From contig JBCAML010000006.1 in NCBI GenBank assembly GCA_038503075.1, positions 744,001 through 808,000 on the forward strand: a stretch of 64,000 bases of DNA, in the 5' to 3' direction. The position numbers were made by a program, and so were the translations under genes. Under the pieces are notes generated by a model, which was not told the origin of the DNA, made no database searches, and saw only the letters and a program-made list of their open reading frames with translations. Shown one piece after another: positions 1 to 64,000 of the stretch. The stretch comes from Gyromitra esculenta (Eukaryota > Ascomycota > Pezizomycetes > Pezizales > Discinaceae). Numbering within the stretch: position 1 is the stretch's first letter; each line of letters opens with the position of its first letter.

Positions 1-566
1 GGTTAGTAGGTGGTAAGTATTAGGGTCAATGATCAATGAAACTTACTACTAAATTTGACTATTAGATGCTCCTCCGCAACATATTGCAGCGCTTCTACAG
101 CTGTGGCTTCCCACCCCAGATGCTTCCCTGCAAAGTCGTCAGAAATCTCGCGAACCACTCGCGCAAATGGGGTGCAGGGAATGAGCAGATCCCCGTTTTT
201 TTGATACTTGCCGATTTCAAACAGGGCACGTTGCCCTGGCTTACAGCGGTGTATGCCTTTGGGGATAGCCCCCTGAGCGCCTGTTCTTGGCTTCTAATGG
301 GGCTTCTTGGTCTTGGCAGGATGGAGGTTGGAGGGGCCAGCGACGCCATTGTCGTTGTCGTTGTCAGAGTCAGAGCTGGAGTGATAGCTGGAGGAGTCGG
401 AGGAGGAGGAGTCGGGCTCGACAACGGGGGGGTTGACAATGGGGGGGTCAGCAACGGGAGGGTCAGCAACAGGAGGGTCGGCAACCGGGGGGTCGGCAAC
501 TGGGGAGTTGGGGGCGACTGCTGTGGCGGCATCTATCCGTTTCTGAACATTCTTTATGCAAGCCAT
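1..566 (-). pseudogene. Histone H3 / CENP-A-like protein, divergent, broken, runs off left edge
   Basis: Read on the minus strand from ATG at 566. The first 90 codons give a basic start, then VADPP repeats, then a Ser/Asp/Asn-rich acidic tract and a KTKKPH motif where H3 has VKKPH. An in-frame TAG follows (294-296); CAG to TAG would explain it. The same frame then gives a recognisable H3 core down to about position 47: KPGQRALFEIGKYQKN matches the H3 alpha-N region, LLIPCTPFARVVREI matches helix 1, and ALQYVAEEHLI matches helix 2. A Trp (codon 111-113) and one extra loop-1 residue sit where CENP-A differs from canonical H3 (Phe). A GTAAGT donor (46-41) and a CTAAC branch-like site (near 3-8) suggest an intron, with the last helix outside the window. 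H3-fold assignment is seen in sequence; centromeric function is inference. It may be a decayed duplicate. Confidence 0.6.
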
Positions 567-705
567 AGTAGTGGTAGGAAAAGTAGTGGTTTTAGTAAGG
601 TGGTAATAAGGTGTATGTAAAGCAGTAGCTAGGGCAGCAAGGCAGGGGCAGCGAGGAAGGTTGTAAGGAGATGGAGAAGAGAGAAGGGGATGAGGGATAT
701 GCCCT

Positions 706-714
706 CCTTATATA
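706..714 (-). promoter_or_regulatory. TATA box of the H3-like gene
   Basis: TATATAAGG on the minus strand, about 140 bp upstream of the ATG at 566 and preceded by ATTGGC. It is the only strong TATA element in the 5' region of that gene. Confidence 0.45.
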
Positions 715-839
715 GCCAATTATGGACCCCCCAGAAGCTTCCTCCATTTCTTTGAAGTCTTGATACGTCATAGGTTTCTTCTGCGAAGGTCCGAGCACGA
801 AGCCTCCAGTATATACTAGATCGTCATATTATCATTGTT

Positions 840-1521
840 TTGCTGTGTATGGGCTTGATTGCAAGGCTTGATTACAGGCTTTTCAGCGTATCAAAGTCAT
901 ATATTCATATTTGCTGCACATGGGCCTGATCATGAGCTTTCTAGTTGATTCAGGACGTCATATATTGATTGCTTGCTTCCAATCGGCGCGATATTAGCCT
1001 CTGATTCAATTGAATGACGTTGAATGATATCTTATGAATAAGAAGGATCGTGACAAGTCATATTCCATGAAACTGAGAAGACAAGGATTACCTGCATATT
1101 CTTTGACTCGGTAGCAAGCTCAAGAACCTCCATATTGCTACCAAAGCAACCAATGATTCTTGGCTTTTTGGCGTATTAATGTTATCTATTAATATCTGCG
1201 GCGTATGTGCTTAATCGTGAACTTTCCAGTTGATCCAGGACGTCATATCTAGACTATTTGCTTCCAATAGACGCAATATTAGCCTGTTATTCAATAGAAT
1301 GACGTCAAATGATATCTTATGACCAAGGAAGTCATATTCCATGAAACTGCAATGACAAGGGTTACCTGCATATTCTTTGACTCGGTACCAAGCCCAGGAA
1401 CCTCCATATTGCTACCAAAGCGCCCAGGGATGCATAGGCCTTTCGGCGTATCAACGTCATATATGCTGCGAATGGGCTTGATTGCGAGCTTTCTAGTTGA
1501 TTCAGGACGTCATATATTGGT
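840..1521. repeat. Tandem upstream repeat (units of about 270-285 bp), interrupted by LINE copy 1
   Basis: Units begin near 886, 1171 and 1444, and a further one lies beyond the LINE insertion at about 4374-4640. Each carries the series GGACGTCATAT, CAATATTAGCC, GATATCTTATGA, GTCATATTCCATGAAACTG and CATATTCTTTGACTCGG. A perfect TGACGTCA palindrome (bZIP/CRE-type) occurs at 1300-1307 and 4497-4504. With the LINE removed, the array lies between the minus-strand H3-like gene and the plus-strand ORF at 4774, so it may be their shared upstream region. No ORF is visible in it. Confidence 0.65.
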
Positions 1522-2596
1522 GGTTTTTTGTTTTTTTTTGTTAAAATCATTTGATTATTGTTTCTAGGTACAAAACCGCTTATGCAACACGAAGGTTATG
1601 AAGTCAAAAAACCTATCCCCACTAAATAAACACCCTTATCCGCCTGGGTAACAAGAGAGAACACAAAAGAGAAGCGAACCAAGTACTTCCAACAGAACAA
1701 GACGATGTTCGTGCGATAAACGACTTAATGGTGCAGGGAAAATTGACAACAAATGCCAGTAAGAGTAAAGAGACTTGTAAACAACAACAAAAAAACAATG
1801 AGAAACAGTAGAAGTAAGTCCACCATGAAGCCGCAATGGAAGTAAAGAGCAGCCAGGAAAAGATTCCAATCGAAGTTAGTTGGGGTTGAACAAGTATAAG
1901 TGAAATGACCTAAAGGTCCATCTGATCATCTGCCGGAGGGGGCGGTGAAAGCGTTTGAAGGGGGTGATGGGCAGCTGTTCAGGTGTGACTCATGGGGTCC
2001 GTCACAGTTAACAAGAGTGTGAGAGCAAAGGCGGTCTTTAGATGAGCAAGAGAGTGTGGGGCAGCTATGAGCTGCAGTGGGATGGAGTCCAACACACCAC
2101 TGACAGCATGGTTGATTGGGGCATTTGTTTGTGTGGTGTCCAAATTTGTGGCATTGGGAGCACTGGGTGGAGGGTCTGAAGTGGAGTTTGCGTTCGGATC
2201 TAACAGTGGTAGAGAAGGCAGATTAGTAAGTGCGATTGGCGATCTCATTAGCTTTGGGGCCAGAAAGTGTGATATCAATTGAGGAAACTGTTTTCCCTCT
2301 TTGTTTTTCAGGTAGAGTGAGCCATCTGGGGGGGATGTCCATGATAAGGCCAGGGTTGAAGTTGCAGAGTTCTTGCTGAATGACAGAGTGCTCCATAGAG
2401 GTGGGGATACCATGTACAACAAGTTGGTGCAATGGTTTGTCAAGGTGTAGGGAGCGAGCTCCTGGGATTAGGTGAAGAAATTGGCCAACTTTCCTGTAAT
2501 GGGTGTTGGCAAACATGTTGTTCATGACCGTCAACGACACATTCTGGGAATGTGTGTCTATTGCCACAGACTGGATGGTGATGGAACCAATGGCAG

Positions 2597-3003
2597 TTTC
2601 ACGGATCAAAGCAAGGCGATGGATTAGGATCACGTTGGATGGTTGGGAACGGATTTCGGTTTTAACAATGTCTTTGTGTTTCGGTTGTTGTCAAAGTGTT
2701 GGTTGTGTTACAGGAAAGCGGGGTATTTAAGAGAAGGATTTCGGTCGTTCTTGTCTTCTTCTTCTTCTCTCCTTAAGTAATGTTCTCGTTTACCTTCTTC
2801 TGTCGTTGTTAGAAATATGATCTCGGTTCTACCTCAGAACCTTTGCTGTCGCTGTGAAATACTGCCGATACTTCGCCTTGAAGTATACCCACTGTAGAAC
2901 TTGTAGAAACACTGCACTCCTCGAACGTGTTAGTACCTCGCTAAAGTAGCACTGCTCACCTTCAGGGATTCTGAAGGGCTTAACGAGGGACTGAACCGTG
3001 AGA
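2597..3003 (+). mobile_element. Solo LTR-A inside LINE copy 1
   Basis: 407 bp from TTTCACGG to CCGTGAGA, with GGGGTATTTAA promoter and AAGCAACG-type R start region. Flanks are GGCAG (2592-2596) and GGCTG (3004-3008); the undisturbed LINE sequence reads GGCAG, so the 5-bp duplication carries one later change. Its second hairpin stem (TACTTC/GAAGTA around GCCTT) differs from most copies but still pairs. Confidence 0.9.
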
Positions 3004-3139
3004 GGCTGAGTTAAGTTTATCTCTGAGTTCCTTGGGTGACCCTTGAGAAAGGGGAGAGCTGTCGCGTTTAACAATTAAATGGCGAGCGCGCATGGTGGGA
3101 GATGTTGAGGGAGAGGAAGATGAAATCTTAGGGGCAGGT

Positions 3140-3549
3140 TTTCACGGATAGTAGTAGGTAATGGGTTAGGGCTCGGTTATGATGGTTGCGGTCGATTAGG
3201 GATTTCGCTAGAATGGCTTTGTTGTTCGGTTAGTTTCGGTTATGGGTTATCAGAGAGAAAGTGGGGTATTTAAGTCAGGGATTTCAGTTGTTTTTGTTGT
3301 TTTCTTCATTCTTTCCTTAAGCAACGTTCTTGTTTCACTTTTGCTGTATTCACTAAATACTATCCTGGTTCTACTTCAGAATCCTCGCCGTCACCGTTCA
3401 TCTCGCTGCACTTATCTCACCTCGAGATAGACCATCACGTAGAACTTGTAGAAACATTGCACTCTTCGAAACATGTTGAAATTTTGCTTAAGTAGCTCTG
3501 GTCACCTTCTGGGATACAGAAGGGCTTAACGAGAGATACAACCGTGAGA
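3140..3549 (+). mobile_element. Solo LTR-A inside LINE copy 1
   Basis: 410 bp with a perfect 5-bp target duplication CAGGT (3135-3139 and 3550-3554). The terminal hairpin has the swapped pair TTCTG..CAGAA instead of TTCAG..CTGAA. Confidence 0.92.
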
Positions 3550-4641
3550 CAGGTGCGTTTGCAGCCTGTTTGGCCTTTGCTGGTTGGGATTTTCTCTTGG
3601 GTTTGCTGGCGGCAACCTGGGCCCATTGCAAAGGCTTTGGGGCAGGAGGAGCAGGAATTGCAGCAGCAGTTGCAGGAGGTGGAGGAGCACTGAATGGTGC
3701 AGGTGGTGCTGGGGGAGCTGCTTTCCCTGCTGTGAGAAGGTGCATGCGCTCTTGTTTACTCAGGGTTGGTGACTCTGGGAACATGTCTGGGAGAGGTGCT
3801 GGACTCTTAGCAGCCTCTTTTAGTAGGGTGACCTTGCTTTGCAGATGCTGGATCATATTAAGGAGGGAGGTGAAGTGGACGAGATTCAGTTTGTCAGCCT
3901 TTGTGAGGAACTGACTGACTGTCTTGAGGGTCATAGGGGCTCCTGTTATCCCGTTGTCCTTATTTTGGATTATAGAGATCCAATTAGTGGGGTGGGAAAA
4001 GACAGGTGGTGATGGAGGAGAGGTGTCAGCTCTCTGTTGTTTCGATGATGAGGGGATTCTTGGTTCCGCCATGGCAATTGCGGAGGAAGCAGGAGTGGTA
4101 GCGGCTTCACCTCTTTGGAGGGAGGGGAAGAAAGGTGTAAAGATTCTTGCTGTGTCTTCTGAAGACATGCGATCGGAGTGGTGTTGTTAAAACAAGGATC
4201 CAACTTGTTTTTGTGAGCGGGGTAATGAAATGAAGCCGAAGTGCTAGAGACTTTTGGCTGTGTGTAACACCGTTGCAACGCAAAAAGTGGTGTTGAACTT
4301 TCAATCGAAGAGGTTGTAGCGGGGAAGGAGGATGGTCATATATTGGTTGTTTGCTTCTAATTTCAGGATTTTCGGTGTATCAATAGCATATATTGAGGCG
4401 TATGGGCCTGATCGGGAACTTTCTAGCTGATCCTGGACGTCATATATTGACTATTTGCTTTAAATAGGCGCAATATTAGCCTCTGATTCAATAGAATGAC
4501 GTCAAATGATATCTTATGACCAAGGAAGTCATATTCCATGAAACTGTGAAGACAAAGGACTGAAGGATTACCTCCATATTCTTTGACTCGGCAGCGAGCT
4601 CGAGAAACCTCCATACTGCTACCAAAGCGCCCAGAGATGTG

Positions 4642-4648
4642 TATAAAT
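4642..4648 (+). promoter_or_regulatory. TATA box upstream of the 4774 ORF
   Basis: TATAAAT about 125 bp upstream of the first ATG at 4774, just after the last tandem upstream unit. Confidence 0.4.
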
Positions 4649-4773
4649 AGGAGGGGTATTCCCCTCTAGGTTAGAGCTATTTACCACCGAAACCAACTAC
4701 TGCAAGCATGTATGATTAGTAACCTATTACCACTTATGTAACCTGCCTCATACTCCCCTATCAACATATAGAT

Positions 4774-5564
4774 ATGCTTACTATTGCTCGAGAAATCATA
4801 ATGCCTCGCGCTCCAATGGAAACCTTTCAGGTCCTTCCTGCAGGTGCCACCGGCAGGTCAACAAACCCCGCAACAGTTGCCCGAAATGAACACAGCCGAA
4901 GACTCGACCCCTTGCAATCCGAATACGAAAGAGCTAGGGCTAATAGAGGTAATCGTATATCCTCGAAGATCAGAAGGCTGAAGAAAACGACAGCCTATAT
5001 CAACACGCCTGAAGACGATGAGCGTAAATCCATGGAGCAACGAATAAGGGATGCCTAGGAAGCTGTATACCAAGCAGATAGGGCGGCAATTGCTCAGCTA
5101 TTTGCAGAAAGGGGGGCTGCTCCCTTTGCTCCCACTCCGACTGCAGTAGTGGGCACCAAGTGGCTCGCTAAGTTGACTGCAGAACTGAGCATTGCCGGAC
5201 CTGCGGATGTGGAGATGGCTGAGGCTGAGGCGGAGGGGATGAGAGCGAGAATGAGAGCGAGAATGAGAGCGAGAATGAGAGTGAGGATGAGTTGTTTGAT
5301 GGAATCCTGTTTGATTTTGATGCTTGCAAGGAGGATGTGGATATGGATGACGCGAGTGTAGATTCTGACGAGGAGATTGATGCTGAGGGGGAGATTGATA
5401 TTAGGGGTGGAGGAGAGGAGATATCTGGTGTGGAGCTGCGGCGGAGAATTATGGAGAGGAATGTAGGGTTTTTGGAGAGGTTGGAGGAGTTGGCAAAGGC
5501 AGACAAAGCTGAGCGGGAGAAGCTAAGGGAGGCGAGGAGAAGGGGAAAGGGGAAAGGCATGTAG
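4774..5564 (+). pseudogene. Unrecognised acidic protein, broken
   Basis: I do not recognise this gene. The first part (from ATG 4774, or MPRAPMETF at 4801) is a basic, charged region ending at TAG 5056-5058, where CAG to TAG would restore the frame. Reading continues as EAVYQADRAAIAQLF and ELSIAGPADVEMAEAEAEG. Near 5238-5245 the frame shifts by one base (one G missing in a G run), after which an ESEN repeat, a strongly acidic stretch and a basic tail GKGKGM close the ORF at 5564. The acidic composition with a basic tail could suit a chromatin or nuclear protein; that is only suggestive. It lies divergently from the H3-like gene across the tandem repeat. Confidence 0.5.
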
Positions 5565-5605
5565 TCTAATTAAAGTTTAGATTGGAAAGGGTTAAACCCC
5601 CAAAA

Positions 5606-5662
5606 TGGCGTATGTATGCGAGGTCTGCACATTTTGGGAGCAGACCTCACATACATACGCCA
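5606..5662. repeat. Near-perfect hairpin of CATACGCC-type transposon ends
   Basis: TGGCGTATGTATGCGAGG... is followed after an 11-bp spacer by its inverted copy ending CATACATACGCCA; 22 of 23 stem positions pair. The terminal motif recurs near 6563-6585, 6975-7000, 7765-7868 and 29722-29745, next to hAT transposase remnants, so it probably marks terminal or subterminal repeats of that hAT family. Confidence 0.6.
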
Positions 5663-5815
5663 TAATAGATGCGCCGGGCACATACTCCGGATACATGTGC
5701 CATATCAGGAGTTCTTCAAGAGTTTTGTAGATAGAGAATATAGACTGCAGTTTATTGAAACCAAATACACATACAAATCAAGAAAAAGAATAGACTGCTT
5801 CGCACTGCTTAATGG

Positions 5816-6559
5816 CTAGTATAGCTCTATCTCCAGCCTAACCCTTCCTGCAATAACCTCCAATCCCTTCACTGTACACCTCTGCTCAAGCTTTTGCACT
5901 GTAACGCTAAGCTGGACTCCTGCCTTTAATGCCCGCACCAGCTTTTGACCTGCAGCTTTCGAGAATGACATCCTTCCACAATGAAACTCTTTGTGGAGTA
6001 GAGCTATTCTGATGGTTTTGCGCTCCTCCAATCGACCATGGGGGATATCTAACATATAGCAAGCACCTAGCTAAGGCTTTTTGTGAGATAGGTTGTAGTC
6101 AAAATGCCGGTGATCTAATATCTAGTCAATCTCAATATCTCTACAAAAAAGACTTATAAGCATACAGATAATGTGTAACCTTTTACCCTCAAATGGACAC
6201 TCTTCTAGGGTAAAATCATCTGCCTCCCAATCTGAAGACTGTGTTGCAGCACCGGCAGCAGGAGAATCTAACTCGACCAATTCGGGTTCTGGAGGACGCT
6301 GGAGAAAGGGGGAGGTGGGATGCAATGGCCCCAATATGGCTGGTGCATGCTGAGGGGAGGTTGAAGTATAAGAAATAGGGGGAGTAGAAGGGAAAAACTC
6401 GGTAGTGGAAGCTGGGTTAAATTCGGGGTTGAACATTGTGGGCATGCTTGGTGCAGAAGAAAGAGTAGGGAAGCACTGGGAATTATATAATGCAGTGGGA
6501 ATAAATGGCTTATTATACCCAATTTGAAAGGAATTGACTGAACATATTCCAGTTGACAC
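5816..6559 (-). pseudogene. Unrecognised protein, broken by stops
   Basis: Minus-strand reading from ATG 6559: Pro/Ser/Thr-rich N-terminal half, then an acidic ELVELDSPAAG segment. The frame goes on past TAG stops at about 6122 and 6080 to MLDIPHGRLEERKT and ends VRLEIELY at 5816. CAG to TAG changes would make it one continuous ORF; a 46-bp GTAAAA..TTTGTAG intron near 6175 is an alternative reading. No domain recognised. CATACGCC motifs lie on both sides (5606-5662 and 6563-6585), so it may be cargo of a DNA transposon. Confidence 0.4.
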
Positions 6560-7119
6560 ATACGCCAGTTGACACGTACGCCGATTTAGGCCTTATTTGC
6601 GTGAACTGCGCTGGATGCGTATATTCACGAAATATCACTCGAGCTGAAGGTCAGTTATTATCCTTCAGTTGATTGCGAGAAGCTCTCGAGGGGAGCTTGA
6701 GCAGTTGAGCAAAGCTTCAATCGCCTAGTACTACCTTTTGCGGTACGCTGTATATTCTCATGGTCTAGTGTTCCCATGGGTCGGCTCTCCTCCACTTGAA
6801 TAGGTAGCCCACGGACCACCCCAATATTAAACTGACACAGTCTAACGGAGCTGTCTAATGGAGCTTACACATCCAGCAGCTCACATATCAGAGAGATCAT
6901 AGCTTCGACCACTCGAAGCCTCGACAACTCTAGGCTTTCATTCAATCTGATAGAGCTACTGAAAGGACAGTACATACGCCAGTCGGTACATACGCCAAAA
7001 AATGAGTGTGTAGATATGGAGGTTATCTATATATACCCTGGATCTCTCCTACCTAGCGGGTAGGAGGTAATGGTATTTCTGCAGCTCTTCTATTCACAAT
7101 ATTCGATTATCCCACTAAC
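6560..7119. other. Non-coding leader of hAT remnant with paired CATACGCC motifs
   Basis: No ORF is seen. It holds CATACGCC pairs near 6563-6585 and 6975-7000 and a TATATATA box at 7028-7035, about 85 bp upstream of the hAT start codon. Confidence 0.45.
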
Positions 7120-7745
7120 ATGTCTTCCGCTTCATCAACCAAAGCTGAGAGCTCCACTCAAGGAGCTGCTAGAGAAATCCGCTCTCGTCCAGCTCAGATG
7201 ACTTTAACTAATAGGAGTACTAGTACACCGAAGCTAGCCTCATTTAGATCCTCCCTAGAAAGCTCAGGCTTAGTGGATGCCTCCGAGTCCTCTCCGACGC
7301 CTTGATGCCCTACTACTTTTCCCTTGCCGTCTCCAAACAGTAGAGAGGAAGGGAGCTTTCCCTTCGAAAGAACTGGAAATCAATACATCTACCGTGAGAA
7401 ATACCATTCCGAGTGGGAGGAGTGGTGGGAATCTACAGCAGCATATTCGCAATTCTTAGGGAGGTATAAGGCAAAAAGAATCTACTGGAATTCCAACCTC
7501 TGCGGTTCGAGCATATGGAAGGGATATGTGCAATGCGCACAAGCCTCCAAAACCTCCAAAACCCCTGAAGGATGGCCTGGAGTGCAATGTTTGGTATGCT
7601 CTCTGGTCATAGCGCACCCGGCCAGTGGTGGCACCAGCTCCATGAACGACCATATTGCAACAAGGAAGTGTAAGCAAGCAAGAAGCAAGCTTGGGCAGGA
7701 GGCAGGTTCTCCTACCATTGCTTAGCTGTTTGCCAAAGGAACGAA
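7120..7745 (+). pseudogene. hAT transposase N-terminal part (BED zinc finger), broken
   Basis: Start ATG 7120 (MSSASSTKAESS). The frame is continuous except for TGA at 7303-7305 and TAG at about 7723, both explained by C-to-T (CGA to TGA, CAG to TAG). The second part holds a BED-type finger CLVCSLVIAHPASGG..HIATRKC (about 7588-7674) followed by a hAT-like SPTIA*LFAKG linker. Coding sequence stops near 7745 and runs straight into CATACGCC repeats, so the catalytic two thirds are missing: an internal-deletion derivative. BED fingers bind transposon ends in hAT elements. A separate C-terminal hAT remnant of probably the same family lies at 29930-31150. Confidence 0.6.
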
Positions 7746-7755
7746 GGTATCCTGA

Positions 7756-7868
7756 TATCTCTATTCATACACCTCTTCATACGCTCCATCCATACGCCCT
7801 ATTCCTTCCATCCGTACGCCCTATTCCCTCCATCCATACGCCCTATTCCCTTATACATACGCCATCCT
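7756..7868 (+). repeat. Subterminal CATACGCC array of the hAT remnant
   Basis: Six close copies of CATACG(C/T)(C/T) or CGTACGCCC spaced 10-25 bp apart, ending ATACATACGCCA. This is typical of transposase-binding subterminal repeats. Confidence 0.55.
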
Positions 7869-7916
7869 AATAAAAAGCTAATACTCTCTTCACGCAGACT
7901 ATTCCCAGGCAGAAGG

Positions 7917-8086
7917 TTTCATGGATTGAATCAAGTAATGGATAGGGATGGATTACGGGTTGTCACGGGTTATTCTTTTATATAATGTCTTTGTCGTTTC
8001 GGTTATGTTTCGGTTATGAGTTGGAGTATGGGAAAAGCGGGGTATTTAAGGGATAGGTTTTTGTCGCTTGTTGTACTTTTCCTTTC
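7917..8086 (+). mobile_element. LTR-A fragment (5' part)
   Basis: Begins TTTCATGG and keeps the GGGGTATTTAAG promoter, then is replaced by LINE copy 2 within a shared CCTTTCTTCC stretch just before the AAGCAACG site would occur. Confidence 0.8.
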
Positions 8087-9881
8087 TTCCCCTCTCTCCA
8101 AAGAGGTGAAGCCTCTACCACTCCTGCTTCCTCCGCAACTGCCATGGCGGAACCAAGAACCCCCTCACCATCGAAACGGCAGAGAGCTGACACCTCTCCT
8201 CCTTCACCACCTGTCTTTTCCCACCCTACAAACTGGATAAATATAATCCTAAACAAGGACAACGGGATCACAGGAGCTCCCATTACCCTCAAGACAGTTA
8301 GCCAGTGCCTTACAAAAGCCGACGAACTGAATCTCATCCACTTCACCTCCCTCCTTAACATGATCCAGCATCTACAAAGCGAGGTAACCCTACTGAAAGA
8401 GGCTGCTAAGAGTCCAGCACCTCTCCCAGACATGTTTCCAGAGTCACCGACTCTAAGTAAACAAGAGCGCTTGCACCTTCTCACAGTAGGGAAAGCAGCA
8501 CCCTCAGCACCACCTGCACCATTCAGTGCTCCTCCACCTCCTGCAACTGCTGCTGCAATTCCTGCTCCTCCTGCCCCAAAGCCTTTGCAATGGGCCCAGG
8601 TTGCCGCCAGCAAACCCAAGAGAAAGCCCCAACCAGCAAAGGCCAAACAGGCTGCGAACGCACCTGCCCCTAAGATTTCTTCTCCCTCACCTTCAACATC
8701 TCCCACCATGTGTGCTCGCCGTTTGATTGTCAAACGCAATGGCTCTCCCCTTTCTCAAGGGTCACCCACGGAACTCAGAGATAAACTCAACTCTGCCATT
8801 GGTTTTATCACCATCCAGTCTGTGGCAATAGACACACATTCCCAGAATGTGTCGTTGACGGTCATGAACAACATGTTTGCCAACACCCATTACAGGAAAG
8901 TTGGCCAATTTCTTCACCTAATCCCAGGAGCTCGCTCCCTACACCTTGACAAACCATTGCACCAACTTGTTGTACATGGTATCCCCACCTCTATGGAGCA
9001 CTCTGTCATTCAGCAAGAACTCTGCAACTTCAACCCTGGCCTTATCATGGACATCCCCCCCAGATGGCTCACTCTACCTGAAAAACAAAGAGGGAAAACA
9101 GTTTCCTCAATTGATATCACACTTTCTGGCCCCAAAGCTAATGAGATCGCCAATCGCACTTACTAATCTGCCTTCTCTACCACTGTTAGATCCGAACGCA
9201 AACTCCACTTCAGACCCTCCACCCAGTGCTCCCAATGCCACAAATTTGGACACCACACAAACAAATGCCCCAATCAACCATGCTGTCAGTGGTGTGTTGG
9301 ACTCCATCCCACTGCAGCTCATAGCTGCCCCACACTCTCTTGCTCATCTAAAGGCCGCCCCTGCTCTCACACTCTTGTTAAGTGTGCTAACTGTGACGGA
9401 CCCCATGAGTCACACCTGAACAGCTGCCCATCACCCCCTTCAAACGCTTTCACCGCCCCCTCCGGCAGATGATCAGATGGACCTTTAGGTCATTTCACTT
9501 ATACTTGTTCAACCCCAACTAACTTCGATTGGAATCTTTTCCTGGCTGCTCTTTACTTCCATTGCGGCTTCATGGTGGACTTACTTCTACTGTTTCTCAT
9601 TGTTTTTTTGTTGTTGTTTACAAGTCTCTTTACTCTTACTGGCATTTGTTGTCAATTTTCCCTGCACCATTAAGTCGTTTATCGCACGAACATTGTCATG
9701 TTCTGTTGGAAGTACTTGGTTCGCTTCTCTTTTGTGTTCTCTTTTGTTACCCAGGCGGATAAGGGTGTTTATTTAGTGGGGATAGGTTTTTTGACTTAAT
9801 AACCTTTGTGTTGCATAAGCGGTTTTGTACCTAGAAACAATAATCAAATGATTTAAACAAAAAAAAAAAAAAAAAAAAAAA
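8087..9881 (+). mobile_element. ORF1-only LINE, copy 2 (5' truncated)
   Basis: Starts inside ORF1 at the LTR-A junction and ends in a run of about 24 A's at 9857-9881. The left flank (LTR-A) and right flank (gypsy gag) do not share a target duplication, so the left junction is a rearrangement or a microhomology-mediated 5' truncation. Confidence 0.75.
8144..9166 (+). pseudogene. LINE ORF1 (gag-like), copy 2, truncated by early stop
   Basis: 340 codons from ATG 8144 (MAEPRTPSPSKRQ). Pro/Ala-rich region to about residue 190, core RRLIVKRNGSPL..HSQNVSLTVMNNMF, then stop TAA after EIANRTY where copy 3 continues RLSAFSTTV. The three CCHC knuckles remain downstream in another frame up to about 9475. 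The break is shared with copy 1. Confidence 0.75.
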
Positions 9882-11148
9882 CCAGTTGACTGCTGCTTGG
9901 CCCTCTAGGAGGTTACCAGTGTAGCGGATCTTAATTGCTTCTTGCTGGAAACTGGATGCCTCAATGATGAAGACATTTTCGCATTGGCGGAGGAATCGGT
10001 CCACATCGCTGGCTTCACCCTTAAACTTGCTGGGCTGAGGTGCTTTCGGTTCTCTGCCACTGTTGGTGGAGGGTGATGTGGTTCCGCCGGACATCATTGC
10101 TTCGATAAGTCCAAGCATTCTGTCCTCCTGCTCCTGTCCTTTCTTGCGAAAATACTTCCTCCACTTCCTTTTATCTCCTTCTCCTCCTACTGAGCTTCCA
10201 CTGCTACTATCGTCTCCCGGGTCTCCTCCTCTTCCTTTTCCAGTCAATCCTCCTCCTCCACTACCACCACCTATTCCTCCTTCCCCTCCTCCATCTCCTC
10301 TGGTTTTTTCCTCCTTCCCAACCGTTCCGCTTCCACTAGCCTCGCCACTGTTTCCTGGTGGGGGATTAGCCCATGGGGGTCCTGGTAGTGGGGGTCCTGG
10401 CGGAAGTGGGCCTCGTCCAAATGCTGTTAGATCTTCGCCAAATCTGGGAGGCGGCAGCGATGGGGGAAGTGGGGTTGAATTCCTTGGAGGAGCGACGGCA
10501 GTATCTCTTGGATTTGCTGGCGTCCTTGGTTCTTGGGGGGGAGGTGGAGCTTGAATATTTATAGGAAATTCCTCCGGGGAGAAAGTGTTAGCTCTCTCTC
10601 TCCGCTTTCCTTTCTTCTTCTTTGGTGGTGGCGGGGATGGTTGAATGTGTAGCTGACCGTTATCAATTGCTTCCTGGATCTGGAGCAAGAAGTTAGGAGG
10701 GAAAGAGACTGCTTCTGGGATGTCTAGGTCCATTGGATCGTCAAGAACTTGAGTCTTCTCTGTCAAAAGTTGTTGGATGATCCTCTGGCAGCCTAGTATT
10801 TCTTCGTTCAGGTATCTCATCGCTTCTCCCAAGACAAACTGTTCCACTTCCTTGCCGTTCCACAAGAATGCTGATAATAGAGGATGAATGTTTGACGTTT
10901 ATGTCAACATATTCCTTTAGCGCATCTTGGACTGTATTAAAGAATTCTAGAACGGTAACTGTGGTACTGTCTGTCCATGGTGGCTTGATTTCGGGGATGA
11001 ACTTCTGAATGGTAGAGTGTGGGTTTTTGATTAGCTGCAAGAGATCATCTTGCCCAACTGCAAGCTCCTTGGGTTCCCAGGTAATGGCGAGGATCTCAGG
11101 GGGTGCTGCAATGGCGGATATAGATGATGTTCTGTCTTTTGGAGGCAA
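9882..11148 (-). pseudogene. gag: Gag of the LTR-C gypsy element (frameshifted, 3' truncated)
   Basis: Minus-strand start MPPKDRTSSISAIAAPPE at 11148. After INVKHSSSIISIL (about 10868) the frame must shift by one base to WNGKEVEQFVLGEAMRYL. A Pro-rich stretch, a Gly/Ser-rich stretch and a basic KRKWRKYFRKK segment follow, then KAPQPSKFKGEASDVDRFLRQCENVF, which is the start of a retrotrans_gag capsid domain. The ORF is cut at about 9882 by the poly-A tail of LINE copy 2. The LTR-C copy at 11395-12130, in the same orientation 247 bp upstream, is its 5' LTR. It differs from the LTR-A gag at 54193. Confidence 0.75.
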
Positions 11149-11380
11149 TGTAGGGTGTATAGGGAATATAGGCGCGCTCTGGAACCGATGGGGCTGGTCT
11201 GCAGTTCTGTAGAAGGTAGGACTCGTCTAACCAGTCTGGGATAATCTCTTCTGAGAGGGATGACCGGTGCGATTTTCTGGCAATACTACAGCAGGTAAGG
11301 GATAGAAGTTCCCAAACCCAGGACCCAGGCATGTGACGGGAGGCAGCGTTTTTTTGGAAGGAGTCTCAAGGTGATTGAAG

Positions 11381-11392
11381 CCTTAAGATTAT
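11381..11392 (-). promoter_or_regulatory. Candidate self-priming primer binding site of the LTR-C element
   Basis: On the minus strand the LTR ends CCGTTACA, then GT, then ATAATCTTAAGG. This is the exact 12-nt reverse complement of CCTTAAGATTAT inside the same LTR (11508-11519), downstream of its CTATAAAG box. No tRNA-like TGG start is present. Confidence 0.6.
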
Positions 11393-11394
11393 AC

Positions 11395-12130
11395 TGTAAC
11401 GGGGGTAGTCCTACTGCTCTGTAGTGGGAATAGGTATAGGAATACAGCCGTTGCAAATACTAGAAATCAGGTTGAGATGTTAAGAGTATTTTCGTGCAAA
11501 GTACTCAATAATCTTAAGGGCTCTACTCGGTAGTATTCTGTCTGATGAGACTGGGAAAAAGAGCAACAGGTGGCGGGGCCATGGACTATCTTTATAGTCC
11601 TGCTGACTCGCCGTCCTCTTTCTGTTCTACTCTGGTGGGGGCCCGTTGAGACCCTGAGAACATGCCAAGCTATTGCGAACGGGGCACCTCAGGATTCAGC
11701 TAATAATCACTTCGGCGCTCTCCGGCACTCCTCGGTTGTTCTGTCCAGTTAGACCTTCTTGATCCGCCAGCTGCATGTCATGCCTATGCTGAATGCAGGA
11801 ATCAGCGCTGATCAGTCTACTGTTGCATGTGAGGTGTCCTGCACTTAATAGCTTCCCTATTGCCACACCAATGGCTCTGGGCCGCTGGTTCATGCACAGA
11901 TGGGTTGGGAACGCCACCACAGGAGCTTCCTGTGTTTGGTATCACCGGAGATATATCATTGACTCGTCAGCTAATGTTATTCTTGTTGGTTTCACTCCAT
12001 CGGAACAGCAGGGTAGCAGGTATCCTCTAACATGTGATAGCTACACCACTCATGTTGGTCCTTACTACCTCTCTGCTTGCCCGGTACTATTATGCTTCAC
12101 TGCAGGTAACGGTATTGCAGATCCGTTACA
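11395..12130 (-). mobile_element. LTR-C, 5' LTR of gypsy gag and outer end of left inverted-repeat arm
   Basis: 736 bp, ends TGTAACGG/CCGTTACA (perfect 8-bp inverted ends). A CTATAAAG box fixes the orientation as minus. Flanks (TATAC and GCTGG) are not a target duplication. Its outer end at 11395 is exactly where similarity to the other arm (38019) stops. Confidence 0.85.
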
Positions 12131-12439
12131 GCTGGGTATTGGTTGTGGTATGGAAAAGCGGGGTATTTAAGCGGTGGGTTTTGTTCGTCTTTTGTCTTCT
12201 TCTTCTTCTTTCCTTAAGCAACGTTCTCGTTTACTTCTGTAGTTAATACTTTAAAACCCAATCTCGATTCAATCTCAGAATCATCATTGTCGTCGTTGCT
12301 GCACTTTATCTCGCCTTGAGATAAGCCCATTCCTAGAAACTGTAGAAACATTGTACCCTCAACCGATTCCTTCCTCGCCTAAGTAGCACTGCTCACCTTT
12401 GGGGATACTAAAGGGCTTAGAGAGACAGGGACCGTAAGA
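12131..12439 (+). mobile_element. LTR-A fragment (lacks first ~100 bp)
   Basis: Abuts LTR-C at 12130 and ends ACCGTAAGA at 12439. Promoter GGGGTATTTAAGCGG and AAGCAACGTTCTCG are present. The terminal hairpin is a variant (CCTTTGG..CTAAAGG). Confidence 0.85.
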
Positions 12440-12443
12440 CCAA

Positions 12444-12660
12444 TGGAATAAACTCCGCGTGATCTTTGACCGACGCACCGACCGCTATTCTAATGTGTAG
12501 TGCACGGCTAAGCATATACATCGACAAAGTCCACCTTGTGCGAACATCCTAAACCACGCGTACACCGGGGTTCTTGGGCGTTGGGTCTGGCTGACATCTC
12601 ATGAACTCTTCGAGGCGTTTTGGACTTGCGTTGATTTCAATTGCAAGATTTGGAACCTAA
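12444..12660 (-). pseudogene. hAT transposase fragment (DVRTRW region), left arm
   Basis: The minus strand reads PNLAIEINASPKRLEEFMRCQ then VRVV*DVRTRW, matching the conserved QDVRTRWNST block of hAT transposases; the stop is CAG to TAG. It is preceded by an intron-like TTGAATTAG acceptor. Its right-arm twin is at 36758-36974. Other pieces of the same gene lie at 15816-16163 and probably 18492-18893, separated by pogo, LTR-A and LINE insertions. Confidence 0.6.
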
Positions 12661-13193
12661 TTCAACCATTAGTAAAATCATTACAATCGATATCGTTACA
12701 TTAAGGAATAACGAAACTTACCTGGAAGTCGGTCACGGTGGGGAAGTCGGCCACAGTTGGGAATAAGTGAGAAATGAGAAATTCCCCCACCAAGCAACAA
12801 GGAGAATGAAATAGTATGCAAGAGCTATGTAGAATAAGAATATGAGGTAGAGCTTTTAGAGTGTGATGGCGAAAAAAAACAGAAAAAAAGGGTTGTTCCT
12901 GTGCAGTCCTCTGTCCTCCCCTTATTTGGTTCCTGAAAGCAAAAATGTGAAAATGCAAAACCAACAGCAAAACCTCTCTGGAGAGGCCAACCTGTAGTAT
13001 ACAGGGAGAATTGCAAGCAAACTCTCGGCTGGATCCAAAAAGTTTGTGTAGTGATCACCTGCTGTCGCTGTCAAGGGTTTCCAAAGTATTCAGGTTCACG
13101 TCCTTCAATAGCTGAACATTGCGCATGTGTCGTTTCGCGACAGGAGAATCTTCTTCAGCTTTACGCGACCGCTTTTTTCCTATTGATATGTAG

Positions 13194-15245
13194 TTAGTGA
13201 CTGATAAAGTTATTATTTAATGGTGGAATATGCTTGCCACTAGGATTGCGAGAGAATTTAGGTTTAGAATGTGCTTTAGCTTTCCTTCGGGCTGCCTCTG
13301 CCTTTTTTTTCTCCTGCTCCAAATGTAGTTTGCGCAACCTATCCAGATCGCTCCTGGAAATAACCATCGCTTTTCTGATCTGCCTTCTATCGACCTTGCT
13401 TTTCTTTTGCGCTGTGGTAAGTTGTCGCATGGTTTCTTGGGCAATCGCTCTGTTCGCAAATGCAGTACCTGCTGCGGTTGCCAATAGACAAAACAACTGT
13501 TTAACTTCTTCCAAATTGTCAGACCTGTCAACCAAAGTTTTCATGTGCTGAATATCTTTGGTATTTGTAGGAGGTATTTGGGTGGTGGAAGTGGTGGTGG
13601 AAATTGGTGTTTGGGATATTGAAGTGGTTGAAAAATGTTGAAGGATTTGAAGAACTTGGTTGCGCATAAAAGGAGAGATACTGGTAGAAGCAAAAGTAGA
13701 TTGAATGTTTTTCTTGGTGAACGTAAATTTGCGTGCTCTCATTAAAAGAGGGAAAAAGTCGCCTTTATTCATTCATACATAAGGGAGTGTTCTTGTCCAA
13801 AGATCTAGTAGGCTGCTGTAATACTGTTTGAGCGGAGAAAACAGCGCAACATCCAGGGGCAGTAGGAGATGAGTTGAGTGAGACTGAAGACAAAGCAAGT
13901 GTATTTTGTTCGATAGACAATACTCAATAAACTCAACCGTTAGATGAGATGAGTGTCCATCAAGTATCAACAATCAATGTTCTGAATTGGTAGTGGAAAG
14001 AGTCTCCTGGGTGAGTTGATCAAAATGCGTAGTGAGCCACAAAAAACCGTGCTTGTCGTTACTCCAACCAGAATCTGAGAGACCAAAAGTTGCTTCCTCT
14101 CTTTCCTCATAGTCGTGTTGTCCCATAGTGTGTGCTCTCCCTTTGTAGATAACATATGCTGGCAAAACTTTTCCCCGTGCTGATACAATTTCCAACACTG
14201 AAACCCACTCTCGATTTCCAAGTTAACATATACGAGAATTTCTCCGTTTGCGCCGAACAAATACTTTTGACTGTTCTGCTTGCCCAAAGTAAACCCTTTT
14301 TCATCTGCATTGTATGTATTGTCCGGCAGTATTTTGAATCGACTTTTAACCTCTGACAATCGATTAAAATATTGGTTTATAGTTGTAGGATTACCAGCAG
14401 CTGCGCACTCATTGTCAACCCTTGCAGAAAATCGGAAGGCTATATCAGGATGTCTGTCTCGGAAGCATGAGACCCAGTGGTCTGCTATTCGGATTTCTGA
14501 GGGTGGTTGATCAGGTGTAGTACATTGCCGAATAATAGATGTCGCCATTTCATACAAATGTGAGAGCCTTGGTGGAATTCCAATCTCATCTAACAGCCCA
14601 ATCCATGCTTCCATAGCCATTTCTTCCTCTTCCGTTAAATGCTGCTGATGTGTATGAGCTTGTCTTCTTGCTTTCATTTTTTTACTGTATCTATCGGTAA
14701 GGGTAGACCTGGGGACACCATATCTTTGGGCTGCACTGCAGATTGATAGTTTTGGGTCGGCTTTTAGTGCATTTATAACATGGAATATTTTCATGGATGG
14801 TTGTTTCATTGTAAGGCCAGCTGCATGGATGTTTGGATAGTTCATTTCTTTGTTGTTTGTTATGTTTCTTTTGGTTTCTTTTACAATGAGTTATACGTTT
14901 GTCATTGGAAGAATGGAATATGGGTATATAAGTGAAGGGTTTTCTCCTCTTGTTGCACTTTTTCTTCTCCTTTCTTTGAGCCACGTCTTCTATAGTTACT
15001 CTTGTATTTCACAATACAAACCTTGGTTACACCTCATAATCCTTCGCTGCCGCTGTCTTCGGATTCTCATTATCCGAAGAATTCTTAGAGTTTGTGGAAT
15101 CTTCGCGTACAGTCTGGCTGTTGGTTTCTCGTCCAAGTAGTACTGCTTATCTCGGGGGATACCCGAGAGCAAGACGAAAACCTCACCCCTTGAGAAATAT
15201 CCGTTCTTCTTTCTCCAAATCCCACCTGACCCTAACTTTTGGCAT
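13194..15245 (-). pseudogene. Pogo/Fot1-type transposase (pogo-1), left arm, interrupted
   Basis: The original start is MPKVRVRWDLEKEER at 15245, cut by LTR-B (14789-15195) and continuing IFHVINALKADPKLS. Helix-turn-helix CSAAQRYGVPRSTLTDRY, then a CENP-B-type DNA-binding region, then the DDE_1 catalytic core: first Asp in NADEKGF, second in LILDGHSSHL, third in LPLDVALFSPLKQYY. Frame changes near 14190 and 14050 and a stop at the end of TRTLPYV separate the core from a basic C-terminal part (13772-13194) that begins MNKGDFFPLLMRARK and contains NIQSTFASTSISPFMRNQVL. Pogo transposases cut and paste at TA; this copy cannot be active. The right-arm twin (34171-36221) differs by a single base in an A/T run near 14035. 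Confidence 0.75.
14789..15195 (+). mobile_element. Solo LTR-B in pogo-1 transposase, left arm
   Basis: 407 bp, TTTCATGG..CTTGAGA, target duplication AATAT (14784-14788, 15196-15200). TATATAAG promoter. Its R-U5 part differs at many positions from the right-arm twin (34221-34627) although the flanks are almost identical. Confidence 0.88.
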
Positions 15246-15405
15246 TTTGTTTGAAGTGTGTAGCGTGATGTGTCATACAAGGGATTCAGCTCGTGCTTTG
15301 CAGGTGGCCAACTTCCCTATGACGACCGACTTCCAGGCAAGTTTCATTCGATATTTTTATTGTACTGCTAGAGCTGAAGGAGGTTTACAGAGCATCGTCT
15401 AATTA

Positions 15406-15814
15406 TCTCACGGTCGAGTCCCTCGTTAAGCCCTTCAGTATCCCTGAAGGTGAGCAGTGCTACTTAAACGAGGTAACAACACACTCAAGGAGTGCAGTGT
15501 TTCTACAAGTTCTACGAAAGGTATATCTCAAGGCGAGATAGTGGAGACGAAGTAACCAGCAACAGCGAGGGTTCTGAGGTAGAACCGAGATTGTATTCTA
15601 ACAGATACAGCAGAAGGTAACGAGAACGTTGCTTAAAGAGAGAAGAAGAAAAGAACAAAGAACGAGCAAAATCCATCATTTAAATACCCCGCTTTTCCAG
15701 CCAAACCCGATAACCAATAACAACCGAAACACAATAACATTATACAATAACCCGAAATCCATGACAACCAGCAAACTGAAACCTAACCCTATACTCAATC
15801 CTTAATCCGTGAAA
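15406..15814 (-). mobile_element. Solo LTR-A, left arm
   Basis: 409 bp with perfect target duplication AATTA (15401-15405, 15815-15819). Twin of 33602-34010. Confidence 0.9.
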
Positions 15815-15815
15815 A

Positions 15816-16163
15816 ATTAGAATGAAGTGCAAACCTTTGCGAGTGTTTTCGGGAATCCATATGACTTTTCCTCTACTTTTCGAACTCTAGAAGGAGGATC
15901 ATTCCAGGTTTTAACGATATCATCATGCTCTGAGATAATCTTAAGCTCTTTCATGAAATCCTAGACCACAAGATTGATTACATGTGCTAGACAAGGAACG
16001 TGAAGGGTTTTTTGATCCCAATCTAAGAAACTAAGTGATTTCTCGATAGCCTTGGTTAGTGTTCCATTGTTGCTAGCGTTGTGATGGGGCATGAGGTTGT
16101 GAGTGTAGTTGGAAGGCAGTGTCATGTGATATGTCAAGGGGTAAGGTTTAGAGTTTTGTCGCA
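15816..16163 (-). pseudogene. hAT transposase fragment (middle part), left arm
   Basis: The minus strand reads NASNNGTLTKAIEKSL, then LHVPCLAHVINLVV*DFMKELK, a hAT block (DNA.NN and C.aH.lnL). The stop is CAG to TAG. Ends LAKV before an intron-like GTTTGC donor. Twin at 33253-33601. Confidence 0.6.
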
Positions 16164-16299
16164 GTGGAGGTTTTCTTTATTAGCTCCCAGCAAGCGCGCA
16201 CTTTTGTACAAGATCCATTATCCATTCTTTACTTCTCACTCTACCTATTGAATATACTACTATTGGTTCTACTCTTTGGCATACTATTTGGGGGCTCTC

Positions 16300-18312
16300 A
16301 TCCTCCGTCCCCGCTACAACCTCTTCGATTGAAAGTTCACCACCACCTTTTGCGTTGCAAAGGCGTTACACACAGCCAACAGTCTTTAGCACTTCAGCTT
16401 CATTCCATTACCCCTCTTTTACAAACGATTTGGATCATCGTTTACAGAACAACCCACGGTAGCAATGCCTCCCAAAGGTAAAGGCAACATGTTCACACCC
16501 ATATTCCCCCATCATCAAGTTGGGGGAACTCCAAACCCATTCGTTGCCTCCTCCTCTTCATCTGCGGCGGAACCAAGAACCCCCTCACCATTGAAAAGAC
16601 AGAGAGCTGACACCTCTCCTCCATCCCCTCCTGTTTTTGGAAAGCCAACCCACTGGGCTGGCCTCTGGAATAAACCAGGGGAGGCCATTACCACTCACCT
16701 AGGCAGTGAGCCAGCTTTTGGGTTTGATGTTTGCAACGCTCTAGCCAGAGCTGACAAGTTCAACCTCCTCCACTTTCAAAAACTCCTTGACATGATACAG
16801 CTTCTACAAGGCGAAATCACCATCCTCAAGGAAGCAGCAAGCAAACCAGCTCCCGCACCTCTCTCAGACATGTTTCCAGAGTCCCCAACTCTGAGAAAAC
16901 TAGAGCGTGACCACCTGCTGCTAACAGTAGGGAAGGCAGCGCCTCCAGAACCACCCGCACCTAGTGCCCCTCTTCCTCCTGCTCCTGCTGCTGCTATCCC
17001 AGCACCTCCTCCTGCCCCAAAGCCCCTGCAATGGGCTCAGGGGGCGGCCAGCAAACCCAAGAGAAAACCCCAGCCAGCGAAGACCAAACAGGCTGCCACT
17101 GCACCTGCCCCTAAGACTCATGTCTCCCCTCTCACCATCACTCCCGCCATGCGCGCACGCCGTTTGATTGTCAAACACGATGGCACTTCCCTTACTCAAG
17201 GGACACCCACGGAACTCAGAGACAAGCTGAACTATGCTATCGGTTCCATCACCATCCAGTCTGTGGCAATAGACACACATTCCCAGAATGTGTCATTGAC
17301 GGTCATGAACAACATGTTTGCCAACACCCATTACAGGAAAGTTGGCCAATTTCTCCACATCATCCCTGGAGCTCGCTCCCTACACCTTGACAAACCATTG
17401 CACCAACTTGTTGTACATGGTATTCCTACTTCCATGGAGCCTGTTGCTATTCAGCAAGAGCTCTGCAACTTCAATCCTGGCCTCACCATGGACACACCCC
17501 CAAGATGGCTCACCCTACCAGAAAAACAAAGAGGGAAAACAGTTTCCTCTATTGTCATCACACTCTCTGGCCCCAAAGCTAATGAGATCGCTAATCGAAC
17601 TCGCTTATCTGCCTTCTCCACCACCGTCAGAGCTGAACGCAAACTCTGTTTTGGTCCCTCCACCCAGTGTTCCCAATGTCACAAATTTGGACACCACACA
17701 AACAAATGTCCTAACCAACCATGCTGTCAGTGGTGTGTTGGACTTCATCCCACTGCAGCTCATACCTGCCCCACCCTCACTTGCTCAATTAAAGGCCGCC
17801 CCTGCTCTCACACTCTTGTTAAGTGTGTCAACTGTGACGGACCCCATGAGTCACACCTGAACAGCTGCCCATCACGCCCTTCAAAGGCCTCACCGCCCTC
17901 TCCAACAGATGACCAGATGGACCTTTAGGTCACTTTGCCTATACTTTTTCAACCCCAACTAACTTTGATTGGAAACTTTTCCTGGCTACTCTCTGCTTCC
18001 TTTGTGGCTTTACTATGGACTTTCTTCTATGGTTTCTCATAGTTTTTTTGGCCATTGTTTGCAAGTCTCTTTACTCTCATAGGCATACACTGTCAACTTT
18101 CCCTGCACCTTTAAGTCGTTTTATCGCAGGAACATTGTCTTGTTCTTTTGGAAGTACTTGGTTCGTTTCTCTTTTGTGTTCTCTTTTGTTACCCAGGCGG
18201 ATAAGGGTGTTTACCTGATGGGGATAGGTTTTTTGACTTCATAACCTTTGTGTTGCATAAGCGGTTTTGTACCTAGAAACAATAATCAAATAATTTAAAC
18301 ATAAAAAAAAAA
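16300..18312 (+). mobile_element. ORF1-only LINE, copy 3 (full length)
   Basis: Starts ATCCTCCGTCCCCGC and ends in A's at 18312. A 17-bp target duplication (one mismatch) ACTATTTG.GGGCTCTC flanks it at 16283-16299 and 18313-18329. Length 2013 bp: leader 165 bp, one ORF, 3' untranslated part about 375 bp. No second ORF. Confidence 0.9.
16465..17928 (+). CDS. LINE ORF1 (gag-like RNA-binding protein), copy 3, intact
   Basis: 487 codons from ATG 16465 (MPPKGKGNMFTPIFPHH) to TAG before 17929. Residues 1-60 are low complexity; about 85-130 is a leucine-rich likely coiled coil (ALARADKFNLLHFQKLL); 150-220 is Pro/Ala/Lys-rich; 230-380 is a folded core with SVAIDTHSQNVSLTVMNN and PRWLTLPEKQRGK; the C-terminus holds three zinc knuckles CSQCHKFGHHTNKC, CQWCVGLHPTAAHTC and CVNCDGPHESHLNSC. 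The arrangement is that of ORF1 in Tad/jockey-type LINEs, which coats element RNA. No RT ORF follows within the element. The ORF is undamaged, suggesting recent activity with an RT supplied in trans. Confidence 0.85.
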   Translation: MPPKGKGNMFTPIFPHHQVGGTPNPFVASSSSSAAEPRTPSPLKRQRADTSPPSPPVFGKPTHWAGLWNKPGEAITTHLGSEPAFGFDVCNALARADKFNLLHFQKLLDMIQLLQGEITILKEAASKPAPAPLSDMFPESPTLRKLERDHLLLTVGKAAPPEPPAPSAPLPPAPAAAIPAPPPAPKPLQWAQGAASKPKRKPQPAKTKQAATAPAPKTHVSPLTITPAMRARRLIVKHDGTSLTQGTPTELRDKLNYAIGSITIQSVAIDTHSQNVSLTVMNNMFANTHYRKVGQFLHIIPGARSLHLDKPLHQLVVHGIPTSMEPVAIQQELCNFNPGLTMDTPPRWLTLPEKQRGKTVSSIVITLSGPKANEIANRTRLSAFSTTVRAERKLCFGPSTQCSQCHKFGHHTNKCPNQPCCQWCVGLHPTAAHTCPTLTCSIKGRPCSHTLVKCVNCDGPHESHLNSCPSRPSKASPPSPTDDQMDL

Positions 18313-18329
18313 ACTATTTGAGGGCTCTC

Positions 18330-18490
18330 GCCCCCATCTCTCTAACCATTCTTCCTGCTACAGGCGCTGCTTGCTTGCTCTACATGCTTTATGCCCATGG
18401 GGAAGACATATGCCCATGGAAGCCTGCAGCAGTGCTCCTCCTACAAAGAAGGGAAACAATGTCAGATCTAGAGGTTACTGCTAGGACGTA
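18330..18490. other. Short unassigned stretch between LINE copy 3 and hAT fragment
   Basis: No ORF longer than a few dozen codons and no repeat recognised. It interrupts the hAT reading frame, so it is probably part of another insertion. Confidence 0.3.
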
Positions 18491-18491
18491 C

Positions 18492-18893
18492 CTACTGTCC
18501 GTCCACAGTGTTGTCCGTATTTATCCTGAACAAACACTCTGTGATTCCCATCTTTTCCAAGATCTTAATGACTATTTGTGCCAAATTATCTCCTGTATGA
18601 GCTCCAGATATATGTTTGAATTCAATCAAAATTTCACGTAATCCTCGGTTCTGTGTTATGTAATAGGCAAAAATAGACTGGAATGCTTGTTTGTTCGGGC
18701 TGGACCATGCGTCAAGTGCCAGGGATACTTTTTGCTCGCCCACAAGTTTCTCCTTCATCATGATACGGATGTCCGCACTATGGATTTTTAAATGTTCCCT
18801 TATCGTGGTTGCTGAAGGAATATCAAGTCCCTCAGGTTTAGGCATACGGAGGAGACGTCGTAACTGCAAATTGTCCACAGACCTGAAACTCAT
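18492..18893 (-). pseudogene. hAT transposase N-terminal/catalytic fragment, left arm only
   Basis: Minus-strand ORF MSFRSVDNLQLRRLLRM..PSATTIREHL, then KVSLALDAWSSPNKQAFQ (hAT LalDaWtS block with the first catalytic Asp), HISGAHTGDNLAQ and INTDNTVDGQ (second DN block). It is 133 codons, truncated at both ends: upstream by LTR-E and LTR-C, downstream by other insertions. It lies in the part of the left arm that is deleted from the right arm. Confidence 0.65.
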
Positions 18894-18901
18894 ATTGAGA
18901 G

Positions 18902-18945
18902 TGTAACCGTACTACCATTAGTTACATGTCATGAGCAGTATTATC
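18902..18945 (-). mobile_element. End fragment of another LTR (LTR-E)
   Basis: 44 bp that on the minus strand read GATAATACTGCTCATGACATG..GGTTACA. It closely matches 24989-25041, which ends CCGTTACA in the same way. Confidence 0.45.
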
Positions 18946-20224
18946 TGTAACGGGAGTAGTCCTGCTGCTCTGTAGTGGCAATAGGTATAGGAATACGGCC
19001 GTTGAAAATACTTGAAATCAGGTTGAGATGTTAAGAGTATTTTTGTGCAAAGTACTCAATAATCTTAAGGGCTTTTCTCGGTAGTATTCTGTCTGATGAG
19101 GCTGGGAAGAAGAGCAACAGGTGGCGGGGTCATGCACTATCTTTATAGTGCTGCTGACTCGCCGTCCTAGTTCTGTTCTACTCTGCTGGGGGCCCGTCAA
19201 GACTCTGAGAACATGCCAAGCTATTGTGGGTGGGGCCCCTCAGGATTCAGCTAATAATCACTTCGGCGCTCTCCGGCACTCCTCGGTTGTTCTCTCCAGT
19301 TAGACCTTCTAGATCCGCCAGCTGCATGCCATGCCTACGCTGGATGCAGGAATCGGCGCTGATCAGTCTACTGTTGCATGTGAGGTGTCCTGCACTTAAT
19401 AGCTTCCCTATTGCCGCACCTAAGGCTCTAGGCCGCTGGTACATGCACAGATGGATTGGAAACCATCAGCAAAGTATATTGGTCCCAGGGACATTAAGCA
19501 ATGTCCCTGGGACCCCGGTTGTCCCATGGGAAGCCCTGACTTCTGGGGAGTCCCTGGGCCTATGGGCATGGCCCCAGGAGCGTCCCAGGACCGAAGAACC
19601 AAGTCCCAGGAGGGTCTTGGTGGACCATGAACCCTAACCCTACCAACCGATAGTTACCAGGCCTATTCTGTTTGTTATGAAAACACGTTGTTTTCAGCAC
19701 TTCTCAAACAGCAACATCAACGCCCTACAGCAGCAAGAGCAACTTCCCCCTACCAGCAGCAGGGGCAGCAGCTTCCTCCGCCCCCGCCAGCAGCAGGAGC
19801 CTCCTGCGCCTCCGCCAGCAGCAGCTTCCTTCGTTTAGCAGTTCCAGAGCTCTCCCTGGAACTAAAGCATGTGCTCCCGGGAGTCCCACAGGACACCCAG
19901 GGACCCATACCAATGAACCTCAGGATCGGGTGGTGGTCAAATCGTGTGCTGCAGTCCCTGATACTCCCAGATATTGCCAGGGACGCTGTTTGACTTTTCC
20001 TGATGACGCCACCACAGGAGCTTCCTGTGTTTGGTATCACTGGAGATATATCATTGACTAGTCAGCGAATGCTATTCTCGCTGGTTCCACTCCATTGGAA
20101 CAGCAGGTTAGCAGGTATCTTCTAGCATGTGGTAGCTACACCACTCATGCTGATCCCTACTACCTCTCTGCTTGCCCGGTACTATTATGCTTCACTGCAG
20201 GTAACGGTATTGTAGATCCGTTAC
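18946..20224 (-). mobile_element. LTR-C with MITE-like insertion; inner end of left inverted-repeat arm
   Basis: TGTAACGGGAGTAGTCC at 18946 and CCGTTACA ending 20224; the 736-bp LTR is split by a 542-bp insertion (19464-20005). It has the same orientation as the outer LTR-C of this arm. Similarity to the right arm ends exactly at 20224. Confidence 0.8.
19464..20005. mobile_element. MITE-like insertion in LTR-C
   Basis: Ends CATCAGCAAAGT and inverted CATCAGGAAAAGT (imperfect terminal inverted repeats), with a possible 2-bp duplication AC (19462-19463, 20006-20007). It contains a perfect 14-bp stem (19481-19494 / 19501-19514, loop TAAGCA) and many CCCAGGGAC-type repeats in both orientations. 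No transposase. A fragment recurs at 31378-31495. Confidence 0.5.
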
Positions 20225-20788
20225 ATCTTCCACACCCATTGCTGCCAACCCTAGGGAGAATTGAAAGAAAATTTTTACTTTGTAAAAGCCCATCGTGGAT
20301 GGATTTAGAAACAAGCAGAGAAAAAAAAGTAGTGATTTCCATCTTATTGTTGTGATTATCTTTTAGTTAACTCCATAGTAATCTCTGTGGTTGAATGGGT
20401 TGAATGACTCAATCACGAAGGCAAAGTCACTGTGCCACTTATTTCTCTGCCAGCGGATCTGCCTGTTTCGACATAAACTTGTGATTGTTGCTATTCATTA
20501 TTATCAACCATCCTTCTGGTGTTCTGTCCTGCATGCAGACCTCTTCTGTTCGGTCACTTTACGCCTGGGCCTTGTACGTTATAATTTCCACATATAGCAG
20601 AATCTGGGACCATACTAAGTTTAGGCTATAAGAGCACTCGCCATAGGCTATGTTTGGCCTGCAATAGACGGATTACTTTATTCCGTTCGATATGTTTCTA
20701 TAATAATATATCCTCCTCGATAATATGGATCTGGTCGTATTTTTATATTTTCTTAAAGAAAAACTGTGTTGATTAATTTGGCTTTGTA
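20225..20788. other. Intergenic, downstream of WD40 gene
   Basis: AT-rich, no ORF of note and no repeat recognised; presumably the 3' region of the WD40 gene. Confidence 0.4.
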
Positions 20789-21732
20789 CTACTGGTGGCA
20801 GCTACCCCAAACAATAATAGTTCCTATACTTGTTAGACACGAATACAGACACGAATACATCATATATCCTATGGAACTTAAACCTACCATCAACTCCGCA
20901 ACTCAACATTTGCTTCCTCCCCGCAGGACTATAAGCCACGCTTGTAACTGCTTTTCCCGAATGGCCTTCCATTTTTTCCACCACACTTCCTTCGAGGAGA
21001 TCATAGACCCATATGAAACCATTTTCGCTTCCGGTAATAACATATTTTTCTGTATCACCCAAGCAACTCCGGATTCTAAATTCCGTGTTTAGGTGACCTC
21101 TATAGCTCAGCAACATCTGTCCATTGGTTTTATCCATTAACCGTATGCCGCCGTCAAGAGCCGAAACTAACACCGTGTTCCCATCCGCGCTCTGAGTGGT
21201 GCAAGTCACGGGGTATCCAATAACATCTACAAAGCACCTACCCATTCTCAAATCATAGTTCCTTACTCTTCCGTCTACACTACCTGTAACAATCTCGTGC
21301 CCAATAACATGGACTGAGCTAACGCTGTCCTTAGCATCATCTAAAATCTGAATAGGCTTTCTCGATTGGGATTTAATATCCCATAGCCTCGTAGTAGTGT
21401 CATACGAGCCGGTCGCGAGCACAGAACCGTCCGCGTTGAAGTCTGCGCTATTGATTCGTCCGTTATGGCCTTCATACCTACGGAGAGTTTTTGCAGTCGC
21501 GACATCCCAAAGGAAAGCCATCTTATCGCCTCCAACCGAGGCAAACGTTGCATTGTCGACCGTTACGCAAATATCGAGGACTTCATAGCCGTGGACTTCG
21601 TATTTCTGAATCCTTGTCCCGGTTGATGGGTTCCAAAGATAAACTTTTTTGCAACATATAGCTTTTAGTGCGTATGACTTTGCAGCCGAAAGAAAGGTAT
21701 CTACCTTTACGATCCGCACCACCGGTAAGAGC
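20789..21732 (-). CDS. WDR83: WD40 protein, WDR83/MORG1 homologue (5' exon not resolved)
   Basis: The main exon 21732-20888 begins after a TTTCCCAG acceptor and encodes a beta-propeller: LWNPSTGTRIQKYEVHGYEVLDI, FASVGGDKMAFLWDV, GSYDTTTRLWDI, DAKDSVSSVHVIGHEIV, GSVDGRVRNYDLRMGRCFVD, VSALDGGIRLMDK and GSENGFIWVYDL. This series, especially HGYEVLDI..GGDK and SVDGR.R.YDLRMG, is diagnostic of WDR83. A 64-bp intron (20887-20824, GTAGGT..TATAG with TCTAAC) then joins a last exon giving DGTIIVWG and a stop at 20789. Family role: scaffold for MAPK signalling and component associated with the spliceosome. The first blade is unusually diverged (YALKAICCKKVYLW) and the start exon is unclear, so recent loss of function cannot be excluded. 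It lies in the spacer of the large inverted repeat. Confidence 0.85.
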
Positions 21733-23085
21733 CTGGGAAAATTTGTTAATATACATCATTCAAAACATGAAGGTACTAGATGTTACATATTGACCGATAC
21801 CAGCGCTATATGTCACACAGTGAACAGCACCTGTAATTCAGGAGAGGATGAGTTTCTATGTCGAGTATTCATTTGGCAATATAACAAAGTAAGAGAACAA
21901 ACCGATATGGCCGTTGAGAACGGTGGTCTGGTGATTTGGGAAAACCATACCTGGTTAAGCTGCAGTTCCGTTGGAGTGTGGATGTTGAAGTAGGGTTGGG
22001 GCTCCGCCAAAGCTTCTTGGCACAGCCACAGAGCAAGAGCCTGAGGCCGGCGGGAAAAGCTTAACGTGCTACCACTGTGTTAAAGCGTGATTCCATAGCT
22101 GCCCATAAGCTACCTGAACCAAAATAGGCAAAATATGCAAAATAGCGTTTTGATGTCTCCCACAGGCTTCCTACAGCCTATTACATGTTTTCGCTTGCAT
22201 TCTTACTGCCTTCCACGAGACAATACGTAGGTAATTGGGACCCATTGGCCATATCCTATTACACTTGTGAGTGTGCTTTCGGCGCATAATAGGGAAACAT
22301 CCTCATGTCTTGTCAGAGTGGACTCGATTCTAGGTCTCCCCATTGCTCCGGAAGTTAGCCTCGCATGCCAGGCAGTAGTGGTTTTGGTGGGTGATGGTTT
22401 GTGCACCTATGTACTACGCCCCTGCCATTCGTGCATTGCCTACCGGCTGCCCCCAGAAATTAATTTATTTTGAGAAAACCTCTCCCATGCCAGCGGCACT
22501 TCCGGATGGAGTAAACCTTTTCGATGCCAGCAAACTTGGCGCACACCTTCCGGATGCCATCCACCTCTAATTAGTGCCAGCAAAAATGAGAAACTGCTGT
22601 CTAAGACCCCGAACCTGAGCAGAAACATTTGCTTTGATCACGGTTTCCCACACAACGGTGTTTGGGGTTCAAAGCCCACGCATTGATCATGGTTTCCTTC
22701 ACAACGGCCCCAAATAGTGAAAATAAATAAATAAAATGTAAATAAAGAAAATTATTTAGTATTAATATACAGTGGATGCAAGCTAATAGGAGTACCAGAT
22801 TCAATCAATCACTGTTGCATTTTCACTGTCGCATTGTGAGACAACCGCTTTTTGACAATTTTTTTCTTAATATCATTAATTATAATGCCTGGAGTTGCTG
22901 CTATTGATGCGGGAACGCTAATTATTTTGTGGAAGGAGCTTAAAGAAGGAGTGGAGGAATGAGCGGTATTGGCTGATTGTAAAGGGGACCCTCCGAGAGA
23001 CAAGGATTCTGGAGCGTAGCAGTGCCAATATGTCGATGTGTATAATGGATAAAGATAATTGCTTCAGCAGAAAGTTGTAGCTCGC
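21733..23085. other. Intergenic, upstream of WD40 gene
   Basis: No convincing gene. A short minus-strand reading MAEPQPYFNIHTPTELQ (about 22010) could be the missing first exon but starts with TTG. An imperfect tandem duplication TTGATCA(C/T)GGTTTCC..CACAACGG lies at about 22633-22660 and 22683-22710. Confidence 0.35.
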
Positions 23086-23492
23086 TTTCACGGATGAAGA
23101 TGAAGTGATGGGTTAGGGTTCAGTAAAAGGGTTGCAACGGGTAATGGGGTTTAGGGAATAATGTTTTTGTTGTTCGGTTACTTCTTGGTTAAGAACTACT
23201 AGTAGGAAAGCGGGCTATTTAAGTGATGGATTTTGGTCGTTCTTGTTGTTTTTCCTTTCTTTCCTTAAGCAAAGTTCTTGTTTACCTTCTTCTGTATTAT
23301 TTGAATACTATCTCAGTTCTACCTCAGAACCCTCTCTGTTGCTGTCCACCTCACTGCATCTATCTCACCTCGAGATACACCCCACGTAGAACTTGTAGAA
23401 ACTTCATACCCTCTATCGCTTCCTACCTTGTCTAAGTAGCTCTGCTCACCTTCAAGGAAACGGAAGGGCTTAGCAAGACGGGAACCGTGAGA
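23086..23492 (+). mobile_element. Solo LTR-A
   Basis: 407 bp; flanks CTCGC and CTAGC, a 5-bp duplication with one change. The last hairpin is decayed (CCTTCAAGGAAACGGAAGG). Confidence 0.85.
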
Positions 23493-25041
23493 CTAGCCAA
23501 ACTTAATATAAATAAGGTTTTGCTTCGCAGGTAACTTGCTATTGCTACTATCGTGTGGAAGATGGGGATTCTTTACAGGTGGCCGTGATCTCGATACTTT
23601 TATACTAGCAATCCAGACCCACAGCCTTGAACCAACCTGTACTTACTTTGCTTAGGTTCCACTCCGGCAGGTTTGCATTCCGTTGCTAAGAGAACGCTTA
23701 TCTTCAACGGCTGGTCATACCACATGGTAGGCTCAAGCCTGAGGATTACGCGGACATTCCAAGCGACAGAGCCTGCTGCCGAATACTGCATTGGCAGAAG
23801 GATCCGCTTCTGTGGTCTCCTCACCTCTCTGCCTTCAGCCTGGGGACCTGTCATCGCTCCAAGGCGATTGGCTGGTGTCAGGGCGACATTCCAAGCAGCA
23901 AACTTCTGGAGCTCATAACTCAGCCAATACTTGTCTGAATGAGTTCATCTTTTCACAGGAGCTCCCTCATATACCCTCCGGGCCACGTTCCGCCGGACGC
24001 TTTGGCTTGACGACCCAGGGGTTACTTTTACCCTCCGGGACACGCTTCTTAAACCCATGTCTCTCACTGTTCAGTCCCTTGTTAAGCCCTTCAGTATCCC
24101 TGAAGGTGAGTAGTGCTACTTAAGCGAGGTACTAACACGTTCAAGGAGTGAAAGATTTCTACAAGTTCTACGTGGGGTCTATCTCAAGGCGAGATAAGTG
24201 CAGCGAAGCTGGACAGAAACAGTGAGGGTTCTGAGGTAGAACCGTGATGATATTATAATCAATACAATAGAAGTGAAACGAGAACGTTGCTTAAGGAAAG
24301 AAAGAGAAAACAACCACAATGACCAAAATCCATCCCTTATATACCCTGCTTTCCGCTCCTTGACTCGTAGCCGAAACATAACCGAACAACAAAGACATTA
24401 TAAAGAAAAGTCATAATCTGTGGCAACCATCCTATCCGAACCCTAATCCATTACCTGCTGTAATCCATGAAAATGTCCCTCCTTCTCCAATAATATGGAT
24501 CAGGATGGCTTTGCGGTCGCAGTGGGGCTAGTAGCACTCGATAGAACTGTCTGGAGACTTCTTTTGAGCCCTCTACATGTGCTGCCTTGCGTTGGATCGC
24601 TTGTGCCTGTTACGTCAGTTGTTCTTACTGAGGGGTAACCCCAAGCACTATCCAATCCAACTGCCATGAGTGTCTGCAATGTTATCATCAGATAGTCATG
24701 TACCTAGAGTTCTTGGCCTATGGAAGAGAGTCTCCACCATCCAAGTCTCGCACAGGTAGTGGTTGCCCGACAGCAGAACCCCTCCTGGTGTTACCTCTAG
24801 GTCATATGCGTCATGGGGTGGTGGTGTGGCACATTGGAGCGACCCCGCGCCATACTCCACTCCTCCAACTAATGTAGGGTAACTTGGCCATTATGGTTAC
24901 CCTGCAAGGTAGGGTAACTGACTCCCAGCTGTTACCCTGCAGTGCCGGGCTCCAGCTGTCTACTAAGTTCAACAACTGCACACGACTAAGATAGTAGTGC
25001 TCATCACATGTAACTAATGGTAGTACCGTTACACTGATTTT
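23493..25041. other. Non-coding stretch, probably LTR-E remnant, split by LTR-A
   Basis: No ORF with recognisable similarity. The 3' end (24989-25041) repeats the fragment at 18902-18945 and ends CCGTTACA, so part of this stretch may be an LTR of another family. It has inverted GGTAAC/GTTACC pairs at about 24885-24945. Confidence 0.35.
24062..24472 (-). mobile_element. Solo LTR-A
   Basis: 411 bp with a perfect target duplication ATGTC (24057-24061, 24473-24477). Confidence 0.9.
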
Positions 25042-25298
25042 GGGTTCAATGTTGTGAAAAAAGACAGTACAAGAGTCGACTATTGATACTAAGACAGACA
25101 TTTAGGATGCCCATGGAGGGTGTATGCATCAGTCACAAAAGATCACAAAATTGGCACCAAAATCGTATAACCAGACCATACTTGTATGGGCATGCATCAA
25201 ACAAATCACGATGTATCAAACACCTATTCATGACTACAAAAAACGGCTCCAAAACATCTATTTGCTACGTGAGACACAGAAGTCCAGGAGATTGTTAA

Positions 25299-25967
25299 GT
25301 GTATGGTTATGCACTAAGATGTTCATGTTGGCATGGGGGCTGCAAGACTTACAAGAGCCTCATTATCAACAATCGACTTGAGCAGCAGTGCTTGCAATTT
25401 AAAAATATCTCCACATATTTGATCCTTTTGCATAGCAAAATCTCTCTACTGCATACCAAGTTAAATACGGTGGATAAAGAAGGTGAAACAATGTTTTAGC
25501 TTGTTTTTATTTGTCCTGCTCAATCAAAACTTTCTTTTCTTCAAATGCAAAAATTTATGTCTATTAATGGTACTTTTCTTAAGGCTAAATTTGTTCAAGT
25601 TCTATTGTTAATTGTTGGTATTGACAAAAATGGTCAAAATTTACTGCTGGCGTGGGCAGTAGTAGAGAGTGAAAATAAAGCATCTTGGTCATGGTGTTTT
25701 TCTTTTCTTAAACAAGCAATTCCTCAGGCTTTTGATATGGCTTTAATTAGTGATTGGGATAACGGGTTATTGGCAGTTGATAAGATATTGTGTGATGGTG
25801 TAGATCGTCTTATTTGATGTTTTCATTCGAAGGAGAATTTTTAAAAACGCTTTAGTTGAGTCCTAGAGCAATACTTTTGGTCGATTGCAAATGCAAAAAC
25901 AGCAAACAAATATAACATAAAAATGTTGAAACTCCAGCAACAGAATACAGCAGCAGCTAACTAGTCC
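25299..25967 (+). pseudogene. MULE (MuDR-type) transposase fragment, inactive
   Basis: The frame reads LHTKLNTVDKEGETMF*LVFICPAQ, then FMSINGTFLKAKFVQVLLL, GQNLLLAWAVVESENKASW, FDMALISDWDNGLLA, and after a one-base shift FWSIANAKTANKYNIKML. These are the successive blocks of MULE transposases. The first catalytic Asp (DGTF in the family) is Asn here. Stops TAG at 25497-25499 and TGA at 25815-25817 fit CAG to TAG and CGA to TGA. The 3' end is cut by LTR-C near 25968 and no terminal inverted repeats are seen. Confidence 0.75.
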
Positions 25968-26686
25968 TACTGCGCTAGAATGGAAATAGGTAAAGGAATA
26001 CGGCCTTTGGAAATACTAGAAATCAGGTTGAGATGTTAAGAGTATTTCCATGCAAGGTACTCAATAATCTTAAGGGCTCTACTCGGTAGTATTCTGTCTG
26101 ATGAGACTGGGAAAAAGAGCAACAGGTGGCGGGGCCATGGACTATCTTTATAGTCCTGCTGACTCGCCGTCCTCTTTCTGTTCTACTCTGGTGGGGGCCC
26201 GTTGAGACCCTGAGAACATGCCAAGCTATTGCGAACGGGGCACCTCAGGATTCAGCTAATAATCACTTCGGCGCTCTCCGGCACTCCTCGGTTGTTCTCT
26301 CCAGTTAGACCTTCTAGATCCGCCAGCTGCATGCCATGCCTACGCTGGATGCAGGAATCGGCGCTGATCAGTCTACTGTTGCATGTGAGGTGTCCTGCAC
26401 TTAATAGATTCCCTATTGCCACGCCAGTTGCTCTGGGCTGCTGGTAAATGCACAGATGGATTGGGAATGCCACCACAGGAACTTCCTGTGTTTGGTATCA
26501 CCAGAGATATATTATTGGCTCGTCAGCTAATGCTATTCTCGCTGGCTCCACTCCATCGGAACAGCAGGGTAACAGGTATCCTCTAGCATGTGGTAGCTAC
26601 ACCACTCATGCTGATCCTTACTACCTTTCTTCTTGCCCGGTACTATTATGCTTCACTGCAGATAACGGTATTGTTGATCTGTTACA
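25968..26686 (-). mobile_element. LTR-C, decayed
   Basis: Begins within CTAACTAGTCCTACTGC (terminal TGTAACGG largely lost) and ends CTGTTACA at 26686. The internal sequence matches the 11395-12130 copy closely. Confidence 0.8.
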
Positions 26687-26945
26687 TCTATTGATGCTGC
26701 CACATATATAGTCACAGGATCTGTATCTATGGTGTATGTAATTTGGCAGGTAGTGATTATTATTCTGACATAGAAAGGCTCTTATTTATCATATTTACAG
26801 TATATAAGCATTTACTTCAGATATATATTCCTTCACCCTCTGTCCAACTATGCCCGCCCTACTCCACTTGGCCCTTCTTTGCAACTCCCCCGTGTTCCTC
26901 CTTGCTCTCTTGCCTTTCCAGGAGCGTGGTTGCAGCTCGGCACCT
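26687..26945. other. Unassigned spacer
   Basis: No gene or repeat recognised; a TATATAAG motif lies near 26809. Confidence 0.3.
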
Positions 26946-26961
26946 AATAGCTATTTACTAA

Positions 26962-28973
26962 CATCCTCCGTCCCCGCTACAACCTCTTTGATTGAAAGTT
27001 CACCACCACCTTCTGCGTTGCAACGGCGTTACACACAGCCAACAGTCTTTAGCACTTCGGCTTCATTCCATTACCCCTCTTTTACAAACGATTTGGATCA
27101 TCGTTTACACAACAACCCACGGTCGCATTGCCTCCCAAAGGTAAAAGCAACATGTTTACACCCATATTCCCCCATCATCAAGTTGGGGGAACTCCAAACC
27201 CATTCGTTGCCTCCTCCTCTTCATCTGCGGCGGAACCAAGAACCCCCTCACCATTGAAAAGACAGAGAGCTGACACCTCTCCCCCATCCCCTCCTGTTTT
27301 TGGAAAGCCTACCCACTGGGCTGGCCTCTGGAATAAACCAGGGGAGGCCATTACCACTCACCTAGGCAGTGAACCAGCTTTTGGGTTCGACGTTTGCAAT
27401 GCTCTAGCTAGAGCTGACAAGTTCAACCTCCTCCACTTCCAAAAACTCCTTGACATGATACAGCTTCTACAAGGCGAAATCACCATCCTCAAGGAAGCAG
27501 CAAGCAAACCAGCTCCCGCACCTCTCTCAGACATGTTTCCAGAGTCTCCGACTTTGAGCAAACTAGAGCGTGACCACCTGCTGCTCACAGTAGGGAAGGC
27601 AGCGCCTTCAGAACCACCTGCACCTAGTGCTCCTCTTCCTCCTGCTCCTGCTATTGCTATCCAAGCACCTCCTCCTGCTCCAAAACCCCTGCAATGGGCT
27701 CAGGTGGCGGTCAGCAAACCCAAGAAAAAATCCCAACCAACAAAGACCAAACAGGCTGCCTCTGCACCTGCCCCTAAGACTCAGGTCTCCCCTCTCAACA
27801 TCACTCCCACCATGCGCACACGCCGTTTGATTGTCAAACGCGACGGCTCTCCCCTTTCCCAAGGGTCACCCACGGAACTCAGCGATAAACTCAACTCTGC
27901 CATTGGTTCCATCACCATCCAGTCTGTGGCAATAGACACACATTCCCAGAATGTGTCGTTGACGGTCATGAACAATATGTTTGCCAACACCCATTACAGG
28001 AAAGTTGGCCAATTTCTCCACATCATCCCTGGAGCTCGCTCCCTACACCTTGACAAACCATTGCACCAACTTGTTGTACATGGTATTCCTACTTCCATGG
28101 AGCCTGTTGCTATTCAGCAAGAGCTCTGCAACTTCAACCCCGGCCTCACCATGGACACACCCCCAAGATGGCTCACCCTACCAGAAAAACGAAGAGGAAA
28201 AACAGTTTCCTCCATCGTCATCACACTCTCTGGCCCCAAAGCTAATGAGATCGCTAATTGCACACGCCTTTCTGCTTTTTCCACCACTGTCCGAGCGGAA
28301 CGCAAACTTCGTTTTGGACCCTCCACCCAGTGTTCCCAATGTCACAAATTTGGACACCACACAAACAAATGTGCCAACCAACCATGCTGTCGCTGGTGTG
28401 TTGGACTTCATCCTACTGCAGCCCATACCTGCCCCACTCTCACTTGCTCAATTAAAGGCCGCCCCTGCTCTCACACCCTTGTTAAGTGTGTCAACTGCGA
28501 CGGACCCCATGAGTCACACCTGAACAGCTGCCCATCACGCCCTTCAAAGGCCTCACCGCCCCCTCCAGCAGATGACCAGATGGACCTTTAGGTCGCTTCA
28601 CCAATACTTTCCCAACCCCTACTAACTTTGATTGAAAACTTTTTCTGGCTACTCTCTGCTTCCTTTGTGGCTTTACTATGGACTTTCTTCTATGGTTCCT
28701 CATTGTTTTTCGGTTGTTGGCTGCAAGTCTCTTTACTCTCATAGGCATACACTGTCAACTTTCCCTGCACCTTTAAGTCGTTTTATCGCAGGAACATTGT
28801 CTTGTTCTTCTGGAAGTAATTGGTTCGCTTCTCTTTTGTGTTCTCTTTTGTTACCCAGGCGGATAAGGGTGTCTACTTGACGGGGATAGGTTTTTTGACT
28901 TCATAACCTTTGTGTTGCATAAGCGGTTTTGTACCTAGAAACAATAATCAAATGATTTAAACAAAAACAAAAA
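26962..28973 (+). mobile_element. ORF1-only LINE, copy 4 (full length)
   Basis: Starts CATCCTCCGTCCCC, ends in an A-rich tail, 2012 bp. A perfect 16-bp target duplication AATAGCTATTTACTAA lies at 26946-26961 and 28974-28989. This is the youngest-looking copy by its duplication, and again without RT. Confidence 0.92.
27152..28591 (+). CDS. LINE ORF1 (gag-like), copy 4
   Basis: Open from 27128, but the ATG used in copy 3 is TTG here, so the first available ATG is at 27152 (MFTPIFPHH), eight codons in. Same layout as copy 3: leucine-rich stretch, Pro/Ala/Lys-rich linker, HSQNVSLTVMNN core, knuckles CSQCHKFGHHTNKC, CRWCVGLHPTAAHTC and CVNCDGPHESHLNSC, ending DDQMDL. About 480 codons. The uninterrupted frame suggests either a very recent insertion or purifying selection on the source element. 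Confidence 0.8.
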   Translation: MFTPIFPHHQVGGTPNPFVASSSSSAAEPRTPSPLKRQRADTSPPSPPVFGKPTHWAGLWNKPGEAITTHLGSEPAFGFDVCNALARADKFNLLHFQKLLDMIQLLQGEITILKEAASKPAPAPLSDMFPESPTLSKLERDHLLLTVGKAAPSEPPAPSAPLPPAPAIAIQAPPPAPKPLQWAQVAVSKPKKKSQPTKTKQAASAPAPKTQVSPLNITPTMRTRRLIVKRDGSPLSQGSPTELSDKLNSAIGSITIQSVAIDTHSQNVSLTVMNNMFANTHYRKVGQFLHIIPGARSLHLDKPLHQLVVHGIPTSMEPVAIQQELCNFNPGLTMDTPPRWLTLPEKRRGKTVSSIVITLSGPKANEIANCTRLSAFSTTVRAERKLRFGPSTQCSQCHKFGHHTNKCANQPCCRWCVGLHPTAAHTCPTLTCSIKGRPCSHTLVKCVNCDGPHESHLNSCPSRPSKASPPPPADDQMDL

Positions 28974-28989
28974 AATAGCTATTTACTAA

Positions 28990-29690
28990 AGTTAGATTTA
29001 TAAGTTTCAAAGTGATGGTGGGAGGCCCTTACATTCACTCCATCTTGATGCTGCTGCTGGCCATCCTCCTCTGCTAGGATATCCTCTGATCCTCCTTCTA
29101 CAAAGGAGTCGCTATCTGACCATTCTTCTTTCACGGATACAATGGATTAATTGGGTCAAGGATTTAGTAAGGGATTGCGGTTTCGGTTAAAAGGTTACAA
29201 TGTCTTTGTTTCGTTTGTCTTTGGTTATTTTTAGCTATGAGTCATAATGGTTGAAAAGTGGGGTATTTAAGAGATGGATTTCCTTCGTTTGTGTCTTCTT
29301 CTCTTTCTTTCCTTAAGCAACGTTCTTACTTTACTTCTGTCGTATTGTTTTAATACTATCCCGATTCTACCTCAGAATCCTCGCGGTCGCTGTCGCTGTA
29401 GAACATTCCCACACTTAACTCGCCTTGAGTTAGACTCCGTAGGACCTGTAGAAAACTTCGCTACTCTTATCGCAACGATTCTCGTTTAAGTAGCTCTGCT
29501 TACCTTCTGGGATACAGAAGGGCTTAGACTGGGAACGGACCGTGAGATCTTCAACCTCCTTCTCATCCTCTTCATCCTCCTGCTCCTCCTCTTCATACTC
29601 CTCCTGCTCCTGCTCCTGCTCTCCATCTTCCATCTTCTCCTTATTCTCCTCCCCCTCCCCCTCCCCCTCCCCCTCCCCCCCCCCCTCCAC
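28990..29690 (-). pseudogene. Acidic low-complexity ORF split by LTR-A
   Basis: Minus strand: MEGGGEGEGEGEGEENKEKM, then Glu/Asp-rich sequence to EVED, LTR-A (29129-29547), then EEWSDSDSFVEGGSEDILAEED. With the LTR and one copy of TCTTC removed, the acidic reading continues. The (CCCCCT)n tract at 29650-29690 underlies the GEGEG run. No domain recognised; it may be simple-sequence DNA with a chance ORF. Confidence 0.35.
29129..29547 (+). mobile_element. Solo LTR-A
   Basis: 419 bp with a perfect target duplication TCTTC (29124-29128, 29548-29552). The hairpins are all compensated variants: GATTCT/AGAATC, AACTC/GAGTT, CCTTCTG/CAGAAGG. Confidence 0.92.
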
Positions 29691-29721
29691 CTCTTCATTT
29701 CTTACCTTCCGCTGCCGCTTC

Positions 29722-31157
29722 AGTTTGTCAAATACATACGCCTTTTATACATATGCCAATTCAAAGTTTTGGGGGGTAGATTTGATAATGGGTCTCGATC
29801 AAAGGCTCTTTCCCCAATGTCATCAACAAAGCTCTAGTCTGTGTCTTGCTTGGAGTCTTCCTCGTCGTCAGATATATATACTGCACCTCCGGACGCATCT
29901 TGCTTCTCTAAGAAATGCTTGAGATCTGCATGTAGGGCCTGCTTCTCCAGGCGTATTGCCTCCGCTGATATATCAGACTCAGTTTTTATGATAGCGGTAA
30001 GCTCCCGCTACTAATAATGCTTTACTATCATTGAAGCTCGTATGCTCTCTCTGTGCATCCTGTTCAGGAGGTATGGCAGGAGATCTCTCAATATATTGAA
30101 TACCAGCTCTACCCCTACGCCATTAGCAGGAACAGCAAGGATATCTCTTGCCATCCTGGCAAGATTTGGAAGCCTTCAGGAGGTAATCCTCCAATATCCT
30201 AAAAGATCCGACTCATAGAATCGACCCTGGAGTCTGTCAGGGTCCTTGCTTGTAGAATCGGGCTCAGGCGGCTCAGGATCTATGGCAGAATTGGTATACT
30301 GAATGGCTTCAGCGGTAGGTGCAGAATCACTACTAGCAGCGGGTGGGTTGGAACGACCTACATAATACGCTGGGGTATGTTTGGTCAATGATTTCGTGGT
30401 GGCCTTGAGGTATGAAGTGGCAGGCTTGGGGCATAGTGCTTATGATATTCAATAAACTAGCGGCGGTAGTCTGATGTATATGACCCTGCATCATTAGGAT
30501 TGTTGCCTTCGTCTCTATCCCATTCCTTAAAAACCACAAGCTTTTGATAAGGATAAAGGCAGGTAGCAAGGCTGAGCAAGAGGCCTCGTGGATTCTCTGT
30601 TTTTCCATAATAAACCTTAGCCTTATCCAAGGCTTTATCCAGTGCAGCCCTAATATCCATTTTCCACTTCAACCTCTTATTCTCTCGCTTCTCTCTTTGA
30701 TGCTTGATATGGTCAAAAATATTTTGGTAGCCCTCAAATACTCAATGGAAAGTAATACTATAAGATATTGACATCCAGAGGGTCCAGAATCAGATAAGAG
30801 CCAGCACCTCAAGCATATACTCCACCTACCACTGTATATTAGAAAGGGATATGTATACTAAATAGACAGCTAGCTAGGGACTCTTATACCTGCTTCCACT
30901 GGTCTGGTGTTGACCACAAGGCTTTGAACCAAAGATATTGCTTGATCCATTCCTTCATATATTGGCGCATTCGTGAAGCCCACACTAGCATCTCTAACGT
31001 TGAATTCCAGCGTGTCTTCACATTGTAGACTAATGCAACAGGTATGGCAACCCTTCCATCCTGAAGAGCAAGGAAATGCTCGCATTGTTGAGGAGATGTG
31101 CCAACATTAATTGCTAGTTTTCTATTCTGAATACTGGTCAGAAATTGCGTATCTATT
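29722..31157 (-). pseudogene. hAT transposase C-terminal part, decayed, with CATACGCC end
   Basis: Minus-strand pieces in order: AINVGTSPQQCEHFLAL..YNVKTRWNSTLEMLVWASRMRQYMKEW (31140-30960), then ALDKALDKAKVYYGKTEN..LATCLYPYQKLVVF (30670-30500), then ESDLLGYWR and a dimerisation-domain-like segment in shifting frames (about 30230-30050). The order RTRWNST, then KYY..LhP..K, then YW..P.L..A matches hAT transposases. CATACGCC motifs at 29722-29745 mark the downstream end. Truncated upstream by LTR-C at 31158. Multiple stops and shifts. Confidence 0.65.
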
Positions 31158-31377
31158 TGTAACGGATCTCCAATACCATTACCTGCAGTGAAGCATAATA
31201 GTACCGGGCAAGCAGAGAGGTAGTAGGGATCAGCATGAGTGGTGTAGCTACCACATGCTAGAAGATACCTGCTAACCTGCTGTTCCAATGGAGTGGAACC
31301 AGCGAGAATAGTATTCGCTGACTAGTCAATGATATATCTCCAGTGATACCAAACACAGGAAGCTCCTGTGGTGGCGT
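31158..31377 (+). mobile_element. LTR-C 5' part; inner end of right inverted-repeat arm
   Basis: TGTAACGGATC at 31158 up to the MITE boundary at 31378. Inverted twin of 20008-20224. Confidence 0.8.
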
Positions 31378-31495
31378 CATCAGGAAAAGTCAAACAGCGT
31401 CCCTGGCAATATCTGAGAGTATCAGGGACTGCAGCACACGATTTGACCACCACCCGATCCTGAGGTTCATTGGTATGGGTCCCTGGGTGTCCTGT
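31378..31495. mobile_element. MITE-like fragment, right arm
   Basis: Matches the end of the 19464-20005 insertion in inverse orientation, then switches to LINE copy 5 at 31494-31495 with 2 nt of microhomology (GT). Confidence 0.7.
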
Positions 31496-32951
31496 CCATC
31501 TGGTCATCTGCTGGAGAGGGCGGTGAGGCCTTTGAAGGGCGTGATGGGCAGCTGTTCAGGTGTGACTCATGGGGTCCTTCACAGTTGACACACTTAACAA
31601 GAGTGTGAGAGCAGGGGCGGCCTTTAATTGAGCAAGTGAGGGTGGGGCAGGTATGAGCTGCAGTGGGATGAAGTCCAACACACCACTGACAGCATGGTTG
31701 GTTAGGACATTTGTTTGTGTGGTGTCCAAATTTGTGACATTGGGAACACTGGGTGGAGGGACCAAAACAGAGTTTGCGTTCAGCTCTGACGGTGGTGGAG
31801 AAGGCAGATAAGCGAGTTCGATTAGCGATCTCATTAGCTTTGGGGCCAGAGAGTGTGATGACAATAGAGGAAACTGTTTTCCCTCTTTGTTTTTCTGGTA
31901 GGGTGAGCCATCTTGGGGGTGTGTCCATGGTGAGGCCAGGATTGAAGTTGCAGAGCTCTTGCTGAATAGCAACAGGCTCCATGGAAGTAGGAATACCATG
32001 TACAACAAGTTGGTGCAATGGTTTGTCAAGGTGTAGGGAGCGAGCTCCAGGGATGATGTGGAGAAATTGGCCAACTTTCCTGTAATGGGTGTTGGCAAAC
32101 ATGTTGTTCATGACCGTCAATGACACATTCTGGGAATGTGTGTCTATTGCCACAGACTGGATGGTGATGGAACCGATAGCATAGTTCAGCTTGTCTCTGA
32201 GTTCCTTGGGTGTCCCTTGGGTAAGGGAAGTGCAATCGCGTTTGACAATCAAACAGCGTGTGCGCATGGTGGGAGTGATGGTGAGAGGGGAGATATGAGT
32301 CTTAGGGGCAGGTGCAGAGGCAGCCTGTTTGGTTTTTGCCGGTTGGGGTTTTCTCTTGGGTTTGCTGGCCGCCACCTGAGCCCATTGCAGGGGCTTTGGA
32401 GCAGGAGGAGGTGCTGGGATAGCAGCAGCAGGAGCAGGAGGAAGAGGGGCACTAGGTGCGGGTGGTTCTGGAGGCGCTGCCTTCCCTACTGTTAGCAGCA
32501 GGTGGTCACGCTCTAGTTTTCTCAGAGTTGGGGACTCTGGAAACATGTCTGAGAGAGGTGCGGGAGCTGGTTTGCTTGCTGCTTCCTTGAGGATGGTGAT
32601 TTCGCCTTGTAGAAGCTGTATCATGTCAAGGAGTTTTTGAAAGTGGAGGAGGTTGAACTTGTCAGCTCTGGCTAGAGCGTTGCAAACATCAAACCCAAAA
32701 GCTGGCTCACTGCCTAGGTGAGTGGTAATGGCCTCCCCTGGTTTATTCCAGAGGCCAGCCCAGTGGGTTGGCTTTCCAAAAACAGGAGGGGATGGAGGAG
32801 AGGTGTCAGCTCTCTGTCTTTTCAATGGTGAGGGGGTTCTTGGTTCCGCCGCAGATGAAGAGGAGGAGGCAACGAATGGGTTTGGAGTTCCCCCAACTTG
32901 ATGATGGGGGAATATGGGTGTGAACATGTTGCCTTTACCTTTGGGAGGCAT
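31467..32951 (-). CDS. LINE ORF1 (gag-like), copy 5, with fused tail
   Basis: 494 codons from ATG 32951, nearly identical to copy 3 (knuckles intact), with scattered differences such as RRLIVKHDG to RCLIVKRDC. After DQMD the deletion junction replaces the final residue and stop by RTPRDPYQ from the MITE fragment, ending at 31467. It is a small accidental C-terminal fusion downstream of all recognised motifs. Confidence 0.8.
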   Translation of the reverse strand: MPPKGKGNMFTPIFPHHQVGGTPNPFVASSSSSAAEPRTPSPLKRQRADTSPPSPPVFGKPTHWAGLWNKPGEAITTHLGSEPAFGFDVCNALARADKFNLLHFQKLLDMIQLLQGEITILKEAASKPAPAPLSDMFPESPTLRKLERDHLLLTVGKAAPPEPPAPSAPLPPAPAAAIPAPPPAPKPLQWAQVAASKPKRKPQPAKTKQAASAPAPKTHISPLTITPTMRTRCLIVKRDCTSLTQGTPKELRDKLNYAIGSITIQSVAIDTHSQNVSLTVMNNMFANTHYRKVGQFLHIIPGARSLHLDKPLHQLVVHGIPTSMEPVAIQQELCNFNPGLTMDTPPRWLTLPEKQRGKTVSSIVITLSGPKANEIANRTRLSAFSTTVRAERKLCFGPSTQCSQCHKFGHHTNKCPNQPCCQWCVGLHPTAAHTCPTLTCSIKGRPCSHTLVKCVNCEGPHESHLNSCPSRPSKASPPSPADDQMDRTPRDPYQ

Positions 32952-33116
32952 TGCTACCGTGGGTTGTTCTGTAAACGATGATCCAAATCGTTTGTAAAAG
33001 AGGGGTAATGGAATGAAGCTGAAGTGCTAAAGACTGTTGGCTGTGTGTAACGCCTTTGCAACGCAAAAGGTGGTGGTGAACTTTCAATCGAAGAGGTTGT
33101 AGCGGGGACGGAGGAT
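31494..33116 (-). mobile_element. ORF1-only LINE, copy 5 (right-arm twin of copy 3, 3' end deleted)
   Basis: The 5' end at 33116 has the same upstream flank as copy 3, so it is a duplicate of that insertion and not a new one. The 3' untranslated part and tail are missing; the junction corresponds to left-arm positions 17922 and 19888. Confidence 0.85.
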
Positions 33117-33252
33117 GAGAGCCCCCAAATAGTATGCCAAAGAGTAGAACCAATAGTAGTATATTCAATAGGTAGAGTGAGAAGTAAAGAATGGATAATG
33201 GATCTTGTACAAAAGTGCGCGCTTGCTGGGAGCTAATAAAGAAAACCTCCAC

Positions 33253-33601
33253 TGCGACAAAACTCTAAACCTTACCCCTTGACATATCACATGACACTGC
33301 CTTCCAACTACACTCACAACCTCATGCCCCATCACAACGCTAGCAACAATGGAACACTAACCAAGGCTATCGAGAAATCACTTAGTTTCTTAGATTGGGA
33401 TCAAAAAACCCTTCACGTTCCTTGTCTAGCACATGTAATCAATCTTGTGGTCTAGGATTTCATGAAAGAGCTTAAGATTATCTCAGAGCATGATGATATC
33501 GTTAAAACCTGGAATGATCCTCCTTCTAGAGTTCGAAAAGTAGAGGAAAAGTCATATGGATTCCCGAAAACACTCGCAAAGGTTTGCACTTCATTCTAAT
33601 T
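33253..33601 (+). pseudogene. hAT transposase fragment (middle part), right arm
   Basis: NNGTLTKAIEKSL, LHVPCLAHVINLVV*DFMKELK, ending LAKV at an intron-like donor. Same TAG as the left-arm twin, so the decay predates the duplication. Confidence 0.6.
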
Positions 33602-34010
33602 TTTCACGGATTAAGGATTGAGTATAGGGTTAGGTTTCAGTTTGCTGGTTGTCATGGATTTCGGGTTATTGTATAATGTTATTGTGTTTCGGTTGTTATT
33701 GGTTATCGGGTTTGGCTGGAAAAGCGGGGTATTTAAATGATGGATTTTGCTCGTTCTTTGTTCTTTTCTTCTTCTCTCTTTAAGCAACGTTCTCGTTACC
33801 TTCTGCTGTATCTGTTAGAATACAATCTCGGTTCTACCTCAGAACCCTCGCTGTTGCTGGTTACTTCGTCTCCACTATCTCGCCTTGAGATATACCTTTC
33901 GTAGAACTTGTAGAAACACTGCACTCCTTGAGTGTGTTGTTACCTCGTTTAAGTAGCACTGCTCACCTTCAGGGATACTGAAGGGCTTAACGAGGGACTC
34001 GACCGTGAGA
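33602..34010 (+). mobile_element. Solo LTR-A, right arm
   Basis: Twin of 15406-15814 with the same target duplication (TAATT in this orientation). Confidence 0.9.
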
Positions 34011-34170
34011 TAATTAGACGATGCTCTGTAAACCTCCTTCAGCTCTAGCAGTACAATAAAAATATCGAATGAAACTTGCCTGGAAGTCGGTCGTCATAGG
34101 GAAGTTGGCCACCTGCAAAGCACGAGCTGAATCCCTTGTATGACACATCACGCTACACACTTCAAACAAA

Positions 34171-36221
34171 ATGCCAAAAGTTAGGGTCAGGTGGGATTTG
34201 GAGAAAGAAGAACGGATATTTCTCAAGGGGTGAGGTTTTCGTCAAGCTCTCGGGTATCCCCCGAGATAAGCAGTGCTACTTGAACGAGAAACTAACAACG
34301 AGAGTGTATGCAAAGATTCCACAGGCTCTACAAATTCTTCGGATAATGAGGATCCGAAGACAGCGACAGCGAAGGATTACGAGGTGTAACCAAGGTTTGT
34401 ATTGTGAAATACAAGAGTGACTATAGAAGACATTGCTTAAAGAGAAGAGAAGAAAAAGTACAACAAGAGGGGAAAACTCTTCGCTTATATACCCATATTC
34501 CATCCTTCCGATGACAAACGTATGACTCATTGTAAAAGAAACCAAAGGAAACATAACAAACAACAATGAAATAAACCATCCAAACATCCATGCAGCTGGC
34601 CTTACAATGAAACAACCATCCATGAAAATATTCCATGTTATAAATGCACTAAAAGCCGACCCAAAACTATCAATCTGCAGTGCAGCCCAAAGATATGGTG
34701 TCCCCAGGTCTACCCTTACCGATAGATACAGTAAAAAAATGAAAGCAAGAAGACAAGCTCATACACATCAGCAGCATTTAACGGAAGAGGAAGAAATGGC
34801 TATGGAAGCATGGATTGGGCTGTTAGATGAGATTGGAATTCCACCAAGGCTCTCACATTTGTATGAAATGGCGACATCTATTATTCGGCAATGTACTACA
34901 CCTGATCAACCACCCTCAGAAATCCGAATAGCAGACCACTGGGTCTCATGCTTCCGAGACAGACATCCTGATATAGCCTTCCGATTTTCTGCAAGGGTTG
35001 ACAATGAGTGCGCAGCTGCTGGTAATCCTACAACTATAAACCAATATTTTAATCGATTGTCAGAGGTTAAAAGTCGATTCAAAATACTGCCGGACAATAC
35101 ATACAATGCAGATGAAAAAGGGTTTACTTTGGGCAAGCAGAACAGTCAAAAGTATTTGTTCGGCGCAAACGGAGAAATTCTCGTATATGTTAACTTGGAA
35201 ATCGAGAGTGGGTTTCAGTGTTGGAAATTGTATCAGCACGGGGAAAAGTTTTGCCAGCATATGTTATCTACAAAGGGAGAGCACACACTATGGGACAACA
35301 CGACTATGAGGAAAGAGAGGAAGCAACTTTTGGTCTCTCAGATTCTGGTTGGAGTAACGACAAGCACGGTTTTTGTGGCTCACTACGCATTTTGATCAAC
35401 TCACCCAGGAGACTCTTTCCACTACCAATTCAGAACATTGATTGTTGATACTTGATGGACACTCATCTCATCTAACGGTTGAGTTTATTGAGTATTGTCT
35501 ATCGAACAAAATACACTTGCTTTGTCTTCAGTCTCACTCAACTCATCTCCTACTGCCCCTGGATGTTGCGCTGTTTTCTCCGCTCAAACAGTATTACAGC
35601 AGCCTACTAGATCTTTGGACAAGAACACTCCCTTATGTATGAATGAATAAAGGCGACTTTTTCCCTCTTTTAATGAGAGCACGCAAATTTACGTTCACCA
35701 AGAAAAACATTCAATCTACTTTTGCTTCTACCAGTATCTCTCCTTTTATGCGCAACCAAGTTCTTCAAATCCTTCAACATTTTTCAACCACTTCAATATC
35801 CCAAACACCAATTTCCACCACCACTTCCACCACCCAAATACCTCCTACAAATACCAAAGATATTCAGCACATGAAAACTTTGGTTGACAGGTCTGACAAT
35901 TTGGAAGAAGTTAAACAGTTGTTTTGTCTATTGGCAACCGCAGCAGGTACTGCATTTGCGAACAGAGCGATTGCCCAAGAAACCATGCGACAACTTACCA
36001 CAGCGCAAAAGAAAAGCAAGGTCGATAGAAGGCAGATCAGAAAAGCGATGGTTATTTCCAGGAGCGATCTGGATAGGTTGCGCAAACTACATTTGGAGCA
36101 GGAGAAAAAAAAGGCAGAGGCAGCCCGAAGGAAAGCTAAAGCACATTCTAAACCTAAATTCTCTCGCAATCCTAGTGGCAAGCATATTCCACCATTAAAT
36201 AATAACTTTATCAGTCACTAA
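34171..36221 (+). pseudogene. Pogo/Fot1-type transposase (pogo-1), right arm, interrupted
   Basis: Original start MPKVRVRWDLEKEER at 34171, cut by LTR-B (34221-34627). The reading ATG at 34607 lies inside LTR-B (MKQPSMK) and continues in frame to 35395 through HTH, CENP-B-like domain and NADEKGF. The second and third catalytic Asp segments (LILDGHSSHL at about 35447, LPLDVALFSPL at about 35560) follow in a shifted frame. The C-terminal basic region is 35643-36221, identical to the left arm. One T fewer than the left arm in the run near 35372 changes the local frame. Confidence 0.75.
34221..34627 (-). mobile_element. Solo LTR-B, right arm
   Basis: Same site as the left-arm copy (AATAT/ATATT duplication) but closer to the LTR-B consensus, e.g. 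CTTTAAGCAATG where the left arm has CTTTGAGCCACG. Confidence 0.88.
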
Positions 36222-36757
36222 CTACATATCAATAGGAAAAAAGCGGTCGCGTAAAGCTGAAGAAGATTCTCCTGTCGCGAAACGACACATGCGCAATGTT
36301 CAGCTATTGAAGGACGTGAACCTGAATACTTTGGAAACCCTTGACAGCGACAGCAGGTGATCACTACACAAACTTTTTGGATCCAGCCGAGAGTTTGCTT
36401 GCAATTCTCCCTGTATACTACAGGTTGGCCTCTCCAGAGAGGTTTTGCTGTTGGTTTTGCATTTTCACATTTTTGCTTTCAGGAACCAAATAAGGGGAGG
36501 ACAGAGGACTGCACAGGAACAACCCTTTTTTCTGTTTTTTTTCGCCATCACACTCTAAAAGCTCTACCTCATATTCTTATTCTACATAGCTCTTGCATAC
36601 TATTTCATTCTCCTTGTTGCTTGGTGGGGGAATTTCTCATTTCTCACTTATTCCCAACTGTGGCCGACTTCCCCACCGTGACCGACTTCCAGGTAAGTTT
36701 CGTTATTCCTTAATGTAACGATATCGATTGTAATGATTTTACTAATGGTTGAATTAG

Positions 36758-36974
36758 GTTCCAAATCTTGCAATTGAAATCAACGCAAGTCCAAAACGCC
36801 TCGAAGAGTTCATGAGATGTCAGCCAGACCCAACGCCCAAGAACCCCGGTGTACGCGTGGTTTAGGATGTTCGCACAAGGTGGACTTTGTCGATGTATAT
36901 GCTTAGCCGTGCACTACACATTAGAATAGCGGTCGGTGCGTCGGTCAAAGATCACGCGGAGTTTATTCCATTGG
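36758..36974 (+). pseudogene. hAT transposase fragment (DVRTRW region), right arm
   Basis: VPNLAIEINASPKRLEEFM then VRVV*DVRTRWTLSMYML, after a TTGAATTAG acceptor. Twin of 12444-12660 with the same TAG. Confidence 0.6.
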
Positions 36975-37283
36975 TCTTACGGTCCCTGTCTCTCTAAGCC
37001 CTTTAGTATCCCCAAAGGTGAGCAGTGCTACTTAGGCGAGGAAGGAATCGGTTGAGGGTACAATGTTTCTACAGTTTCTAGGAATGGGCTTATCTCAAGG
37101 CGAGATAAAGTGCAGCAACGACGACAATGATGATTCTGAGATTGAATCGAGATTGGGTTTTAAAGTATTAACTACAGAAGTAAACGAGAACGTTGCTTAA
37201 GGAAAGAAGAAGAAGAAGACAAAAGACGAACAAAACCCACCGCTTAAATACCCCGCTTTTCCATACCACAACCAATACCCAGC
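36975..37283 (-). mobile_element. LTR-A fragment, right arm
   Basis: Twin of 12131-12439, abutting LTR-C at 37284. Confidence 0.85.
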
Positions 37284-38019
37284 TGTAACGGATCTGCAAT
37301 ACCGTTACCTGCAGTGAAGCATAATAGTACCGGGCAAGCAGAGAGGTAGTAAGGACCAACATGAGTGGTGTAGCTATCACATGTTAGAGGATACCTGCTA
37401 CCCTGCTGTTCCGATGGAGTGAAACCAACAAGAATAACATTAGCTGACGAGTCAATGATATATCTCCGGTGATACCAAACACAGGAAGCTCCTGTGGTGG
37501 CGTTCCCAACCCATCTGTGCATGAACCAGCGGCCCAGAGCCATTGGTGTGGCAATAGGGAAGCTATTAAGTGCAGGACACCTCACATGCAACAGTAGACT
37601 GATCAGCGCTGATTCCTGCATTCAGCATAGGCATGACATGCAGCTGGCGGATCAAGAAGGTCTAACTGGACAGAACAACCGAGGAGTGCCGGAGAGCGCC
37701 GAAGTGATTATTAGCTGAATCCTGAGGTGCCCCGTTCGCAATAGCTTGGCATGTTCTCAGGGTCTCAACGGGCCCCCACCAGAGTAGAACAGAAAGAGGA
37801 CGGCGAGTCAGCAGGACTATAAAGATAGTCCATGGCCCCGCCACCTGTTGCTCTTTTTCCCAGTCTCATCAGACAGAATACTACCGAGTAGAGCCCTTAA
37901 GATTATTGAGTACTTTGCACGAAAATACTCTTAACATCTCAACCTGATTTCTAGTATTTGCAACGGCTGTATTCCTATACCTATTCCCACTACAGAGCAG
38001 TAGGACTACCCCCGTTACA
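37284..38019 (+). mobile_element. LTR-C; outer end of right inverted-repeat arm
   Basis: 736 bp, TGTAACGG..CCGTTACA. Flanks AGC and CTTGA give no target duplication. Similarity to the left arm ends exactly at 38019, where gypsy G1 pol begins. Confidence 0.85.
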
Positions 38020-40880
38020 CTTGATATCTTCTGCACAGCCTACTTGGACGACATTCTTATCTATAGCGATACGTTTGCCGAAAACCAAGTCCATGTCCGG
38101 AAGGTCCTACAAACTCTTAAGGATAACGACATTCTACTCAAACCAGAGAAATGCAAGTTCCAGGTACAAACAACGAAATACCTAGGCCTCATCCTCACCC
38201 CTGACGGCATTAAAATGGACAAGGAGAAGCTAAGAGCCGTTCAGGAATAGGGAACACCGAAAAGCGTTAAAGACGTTCAAGCCTTCCTAGGATTCGCCAA
38301 TTTTGATCGACGATTTATCCTAGGGTTCTCTAAACTCACCTCACCACTTACGGCCCTCACAAAAAAAGGGATCATCTTTGAATGGACCGTGGAAGCAGAT
38401 ATTGCCTTTGAGAACTTGAAATACGCTTTCACTACCGCCCCAATCCTCATCTACTTCGATCTGGATAATAAAATTATCGTAGAAACTGATGCCTCCGACT
38501 TCGTATCCGGAGGAGTCCTATCCCATAACAATGGTGCGGGGGTGTTGCACCCGGTAGCCTTCTTTTCCAAGAAGCATTCACCTGCCGAATGCAAATATGA
38601 AATTTACGATAAAGAGTTACTTGCCATCTTCCGTGTATTTGAGAAATGGCGCCCGGAACTAGAAGGATCAAAGCACCCTATCGATGTCATTAGTTACCAT
38701 AAAAGTTTGGAATACTTTATGAGCACTAAGCAACTCAACCACCGCCAAACAAGATGGGCTGAATATCTTTCACGGTTCGACTTTGTTATTACCTATCGAC
38801 CAGGAAGCCAGGGAGGAAAACCAGATGCTTTGACTAGGAGATCAGGAGACCTCCCCAAGGAAGGGGATGAACAATTAGTACACCAAAGTCAAGTGGTACT
38901 AAAAAAGGAAAATGTGGATCCTAAGCTAAGTTTGTTGTCAGCTTCTTTGTCAAATGAAGCAGCTGAACTGGACGCCCCCCTAAATAAACTCTTCAAAGAA
39001 GGATATGATCCTGATAAATTCCCTGAAGAAATAGTTGGAGCCTTAAGGAATAAAGATAAACAGTCAAAAAAGATCACCTTAAGCGAATGCACCCAGGAAA
39101 ACGGAAGGTTATGTTACCGAGGATGTATTTACATCCCTGACTTCGACCCTCTTCGATTGGAACTTATCAGAAGACACCATGATATGCCAGCAGCGGGACA
39201 CCCGGGATGAGACAAGACTTTCGAACTCCTCTCTAGAAGCTTTTATTGGCCCAAAATGAGGGAATCAATCGGCAGATACGTTCGCAACTGCCATATCTGC
39301 CAGAAAGCGAAGCCAGTTACCCAACGCACCCAAGGTGTTCTCCGCCCTCTTCCTATCCCAAATCGTCCCTGGCAAGAGATCTCGATGGACTTCGTCACGG
39401 GCCTTCCAGAGTCAAACGGCTATGATGCTATCATGGTAGTTGTTGACTGATTAACGAAAATGCGACATTTAATTCCATGTGATACTACCTCTCATGGTTC
39501 GATCCCTCGTTAAGCCCTTCAGTATCCCTGAAGGTGAGCAGTGCTACTTAAATGAGGTATCGATACGTTTGAAGAGTGAAATGTTTTCTACAGGTTCTAC
39601 AGTGTGGTCTATCTCAAGGCGAGATAAGTGCAGTGGGGTGGACAGCGACAGCGAGAGTTCTGAAGTAGAACAGAGATAGTATTTCGAACGAGTACCGCAG
39701 AAGTAAACGAGAACGTTGCTTAAGGAAAGAAGAACAAAAGAACAAGAACGACCGAAATCCATCGCTTAAATACCCCGCTTTCCTTAATAAAACTTATAAC
39801 CGAAAAATAACCGAACAACAAAGAGATTGTACAACCATCCAAACAACAATACAACCAGCAACCAGACCACGATTCATTACCTAAGTCAATCCGTGAAACT
39901 ACCGTCAACTCTCGAGACGTCGCTGATCTTTATATGCAGCATATCTGGAAACTCCATGGCCTACCTACGCATGTTACCTCAAATCGGGGAACTCAATTTA
40001 CAGCCCACTTCTGGAAGGACCTTTGTAAACGACTTGGAATTCAAGCCCGGATGTCGACAGCCTTTCACCCTTAGACTGATGGACAGACCGAACGATTGAA
40101 TGCGGTTATGGAACAGTACTTACGCTCCTACATATCTTATCAACAAGAAGATTGGAGCAAATGGTTACCAATGGCTGAATTCTCTGCGAATAATCAGGAA
40201 TCGGCCAGTACAAAAGTTTCCCCCTTTTTCGCTAATTATGGCTACCATCCCCTTTTTGATGTCACTTCCCTTCCCGTCCAGACCACTCAGCAAAGCATGG
40301 ATGCTGCTTCTTTTAGTCAAACCATGCAAGAACTGCATGACTATTTATGAGTGCAGATAAAGACCGCTCAGGACGTACAGGAAACTGCAGCCAATAAATA
40401 TCGCATACCAGCTCCCGCCTACCAAATCGATGATCAAGTCTTCGTATCAATGAAGAACATCAGGACCACACGCAATGCTCGGAAGTTAGACTGGAAGTGG
40501 ATGGGGCCTTATTCAATTAAGAAAATAGTGTCCCCATTCGCATATGAAATCGACCTTCCAACTTCAGTTAAGTATCATCCTGTTTTTCATGTTTCATTGT
40601 TAAAACCTGTGGCCAACGATCCTCTTCCTGAACAAATCATACCTCCTCCTCCCCCAGTTATTGTTAACGAACAAGAGGAATATTTCATCGAAAGAATCCT
40701 CGAGGAAAGAACCCATCAGGGACAATTGCAATACCTTGTCGAGTGGACCGGATATGCTCATCCGACCTGGGAACCAGCTGGAGATCTCCAAGATACTGTA
40801 GCAGTCGATACATTTTTATCTATGAGGGTTGCCGCCACTCCTAAGGTTCGCAGGAGCTCATGCGTAAGAGGAGGGGCTAC
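38020..40880 (+). pseudogene. pol: Gypsy G1 pol (RT to chromodomain), decayed
   Basis: Starts inside RT at [17 protein letters not shown]; the 5' part was lost at the LTR-C junction. Then RNase H ([14 protein letters not shown]), integrase zinc region (HHDMPAAGHPG..CHICQKAK), core DFVTGLPESNGYDA, GPY/F and chromodomain EEYFIERIL..YLVEWTGYAHPTWEP, ending in the 3' LTR. Stops: TAG 38248 (TGG to TAG), TGA 39208, TGA 39448, TAG 40072, TGA 40348. By comparison with the intact element at 53580, most are C-to-T changes, three of them CGA to TGA. Solo LTR-A at 39490-39898 interrupts the integrase. Confidence 0.85.
39490..39898 (-). mobile_element. Solo LTR-A in G1 integrase
   Basis: 409 bp, target duplication CTACC (39485-39489, 39899-39903). 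Confidence 0.92.
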
Positions 40881-41293
40881 TTTCACGGATGAGGTCGAAT
40901 AATAGATTAGGGTTAGTCACATGGTTGCAACAAGTTATGATGGTCAGGGAATAATGTCTTTGTTTTTCGGTTGCGTTTCGGTTATGAGTCAGGGAAGGAA
41001 AGTGGGGTATAAAAAGGGATGGGTTTATTGGGATTTTGTTGTTCTTCTTTCTTTCTTTCTTTAAGCAACGTTCTCGTTTTACTTCTCTTGTACTGTTCAA
41101 ATACTACCTCTGTTTTACCTCAGAACCCTCGCTGTCGCTGTCTTAATCACATTGCACTTAACTCGCCTTGAGTTAGACCCCACGTAGAACTTGCAGAAAC
41201 CTCGCACTCCTCGAACGTGTTGGAACTTCGTTTAAGTAGCACTGCTCACCTTCAGGGATACTGAAGGGCTTAACGAAGAACTGAACCGTGAGA
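40881..41293 (+). mobile_element. 3' LTR (LTR-A) of gypsy G1
   Basis: 413 bp following purine-rich AGAGGAGGGGCTAC; TTTCACGG..CCGTGAGA. It abuts G3 gag at 41294, so G1 inserted into G3. Confidence 0.9.
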
Positions 41294-42659
41294 GATAAGC
41301 TGTTCGGCACTGGTCCAACTAGTAAGGCTGGAGAGGAGAACAGTATGGCGGACTTGCTCTAGGGCTGTGTAACGGATCTACAATACCATTACCTGCAGTG
41401 AAGCATAATAGTACCAGGCAAGCAGAGAGGTAGTAAGGATCGACATGAGTGGTGTAGCTACCACATGTTAGAGGATTCCTGCTACCCTGCTGTTTCAATG
41501 GAGTGGAACCAGCGAGAATAACATTAGCTGACAAGCCAATGATATATCTCCGGTGATACCAAACACAGGAGGCTTCTCTGGTGGCGTTCCCAACCCATCT
41601 GTGCATGAACCAGCGGCCCAGAGCCATTGGTGTGGCAATAGGGAATCTATTAAGTGCAGGACACCTCACATGCAACAGTAGACTGATTAGCGCCGATTCC
41701 TGCATCCAGCATAGGCATGACATGCAGCGGGGGGATCTAGAAGGTCTAACTGGACAGAACAAACCGAGGAGTGCCGGAGAGCGCCGAAGTGATTATTAGC
41801 TGAATTCTGAGGTGCCCCACCCGCAATAGCTTGGCATGTTCTCAGGGTCTTGACGGGCCCCCAGCAGAGTAGAACAGAAAGAGGACGGCGAGTCAGCAGC
41901 ACTATAAAGATAGTGCAGGATCCCGCCCCTTGTTGCTCTTTTTCCCAGTCTCATCAGACAAGAATACTACCGAGTAGAGCCCTTAAGATTATTGAGTACT
42001 TTGCACAAAAATACTCTTAACATCTCAACCTGATTTCTAGTATTTGCACTGGCCGTATTCCTATACCTAGTCCCACTACAGAGCAGTAGGACTACCCCCG
42101 TTACAGGCTGCTCCTTCCAAGCGGTTGATGGTATATAGAACCATTGTGGTTTCGTCGGCAAATCTGTCTCGGTTGACCATGAGTTTGGATCGCAACTGAA
42201 GTATAAAGCCAGGTAGTTTCACTCTAGATCCGTCGAATTTTTCCGGATCAGGCATTCTCTCTGATCGGTGGCTGAACAATGGGAGGGGGGTGGCGGTAAG
42301 GTTTGGTGGGGCAGAAGGAGCTTGGTTGGCAGTGCGGGCTTCGTTTCTCTCCTGGCGGAGTCTGGCAATTAGGCTTGCTGCCTCAGTGACTCGCTGGTCT
42401 TGCTCCGTAGCGCGACGTGATGCCTTCTCTGTCTGGATTTGAGCGGTGTGGAGTTTGACCTCTGTTTCCCGTTCGTTTTCCTGAAGGGCATCAATCTGGT
42501 CTTCCAGAGCCTGGTTGAGATCCCGGAGCTGGTTGTATAGCTCGACAGGGTCTCCCCTCATGGCCTGGGCGAAGGCTTCCTTCGTAGGAAATCTTTGGGG
42601 AGCGATTGCAGCTCCTTCGGTGGAAGGACTAGCGGGAGTGGGGGCGGAGGAGCTCATGA
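41294..42659 (-). pseudogene. gag: Gypsy G3 gag, split by LTR-C
   Basis: Minus-strand start MSSSAPTPASPSTEGAAIAP at 42657. Coiled-coil-like QALEDQIDALQENERETEV, capsid start MPDPEKFDGSRVKLPGF to TINRLEGAA at 42106, then LTR-C, then LEQVRHTVLLSSLTSWTSAEQL to 41294. Closely similar to the intact gag at 54193 but without its second half (zinc knuckle lost at the G1 junction). Confidence 0.85.
41368..42105 (+). mobile_element. Solo LTR-C in G3 gag
   Basis: 738 bp with a perfect 5-bp target duplication GGCTG (41363-41367, 42106-42110), confirming that TGTAACGG..CCGTTACA is the exact mobile unit. Confidence 0.93.
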
Positions 42660-42842
42660 TCTTGTTTTATTGCACGGGAGGGAGTTGGTGAGCAGGTAAT
42701 GTTGATCGAGCCACTCAGGAGTGACTTTGATAATGGTTTGTGGTCTTCGCGGTGTCAGGCAGGGAAAAACTTGTAAGATGGATTGGCGAATCCAACCAAG
42801 GATTTCCATAAAGGGGCGTTGAAGTAGAAGGTGTAGAAGAGG

Positions 42843-42851
42843 AAGCAATGT
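42843..42851 (-). promoter_or_regulatory. Candidate self-priming site of G3
   Basis: Minus strand: LTR end GTGAGA, TT, ACATTGCTT. It is one base different from the intact element's ACGTTGCTT (CpG lost). Confidence 0.5.
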
Positions 42852-42853
42852 AA

Positions 42854-43266
42854 TCTCACAGTTAGTCCTTCGTTAAGCCTTTCAGTATCCCTGAAGGCGA
42901 GCAGTGCTACTTTAGACGAGGTACTAACACGTTTGAAGAGTGCGGCATTTCTACAAGTTCTACAAGGAGTCTAACTCCAGGGGAGTTAAGTGTAATGTAA
43001 TTGAGACAGAGACAGCGAGGGTTCTGAGGCAGAACAGAGATAGTATTTGAATTATACAGGAGAAGGTAAACGAGAAAGTTGCTTAAGAGAAGAAAGAGAA
43101 AACAACTACAGCGACCAAGATCCATCCCTTATATACCCAGCTTTCCTTCCCTTAACCTATAACCAAACATAGCCGAACAACAAAGACATTATATTAAGAA
43201 AACCCATAATCCATTACAACCTTTCTTAACCGAACCCTAATCCATTACCTGACTTCATCCGTGAAA
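42854..43266 (-). mobile_element. 5' LTR (LTR-A) of gypsy G3
   Basis: 413 bp, followed on the minus strand by the priming site and, after about 195 bp, the gag start. Its outer flank (43267) is G2 pol, so G3 inserted into G2. Confidence 0.9.
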
Positions 43267-43396
43267 GCCATGTCTCTCTATGAGATTAATAAGATCATCG
43301 ATAACAAGACAACCAAAGAGGAATGGAGGTCCAGAATCCCTGTGGAATACCACGACTTCCTCAATATGTTTGATAAGAACAAAGGTCAAGGACTTG

Positions 43397-43806
43397 TCTC
43401 ACGGTTCGACACCTTTGTTAAGCCCTTCAGTATCCCTGAAGGTGAGCAGTGCTACTTAAGCGAGGTGTCAACATGTTTGAATAGTGCGATGTTTTTACAG
43501 GTTCTACGAGGGGTCTATTTCAAGGCAAGATAAATGCAGCGGGGTGGACAGCGACAGCGAGGGTTCTGAGGTAGAACCGAGATAGTATTTGAATAGTACC
43601 GGAGAAGGTAAACGAGAACATTGCTTAAGGAAAGAAAAAGAAGAAGACAAAGAACGACCGAAATCCATCGCTTAAATACCCCACCTTTCCAAGCCACAAT
43701 CAATACCCGACAACAACCGAAACACAAAGACATTATACTAACACCCGAAATCCGTCACAACCACCAAGCGCACTATTACTCCAATACTTCGTTCCGATCC
43801 ATGAAA
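43397..43806 (-). mobile_element. Solo LTR-A in G2 pol
   Basis: 410 bp. Flanks ACTTG and TCTTC agree at only three of five positions, so the duplication is decayed. Confidence 0.85.
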
Positions 43807-45236
43807 TCTTCCCCCTCTCCAATCTTACGACCACTGGATACAACTGCAGGAAGGAAAAGATGCCCCCTTCGGACCCCTTTATGGAATGTCTCGAGAAGAA
43901 CTCATTGTGCTGAAAAAGTACATCGAAGATAACCTTGAAAAGAGATTTATTCGTGCTAGTTCTTCTCCTGTGGGAGCCCCCGTCCTCTTTGTAAAAAAGG
44001 CTGATGGTTCTCTTTGACTATGTGTGGACTACCGAGGACTAAATACTATCACAGTCAAGGTCCGGTATACTTCTCCTCTCATTCGAGAGACACTGGACCG
44101 ATTAGCCAAGGCCCAGTGGTACACCAAACTAGACCTTCATGACGGTTATCATCAGGTACATATCACCAAGGGAGATGAATGGAAGACAGCCTTCCGCACT
44201 CGTTACAGTCTATACGAATATCAAGTCATGCTATTCGGCCTGACCAACGCCCCTGGAATGTTCCAACGCTTTGTGAACGACTGCCTCACAAAATATTTGG
44301 ACATCTTCTGTACGGCATACCTGGATGATATCCTAATTTACAGTGATAGCTTCGCAGAACATCAAATACACGTTAGGAAGGTCCTGCAGACACTGTAGGA
44401 TAATGACATCTTGCTGAAACCTGAGAAATGCGAGTTTGAGGTACAAACTACTAAATACCTTGGCCTCATTCTCACCCCCAATGGCATCAAGATGGATGAA
44501 GAGAAACTCAAGGCCGTCAGAGAATGGGGTACTCCAAAAAGTGTTAAAGATGTCCAAGCTTTCTTGGGGTTCACAAACTTCTATTGCCAATTTATCCTGG
44601 GGTTCTCCAAACTCGCTTCACCCCTCACTGCTCTAACAAAAAAAGGAATCAGCTTCGAATGGACTATCGAAGCAGACATTGCCTTCGAAAACCTAAAGCA
44701 TGCCTTCACCACCACCCCCATCCTAATCCACTTCCATCCCGACAAGAAGATCATCGTAGAAACCGACGCCTCCGATTTTGTATCAGGAGGTGTCCTATCC
44801 CAATACGATGACGCTGGAGTCTTGCACCCGGTAGCCTTCTTTTCCAAAAAGCATTCACCTGCTGAATGCAACTACGAAATCTACGATAAAGAACTACTAG
44901 CTATCATCCGTGTGTTCGAGGAATGGCGCCCGGAACTAGAAGGTTCTAAACACCCCATTGATGTTATCAGCAACCATAACAACCTTGAGTACTTTATGAG
45001 TACCAAACAACTTAACTGCCGCCAAGCAAGATGGGTTGAATATCTTTCTCAATTCGATTTCGTTATTACCTATCGACCGGGAAGCCAAGGAGGAAAGCCG
45101 GGCGCTTTGACCAGGAGATCAGGAGATCTCCCCAAGGAAGGGGATGAACGATTGGCACACCAATGCCAAGTAACGTGTTTCACTGGGAAAGCGATCGGCA
45201 CCGGGAAAATGATCGAGAACTACCTACAAAAAATAA

Positions 45237-48171
45237 TCATTTCCGTGACTGCAAAACCCTTTCAAATCCAGATGAACTACTTTCCCCCATACTTAGAGCT
45301 TGTAAAGCTGTTCTAGTCTTGTCTATATATGGTGAAAGTTCTTTCTCGCAGTTGGGGTAGTCATCTAGTGAACTCTCCTCCTCCTCAGACCCCAATTCGC
45401 TTAACTCGTCACCACCTTCTATTCTACCATCGGCCTCTAAATCAAGTACAGGAATTCCTTCAACTAATTCTAGTACTGGTAGATTATTCTTTCGCTTTCT
45501 GGGTGCTTTGGGCAGTTTTATCCCTTTTTCTTTTGCCTTTAGCCTTTCAGCTGCTCTTGCCTTTTTCACAGTGACTTCGCTCTCTTTTTTCTCCTGTTCT
45601 TCATGCAATTTAAGAACCACTTCTACCGAAACCACCATTGCTTTAGTCAGGACTTTTCTACTCTTTATTTTTGCAAAGTCATTAACATGAGAAGCTTTTT
45701 CCCGCATTTTCCTCAACTCTTCTCTCAAAATAACATTCTCGGCGCTAGTCTTGGCAGCAGCATCGGTAACCTTTTGAACCATCAATTTGCAATGAAAATC
45801 CTGAGGTGTACTACCGTGAAAGAGTACCATAGTGCGCCGGGTATGGCTGGCAACACTTTTCCATGGTGTGGTGTACAAGGGGGTGCTGCTATAGGGAAAT
45901 TTGCTGCCAATGCATCAAGTTCAGGATCGTTGCTGCTTGCAGTTTTGAGGCTCAAGTTATTTGATAACATATTTAAGACACGCCAAGAATTGAGAGGATA
46001 AATTCCAGTAGCTTCAAATGCACTTTGAATATTTGTTTCTGTGTAGGTTTTGTCCCGTGCTTTAAGCAGAAGTCTAAAATATAATATGTTAGCAACTTAG
46101 GGCAATTTTCTAGGGGAAAGTTAAGGTTACCTATGGGTAAAAAGTGCCTTTATGAATACCGCAGTTCTCATTTTCCAGCCACTCATCCAAAAGGTGGAGT
46201 AATTTCACTGCAAAGGACCAAATAAACCGACATCTAGGGGTTGAAGAAGATGTGTGGAATGTGCAGGAAGGCAAAAAGGAATAATGTTATTGTTGAGACA
46301 ATAATCAAAAAACTTCCATGCCACATGTGATGTATGCCCGTCGATAATCAACAACCGTGTTCGTCCAGCCGCCCTAATAGCACCATAATATTAATATTAA
46401 AATAAATAAAAAATGCAGTATGAATTACATACCTTTCTCTTGTATTAGGCTCAAAATTATTAATAAGATAACCTAAGCCAATCTCTCGGTTAGTGTTATA
46501 CCTATTGGTAGCTTAGTTGGTTACGACTTGAGTTTGCTTATGATGCGCACATATGGACTAGCGTTCAATCCCCGACCATGTCGGTTATTATTAATCTTGG
46601 TTGATTATTAATAAGATTCAGATTGGATGTTTGGTTTCCTTGTGTCATCAATGGCCGACTCATTCGATCGACACTTTCCCGATTTGCTTATACGTTGCGT
46701 CACCGTTTAATTCCACCAATCACGCCATATAATAATGAGAGGGGTAGGAGTGAAGGAAAGCGTTCAGGGTCTATGGGATTTCTCCATGTTAGTTCATGTT
46801 ATTACATAGCCTTTGTATTCAACACTTGACTACTATAAGTAGTCCAGTGTTCTACCGTTGAGAAGGGTCTTCTTCCTGATGATTAGCGACGAAGAACGAG
46901 CCTTATCAATATTATATTGTATAGCTTAGCGGTATACGACTTTCATTCATACTCTCAAGGTCCTGTGTTCGTTTCATCTTCAAGTAATACTTTCTTCATG
47001 CAAAGAATCCTTTATTTCTTCAAGAGACTTTGTTGTTGCTTCATGCGACACAAACCTCAAAGTGATGACGCGTCCACAACAGACCTCGTTCTTCCAGATC
47101 GGTTAGACGAAGAGTATATTCGAACGAACACGATACCAAACAAGCAAAGCAAGCCAGATTCAAACTACACCCAGGGCCAAGGACTCTTCAGCGTTAGTTA
47201 TTAAAACCTTACTATTGGAAGTTCTTTGCAGAACTTTGCTTGATCCCTACTTTGAACCCTACGGTTATCTTTTAGCGGTTCATAAGAAGCAGTTAGGACT
47301 TGCGCCTGTGTATTGTGTTGCGGATAGCAACCGGGCAGGTTATAGCGTCGTGATTGTTAACTAAGGCTTCTTGGAGATTTCCTGTGCAGTAAGAAGTACC
47401 GGTCTTACAGTTAGACCATCCAGTAGGTGAATGGCTAAAATAGGCTTTATCTCCTGCCTTTACCAACACATGCCAACCCTCACACTGAGCAACGCCTTTG
47501 TATACAATGGATGGTAGTATAACTAATCCAGCAGCTGACACGGTTTCCAACACAGTAATTAACTCTCGTTGCCCATCCTGTATTTTGAAATTGTGCTTTT
47601 TACCCCGCCTACAAATAACTTTAACTGCTGCAGATCGCCCCATCAAGAACCCTTTTTCATCCATGTTATAGGTATCTTGTGGCAGTATATTATGTGCTCA
47701 AATCGTTTCCTGTAACTACCTGAATGTAAGTTTGTTGTAATAATTAATCTGGTGGGCTATTCCCTTTTTAAAAAAGTCACGGATAATATGAGGGTTATTT
47801 GCATAACCTCGTTGTTTATCAAGTCGAACAGCAAACTTGGTTTCTAGTTGAGGATGCTGTGTAATGATCCTGCTAGTCCAGTTGATCCCCAGGTTTGAAT
47901 TTTTTATACCATGGCTCCGAACAAAGTGAGTTGCCATATCTTTGACATATTTCATACAAGGAGGAAAGCCCCAATCATCTAATTGAAGAATCCAAGCTAC
48001 CATTGTTTTTTCCTCAACTGGGGTAAGTAGTTGCTGGTCCGTATGTGCTTTTCCTTTAGGTCCAATAACAACAAGTAGGTTCCTGAGTTTTCCATATGTC
48101 ACATCATGGGCAGTAGCGGCATCCTTAATATTCTTGAATTTTCCATTGTTATAATCTTTCATGGCAGCCAC
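45237..48171 (-). pseudogene. Pogo/Fot1-type transposase (pogo-2), with intron, interrupted
   Basis: Start MAAMKDYNNGKFKNIKDAA at 48171; HTH/CENP-B region to about 47716; TAG and TGA stops (CAG and CGA decay) before NMDEKGFLMGRSA (first catalytic Asp, about 47664). LTR-D (46494-47409) cuts after PTGWSN; the gene resumes REIGLGYLINNFEPNTRE, then a GTATGT..TATTAG intron (about 46434-46376), then GRTRLLIIDGHTSHV (second Asp) and THLLQPLDVGLFGPLQ (third Asp). NIQSAFEATGIYPLNSWRVL lies near 46000; a basic C-terminal part ends at 45237 after a frameshift near 45830. It is a different pogo subfamily from pogo-1. Confidence 0.8.
46494..47409. mobile_element. LTR-like insertion (LTR-D) in pogo-2 transposase
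   Basis: 916 bp, TGTTATACC..GGTCTTACA, perfect 5-bp target duplication GTTAG (46489-46493, 47410-47414). TG..CA ends and a 5-bp duplication fit a solo LTR. Two tRNA A-box-like motifs TAGCTTAG(T/C)(T/G)GG occur at 46509 and about 46921, each followed about 50 bp later by a B-box-like GTTC..(A/T)TC. No ORF of note. Confidence 0.75.
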
Positions 48172-50012
48172 AACGCGGCTTTCTGTAATTGCAGAGGTGT
48201 TTTAGATTTTGCGGGCCATGCTGAATTGATTGACGTTGATAGAATTAACTTACAACATGACAGGGCTCTAAATCTACAGGTTTAATGCGGGGTACCTGAT
48301 TACATAATTGTCGATCACTTTCCCGGTGTGGATCACTTTCCCAGTGAAACACATAAGTACTGAAGAAGGAAAATGTTGATCCAAAGCTAAGTTTGTTGTC
48401 AGCTTCTTTGCCAAATGAAGCCACTGAACTGGACGCCCCCTAGATAAACTCTTCAAGGAAGGATATATTGCTGATAAATTTCCCAAAGAAATACTCGAAG
48501 CTTTCAGGAATAAAGATCAACAATCAAAAAAGATCAACTTCAGTGAGTGTACCGAAGAAAGCGGAAGGTTATGCTACCGTGGATGCATCTACGTCCCTGA
48601 CCTGGACCCTCTTCGACTGGAACTTATCCGAAGACATCACGACTTACCAGCAGCAGGACACCCAGGACAAGATAAAACGTTCGAACTCCTTTCTAGAAGT
48701 TTTTATTGGCCCAAAATGAGGGACTCAGTCGGTAGATACGTCCGCAACAGTCATATCTGCCAGAAAGCGAAGCCAGTTACCCAACGTACCCAAGGTGTCC
48801 TTCATCTGCTGCCCATTCCAAATCGTCCCTGGCAAGAGATCTCGATGGATTTCGTTACAGGACTTCCTGAGTCAGACAGCTATGATGCTATTATGGTTGT
48901 GGTCGACTGTTTATTGAAGATGAGACAACTAATTCCATGTAATACAACGGTTAACTCTCGAGATGTTGCAGATCTTTATCTACAACATATCTGGAAACTC
49001 CAAGGTTTACCTACTCACGTCACTTCTGACTGGGGCACTCAATTCACAGCCCATTTCTGGAAAGACCTTTGCAGTCGACTTGGGATACAAGCCCGGCTGT
49101 CTACGACCTTTCATCCTTAAACAGATGGACAAACGGAACGATTGAACGCCGTCATGGAGCAATATTTACGCTCCTATGTGCCCTATCAACAAGACGATTG
49201 GAGTAAGTGGCTACCAATGGCTGAGTTCTCCGCTAATAACCAGGAATCAGCTAGCACCAAAGTCTCCCCTGTCTTTGCCAATTACGGGTACCATCCATGC
49301 TTTGATACTACTCTCCTTCCCGTTCAGACAACCCGGCAAAGTCAGGATGCTGCTTTGTTTAGCCAAACCATGCAACAGCTACACGACTACCTACGAATGC
49401 AAATAAGGACCGCCCAAGATATCCAAGAAACAGCTACTAATAAACACCATACGCCAGCGCCAGCCTACCACGTCAATGTTCAAGTCTTTGTCTCAATGAA
49501 AAATATCAGAACTACACGTAAGGCCAAAAAGCTGGATTGGAAGTGGATGGGACCCTACCCGGTTAAGAAAATAGTGTCACCCTTCGCTTACGAGATTGAT
49601 CTCCCATCCTCTGTTAAATATCACCCTGTCTTCCACATTTCTTTGTTGAAGCCTGCTGTCAATGATACTCTTCCCGGACAAGTCATACATCCGCCTCCGC
49701 CTGTCATAGTCAATGAGGAAAAGGAATATTTGATTGAAAAAATCCAAGAACAGAGAATACATCGTGGACGGTTACAGTACCTTGTCGAGTGGACCGCATA
49801 ATCACATCCCACCTTGGAACCTGAGGAAGATCTTAACGAAACCTTGGCACTCGATAAGTTTTTGGCTACCCAGACTACTCTCATGGTCCGACACCTTTGT
49901 TAAGCCCTTCAGTATCCCTGAAGGTGAGCAGTGCTACTTAAGCGAGGTGTCAACACATTTGAATAGTGCGAGGTTTTCTACAGGTTCTACGAGAGGTCAG
50001 TCTCAAGGCGAG

Positions 50013-50423
50013 TTTCACGGATTAAAGATTGGGTATAGGGTTAGGTTTCGGTTCGATAGTTGTTATGGACTTTGGGTTGTTGTATAATGTTATTGTATTT
50101 CGGTTGTCATCGGTTATCGGATTTGCTAGGAAAAGCGGGGTATTTAAACAGTGGATTTCGCTTGTGTTTTATTCTTCCTCTCTTCTCTCCTTAAGCAATG
50201 TTCTCGTTTACCTTCTCCTTTAATTGTCGGAATAATACCTCGGTTCTACCTCAGAACCATCGCTGTCGCTGTTTACTCCACTGCACTTATCTCGCCTTGA
50301 GATAGACCCCTCATAGAACTTGTAGAAAACACTGCACTCTTTGAACGTGTTGTTACCTCGCTTAAGTAGCACTGCTCACCTTCAGGGATACTGAGGGGCT
50401 TAACGAGGAACACAACCGTGAGA
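50013..50423 (+). mobile_element. Nested solo LTR-A
   Basis: 411 bp, flanks GCGAG and GCAAG (one change). Confidence 0.88.
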
Positions 50424-50673
50424 GCAAGACAAGTGAAGCGAGACGGACAGCAACAGCGAGAGTTCTGAGGTAGAACTGAAATGGTATTGAATAGACACAG
50501 TAGAAGGTAAACGAGAACGTTGCTTAAGGAAAGAAGAAGAAAACAAAGAGCGCCCGAAATCCATCACTTAAATACCCCGTTTTATCCAAACAACAAACAA
50601 TACCTGACAACAACCGAAACACAAAGACATTATACTAACACCCGAAATCCGTCACAATCGCCAAGCGCGCTTC

Positions 50674-51082
50674 TTTCATGGATGGTTGCTTTCGTCGGCT
50701 CGTTGGATACAGGGGTATAAGGTTGCCATGTTGTGTTGTCGTTCTTTGTCTTTCTTTGGGTTTCCGTTACAATGAGTCAAGTCTTTGTCATCGAACGAGT
50801 TGGGATGTGGTATATAAGTGAAGGGATTTCCCCTCTTGTTGTACTTTTCCTTCTTCTTTCCTTAAGCAACGTTTTCTATTGTTTACTCTTGTATTCCACA
50901 ATACAAACCTCGGTTACACCTCGTAACCTGTCACTGTCGCTGTCTTCAAGTCATCTTGACTTGATCCACTCGTAGAGCCTGTAGAATCTCCGTGCATACT
51001 CTTGCCGTTGGTTTCCCACTCAAGTAGCACTGCTCATCTCGAGGGATACTCGAGAGCTTGATAAGAAACCTGCTCCTTGAGA
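50674..51082 (+). mobile_element. Nested solo LTR-B
   Basis: 409 bp, TTTCATGG..CTTGAGA, perfect target duplication GCTTC (50669-50673, 51083-51087). TATATAAG promoter and CTTAAGCAACGTTTTC. Hairpins GGTTAC/GTAACC, CAAGTC/GACTTG, CTCGAG/CTCGAG. Confidence 0.9.
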
Positions 51083-51171
51083 GCTTCTTATCCCAACACT
51101 TCGTTTTGATCCATGAAAACTACTGTTGCTCCTAGTGTTCACAGGAGCTCACGCTTGAAGAGGGGAGCTAC

Positions 51172-51577
51172 TTTCACGGATTCAAATGAGTAATGGGTTA
51201 GGGTTTGGTTATGTTGGTTTCAATGGAATATGGATTTCGGTATAATGTCTTTGTTGTTCGGCTAGTTTCTGTTAGGGATTATTGGAAGAAAAGCAGGGTA
51301 TTTAAGTGATGGATTTCGGTCGTTCTCGCTGTCTTCTTCTTTCTTTCCTTAAGCAACATTCTCGTTTCACTTCTACCTGTATTACTTTAATACTACCTCA
51401 ATTCTACCTCAGAATCCTCGCTGTCGCTGTTCACCTCACTGCACTTATCTCGCCTTGAGATAGACCACACGTAGAACCTGTAGAAACCCCGTACTGTCTA
51501 CTGCCTCCTATCTCATCTAAGTAGCACTGCTCACCTTCAGGGATACTGAAGGGCTTAGCGAGAAGGGATCCGTGAGA
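51172..51577 (+). mobile_element. 3' LTR (LTR-A) of gypsy G2
   Basis: 406 bp after GAAGAGGGGAGCTAC; the pol C-terminus GATFTD runs into it. Confidence 0.9.
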
Positions 51578-51599
51578 TTTCCAGGTTATTTCGGAGTGA

Positions 51600-51790
51600 G
51601 GGGAGGATGATGAGGCTTTGAATCGACCGCCTTCTGAAGTAGGCACTTTGGATGAGAACATCGATCAATTAAACGATGTTGAGCTGGAAGAGGACGAACT
51701 TCAGCTGGAAGTTAATAAAGAGGCCGAAGAGGTTGGTGGAATGGATGGAGGAAATAAAGCCAACGAGAGCTTTACATTTTTGGATATTGT
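51600..51790 (+). pseudogene. Short acidic ORF, unrecognised
   Basis: Reads EDDEALNRPPSEVGTLDENI, then DVELEEDELQLEVNKEAEEV and FTFLDIV, open from about 51602 after a TGA that could be CGA. Could be the C-terminus of a gene cut by gypsy G2; no family recognised. Confidence 0.3.
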
Positions 51791-52144
51791 GATTATTTGT
51801 ACTATAAGCTCTAGGATATCTATAGGTACACAGCTTAGAAGAAATGATAATAAGCCCTGGTGCGTCCTTAAAAGGACGCGCAAATGCTATAATCTATATA
51901 AAATAAGAGACTCTGCAGAGCTAGAGAGTAGAGAACAACGACTCCATAGAGAAATAGGGCCCAGCCGTGGTTCCTCCACAGAGGGATGATTAAGTTCTCA
52001 CTCCAGCGCGAGTTAGGGCAAAATCAACGAATTCTATAAAGATCAGAACGAAGAGTTCCGTCCTCGGCGAAATCTAGAGCATCGCTTAGCGCCTTAGTGA
52101 GGTCAGGATCTTGTTTATGCCTCTGCAATTCATAAGTTTCCTCT
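51791..52144. other. Unassigned stretch with minus-strand ORF end
   Basis: Contains a GCGTCCTT-AA-AAGGACGC hairpin near 51863. A minus-strand reading frame (about 52229-52024) gives LTKALSDALDFAEDGTLRSD before its stop; it overlaps the plus-strand target ORF in opposite direction, so at most one is likely to be real. Confidence 0.3.
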
Positions 52145-52634
52145 ATGGCCTCGGTCGCCTCAGTCACCTCCATGAAAGCCAGCGGGGAACATGAAATTTT
52201 TAGTGATGAACACGAGGGAGGGGGACAAATCTCAAGGAGTGAAATCTCATCAAGCCCTTTGGTATCCCCAAAGGCGAGCAGTGCTACTTGAATGAGAACT
52301 AATGACAAGAGTTTAGGCGACGATTCCACAGGCTCTATGACAAAAGGGAGTTATGATGACTCCGACGGCGAATCTACGTTGATGTAGTTGCGTGATAGGA
52401 AAAGAGGTATCACGGAGGCGACGAAGGATTATGTAGGAATCCTGGCTTGTATTGTAGGATACAAGTAGAGTGACAATAGAAGACGTTGCTTAAGAAAGAG
52501 AAGAAAGAAAATTACAATAAGAGGGGAACACCCTTCGCTTATATATCCATAATTCCTCCTTTCGCTGACCAACGTATGAGTCATTGCAACCGAAACCCAA
52601 AGAAATACAAAGAACAATAACAACACATAGCAAC

Positions 52635-53455
52635 TTTCACGGATTGAAGCGAGGAAGTCGGTTAGGATTAGGTTGGAGGATTGGGACGGATTTCGGTTAT
52701 TGGGAATAATGTCTTTGTATTTCGGTTGTTGTCGGATTGTTGTTGGTGTTACAGGAAAGCGGGGTATTTAAGTGAAGGATCTCAGTCGTTCTTGTTTCTC
52801 TTCTTCTTTCCTTAAGCAACGTTCTCGTTTACCTTCTTCTGTGATTATCGGAATACAATCTCGGTTCTACCTCAGAACCCTCGCTTCTCAAGGAGCGGGT
52901 TTCTTGTCAAGCTCTCGAGTATCCCTCGAGATGAGCAGTGCTACTTGAATGGGAAACCAACAATGAGAAAGTGTGCGAAGGTTCTACAGGCTCTACAATT
53001 GGTTTGAGTCGAGGTGATTCAAAGACAGCGACAGCGGAGGATTACAAGGTGTAACCGAGGTTTGTATTGTAAAATACAAGAGTGGACAATAGAAGACGTT
53101 GCTTAAGAGAAGAAGAAGGAAAAGTACAACAAGAGGGGGAATCCCTTCGCTTATATACCACATTCCAACTCGTTCGATGACAAAGACTTGACTCATTGTA
53201 ACGGAAACCGAAAGAAACACAAAGAACATCAACACAACATAATAACCTTGTACCCCTGTTCCTAGCGAACCCACGAAAGTAACCATCCATGAAATCGCTG
53301 TCGCTGTGAAACATCGCTGATACTTCGTCTTGAAGTATATCCTCCGTAGAACTTGTAGAAACATCGCACTCTTCGAACGAGTTAGTATCTCGCTCAAGTA
53401 GCACTGCTCACCTTCAGGGATACTGAAGGGCTTAGCGAGAGACTGAACCGTGAGA
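52635..53455 (+). mobile_element. Solo LTR-A inside LTR-B (second level)
   Basis: Target duplication GCAAC (52630-52634, 53456-53460). Split by LTR-B at 52886. Confidence 0.92.
52886..53294 (-). mobile_element. Solo LTR-B inside LTR-A (third level)
   Basis: 409 bp, target duplication TCGCT (52881-52885, 53295-53299), landing in the CTCGCTGTCGCTGT tract of LTR-A. Confidence 0.93.
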
Positions 53456-53579
53456 GCAACCATATACCCATACACCAAACTAACCAACGAAGCAACCATC
53501 CATGAAAACAAATGACTGACGATATCAAAGAAGAATACTCAATACTTCCTGCTCCTAAAAGATCACACACAGAGGTTAT

Positions 53580-53989
53580 TTTCACGGATTAAAGATTGGG
53601 GATAGGGTCAGGTTTCGGTTCGATGGTTGTTAAGGTTCGCAGGTCGCTATACAATGTTATTGTTTTTCGGTTGTTATCGGGTATTGGTTTTGTTAAGAAA
53701 AGCGGGGTATTTAAACGGTGGATTTTGCTTATGTTTTATCTTTTCTCCTTTCTTTCCTTAAGCAACGTTCTCGTTTACCTTCTCTTGTAATCGTCGAATA
53801 CTATTTCGGTTCTACCTCAAGAACCCTCGCTGTCGCTGTCCACTTCGCTGCACTTATCTCGCCTTGAGATAGACCCCTCGTAGAACTTGTAGAAACACTG
53901 CACTCTTCGAACGAGTTAGTATCTCGCTTAAGTAGCACTGCTCACCTTCAGGGATACTGAAGGGCTTAACGGGAGACTGAACCGTGAGA
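53580..53989 (+). repeat. 5' LTR (LTR-A)
   Basis: TTTCACGG..CCGTGAGA, no TG..CA. TATTTAAA at 53708-53715; predicted R start AAGCAACGT at 53760-53768; hairpins at 53808-53825 (GGTTC stem), 53855-53871 (TATCTC/GAGATA) and 53945-53963 (CCTTCAG/CTGAAGG). Confidence 0.95.
53708..53715 (+). promoter_or_regulatory. LTR-A TATA box
   Basis: TATTTAAA within GGGGTATTTAAAC, conserved in nearly all LTR-A copies, about 45 bp before the AAGCAACGT sequence that the priming site complements. Confidence 0.7.
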
Positions 53990-53991
53990 TT

Positions 53992-54000
53992 ACGTTGCTT
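53992..54000 (+). promoter_or_regulatory. Candidate self-priming primer binding site
   Basis: ACGTTGCTT, two bases after the LTR, exact reverse complement of AAGCAACGT (53760-53768) at the expected RNA start. Known precedent: Tf1 and related fungal chromoviruses prime with the folded-back 5' end of their own RNA. Confidence 0.65.
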
Positions 54001-54192
54001 CCACCATCTACACCTTCTACCGCAGAGAACCACACGTTTCATGGGAATCATCACTCAGATTCGTCAATCCATTCTAAACATCTTCCCCTGCCTAACACTG
54101 CGAAAACCACAACCTCTGGTTGAAGTCATTCCCGAGTGGCTGGACCAAGAGTACTTACGCAAGAACTCTTCCCCTCGACCGACACCAACATC

Positions 54193-55515
54193 ATGAGCTC
54201 ACCCGCTCCCGCTGGCCCTTCCACTGAAGGAGCCGCTGTCGCCACCCCACGCTTTCCCACCAGAGAAGCCTTCGCACAAGCACTGAGAGAAGACACTGCT
54301 GAGCTGTACAATCACCTCAGAGACCTCTACCAGGCCTTGGAAGACCAAATCGATGTCCTCCAAGAAAACGAAAGAGAGACCGAGGTGAAACTTGGCATCG
54401 CAAAAATTCAAACTGACAACGCTCTTCGTCATGCCGCGGAACAAGATAATCGGGTCAACGAGACCGCTAATCTGATTGCCCGGCTACGACAAGAGCGAAA
54501 CGAAGCTCGATCCGCTAACCAGGCCCCCCCGGCTCCACCCAATCTTACCGCCACCCCACCGCCACCATCACATTCCCACCGCTCGGAACGGATGCCAGAC
54601 CCAGAAAAATTCGATGGGTCCCGAGCCAAACTCCCTGGTTTTGTACTTCAACTGCGTTCCAAGCTCACGGTCAATAAAGACCGCTTCGCCGACGAGACCA
54701 CAATGATTTTATACACGATCAATCGCCTGGAAGGAGCAGCCTTGGAACAAGTTCGCCACACCGTCCTCCCTTCTGGCCTCACCACCTGGACCAGCGCAGA
54801 ACACCTAATTACTGCCCTGGAAACTGCTTTCGGAGACCCTGACCCCACTGGCACAGCCCGACGAGAGCTTCACCAACTTCGACAGGGAAAACGCGACTTC
54901 TCCGCATACCTAGCCGACTTCCAGAGAATCATGGGGCAACTCAATTTTGACGAGAACTCAAAGATGGATGCTCTAGAGCACGGTATGTCAGAAGAACTGA
55001 AAGAAGCCATGGTATTTGCACCTGTTGCCCCGGCCAACCTTCAGGAAATGATCATAACCCTCACTCGATTGGACAATCGGATTCGAGCTCGCAAGGCAGA
55101 AAAACGAGGCAACGCCCGTGATAACATGGGACAATTCAGTGCCCCTGCTGCCTTCACCCCCGCCTCTTCCTTTACCCCAGGCGGACTAGCTCCCATGGAT
55201 CTCTCTTTCGGCCGTACCAGCAACCTCTCTCGCCCCCCTCAGGATCAAAGATATACGTTGGTTAACGGAAGAAGAAAGCTTTCGGAGGAGGAGAAACAGT
55301 GGCGACGATCCACAGGAAAATGTATGTTTTGCGCCGCCCCGGACCACTCCTACGCCAACTGTCCTTCTGCTCCCAAAAAACCTACAATGAGAGGAGCCCT
55401 CACCGCCCCCCCCGCCAACCGTACACCCCCGGCCTCCTCCCTGCCACCACCACCACTCCCTCCTCAGTTTTTCGCGTTAGAATCAGCAGACTCCTCCAAC
55501 GAGTCTTTAAACTAG
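54193..55515 (+). CDS. gag: Gag polyprotein of the complete gypsy element
   Basis: 440 codons from MSSPAPAGPSTEGAAVATP (54193; the G3 gag starts at the same place, so the upstream in-frame ATG at 54136 is not preferred). Residues about 30-115 are coiled-coil-like (QALEDQIDVLQENERETEV), about 135-275 retrotrans_gag capsid (MPDPEKFDGSRAKLPGF to MDALEHGMSEELKEAMV), and a single CCHC knuckle CMFCAAPDHSYANC near residue 377. Ends TAG at 55513-55515. The pol frame (-1) overlaps its last ~215 nt. Gag forms the particle and binds RNA. Confidence 0.93.
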   Translation: MSSPAPAGPSTEGAAVATPRFPTREAFAQALREDTAELYNHLRDLYQALEDQIDVLQENERETEVKLGIAKIQTDNALRHAAEQDNRVNETANLIARLRQERNEARSANQAPPAPPNLTATPPPPSHSHRSERMPDPEKFDGSRAKLPGFVLQLRSKLTVNKDRFADETTMILYTINRLEGAALEQVRHTVLPSGLTTWTSAEHLITALETAFGDPDPTGTARRELHQLRQGKRDFSAYLADFQRIMGQLNFDENSKMDALEHGMSEELKEAMVFAPVAPANLQEMIITLTRLDNRIRARKAEKRGNARDNMGQFSAPAAFTPASSFTPGGLAPMDLSFGRTSNLSRPPQDQRYTLVNGRRKLSEEEKQWRRSTGKCMFCAAPDHSYANCPSAPKKPTMRGALTAPPANRTPPASSLPPPPLPPQFFALESADSSNESLN

Positions 55516-57605
55516 TTCAACCAAGGCCGAACAGTGACCCCGCCTTGGTTCCTATTTCTTTACCTTTGTCAGCATTTTCTATTTCAGGTTTTTCAGTATC
55601 GGATATGTGTATGGAGGATCAGTTGGATGGGGAGCACTTTGTTATATCATGTAGCATCTCCCATAACAATAAAATCATTAAAACCCACGCACTATTGGAT
55701 ACCGGAGCCTCAGGATTTGCTTTCATAGATAAAGAATTCGCGAGTCACCACTCTTTACCCCTCACCTCTTTAAAAATACCTCGACAGCTTGAAGTCATCG
55801 ATGGTCGCCCTGTCGCCTCAGGAGACATTACCCACATCACTAACCTCAACTTGTCCATTCAAAACCACCGAGAACAAGCCCCCTGCTTTGTGACCCGACT
55901 GGGCCACTACCCCTTAGTCTTAGGGATACCATGGATGAACCATCATGATGTCCAGCTTCATTTCGCCGACAAACGCATTGAGTTTAACTCTAAACTCTGC
56001 ACTACCCACTGCGCCCCTCATTCCCCCGTGGTATCTACTCCATCGATTCCCGCTCCTCCAAGATTAAACATGTCTTTTATCAACGCCGCCAGCTTCAGAA
56101 TCCTTACTCGAAAACGTTCCCTGCAAGCTTATGCGATGTCCCTCTACGAAATTAATAAAATCCTAGAGGAGAAAACAACAAAAGAAGAATGGAGAGCGAG
56201 GATCCCAGCCGAATATCATGACTTCTTGGATATGTTTGACAAAAAAAAAGCTCAAGGTTTATCCCCACGTCGATCTTATGACCATAAGATACAACTCCAA
56301 GATGGGAAAGAAGCCCCATTCGGCCCTCTGTATGGAATGTCTCGGGAAGAGCTAATAGTCCTGAAAAAATACATTGAGGATAACCTTGAAAAAGGTTTCA
56401 TCCGAGCTAGCTCGTCACCTGCCGGATCCCCTGTCCTTTTTGTCAAAAAGGCTGACGGCTCCCTCCGCTTATGTGTAGACTATCGAGGCCTTAATGCGAT
56501 TACAGTCAAGGACCGCTATACCTCTCCCCTTATCCGAGAAACACTTGATAGACTAGCAAAAGCACAATGGTATACCAAACTCGATCTCCGCGATGGTTAC
56601 CACCAAATACGCATTGCTGAAGGGGATGAATGGAAAACCGCCTTCCGTACCCGATATGGTCTCTATGAATATCAAGTTATGCCATTCGGCTTAACCAATG
56701 CGCCTGGCACTTTTCAACGCTTTGTCAATGACTGCCTGAGAGAATACCTAGATATTTTCTGCACCGCCTACCTCGATGATATCCTTATCTATAGCGATAC
56801 CTTCGAGGAACACCAAGTCCACGTCAGAAAGGTGCTCCAAACCCTTAAGGAAAACGACATCTTGCTAAAGCCGGAGAAATGCGAGTTCCAAGTACAAACT
56901 ACCAAGTATCTAGGACTCATCCTTACCCCTGACGGAATCAAGATGGACGAGGAAAAACTCAGAGCCGTACGAGAATGGGGTACCCCAAAGAGTGTTAAAG
57001 ACGTACAAGCCTTCTTAGGGTTCGCCAATTTCTATCGACGATTTATCCTGGGGTTCTCAAAACTTGCCTCTCCACTTACTGCGTTGACAAAGAAAGGGGT
57101 TAGCTTTGAATGGACCGTCAAAGCAGACATTGCCTTCGAGAATTTAAAATATGCCTTTACCACAGCACCCATTCTAATCCATTTTGATCCTGATAAGAAG
57201 ATTATAGTCGAAACTGATGCTTCGGACTTTGTGTCTGGAGGGGTGCTATCTCAATACGACGATGCCGGTATTTTACACCCTGTAGCCTTCTTCTCCAAGA
57301 AGCACTCGCCAGCCGAATGCAACTATGAGATCTATGACAAGGAGCTACTGGCTATTATCAGAGTATTCGAGGAATGGCGCCCGGAACTCGAGGGCTCGAA
57401 ACATCCTATCGACGTTATCAGTGACCACAAGAACCTCGAATATTTTATGAGTACTAAGCAGCTCAACCGTCGTCAAGCCAGATGGGCCGAATACTTATCT
57501 CGTTTCGATTTCATAATTACCTACCGACCAGGCAAAGAAGGAGGAAAACCAGACGCATTAACTCGGAGATCAGGAGATCTCCCCAAGGAAGGGATGAAAG
57601 ATTAG
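55299..57605 (+). CDS. pol: Pol part 1: protease, reverse transcriptase, RNase H
   Basis: In the -1 frame relative to gag; a run of six A's at 55375-55380 in the overlap is a possible shift point (the AAA AAA codons are not in the standard X XXY YYZ phase). Protease HALLDTGASGFAFID (about 55690-55733), RT with [34 protein letters not shown] and [10 protein letters not shown] (about 56770-56800), RNase [19 protein letters not shown] and [12 protein letters not shown]. The frame runs out at GDLPKEGMKD* because one G is missing at about 57591-57593: related copies at 38856 and 45131 have AAGGGGATGA. Confidence 0.92.
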   Translation: MATIHRKMYVLRRPGPLLRQLSFCSQKTYNERSPHRPPRQPYTPGLLPATTTTPSSVFRVRISRLLQRVFKLVQPRPNSDPALVPISLPLSAFSISGFSVSDMCMEDQLDGEHFVISCSISHNNKIIKTHALLDTGASGFAFIDKEFASHHSLPLTSLKIPRQLEVIDGRPVASGDITHITNLNLSIQNHREQAPCFVTRLGHYPLVLGIPWMNHHDVQLHFADKRIEFNSKLCTTHCAPHSPVVSTPSIPAPPRLNMSFINAASFRILTRKRSLQAYAMSLYEINKILEEKTTKEEWRARIPAEYHDFLDMFDKKKAQGLSPRRSYDHKIQLQDGKEAPFGPLYGMSREELIVLKKYIEDNLEKGFIRASSSPAGSPVLFVKKADGSLRLCVDYRGLNAITVKDRYTSPLIRETLDRLAKAQWYTKLDLRDGYHQIRIAEGDEWKTAFRTRYGLYEYQVMPFGLTNAPGTFQRFVNDCLREYLDIFCTAYLDDILIYSDTFEEHQVHVRKVLQTLKENDILLKPEKCEFQVQTTKYLGLILTPDGIKMDEEKLRAVREWGTPKSVKDVQAFLGFANFYRRFILGFSKLASPLTALTKKGVSFEWTVKADIAFENLKYAFTTAPILIHFDPDKKIIVETDASDFVSGGVLSQYDDAGILHPVAFFSKKHSPAECNYEIYDKELLAIIRVFEEWRPELEGSKHPIDVISDHKNLEYFMSTKQLNRRQARWAEYLSRFDFIITYRPGKEGGKPDALTRRSGDLPKEGMKD

Positions 57606-58675
57606 CACACCAGAGTCAAGTGGTGCTAAAGAAGGAGAACATTGATCCCAAGATAAGTTTGTTGTCGGCTTCTTTGTCAAATGAAGCCGCTGAACTGGAC
57701 GCTCCCCTGGAAAAGCTTTTTCTAGAAGGATATATCGCTGACAAGTTTCCGGAGAAAATACTCGCAGCGCTGAGGAACAAAGACCAACAGTCAAAGGAGA
57801 TCACTTTAAGTGAATGTACCAATGAGAATAACCGATTATGCTATCGAGGAAATCTCTACGTACCCAACTTCGATCCTCTTCGCCTAGAGCTTATCAGAAG
57901 ACACCATGATGCCCCTGCCGCAGGTCACCCAGGACGAGATAAAACCTTCGAATTAATAAGTAGAAGCTTTTACTGGCCAAAGATGAGAGAATCTATCGGT
58001 CGATATGTACGTAACTGTCATACATGTCAAAAAGCCAAACCAGTCACCCAGCGCACGCAAGGAGTCCTCCGCCCGCTACCTATCCCAAATCGTCCCTGGC
58101 AAGAGATCTCAATGGATTTTGTTACAGGCCTTCCAGAATCCGAGGGCTACGATGCTATTTTAGTCATCGTAGATCGTTTGTCAAAAATGCGACATTTGAT
58201 CCCCTGTAATACTACAGTCAATTCACGGGACGTCGCTGACCTATATTTACAACACGTCTGGAAGCTTCATGGGTTACCTACGCACATCACTTCTGATCGA
58301 GGCACGCAGTTCACAGCCCATTTCTGGAAGGAACTTTGCAAACGCCTGGGAATTCAAGCCCGAATGTCTACCGCATTTCATCCAGAGACCGACAGACAAA
58401 CGGAAAGACTGAACGCAGTCATGGAGCAATACCTGCGCTCTTACGTATCTTATCAACAAGGAGACTGGAGTAAATGGTTACCGATGGCAGAATTCTCTGC
58501 TAACAACCAGGAATCAGCTAGTACCAAAGTCTCGCCTTTCTTTGCGAACTATGGCTATCACCCTCGTTTTGATACTTCTATTATTCCTCCTATAATGATT
58601 GCCCAAAGCTTAGATTCTTCTACCTTCGCAACTATAATGCAAGACTTATACGACTATCTCCGAACGCAGATATGA
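57606..58675 (+). pseudogene. pol: Pol part 2: integrase zinc and catalytic domains, out of frame
   Basis: Continues in the shifted frame: ERLAHQSQVVLKKENIDP, HHCC zinc region (RRHHDAPAAGHPG..CHTCQKAK), core DFVTGLPES, TSDRGTQFTAHFW and ETDRQTERLNAVMEQ giving the D,D,E triad. Ends at TGA 58673-58675, where the related copy at 49400 has AGG (Arg); CGA to TGA is the simplest route. Confidence 0.88.
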
Positions 58676-59206
58676 ACCGCCCAGGATGTCCATGAAACCG
58701 CTATCAATAAGCACCGAACCCCCGCCCCAGCATACCAAGTCGACGATCAAGTGTTTATATCGATGAAAAATATCCGAACTGTTCGCAATGCTCGGAAACT
58801 TGATTGGAAATGGATGGGACCCTATCCTGTAAAGAAAATAGTGTCGCCTTTCGCGTATGAAATCGACCTTCCACCCTCAGTCAAGTATCATCCTGTTTTC
58901 CACGTCTCACTTCTTAAACCCGCTGCCAATGACCCTCTTCCAGAACAAGTTATTCCCCCTCCGTCACCGATTGTTGTTAACGAACAAGAGGAATATTTTA
59001 TTGAAAAAATCCTCTACCAACGGATGCACCATGGACAACAACAATACCTGGTCGAATGGACTGGCTATGCTCACCCTACCTGGGAACCCGCCAAAGATCT
59101 TCAGGATACGACTGCCCTCGATGTATTTTTAACTACGGCCACTACTATCAATCCTAAGGTTCGCAGGAGCTCACGCTTGAGACGGGGGGCTACTTTCACG
59201 GATTAA
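58676..59206 (+). pseudogene. pol: Pol part 3: GPY/F motif and chromodomain
   Basis: Same frame as part 2 after the nonsense codon. WKWMGPYPVKKIVSPFAYEI (GPY/F module), VKYHPVFHVSLLKP, chromodomain EEYFIEKILYQRM..QYLVEWTGYAHPTWEP, basic tail VRRSSRLRRGATFTD. The stop TAA (59204-59206) lies inside the 3' LTR. Chromodomains of such integrases direct integration to modified histone tails. Confidence 0.88.
59179..59189 (+). promoter_or_regulatory. Polypurine tract
   Basis: GAGACGGGGGG, then CTAC, then the 3' LTR. G1 and G2 have AGAGGAGGGG and GAAGAGGGGAG at the same place. It is also coding sequence of pol. Confidence 0.6.
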
Positions 59207-59603
59207 AGATTGGGGATAGGGTCAGGTTTCGGTTCGATGGTTGTTAAGGTTCGCAGGTCGCTATACAATGTTATTGTTTTTCGGTTGTTATCGGGTATTG
59301 GTTTTGTTAAGAAAAGCGGGGTATTTAAACGGTGGATTTTGCTTATGTTTTATCTTTTCTCCTTTCTTTCCTTAAGCAACGTTCTCGTTTACCTTCTCTT
59401 GTAATCGTCGAATACTATTTCGGTTCTACCTCAAGAACCCTCGCTGTCGCTGTCCACTTCGCTGCACTTATCTCGCCTTGAGATAGACCCCTCGTAGAAC
59501 TTGTAGAAACACTGCACTCTTCGAACGAGTTAGTATCTCGCTTAAGTAGCACTGCTCACCTTCAGGGATACTGAAGGGCTTAACGGGAGACTGAACCGTG
59601 AGA
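59194..59603 (+). repeat. 3' LTR (LTR-A)
   Basis: 410 bp, identical by eye to 53580-53989; followed by GTTAT. Confidence 0.95.
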
Positions 59604-59844
59604 GTTATGTATAGTAGACCGTTACAGCCTAAACCAAAAAGAATGGTAGTAATGGATGATGACCGCAACAGCAGCCAGTCAAATATAAGAGATAAAGTCA
59701 GGCGGGTTGAAGGAGATCAACCAAGCAAGGTGACAGGGCTGAAGGCCATAACAACCTATGGTAGGAGGAAAGGAAGAGAATAGTAACAGAATAAGCTTTG
59801 ATTATAACACTAGAATGATACTAGGAAAGATAACTGTATATAAT

Positions 59845-60255
59845 TTTCACAGATAGAATCAGGTAATGAGTTTAGGGTTAGTTAACGGTTGCTTTGGGTA
59901 TTCGGTTGTTATACTATGTCTTTGTTGTTCGGATTATTATTCGGTTATGGGCTATTGTATAGGGAAAGCGGGGTATTTAAGCGATGGATTTTGGTCGTTC
60001 TTGTTCTCTTCTTCTTCTTTTCTTAAGCAACGTTCTCGTTTACCTTCTCCTGTATTGTTCAAATACTATCTCGGTTCTACCTCGGAACTCTTGCTGTCGC
60101 TGTCCTAATTACGCTGCACTTAACTCACCTGGAGTTAGACCCCTCATAGAACTTGTAGAAACATTGCACTCTTCGAATGTGTAAGTACCTCGCCTAAGTA
60201 GCACTGCTCACCTTCAGGGATACTGAAGGGCTTAACAAGGGACTGAACCGTGAGA
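59845..60255 (+). mobile_element. Solo LTR-A
   Basis: 411 bp, starts TTTCACAG (CpG lost), perfect target duplication ATAAT (59840-59844, 60256-60260). Hairpin variant AACTCACCTGGAGTT. Confidence 0.9.
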
Positions 60256-60579
60256 ATAATACAAAAGAAGAGAATTAAATAACATTTGCAAGAATTCTAA
60301 TGATATAAATTGTAACGATATATAAATCAGTGATGTTTTAAGCCTAAATCACGTTTTCTAGCATCCAGCAATATTGGCAATAGAATTAGATTGAGGTAGC
60401 AATAACCATCATTGAAGAGAAGAGGTAGAGATTGGGCACGTTAGACCAATTAACACAAGTAAGTCAAAGCAAGACCTCTCAAACACAAAGCCACGAGTAT
60501 CAGGATTCCCATCCCGGTCTGGGTTGACGGGATGGGATATGGGATGGAATACAAATCCCGATCCAACCGCACAGCCTAA
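60256..60579. other. AT-rich spacer
   Basis: No gene or repeat recognised. Confidence 0.3.
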
Positions 60580-60879
60580 TCCTGAGGTGCCCCGCCCGCA
60601 ATAGCTTAGCATGTTCTCAGGGTCTTAACGGGGCCCCAGCAGAGCAAAACAGAAAGAGGACGGCGAGCCAACAGCACTATAGAGATAGTGCATGACCCCG
60701 CCACCTGTTGCTCTTCTTCCCAGTCTCATTAGGCAGAATACTGCCGAGTAGAGCCCTTAAGATTATTGAGTACTTTGCACAAAAATACTCTTAACATCTC
60801 AACCTGATTTCTAGTATTTGCAACGGCCGTATTCCTATACCTATACCCACTACAGAGTAGTAAGACTACTCCCGTTACA
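60580..60879 (+). mobile_element. LTR-C fragment (3' part)
   Basis: About 300 bp ending CCCGTTACA, including CTATAGAG (decayed TATA) and CCCTTAAGATTAT. Confidence 0.85.
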
Positions 60880-60924
60880 TTTTATCCCCATTGGTATCAT
60901 CATTGTCTCGATCTTGGAGCTAGA

Positions 60925-61239
60925 TTATGGGTGGTGGAGGATAGGGCGCCTGCTCATCATGCCAAAATAACCTAATCCAAGCACACATGGTATCATATAC
61001 TGTCTATGGAATGGCCTCCTGCTTCTCATGATCTTAACCCCATTGAAAATGTATGGAAAATACTGAAAAACAGGCTTCATGAACGGGTCCCTAAACCAGA
61101 AGGGGCAGATACAATGAGGGCTGCTATTCTCAAAGAGTGGGGGAAGATACCCGCTGAAGATATTTGGAAACTTGTTGATTCAATGCCTGAACGTATTGCT
61201 GCTGTTATTGCTGCTAAAGGTGGACACACTCGCTGGTAG
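60925..61239 (+). pseudogene. Tc1/mariner-type transposase C-terminal fragment
   Basis: VVEDRAPAHHAKIT* then MEWPPASHDLNPIENVWKIL, RAAILKEWGKIPAEDIWKLV and AAVIAAKGGHTRW with stop at 61239: the end of a DDE_3 domain, including the final catalytic residue region DLNPIE. The 5' two thirds are missing and LTR-C abuts it upstream. No terminal repeats seen. Confidence 0.8.
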
Positions 61240-61661
61240 CTTTTTTGTTAATTTTGTTCTTTTTAATCTACCGCTCTCGCTAGCTGGTACTCTCGCTATC
61301 AACTTCCTATTTCCTCGCTGTCACGGTTTCTACTGTTCTCGCTGTCTCTACTATCCTCTACTCTCATCACGGTCTCTATTGCTTGTACTGTCTGTAGCTA
61401 CTGTCTCTACCCAATACAATGATTTATTCTTACACTCGTTTGGCTCTTTCCCCCGTCACACACCCAGCCCTACCCTAGTCCTACCCCCCAGGTTTTCAGG
61501 TTCATACCCTAGATCACGAGTACATATAGTTTTACACACGATTTTTTTCTTAGCTAGCACCACAAACTTATTTATATCGGATGTAAATTCAACCAACTTC
61601 CGTCTGGTAAAGAATCGACGAGTACAAATAAATACACTAACCTAGGCGGGCTTCCTAAACC
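61240..61661. other. Spacer between Tc1 fragment and HID1
   Basis: Pyrimidine-rich with repeated CTCGCT/CTATC words; no ORF supported. Includes the presumed 3' UTR of HID1. Confidence 0.4.
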
Positions 61662-63915
61662 CTAAACAACTGCATGTCGTTCTGCGCCCCCAGCAGCCGC
61701 GCTATCGCTTGCACTAGGTTGTAACTGCGGTTGCCCTCTTCCTAAGCTGACATTTCCGAGTCGTTCTATCAAATTAGTTCCAATAGCATCCACGCCTCCT
61801 CTAGGTGCCAATAGACTTGGACCCTCAGGTACTGTTTCTTGAACTCTAAATAGCTTAACCGCAGTTCCGTTCCACACTCCCACAGTGCCCTTTGACACAT
61901 GCCTCTCGGATACAAAAATAAAGCCCCAAAGCAATGACTCGTACCAGCCCAAAGCTAGAGGGCTCCATTCAAACATATGTGTTTTGATGAGGGCAGGCTC
62001 AATCCCATGGATTTCAGTTGTACGAATACGTTCGAGCATCGAAATTGCGCTCGACTCCTGGCTATTGCTCGAAAGAACAGACTTGAGTTGAGGCTGAAGT
62101 TGTTGAATCGAAATGAGAATCGTGTGAAGTGGGAGATGTGGAAGCCATGTCTCAATCTATTCGACCTTAGCACGGGACGTAGACTTAAATCAAAAAATTA
62201 AACTCACCCAAATTGGCGATGGAGTAAACCCAGCACTTGGTGTTCCAGGGCTGGTTGTACCGACGTGGCTGGCCAAGCTAGTTGCACTACCTTGTCGCTG
62301 AAACGCCCCTTCTGGGAGCTTCCCTCTCGCCTTTTCAGACATTCCTCGAAGCTGTAATGGGACAGCATCTTCGATTGAGGAAGATACTGAAGAATTCCTA
62401 GATAGGGGTACTTGGTGGGAGACGTTTGGTGTGACAGATGACTGACTGCTTGGCTTTACATCTTCGTCCGAATCATCATCGTCTCCAATTTCAAATTGGC
62501 TTGGAGAGGTAGGCTTCCCAGTCTCGGCCACTAGCCTACGAGGTTGTGCCCGTAGCTCTTCACTAAAAGTGGGCTTCGCAATACTCTCACTTCCATTTTC
62601 GGCCCTATCCTTTCGCACCCTATTCTGGCGATCAATCTCCTCCTGCCCACTCTCCAGAGTGAAGTGGCGAAGAGCCTCAAATCGTTTGTACGAGCGCAGA
62701 ACTGCATACACAAAATTTGGATTTTCTGTATACTTTGTCAGAAATACTGTGTGCTCTCACTATTGAGAGCCGTAAACAAACCTAGATATTGGTGTTCAAT
62801 AATGGAATTCATTGACTCTAACAGTGAATGTAGCAAGGAGTGATTGGTCTCATTTGCAAGCAAAAATCCAGGAGCGGACATCGAGACGAAAAGCTGCACA
62901 AGCTTCGCACTAGCTGCTGATGAAAGGTTTTGGACGTGTGGCGCCACATTCGCCACGATTGCTAGTAATGCTGGATACACCGCCCCAAGCTTGCCTTTAC
63001 TGCCAGTGATTAGGCTGTAAATAGACTATTTAATCATCAGAAATATGTGCTTAGCCATTAATAAATATATAGGAACTAACAGTGATTAAGTAGTCTGCGT
63101 AGGTCCCACTGAAAGATGGTATTCTGACACTTGCTGGCAAAGTATTTTGCCCTTCGAAGCGTTTGTTAAGGCTTTTTCCAAACTTGGGCTCCGTTGATAA
63201 AGTTTGCAAAACAAACACACACATACGTACTACCCCTGATTTTGAAGGATCCAGCCTATGCTCCAATGCGTAATATATAATTAATATAACAAAGTCATGA
63301 ACACGGTTGGTGTCGATTATGAAACTTCGAAATCGCTGTTTGAGCTTTAGCCATCTAGTTTTCACTTACTCGGGATAATATACCTTGTTGCATTGCAGGC
63401 TCTCCCAAAACAGCATAATCATCTCAGGCGCCCACTTGATGGTTTTCTGGCTACCAGGGAGATATGAAGTTGTGGCTTGAATCTATCCGAGAATGATAAT
63501 TATTAGAAAAGGCATGCCCATGTTGGTGCTTGATGTTTACCGGTTGATTCAAAACACGAGTCATTCCGTCAACTAAAAATTGAAAATCTTCAGTCCTGTG
63601 TAGCCGTCCTAAGTAATGCCGATAATTATTCTTCAACTGCACCTCACCCGAGCGACCCTCAGGCACAGGATACAGAAGTAAGGCCAGAAGTAATTGCAGG
63701 CAATACGTTACAAGAACTTGTCGAGGATCCGTGAAAACCACATGGTCATACGGAACCCTCCAGCTTGCAGGGTTATATTTTAGAGTCTAAAGGTTTAGCT
63801 ACCAACCTCTAGAATGTCACTTATAAAACGTGCAACTTCTCACCGTATTTAACAAGGAACACAAGGTAGGAAGCACCACTCTTTTATCGGTGCAAGTGAC
63901 CATGTATGTCAACGC
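61662..63915 (-). CDS. HID1: HID1 homologue (C-terminal ~640 residues; 5' part outside window)
   Basis: Seven exons read on the minus strand: 63915-63844, 63786-63541, 63482-63384, 63335-63081, 63025-62782, 62725-62208, 62157-61662, joined by 48-58 bp GT..AG introns. Diagnostic stretches in order: LPTLCSLLNT, YNPASWRVPYDHV, LGRLHRTEDFQFLVDGM, RSFIIDTNRVHDFV, SGTYADYLIT, FLLANETNHSLLHSLLES, NPNFVYAVLRSYKRFEAL, IETWLPHLPLHTILI and a tail ending ERHAVV. This is the HID1 (high-temperature-induced dauer formation) family, a Golgi-associated peripheral membrane protein family involved in vesicle sorting. A low-complexity acidic linker (residues around DDDDSDEDVKPSSQSS) precedes the last conserved part. 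All splice junctions keep frame and the coding part appears intact. Upstream exons beyond 63916 are not resolved. Confidence 0.92.
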
Positions 63916-64000
63916 CTTAGTTCCTTTAACGGGTAATATATCTATTTACGTGGTATCAGTGACTTCCCCATACGCTAATTCCGGAAATATGTAGGATGGA

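Follow-up and report, generated by a model that had tools for sequence, protein, structure and literature searches.

A candidate self-priming leader with a covarying hairpin array in a Ty3/gypsy chromovirus of Gyromitra esculenta

Self-priming by an LTR retrotransposon has reportedly been demonstrated in Tf1. In elements other than Tf1, self-priming was assigned by inspection or from predicted folds, according to the accessible part of the sources, PMC10085805 among them. In the accessible text of PMC10085805, the arrangement named the pretzel comprises three duplexes, one between the primer and the primer-binding site (PBS) and two between PBS-adjacent and LTR sequence, and the LTRs of all seven fission yeast elements end in CA. 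The primer match of Tf1 is given as 11 nt in the accessible text of PMC7175516.

The window is the whole 64,000-nt stretch of the Gyromitra esculenta genome analysed here, and it carries, at 53580-59603, an LTR retrotransposon with the leader under study, flanked by a perfect 5-bp duplication, GTTAT (Table 1). The order of pol, with reverse transcriptase-RNase H ahead of integrase, is of the Ty3/gypsy type, and the best solved relatives of the reverse transcriptase and integrase frames are the Ty3 structures 4ol8 and 7q5b, respectively. The GGGGGG tract ahead of the 3′ LTR is presumably the polypurine tract. Canonical TG...CA ends are absent from these LTRs, which run from TTTC to GAGA, with boundaries fixed by 5-bp target-site duplications: LTR-A is TTTCACGG...CCGTGAGA and LTR-B is TTTCATGG...CTTGAGA. 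TG...CA ends are usual in the Tf1/sushi group and do not define it. The ends could be scored in 121 LTR copies, 55 of which have flanks that match at 5/5 positions. A PBS follows in 33 of these 121 copies, among them 1 of the 55 with perfect flanks, which leaves 88 copies, 54 of them with perfect flanks. A search of the genome (47.1 Mb in 23 contigs) with the LTR gave 1800 first-look candidates, 40 of which were scored, and a search with the reverse transcriptase gave 833, of which 150 were scored, all 150 exceeding the family cut-off. Therefore, the element family is large.

Table 1. Coordinates in the window of the element, its leader and the paired segments of the leader.
Feature	Position	Strand	Remarks
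Target-site duplication GTTAT, left side	53575..53579	+	right copy 59604-59608
5′ LTR	53580..53989	+	410 bp; ends TTTCACGG...CCGTGAGA, not TG...CA
TATA-like box TATTTAA	53708..53714	+	
Presumed RNA 5′ end and candidate self-primer TTAAGCAACGT	53758..53768	+	9 nt (53760-53768) complementary to PBS
Candidate U5 duplex, left arm UCUC	53769..53772	+	pairs with 53986-53989
Hairpin H1	53808..53825	+	6 bp
Hairpin H2	53854..53872	+	6-7 bp
Duplex 3, left arm GUAGAA-CU-UGUAGA	53880..53893	+	inside LTR
Stem P4, left arm	53928..53932	+	5 bp; base of H3; right arm 53965-53969
Hairpin H3	53945..53963	+	7 bp; loop GGAUA
Stem P4, right arm	53965..53969	+	
Candidate U5 duplex, right arm GAGA	53986..53989	+	LTR end
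Primer-binding site ACGTTGCTT	53992..54000	+	2 nt past LTR end
Duplex 3, right arm UCUACA-CC-UUCUAC	54007..54020	+	outside LTR, just past PBS
gag reading frame	54136..55515	+	Pfam Retrotrans_gag and DUF4939 in 54184-55515
Protease / reverse transcriptase / RNase H frame	55299..57605	+	Pfam RVT_1, RT_RNaseH, RVP_2
Integrase frame	57482..58675	+	Pfam Integrase_H2C2, rve
Integrase C-terminal part, Tf2-type SH3 domain and chromodomain	58751..59206	+	Pfam SH3_Tf2-1 PF24626, Chromo PF00385
GGGGGG tract and spacer CTAC preceding 3′ LTR	59184..59193	+	
3′ LTR	59194..59603	+	410 bp; identical to 5′ LTR

Several other features of the window were seen in passing. The product of the WD40 gene at 20802-21722 shares 77% identity with a protein of Morchella importuna, the best match that carries a name, and 84% with an unnamed one, which makes a host in the Pezizomycetes very probable. 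Nested chains of LTR-A and LTR-B, each copy with its own duplication, occupy 50000-53500 and are also found at loci L051 and L055. The LTRs at 15405-15815 and 33601-34011 (82.4% each to the query) and those at 12134-12439 and 36975-37280 (76.8%) form pairs in inverse order, and the frames 13194-13772 and 35643-36221 look identical; thus, part of the window seems to have been duplicated in inverse orientation. Four long frames that resemble one another (8144-9166, 16465-17928, 27128-28591 and 31467-32951), the last three with CCHC-like motifs by eye, probably encode ORF1-type proteins of a non-LTR retrotransposon.

The first-pass annotation had described three LTR hairpins whose stems change on both sides, and the hairpins H1, H2 and H3 and all of the stem variants listed for them were located in the window. 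The H1 variants GATTCT/AGAATC and GGTTAC/GTAACC are at 29363 and 50912, the loops of the H2 variants start at 2875, 29422, 41165 and 50953, and those of the H3 variants are at 3512, 15157, 29510 and 51044 and, on the minus strand, at 52263. The loops GGAUA of H3 and ACCUC of H1 are nearly constant and the stems vary, with G-U pairs present in the stems of the LTR alignment; the loop ACCTC assigned to H1 is that of most copies, and the copy at 53808 has the 6-nt loop ACCTCA instead. An additional stem below H3, designated P4, was not on the original list.

For a quantitative evaluation, 195 profile matches in about 295 kb of the same genome were reduced to 131 near-complete LTRs without N and then to 126 distinct copies. 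The statement that the hairpins are found in every well-preserved LTR copy proved too strong: of the 126, 85 carry all three stems without a missing pair, and in 116 of these distinct near-complete copies none of the three stems lacks more than one pair. The H2 pair 53857:53869 is a standard pair in 126/126 copies, with six pair types, and the loop-closing pair of H2 (53860:53866, outside the stem count) is kept in 83/126. Stems taken from single-sequence folds at about 53773-53792, 53831-53852 and 53878-53910 were rejected, many of their pairs being lost across copies, as was a candidate stem TGTA..AATAC near 53786-53802, in which the letters are conserved and the pairing, by eye, is inconsistent.

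In a scan of all column pairs of the 126 LTRs, the two highest-ranking pairs were 53857:53869 in H2 and 53950:53958 in H3, both of which scored higher than any of 60 simulations under the tree-based null. In H1, the best pair ranked fifth, and its all-pairs E of 23 means that the scan taken alone gives no significance for this hairpin. Changes of both partners on the same branch were then counted on a tree built from the U3 part only and compared with 2000 simulations: there were 15 in H1, 42 in H2 and 21 in H3, against null means of 3.25, 7.17 and 4.39, with 0/2000 simulations as high in each case, and 4 in P4 against a mean of 0.93 (17/2000 as high). The two-sided events that kept the pair numbered about 94 on the U3 tree, compared to 1-4 for slid partners, and 60 on a tree made without the helix columns, compared to 0.6-4. 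Among events that started from a paired state on the U3 tree, 57/160 on terminal branches were breaks, as opposed to 7/53 on internal branches (Fisher P 0.0018), and this concentration of breaks on terminal branches fits a structure that is maintained as long as elements are mobile and decays once they have inserted. A lack of covariation above a phylogenetic null had been named at the outset as the result that would speak against selection on RNA structure; such covariation was found, strongest in H2 and H3, and with compensatory changes exceeding both the tree-based and the slid controls, selection across the two LTR families is supported.

The segment upstream of the hairpins was examined in the same copies. 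In 103 of the 126 LTRs, the distance from the start of a TATWTAA motif to AAGCAACG is 50-54 nt; the other 23 have no TATWTAA 20-90 nt upstream or no recognisable primer. The exact primer AAGCAACGT is present in 98/126. Judging from this TATA-to-primer spacing, transcripts would start upstream of the hairpins, at or near 53758. In the predicted fold of 53757-54010 (z -3.2, with 0/200 shuffles as stable), AAGCAACGU (53760-53768) pairs with ACGUUGCUU (53992-54000), and all three hairpins are enclosed.

Leaders that continue past the LTR were collected as 55 contexts; two of these lacked a duplex-3 arm recognisable with up to 4 substitutions and were dropped, leaving 53. The 9-nt primer:PBS duplex is paired in 97.5% of cells in these 53 leaders, which were chosen by near match to primer and PBS, so that this conservation is inflated and a sample picked by reverse transcriptase is the fairer one. 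The primer:PBS duplex is nearly invariant in the 53 leaders, with no two-sided change and no same-branch co-change. For this second sample, 20 stretches were chosen through their reverse transcriptase, with no regard to the LTR; in 16 of these the PBS was present as GTGAGATTACGTTGCTT behind the LTR end, 13 of the 16 having the exact AAGCAACGT 150-300 nt upstream. An exact site behind the LTR end is lacking in four stretches: that of L089 is degraded, L092 has a site with one mismatch that follows other sequence, the copy in L098 is inverted, and L099 has none. The same PBS follows a different LTR end in the LTR-B elements L053 and L065, and the PBS of L063 has one change.

Two further observations were made by eye in individual leaders. 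In L090 (RT-picked), near 740-860, a GAGA simple repeat breaks the H1 region and the primer lacks one base; H2 and the PBS are intact. Directly after the PBS, some leaders carry a stretch, TAGCTCAGCGGTATACTC ... GTGTTCAAACCCC, that resembles tRNA A and B boxes (in element orientation, near 717-1030 of L103 and near 707-1020 of L106; on the minus strand of L077, at 2307-2564). L103 and L106 also repeat the PBS about 280 nt farther downstream, together with the duplex-3 arm in its usual form. Neither ARAGORN nor Rfam found a tRNA in these two loci. In Rfam searches of loci L103, L106, L001 and L053 with E up to 1, the leader matched no family, the sole match, a plant miRNA model on L053, being below the gathering score.

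On either side of primer:PBS, LTR sequence is complementary to sequence next to the PBS. The candidate U5 duplex (UCUC:GAGA, 4 bp) adjoins the PBS and is paired in 95.8% of cells in the 53 leaders, with the outer pair lost in nine and no two-sided change. Duplex 3 has 12 bp, in which GUAGAACUUGUAGA (53880-53893) is complementary to UCUACACCUUCUAC (54007-54020), and since the right arm falls outside the segment closed by primer:PBS, duplex 3 and primer:PBS form a pseudoknot. Of the two pseudoknot loops, the one bounded by the U5 duplex and duplex 3 holds H1 and H2, and the other holds P4/H3. Duplex 3 is paired in 96.8% of cells across the 53 leaders, with two-sided changes in 5 of its 12 pairs (20 cells, compared to 3.6 in shuffles) and six same-branch double changes against 0.59 expected (0/5000 simulations as high). 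The variant GUAGAG/CUCUAC is found in LTR-B elements and also in the A-type element L025, GUAGGA/UCCUAC in a third group, GUGGAA/UUCCAC in L079 and UGUGGA/UCCACA in L078. When the right arms were swapped among elements, pairing dropped in all 10,000 permutations. By a strict column-shuffling null in the 53 leaders, no duplex-3 pair was significant (best about 0.4), few duplex-3 columns being variable, and its further pair types were not above shuffles (66/500 reached the count).

The eight helices were also evaluated together in the 53 leaders. Of 2585 pair cells, 97.3% were standard pairs, as opposed to 34.8-47.5% in slid controls, and 146 cells were changed on both sides, compared to a shuffle mean of 30.1 and 2-17 in slid controls. 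There were 17 pairs with a two-sided change, against 12.5 in shuffles (3/500 reached this number), and the further pair types, 42 against 40.5, were not above shuffles (134/500). By the column-shuffling null, the four best-scoring of 38,781 column pairs all fell within the structure, and one pair only, in H2, had an all-pairs E <0.05; among the 49 proposed pairs alone, four were <0.05, two in H2, one in H3 and one in H1. In the branch test on the 53 leaders, 0/5000 simulations were as high for H2 and for duplex 3 and 62/5000 for H3; H1 (371/5000) and P4 (1997/5000) were not significant in this set. The 53 leaders were also folded without constraints as far as the PBS, with a helix counted when at least 60% of its pairs formed; these folds contained primer:PBS in 51, H1 in 47, H2 in 52, H3 in 49, P4 in 47 and the U5 duplex in 40.

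The leader appears to share the three-part plan of the published pretzel and is therefore taken as a self-priming leader. We consider it very probable that it is the self-priming leader of a Ty3/gypsy chromovirus, in the form of a pseudoknot that carries a hairpin array in its loops. This reading is based on the pairing potential and its conservation, the covariation of H1, H2, H3 and duplex 3 (that of P4 being weaker), the TATA spacing and the anatomy of the element. The first-pass annotation left the choice between priming, packaging and translation open, and the larger structure points to priming because of the primer:PBS complementarity, the short candidate U5 duplex and the covarying pseudoknot duplex beyond the PBS.

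The explanation that competes most directly with a priming role concerns the hairpins themselves, which might mainly serve as a signal for packaging or dimerisation, with Gag recognising their constant loops, and adjoin the self-priming structure but be independent of it. Nearly constant loops (GGAUA in H3 and ACCUC in H1) on changing stems are typical of loops that are read by a protein or RNA, and the primer:PBS fold has no need of hairpins; against this, the priming pseudoknot has the hairpins inside its two loops, and both LTR families have retained hairpins and pseudoknot together. We regard this alternative as possible but not favoured. That a tRNA primes the element and the leader/PBS complementarity is accidental seems to us scarcely credible. 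The TGG of a PBS pairs with the CCA end of a tRNA, and the PBS ACGTTGCTT is without TGG; in addition, the 9-nt match is at the places expected of a primer and a PBS, and this in both LTR families.

Two other proposals dispense with selection on RNA structure. Template switching by reverse transcriptase within quasi-palindromes could copy one arm into the other, and the 40 two-sided against 6 one-sided paired changes on internal branches of the U3 tree are what such concerted correction gives. However, duplex 3 also co-changes, and 113 nt separate its two arms, of which only one belongs to the LTR; breaks cluster on terminal branches, as they would if insertion put an end to selection; and G-U pairs occur. 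Template switching is therefore an improbable explanation. Short palindromes in LTRs can bind proteins as DNA sites, and the arms might on that ground be palindromic sites for promoter or integration factors rather than RNA structure. This is very unlikely, since stems that change while loops stay are the reverse of a binding palindrome, the hairpins are 3′ of the TATA box and the presumed start, and duplex 3 spans the LTR and the internal region.

For the self-priming leader, we infer the RNA start, the cleavage of the primer and the function of the hairpins as follows. The RNA would start at or near 53758, and its first nucleotides, AAGCAACGU, would fold back onto the PBS ACGUUGCUU just past the LTR. 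Two flanking duplexes would lock primer:PBS in place, UCUC with the GAGA of the LTR end and, as the pseudoknot, GUAGAA..UGUAGA with UCUACA..UUCUAC. A cut by the element's own RNase H, behind the paired segment, would free a short leader fragment to prime minus-strand DNA synthesis without a tRNA. Most likely, the hairpins would compact the stretch of approximately 220 nt that separates primer from PBS and so bring these together, and their constant loops may be offered to Gag or reverse transcriptase. It is conceivable, and we suggest it tentatively, that this is a distinct subtype of self-priming, in which the pseudoknot loops bear evolving hairpins with fixed loops that are read by Gag or reverse transcriptase, packaging and self-priming are checked by one fold, and a GA-ended LTR family has filled the genome.

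The many diverging copies in one genome provide evolutionary evidence for individual duplexes, including the pseudoknot duplex that joins the LTR to the internal region, and they constitute a natural mutational series for which pairs matter. The copies also bring to light the hairpins in the pseudoknot loops, which may serve a function of their own.

In comparison with known systems, the leader has a short candidate U5 duplex with PBS-side sequence, as has the U5-IR stem-loop of retroviruses and Tf1 as generally understood; unlike that stem-loop, the U5 duplex here is only 4 bp and without covariation. Retroviral integrase removes a terminal dinucleotide, and the 2-nt gap that separates the PBS from the LTR would fit such a removal. 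The U5-IR stem-loop appears in the accessible part of PMC10085805 as a cited title.

The primer match here is 9 nt, unlike the 11 nt of Tf1 in the accessible text of PMC7175516, and the LTR ends in GAGA, unlike the CA of the seven fission yeast elements in that of PMC10085805. This leader also has a covarying three-hairpin array with a basal stem in its loops, for which the accessible parts of the published descriptions contain no counterpart, and no report of a hairpin array was found in the accessible text of the literature searched. Tj1 of Schizosaccharomyces japonicus belongs to another host lineage, and the accessible part of its description has no hairpin array. In Tf1/Tf2 and the Tf1/sushi chromoviruses, as here, a primer at the presumed RNA 5′ end pairs with a PBS beside the LTR (PMC10085805 and PMC7175516, accessible parts), and in Tf1/sushi elements, as apparently here, the two duplexes flanking primer:PBS join PBS-adjacent and LTR sequence (PMC10085805, accessible part). 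A chromodomain and a Tf2-type SH3 integrase end are likewise shared with this group. The Gyromitra element would thus work like Tf1/sushi elements, being likened to them by leader plan and domains.
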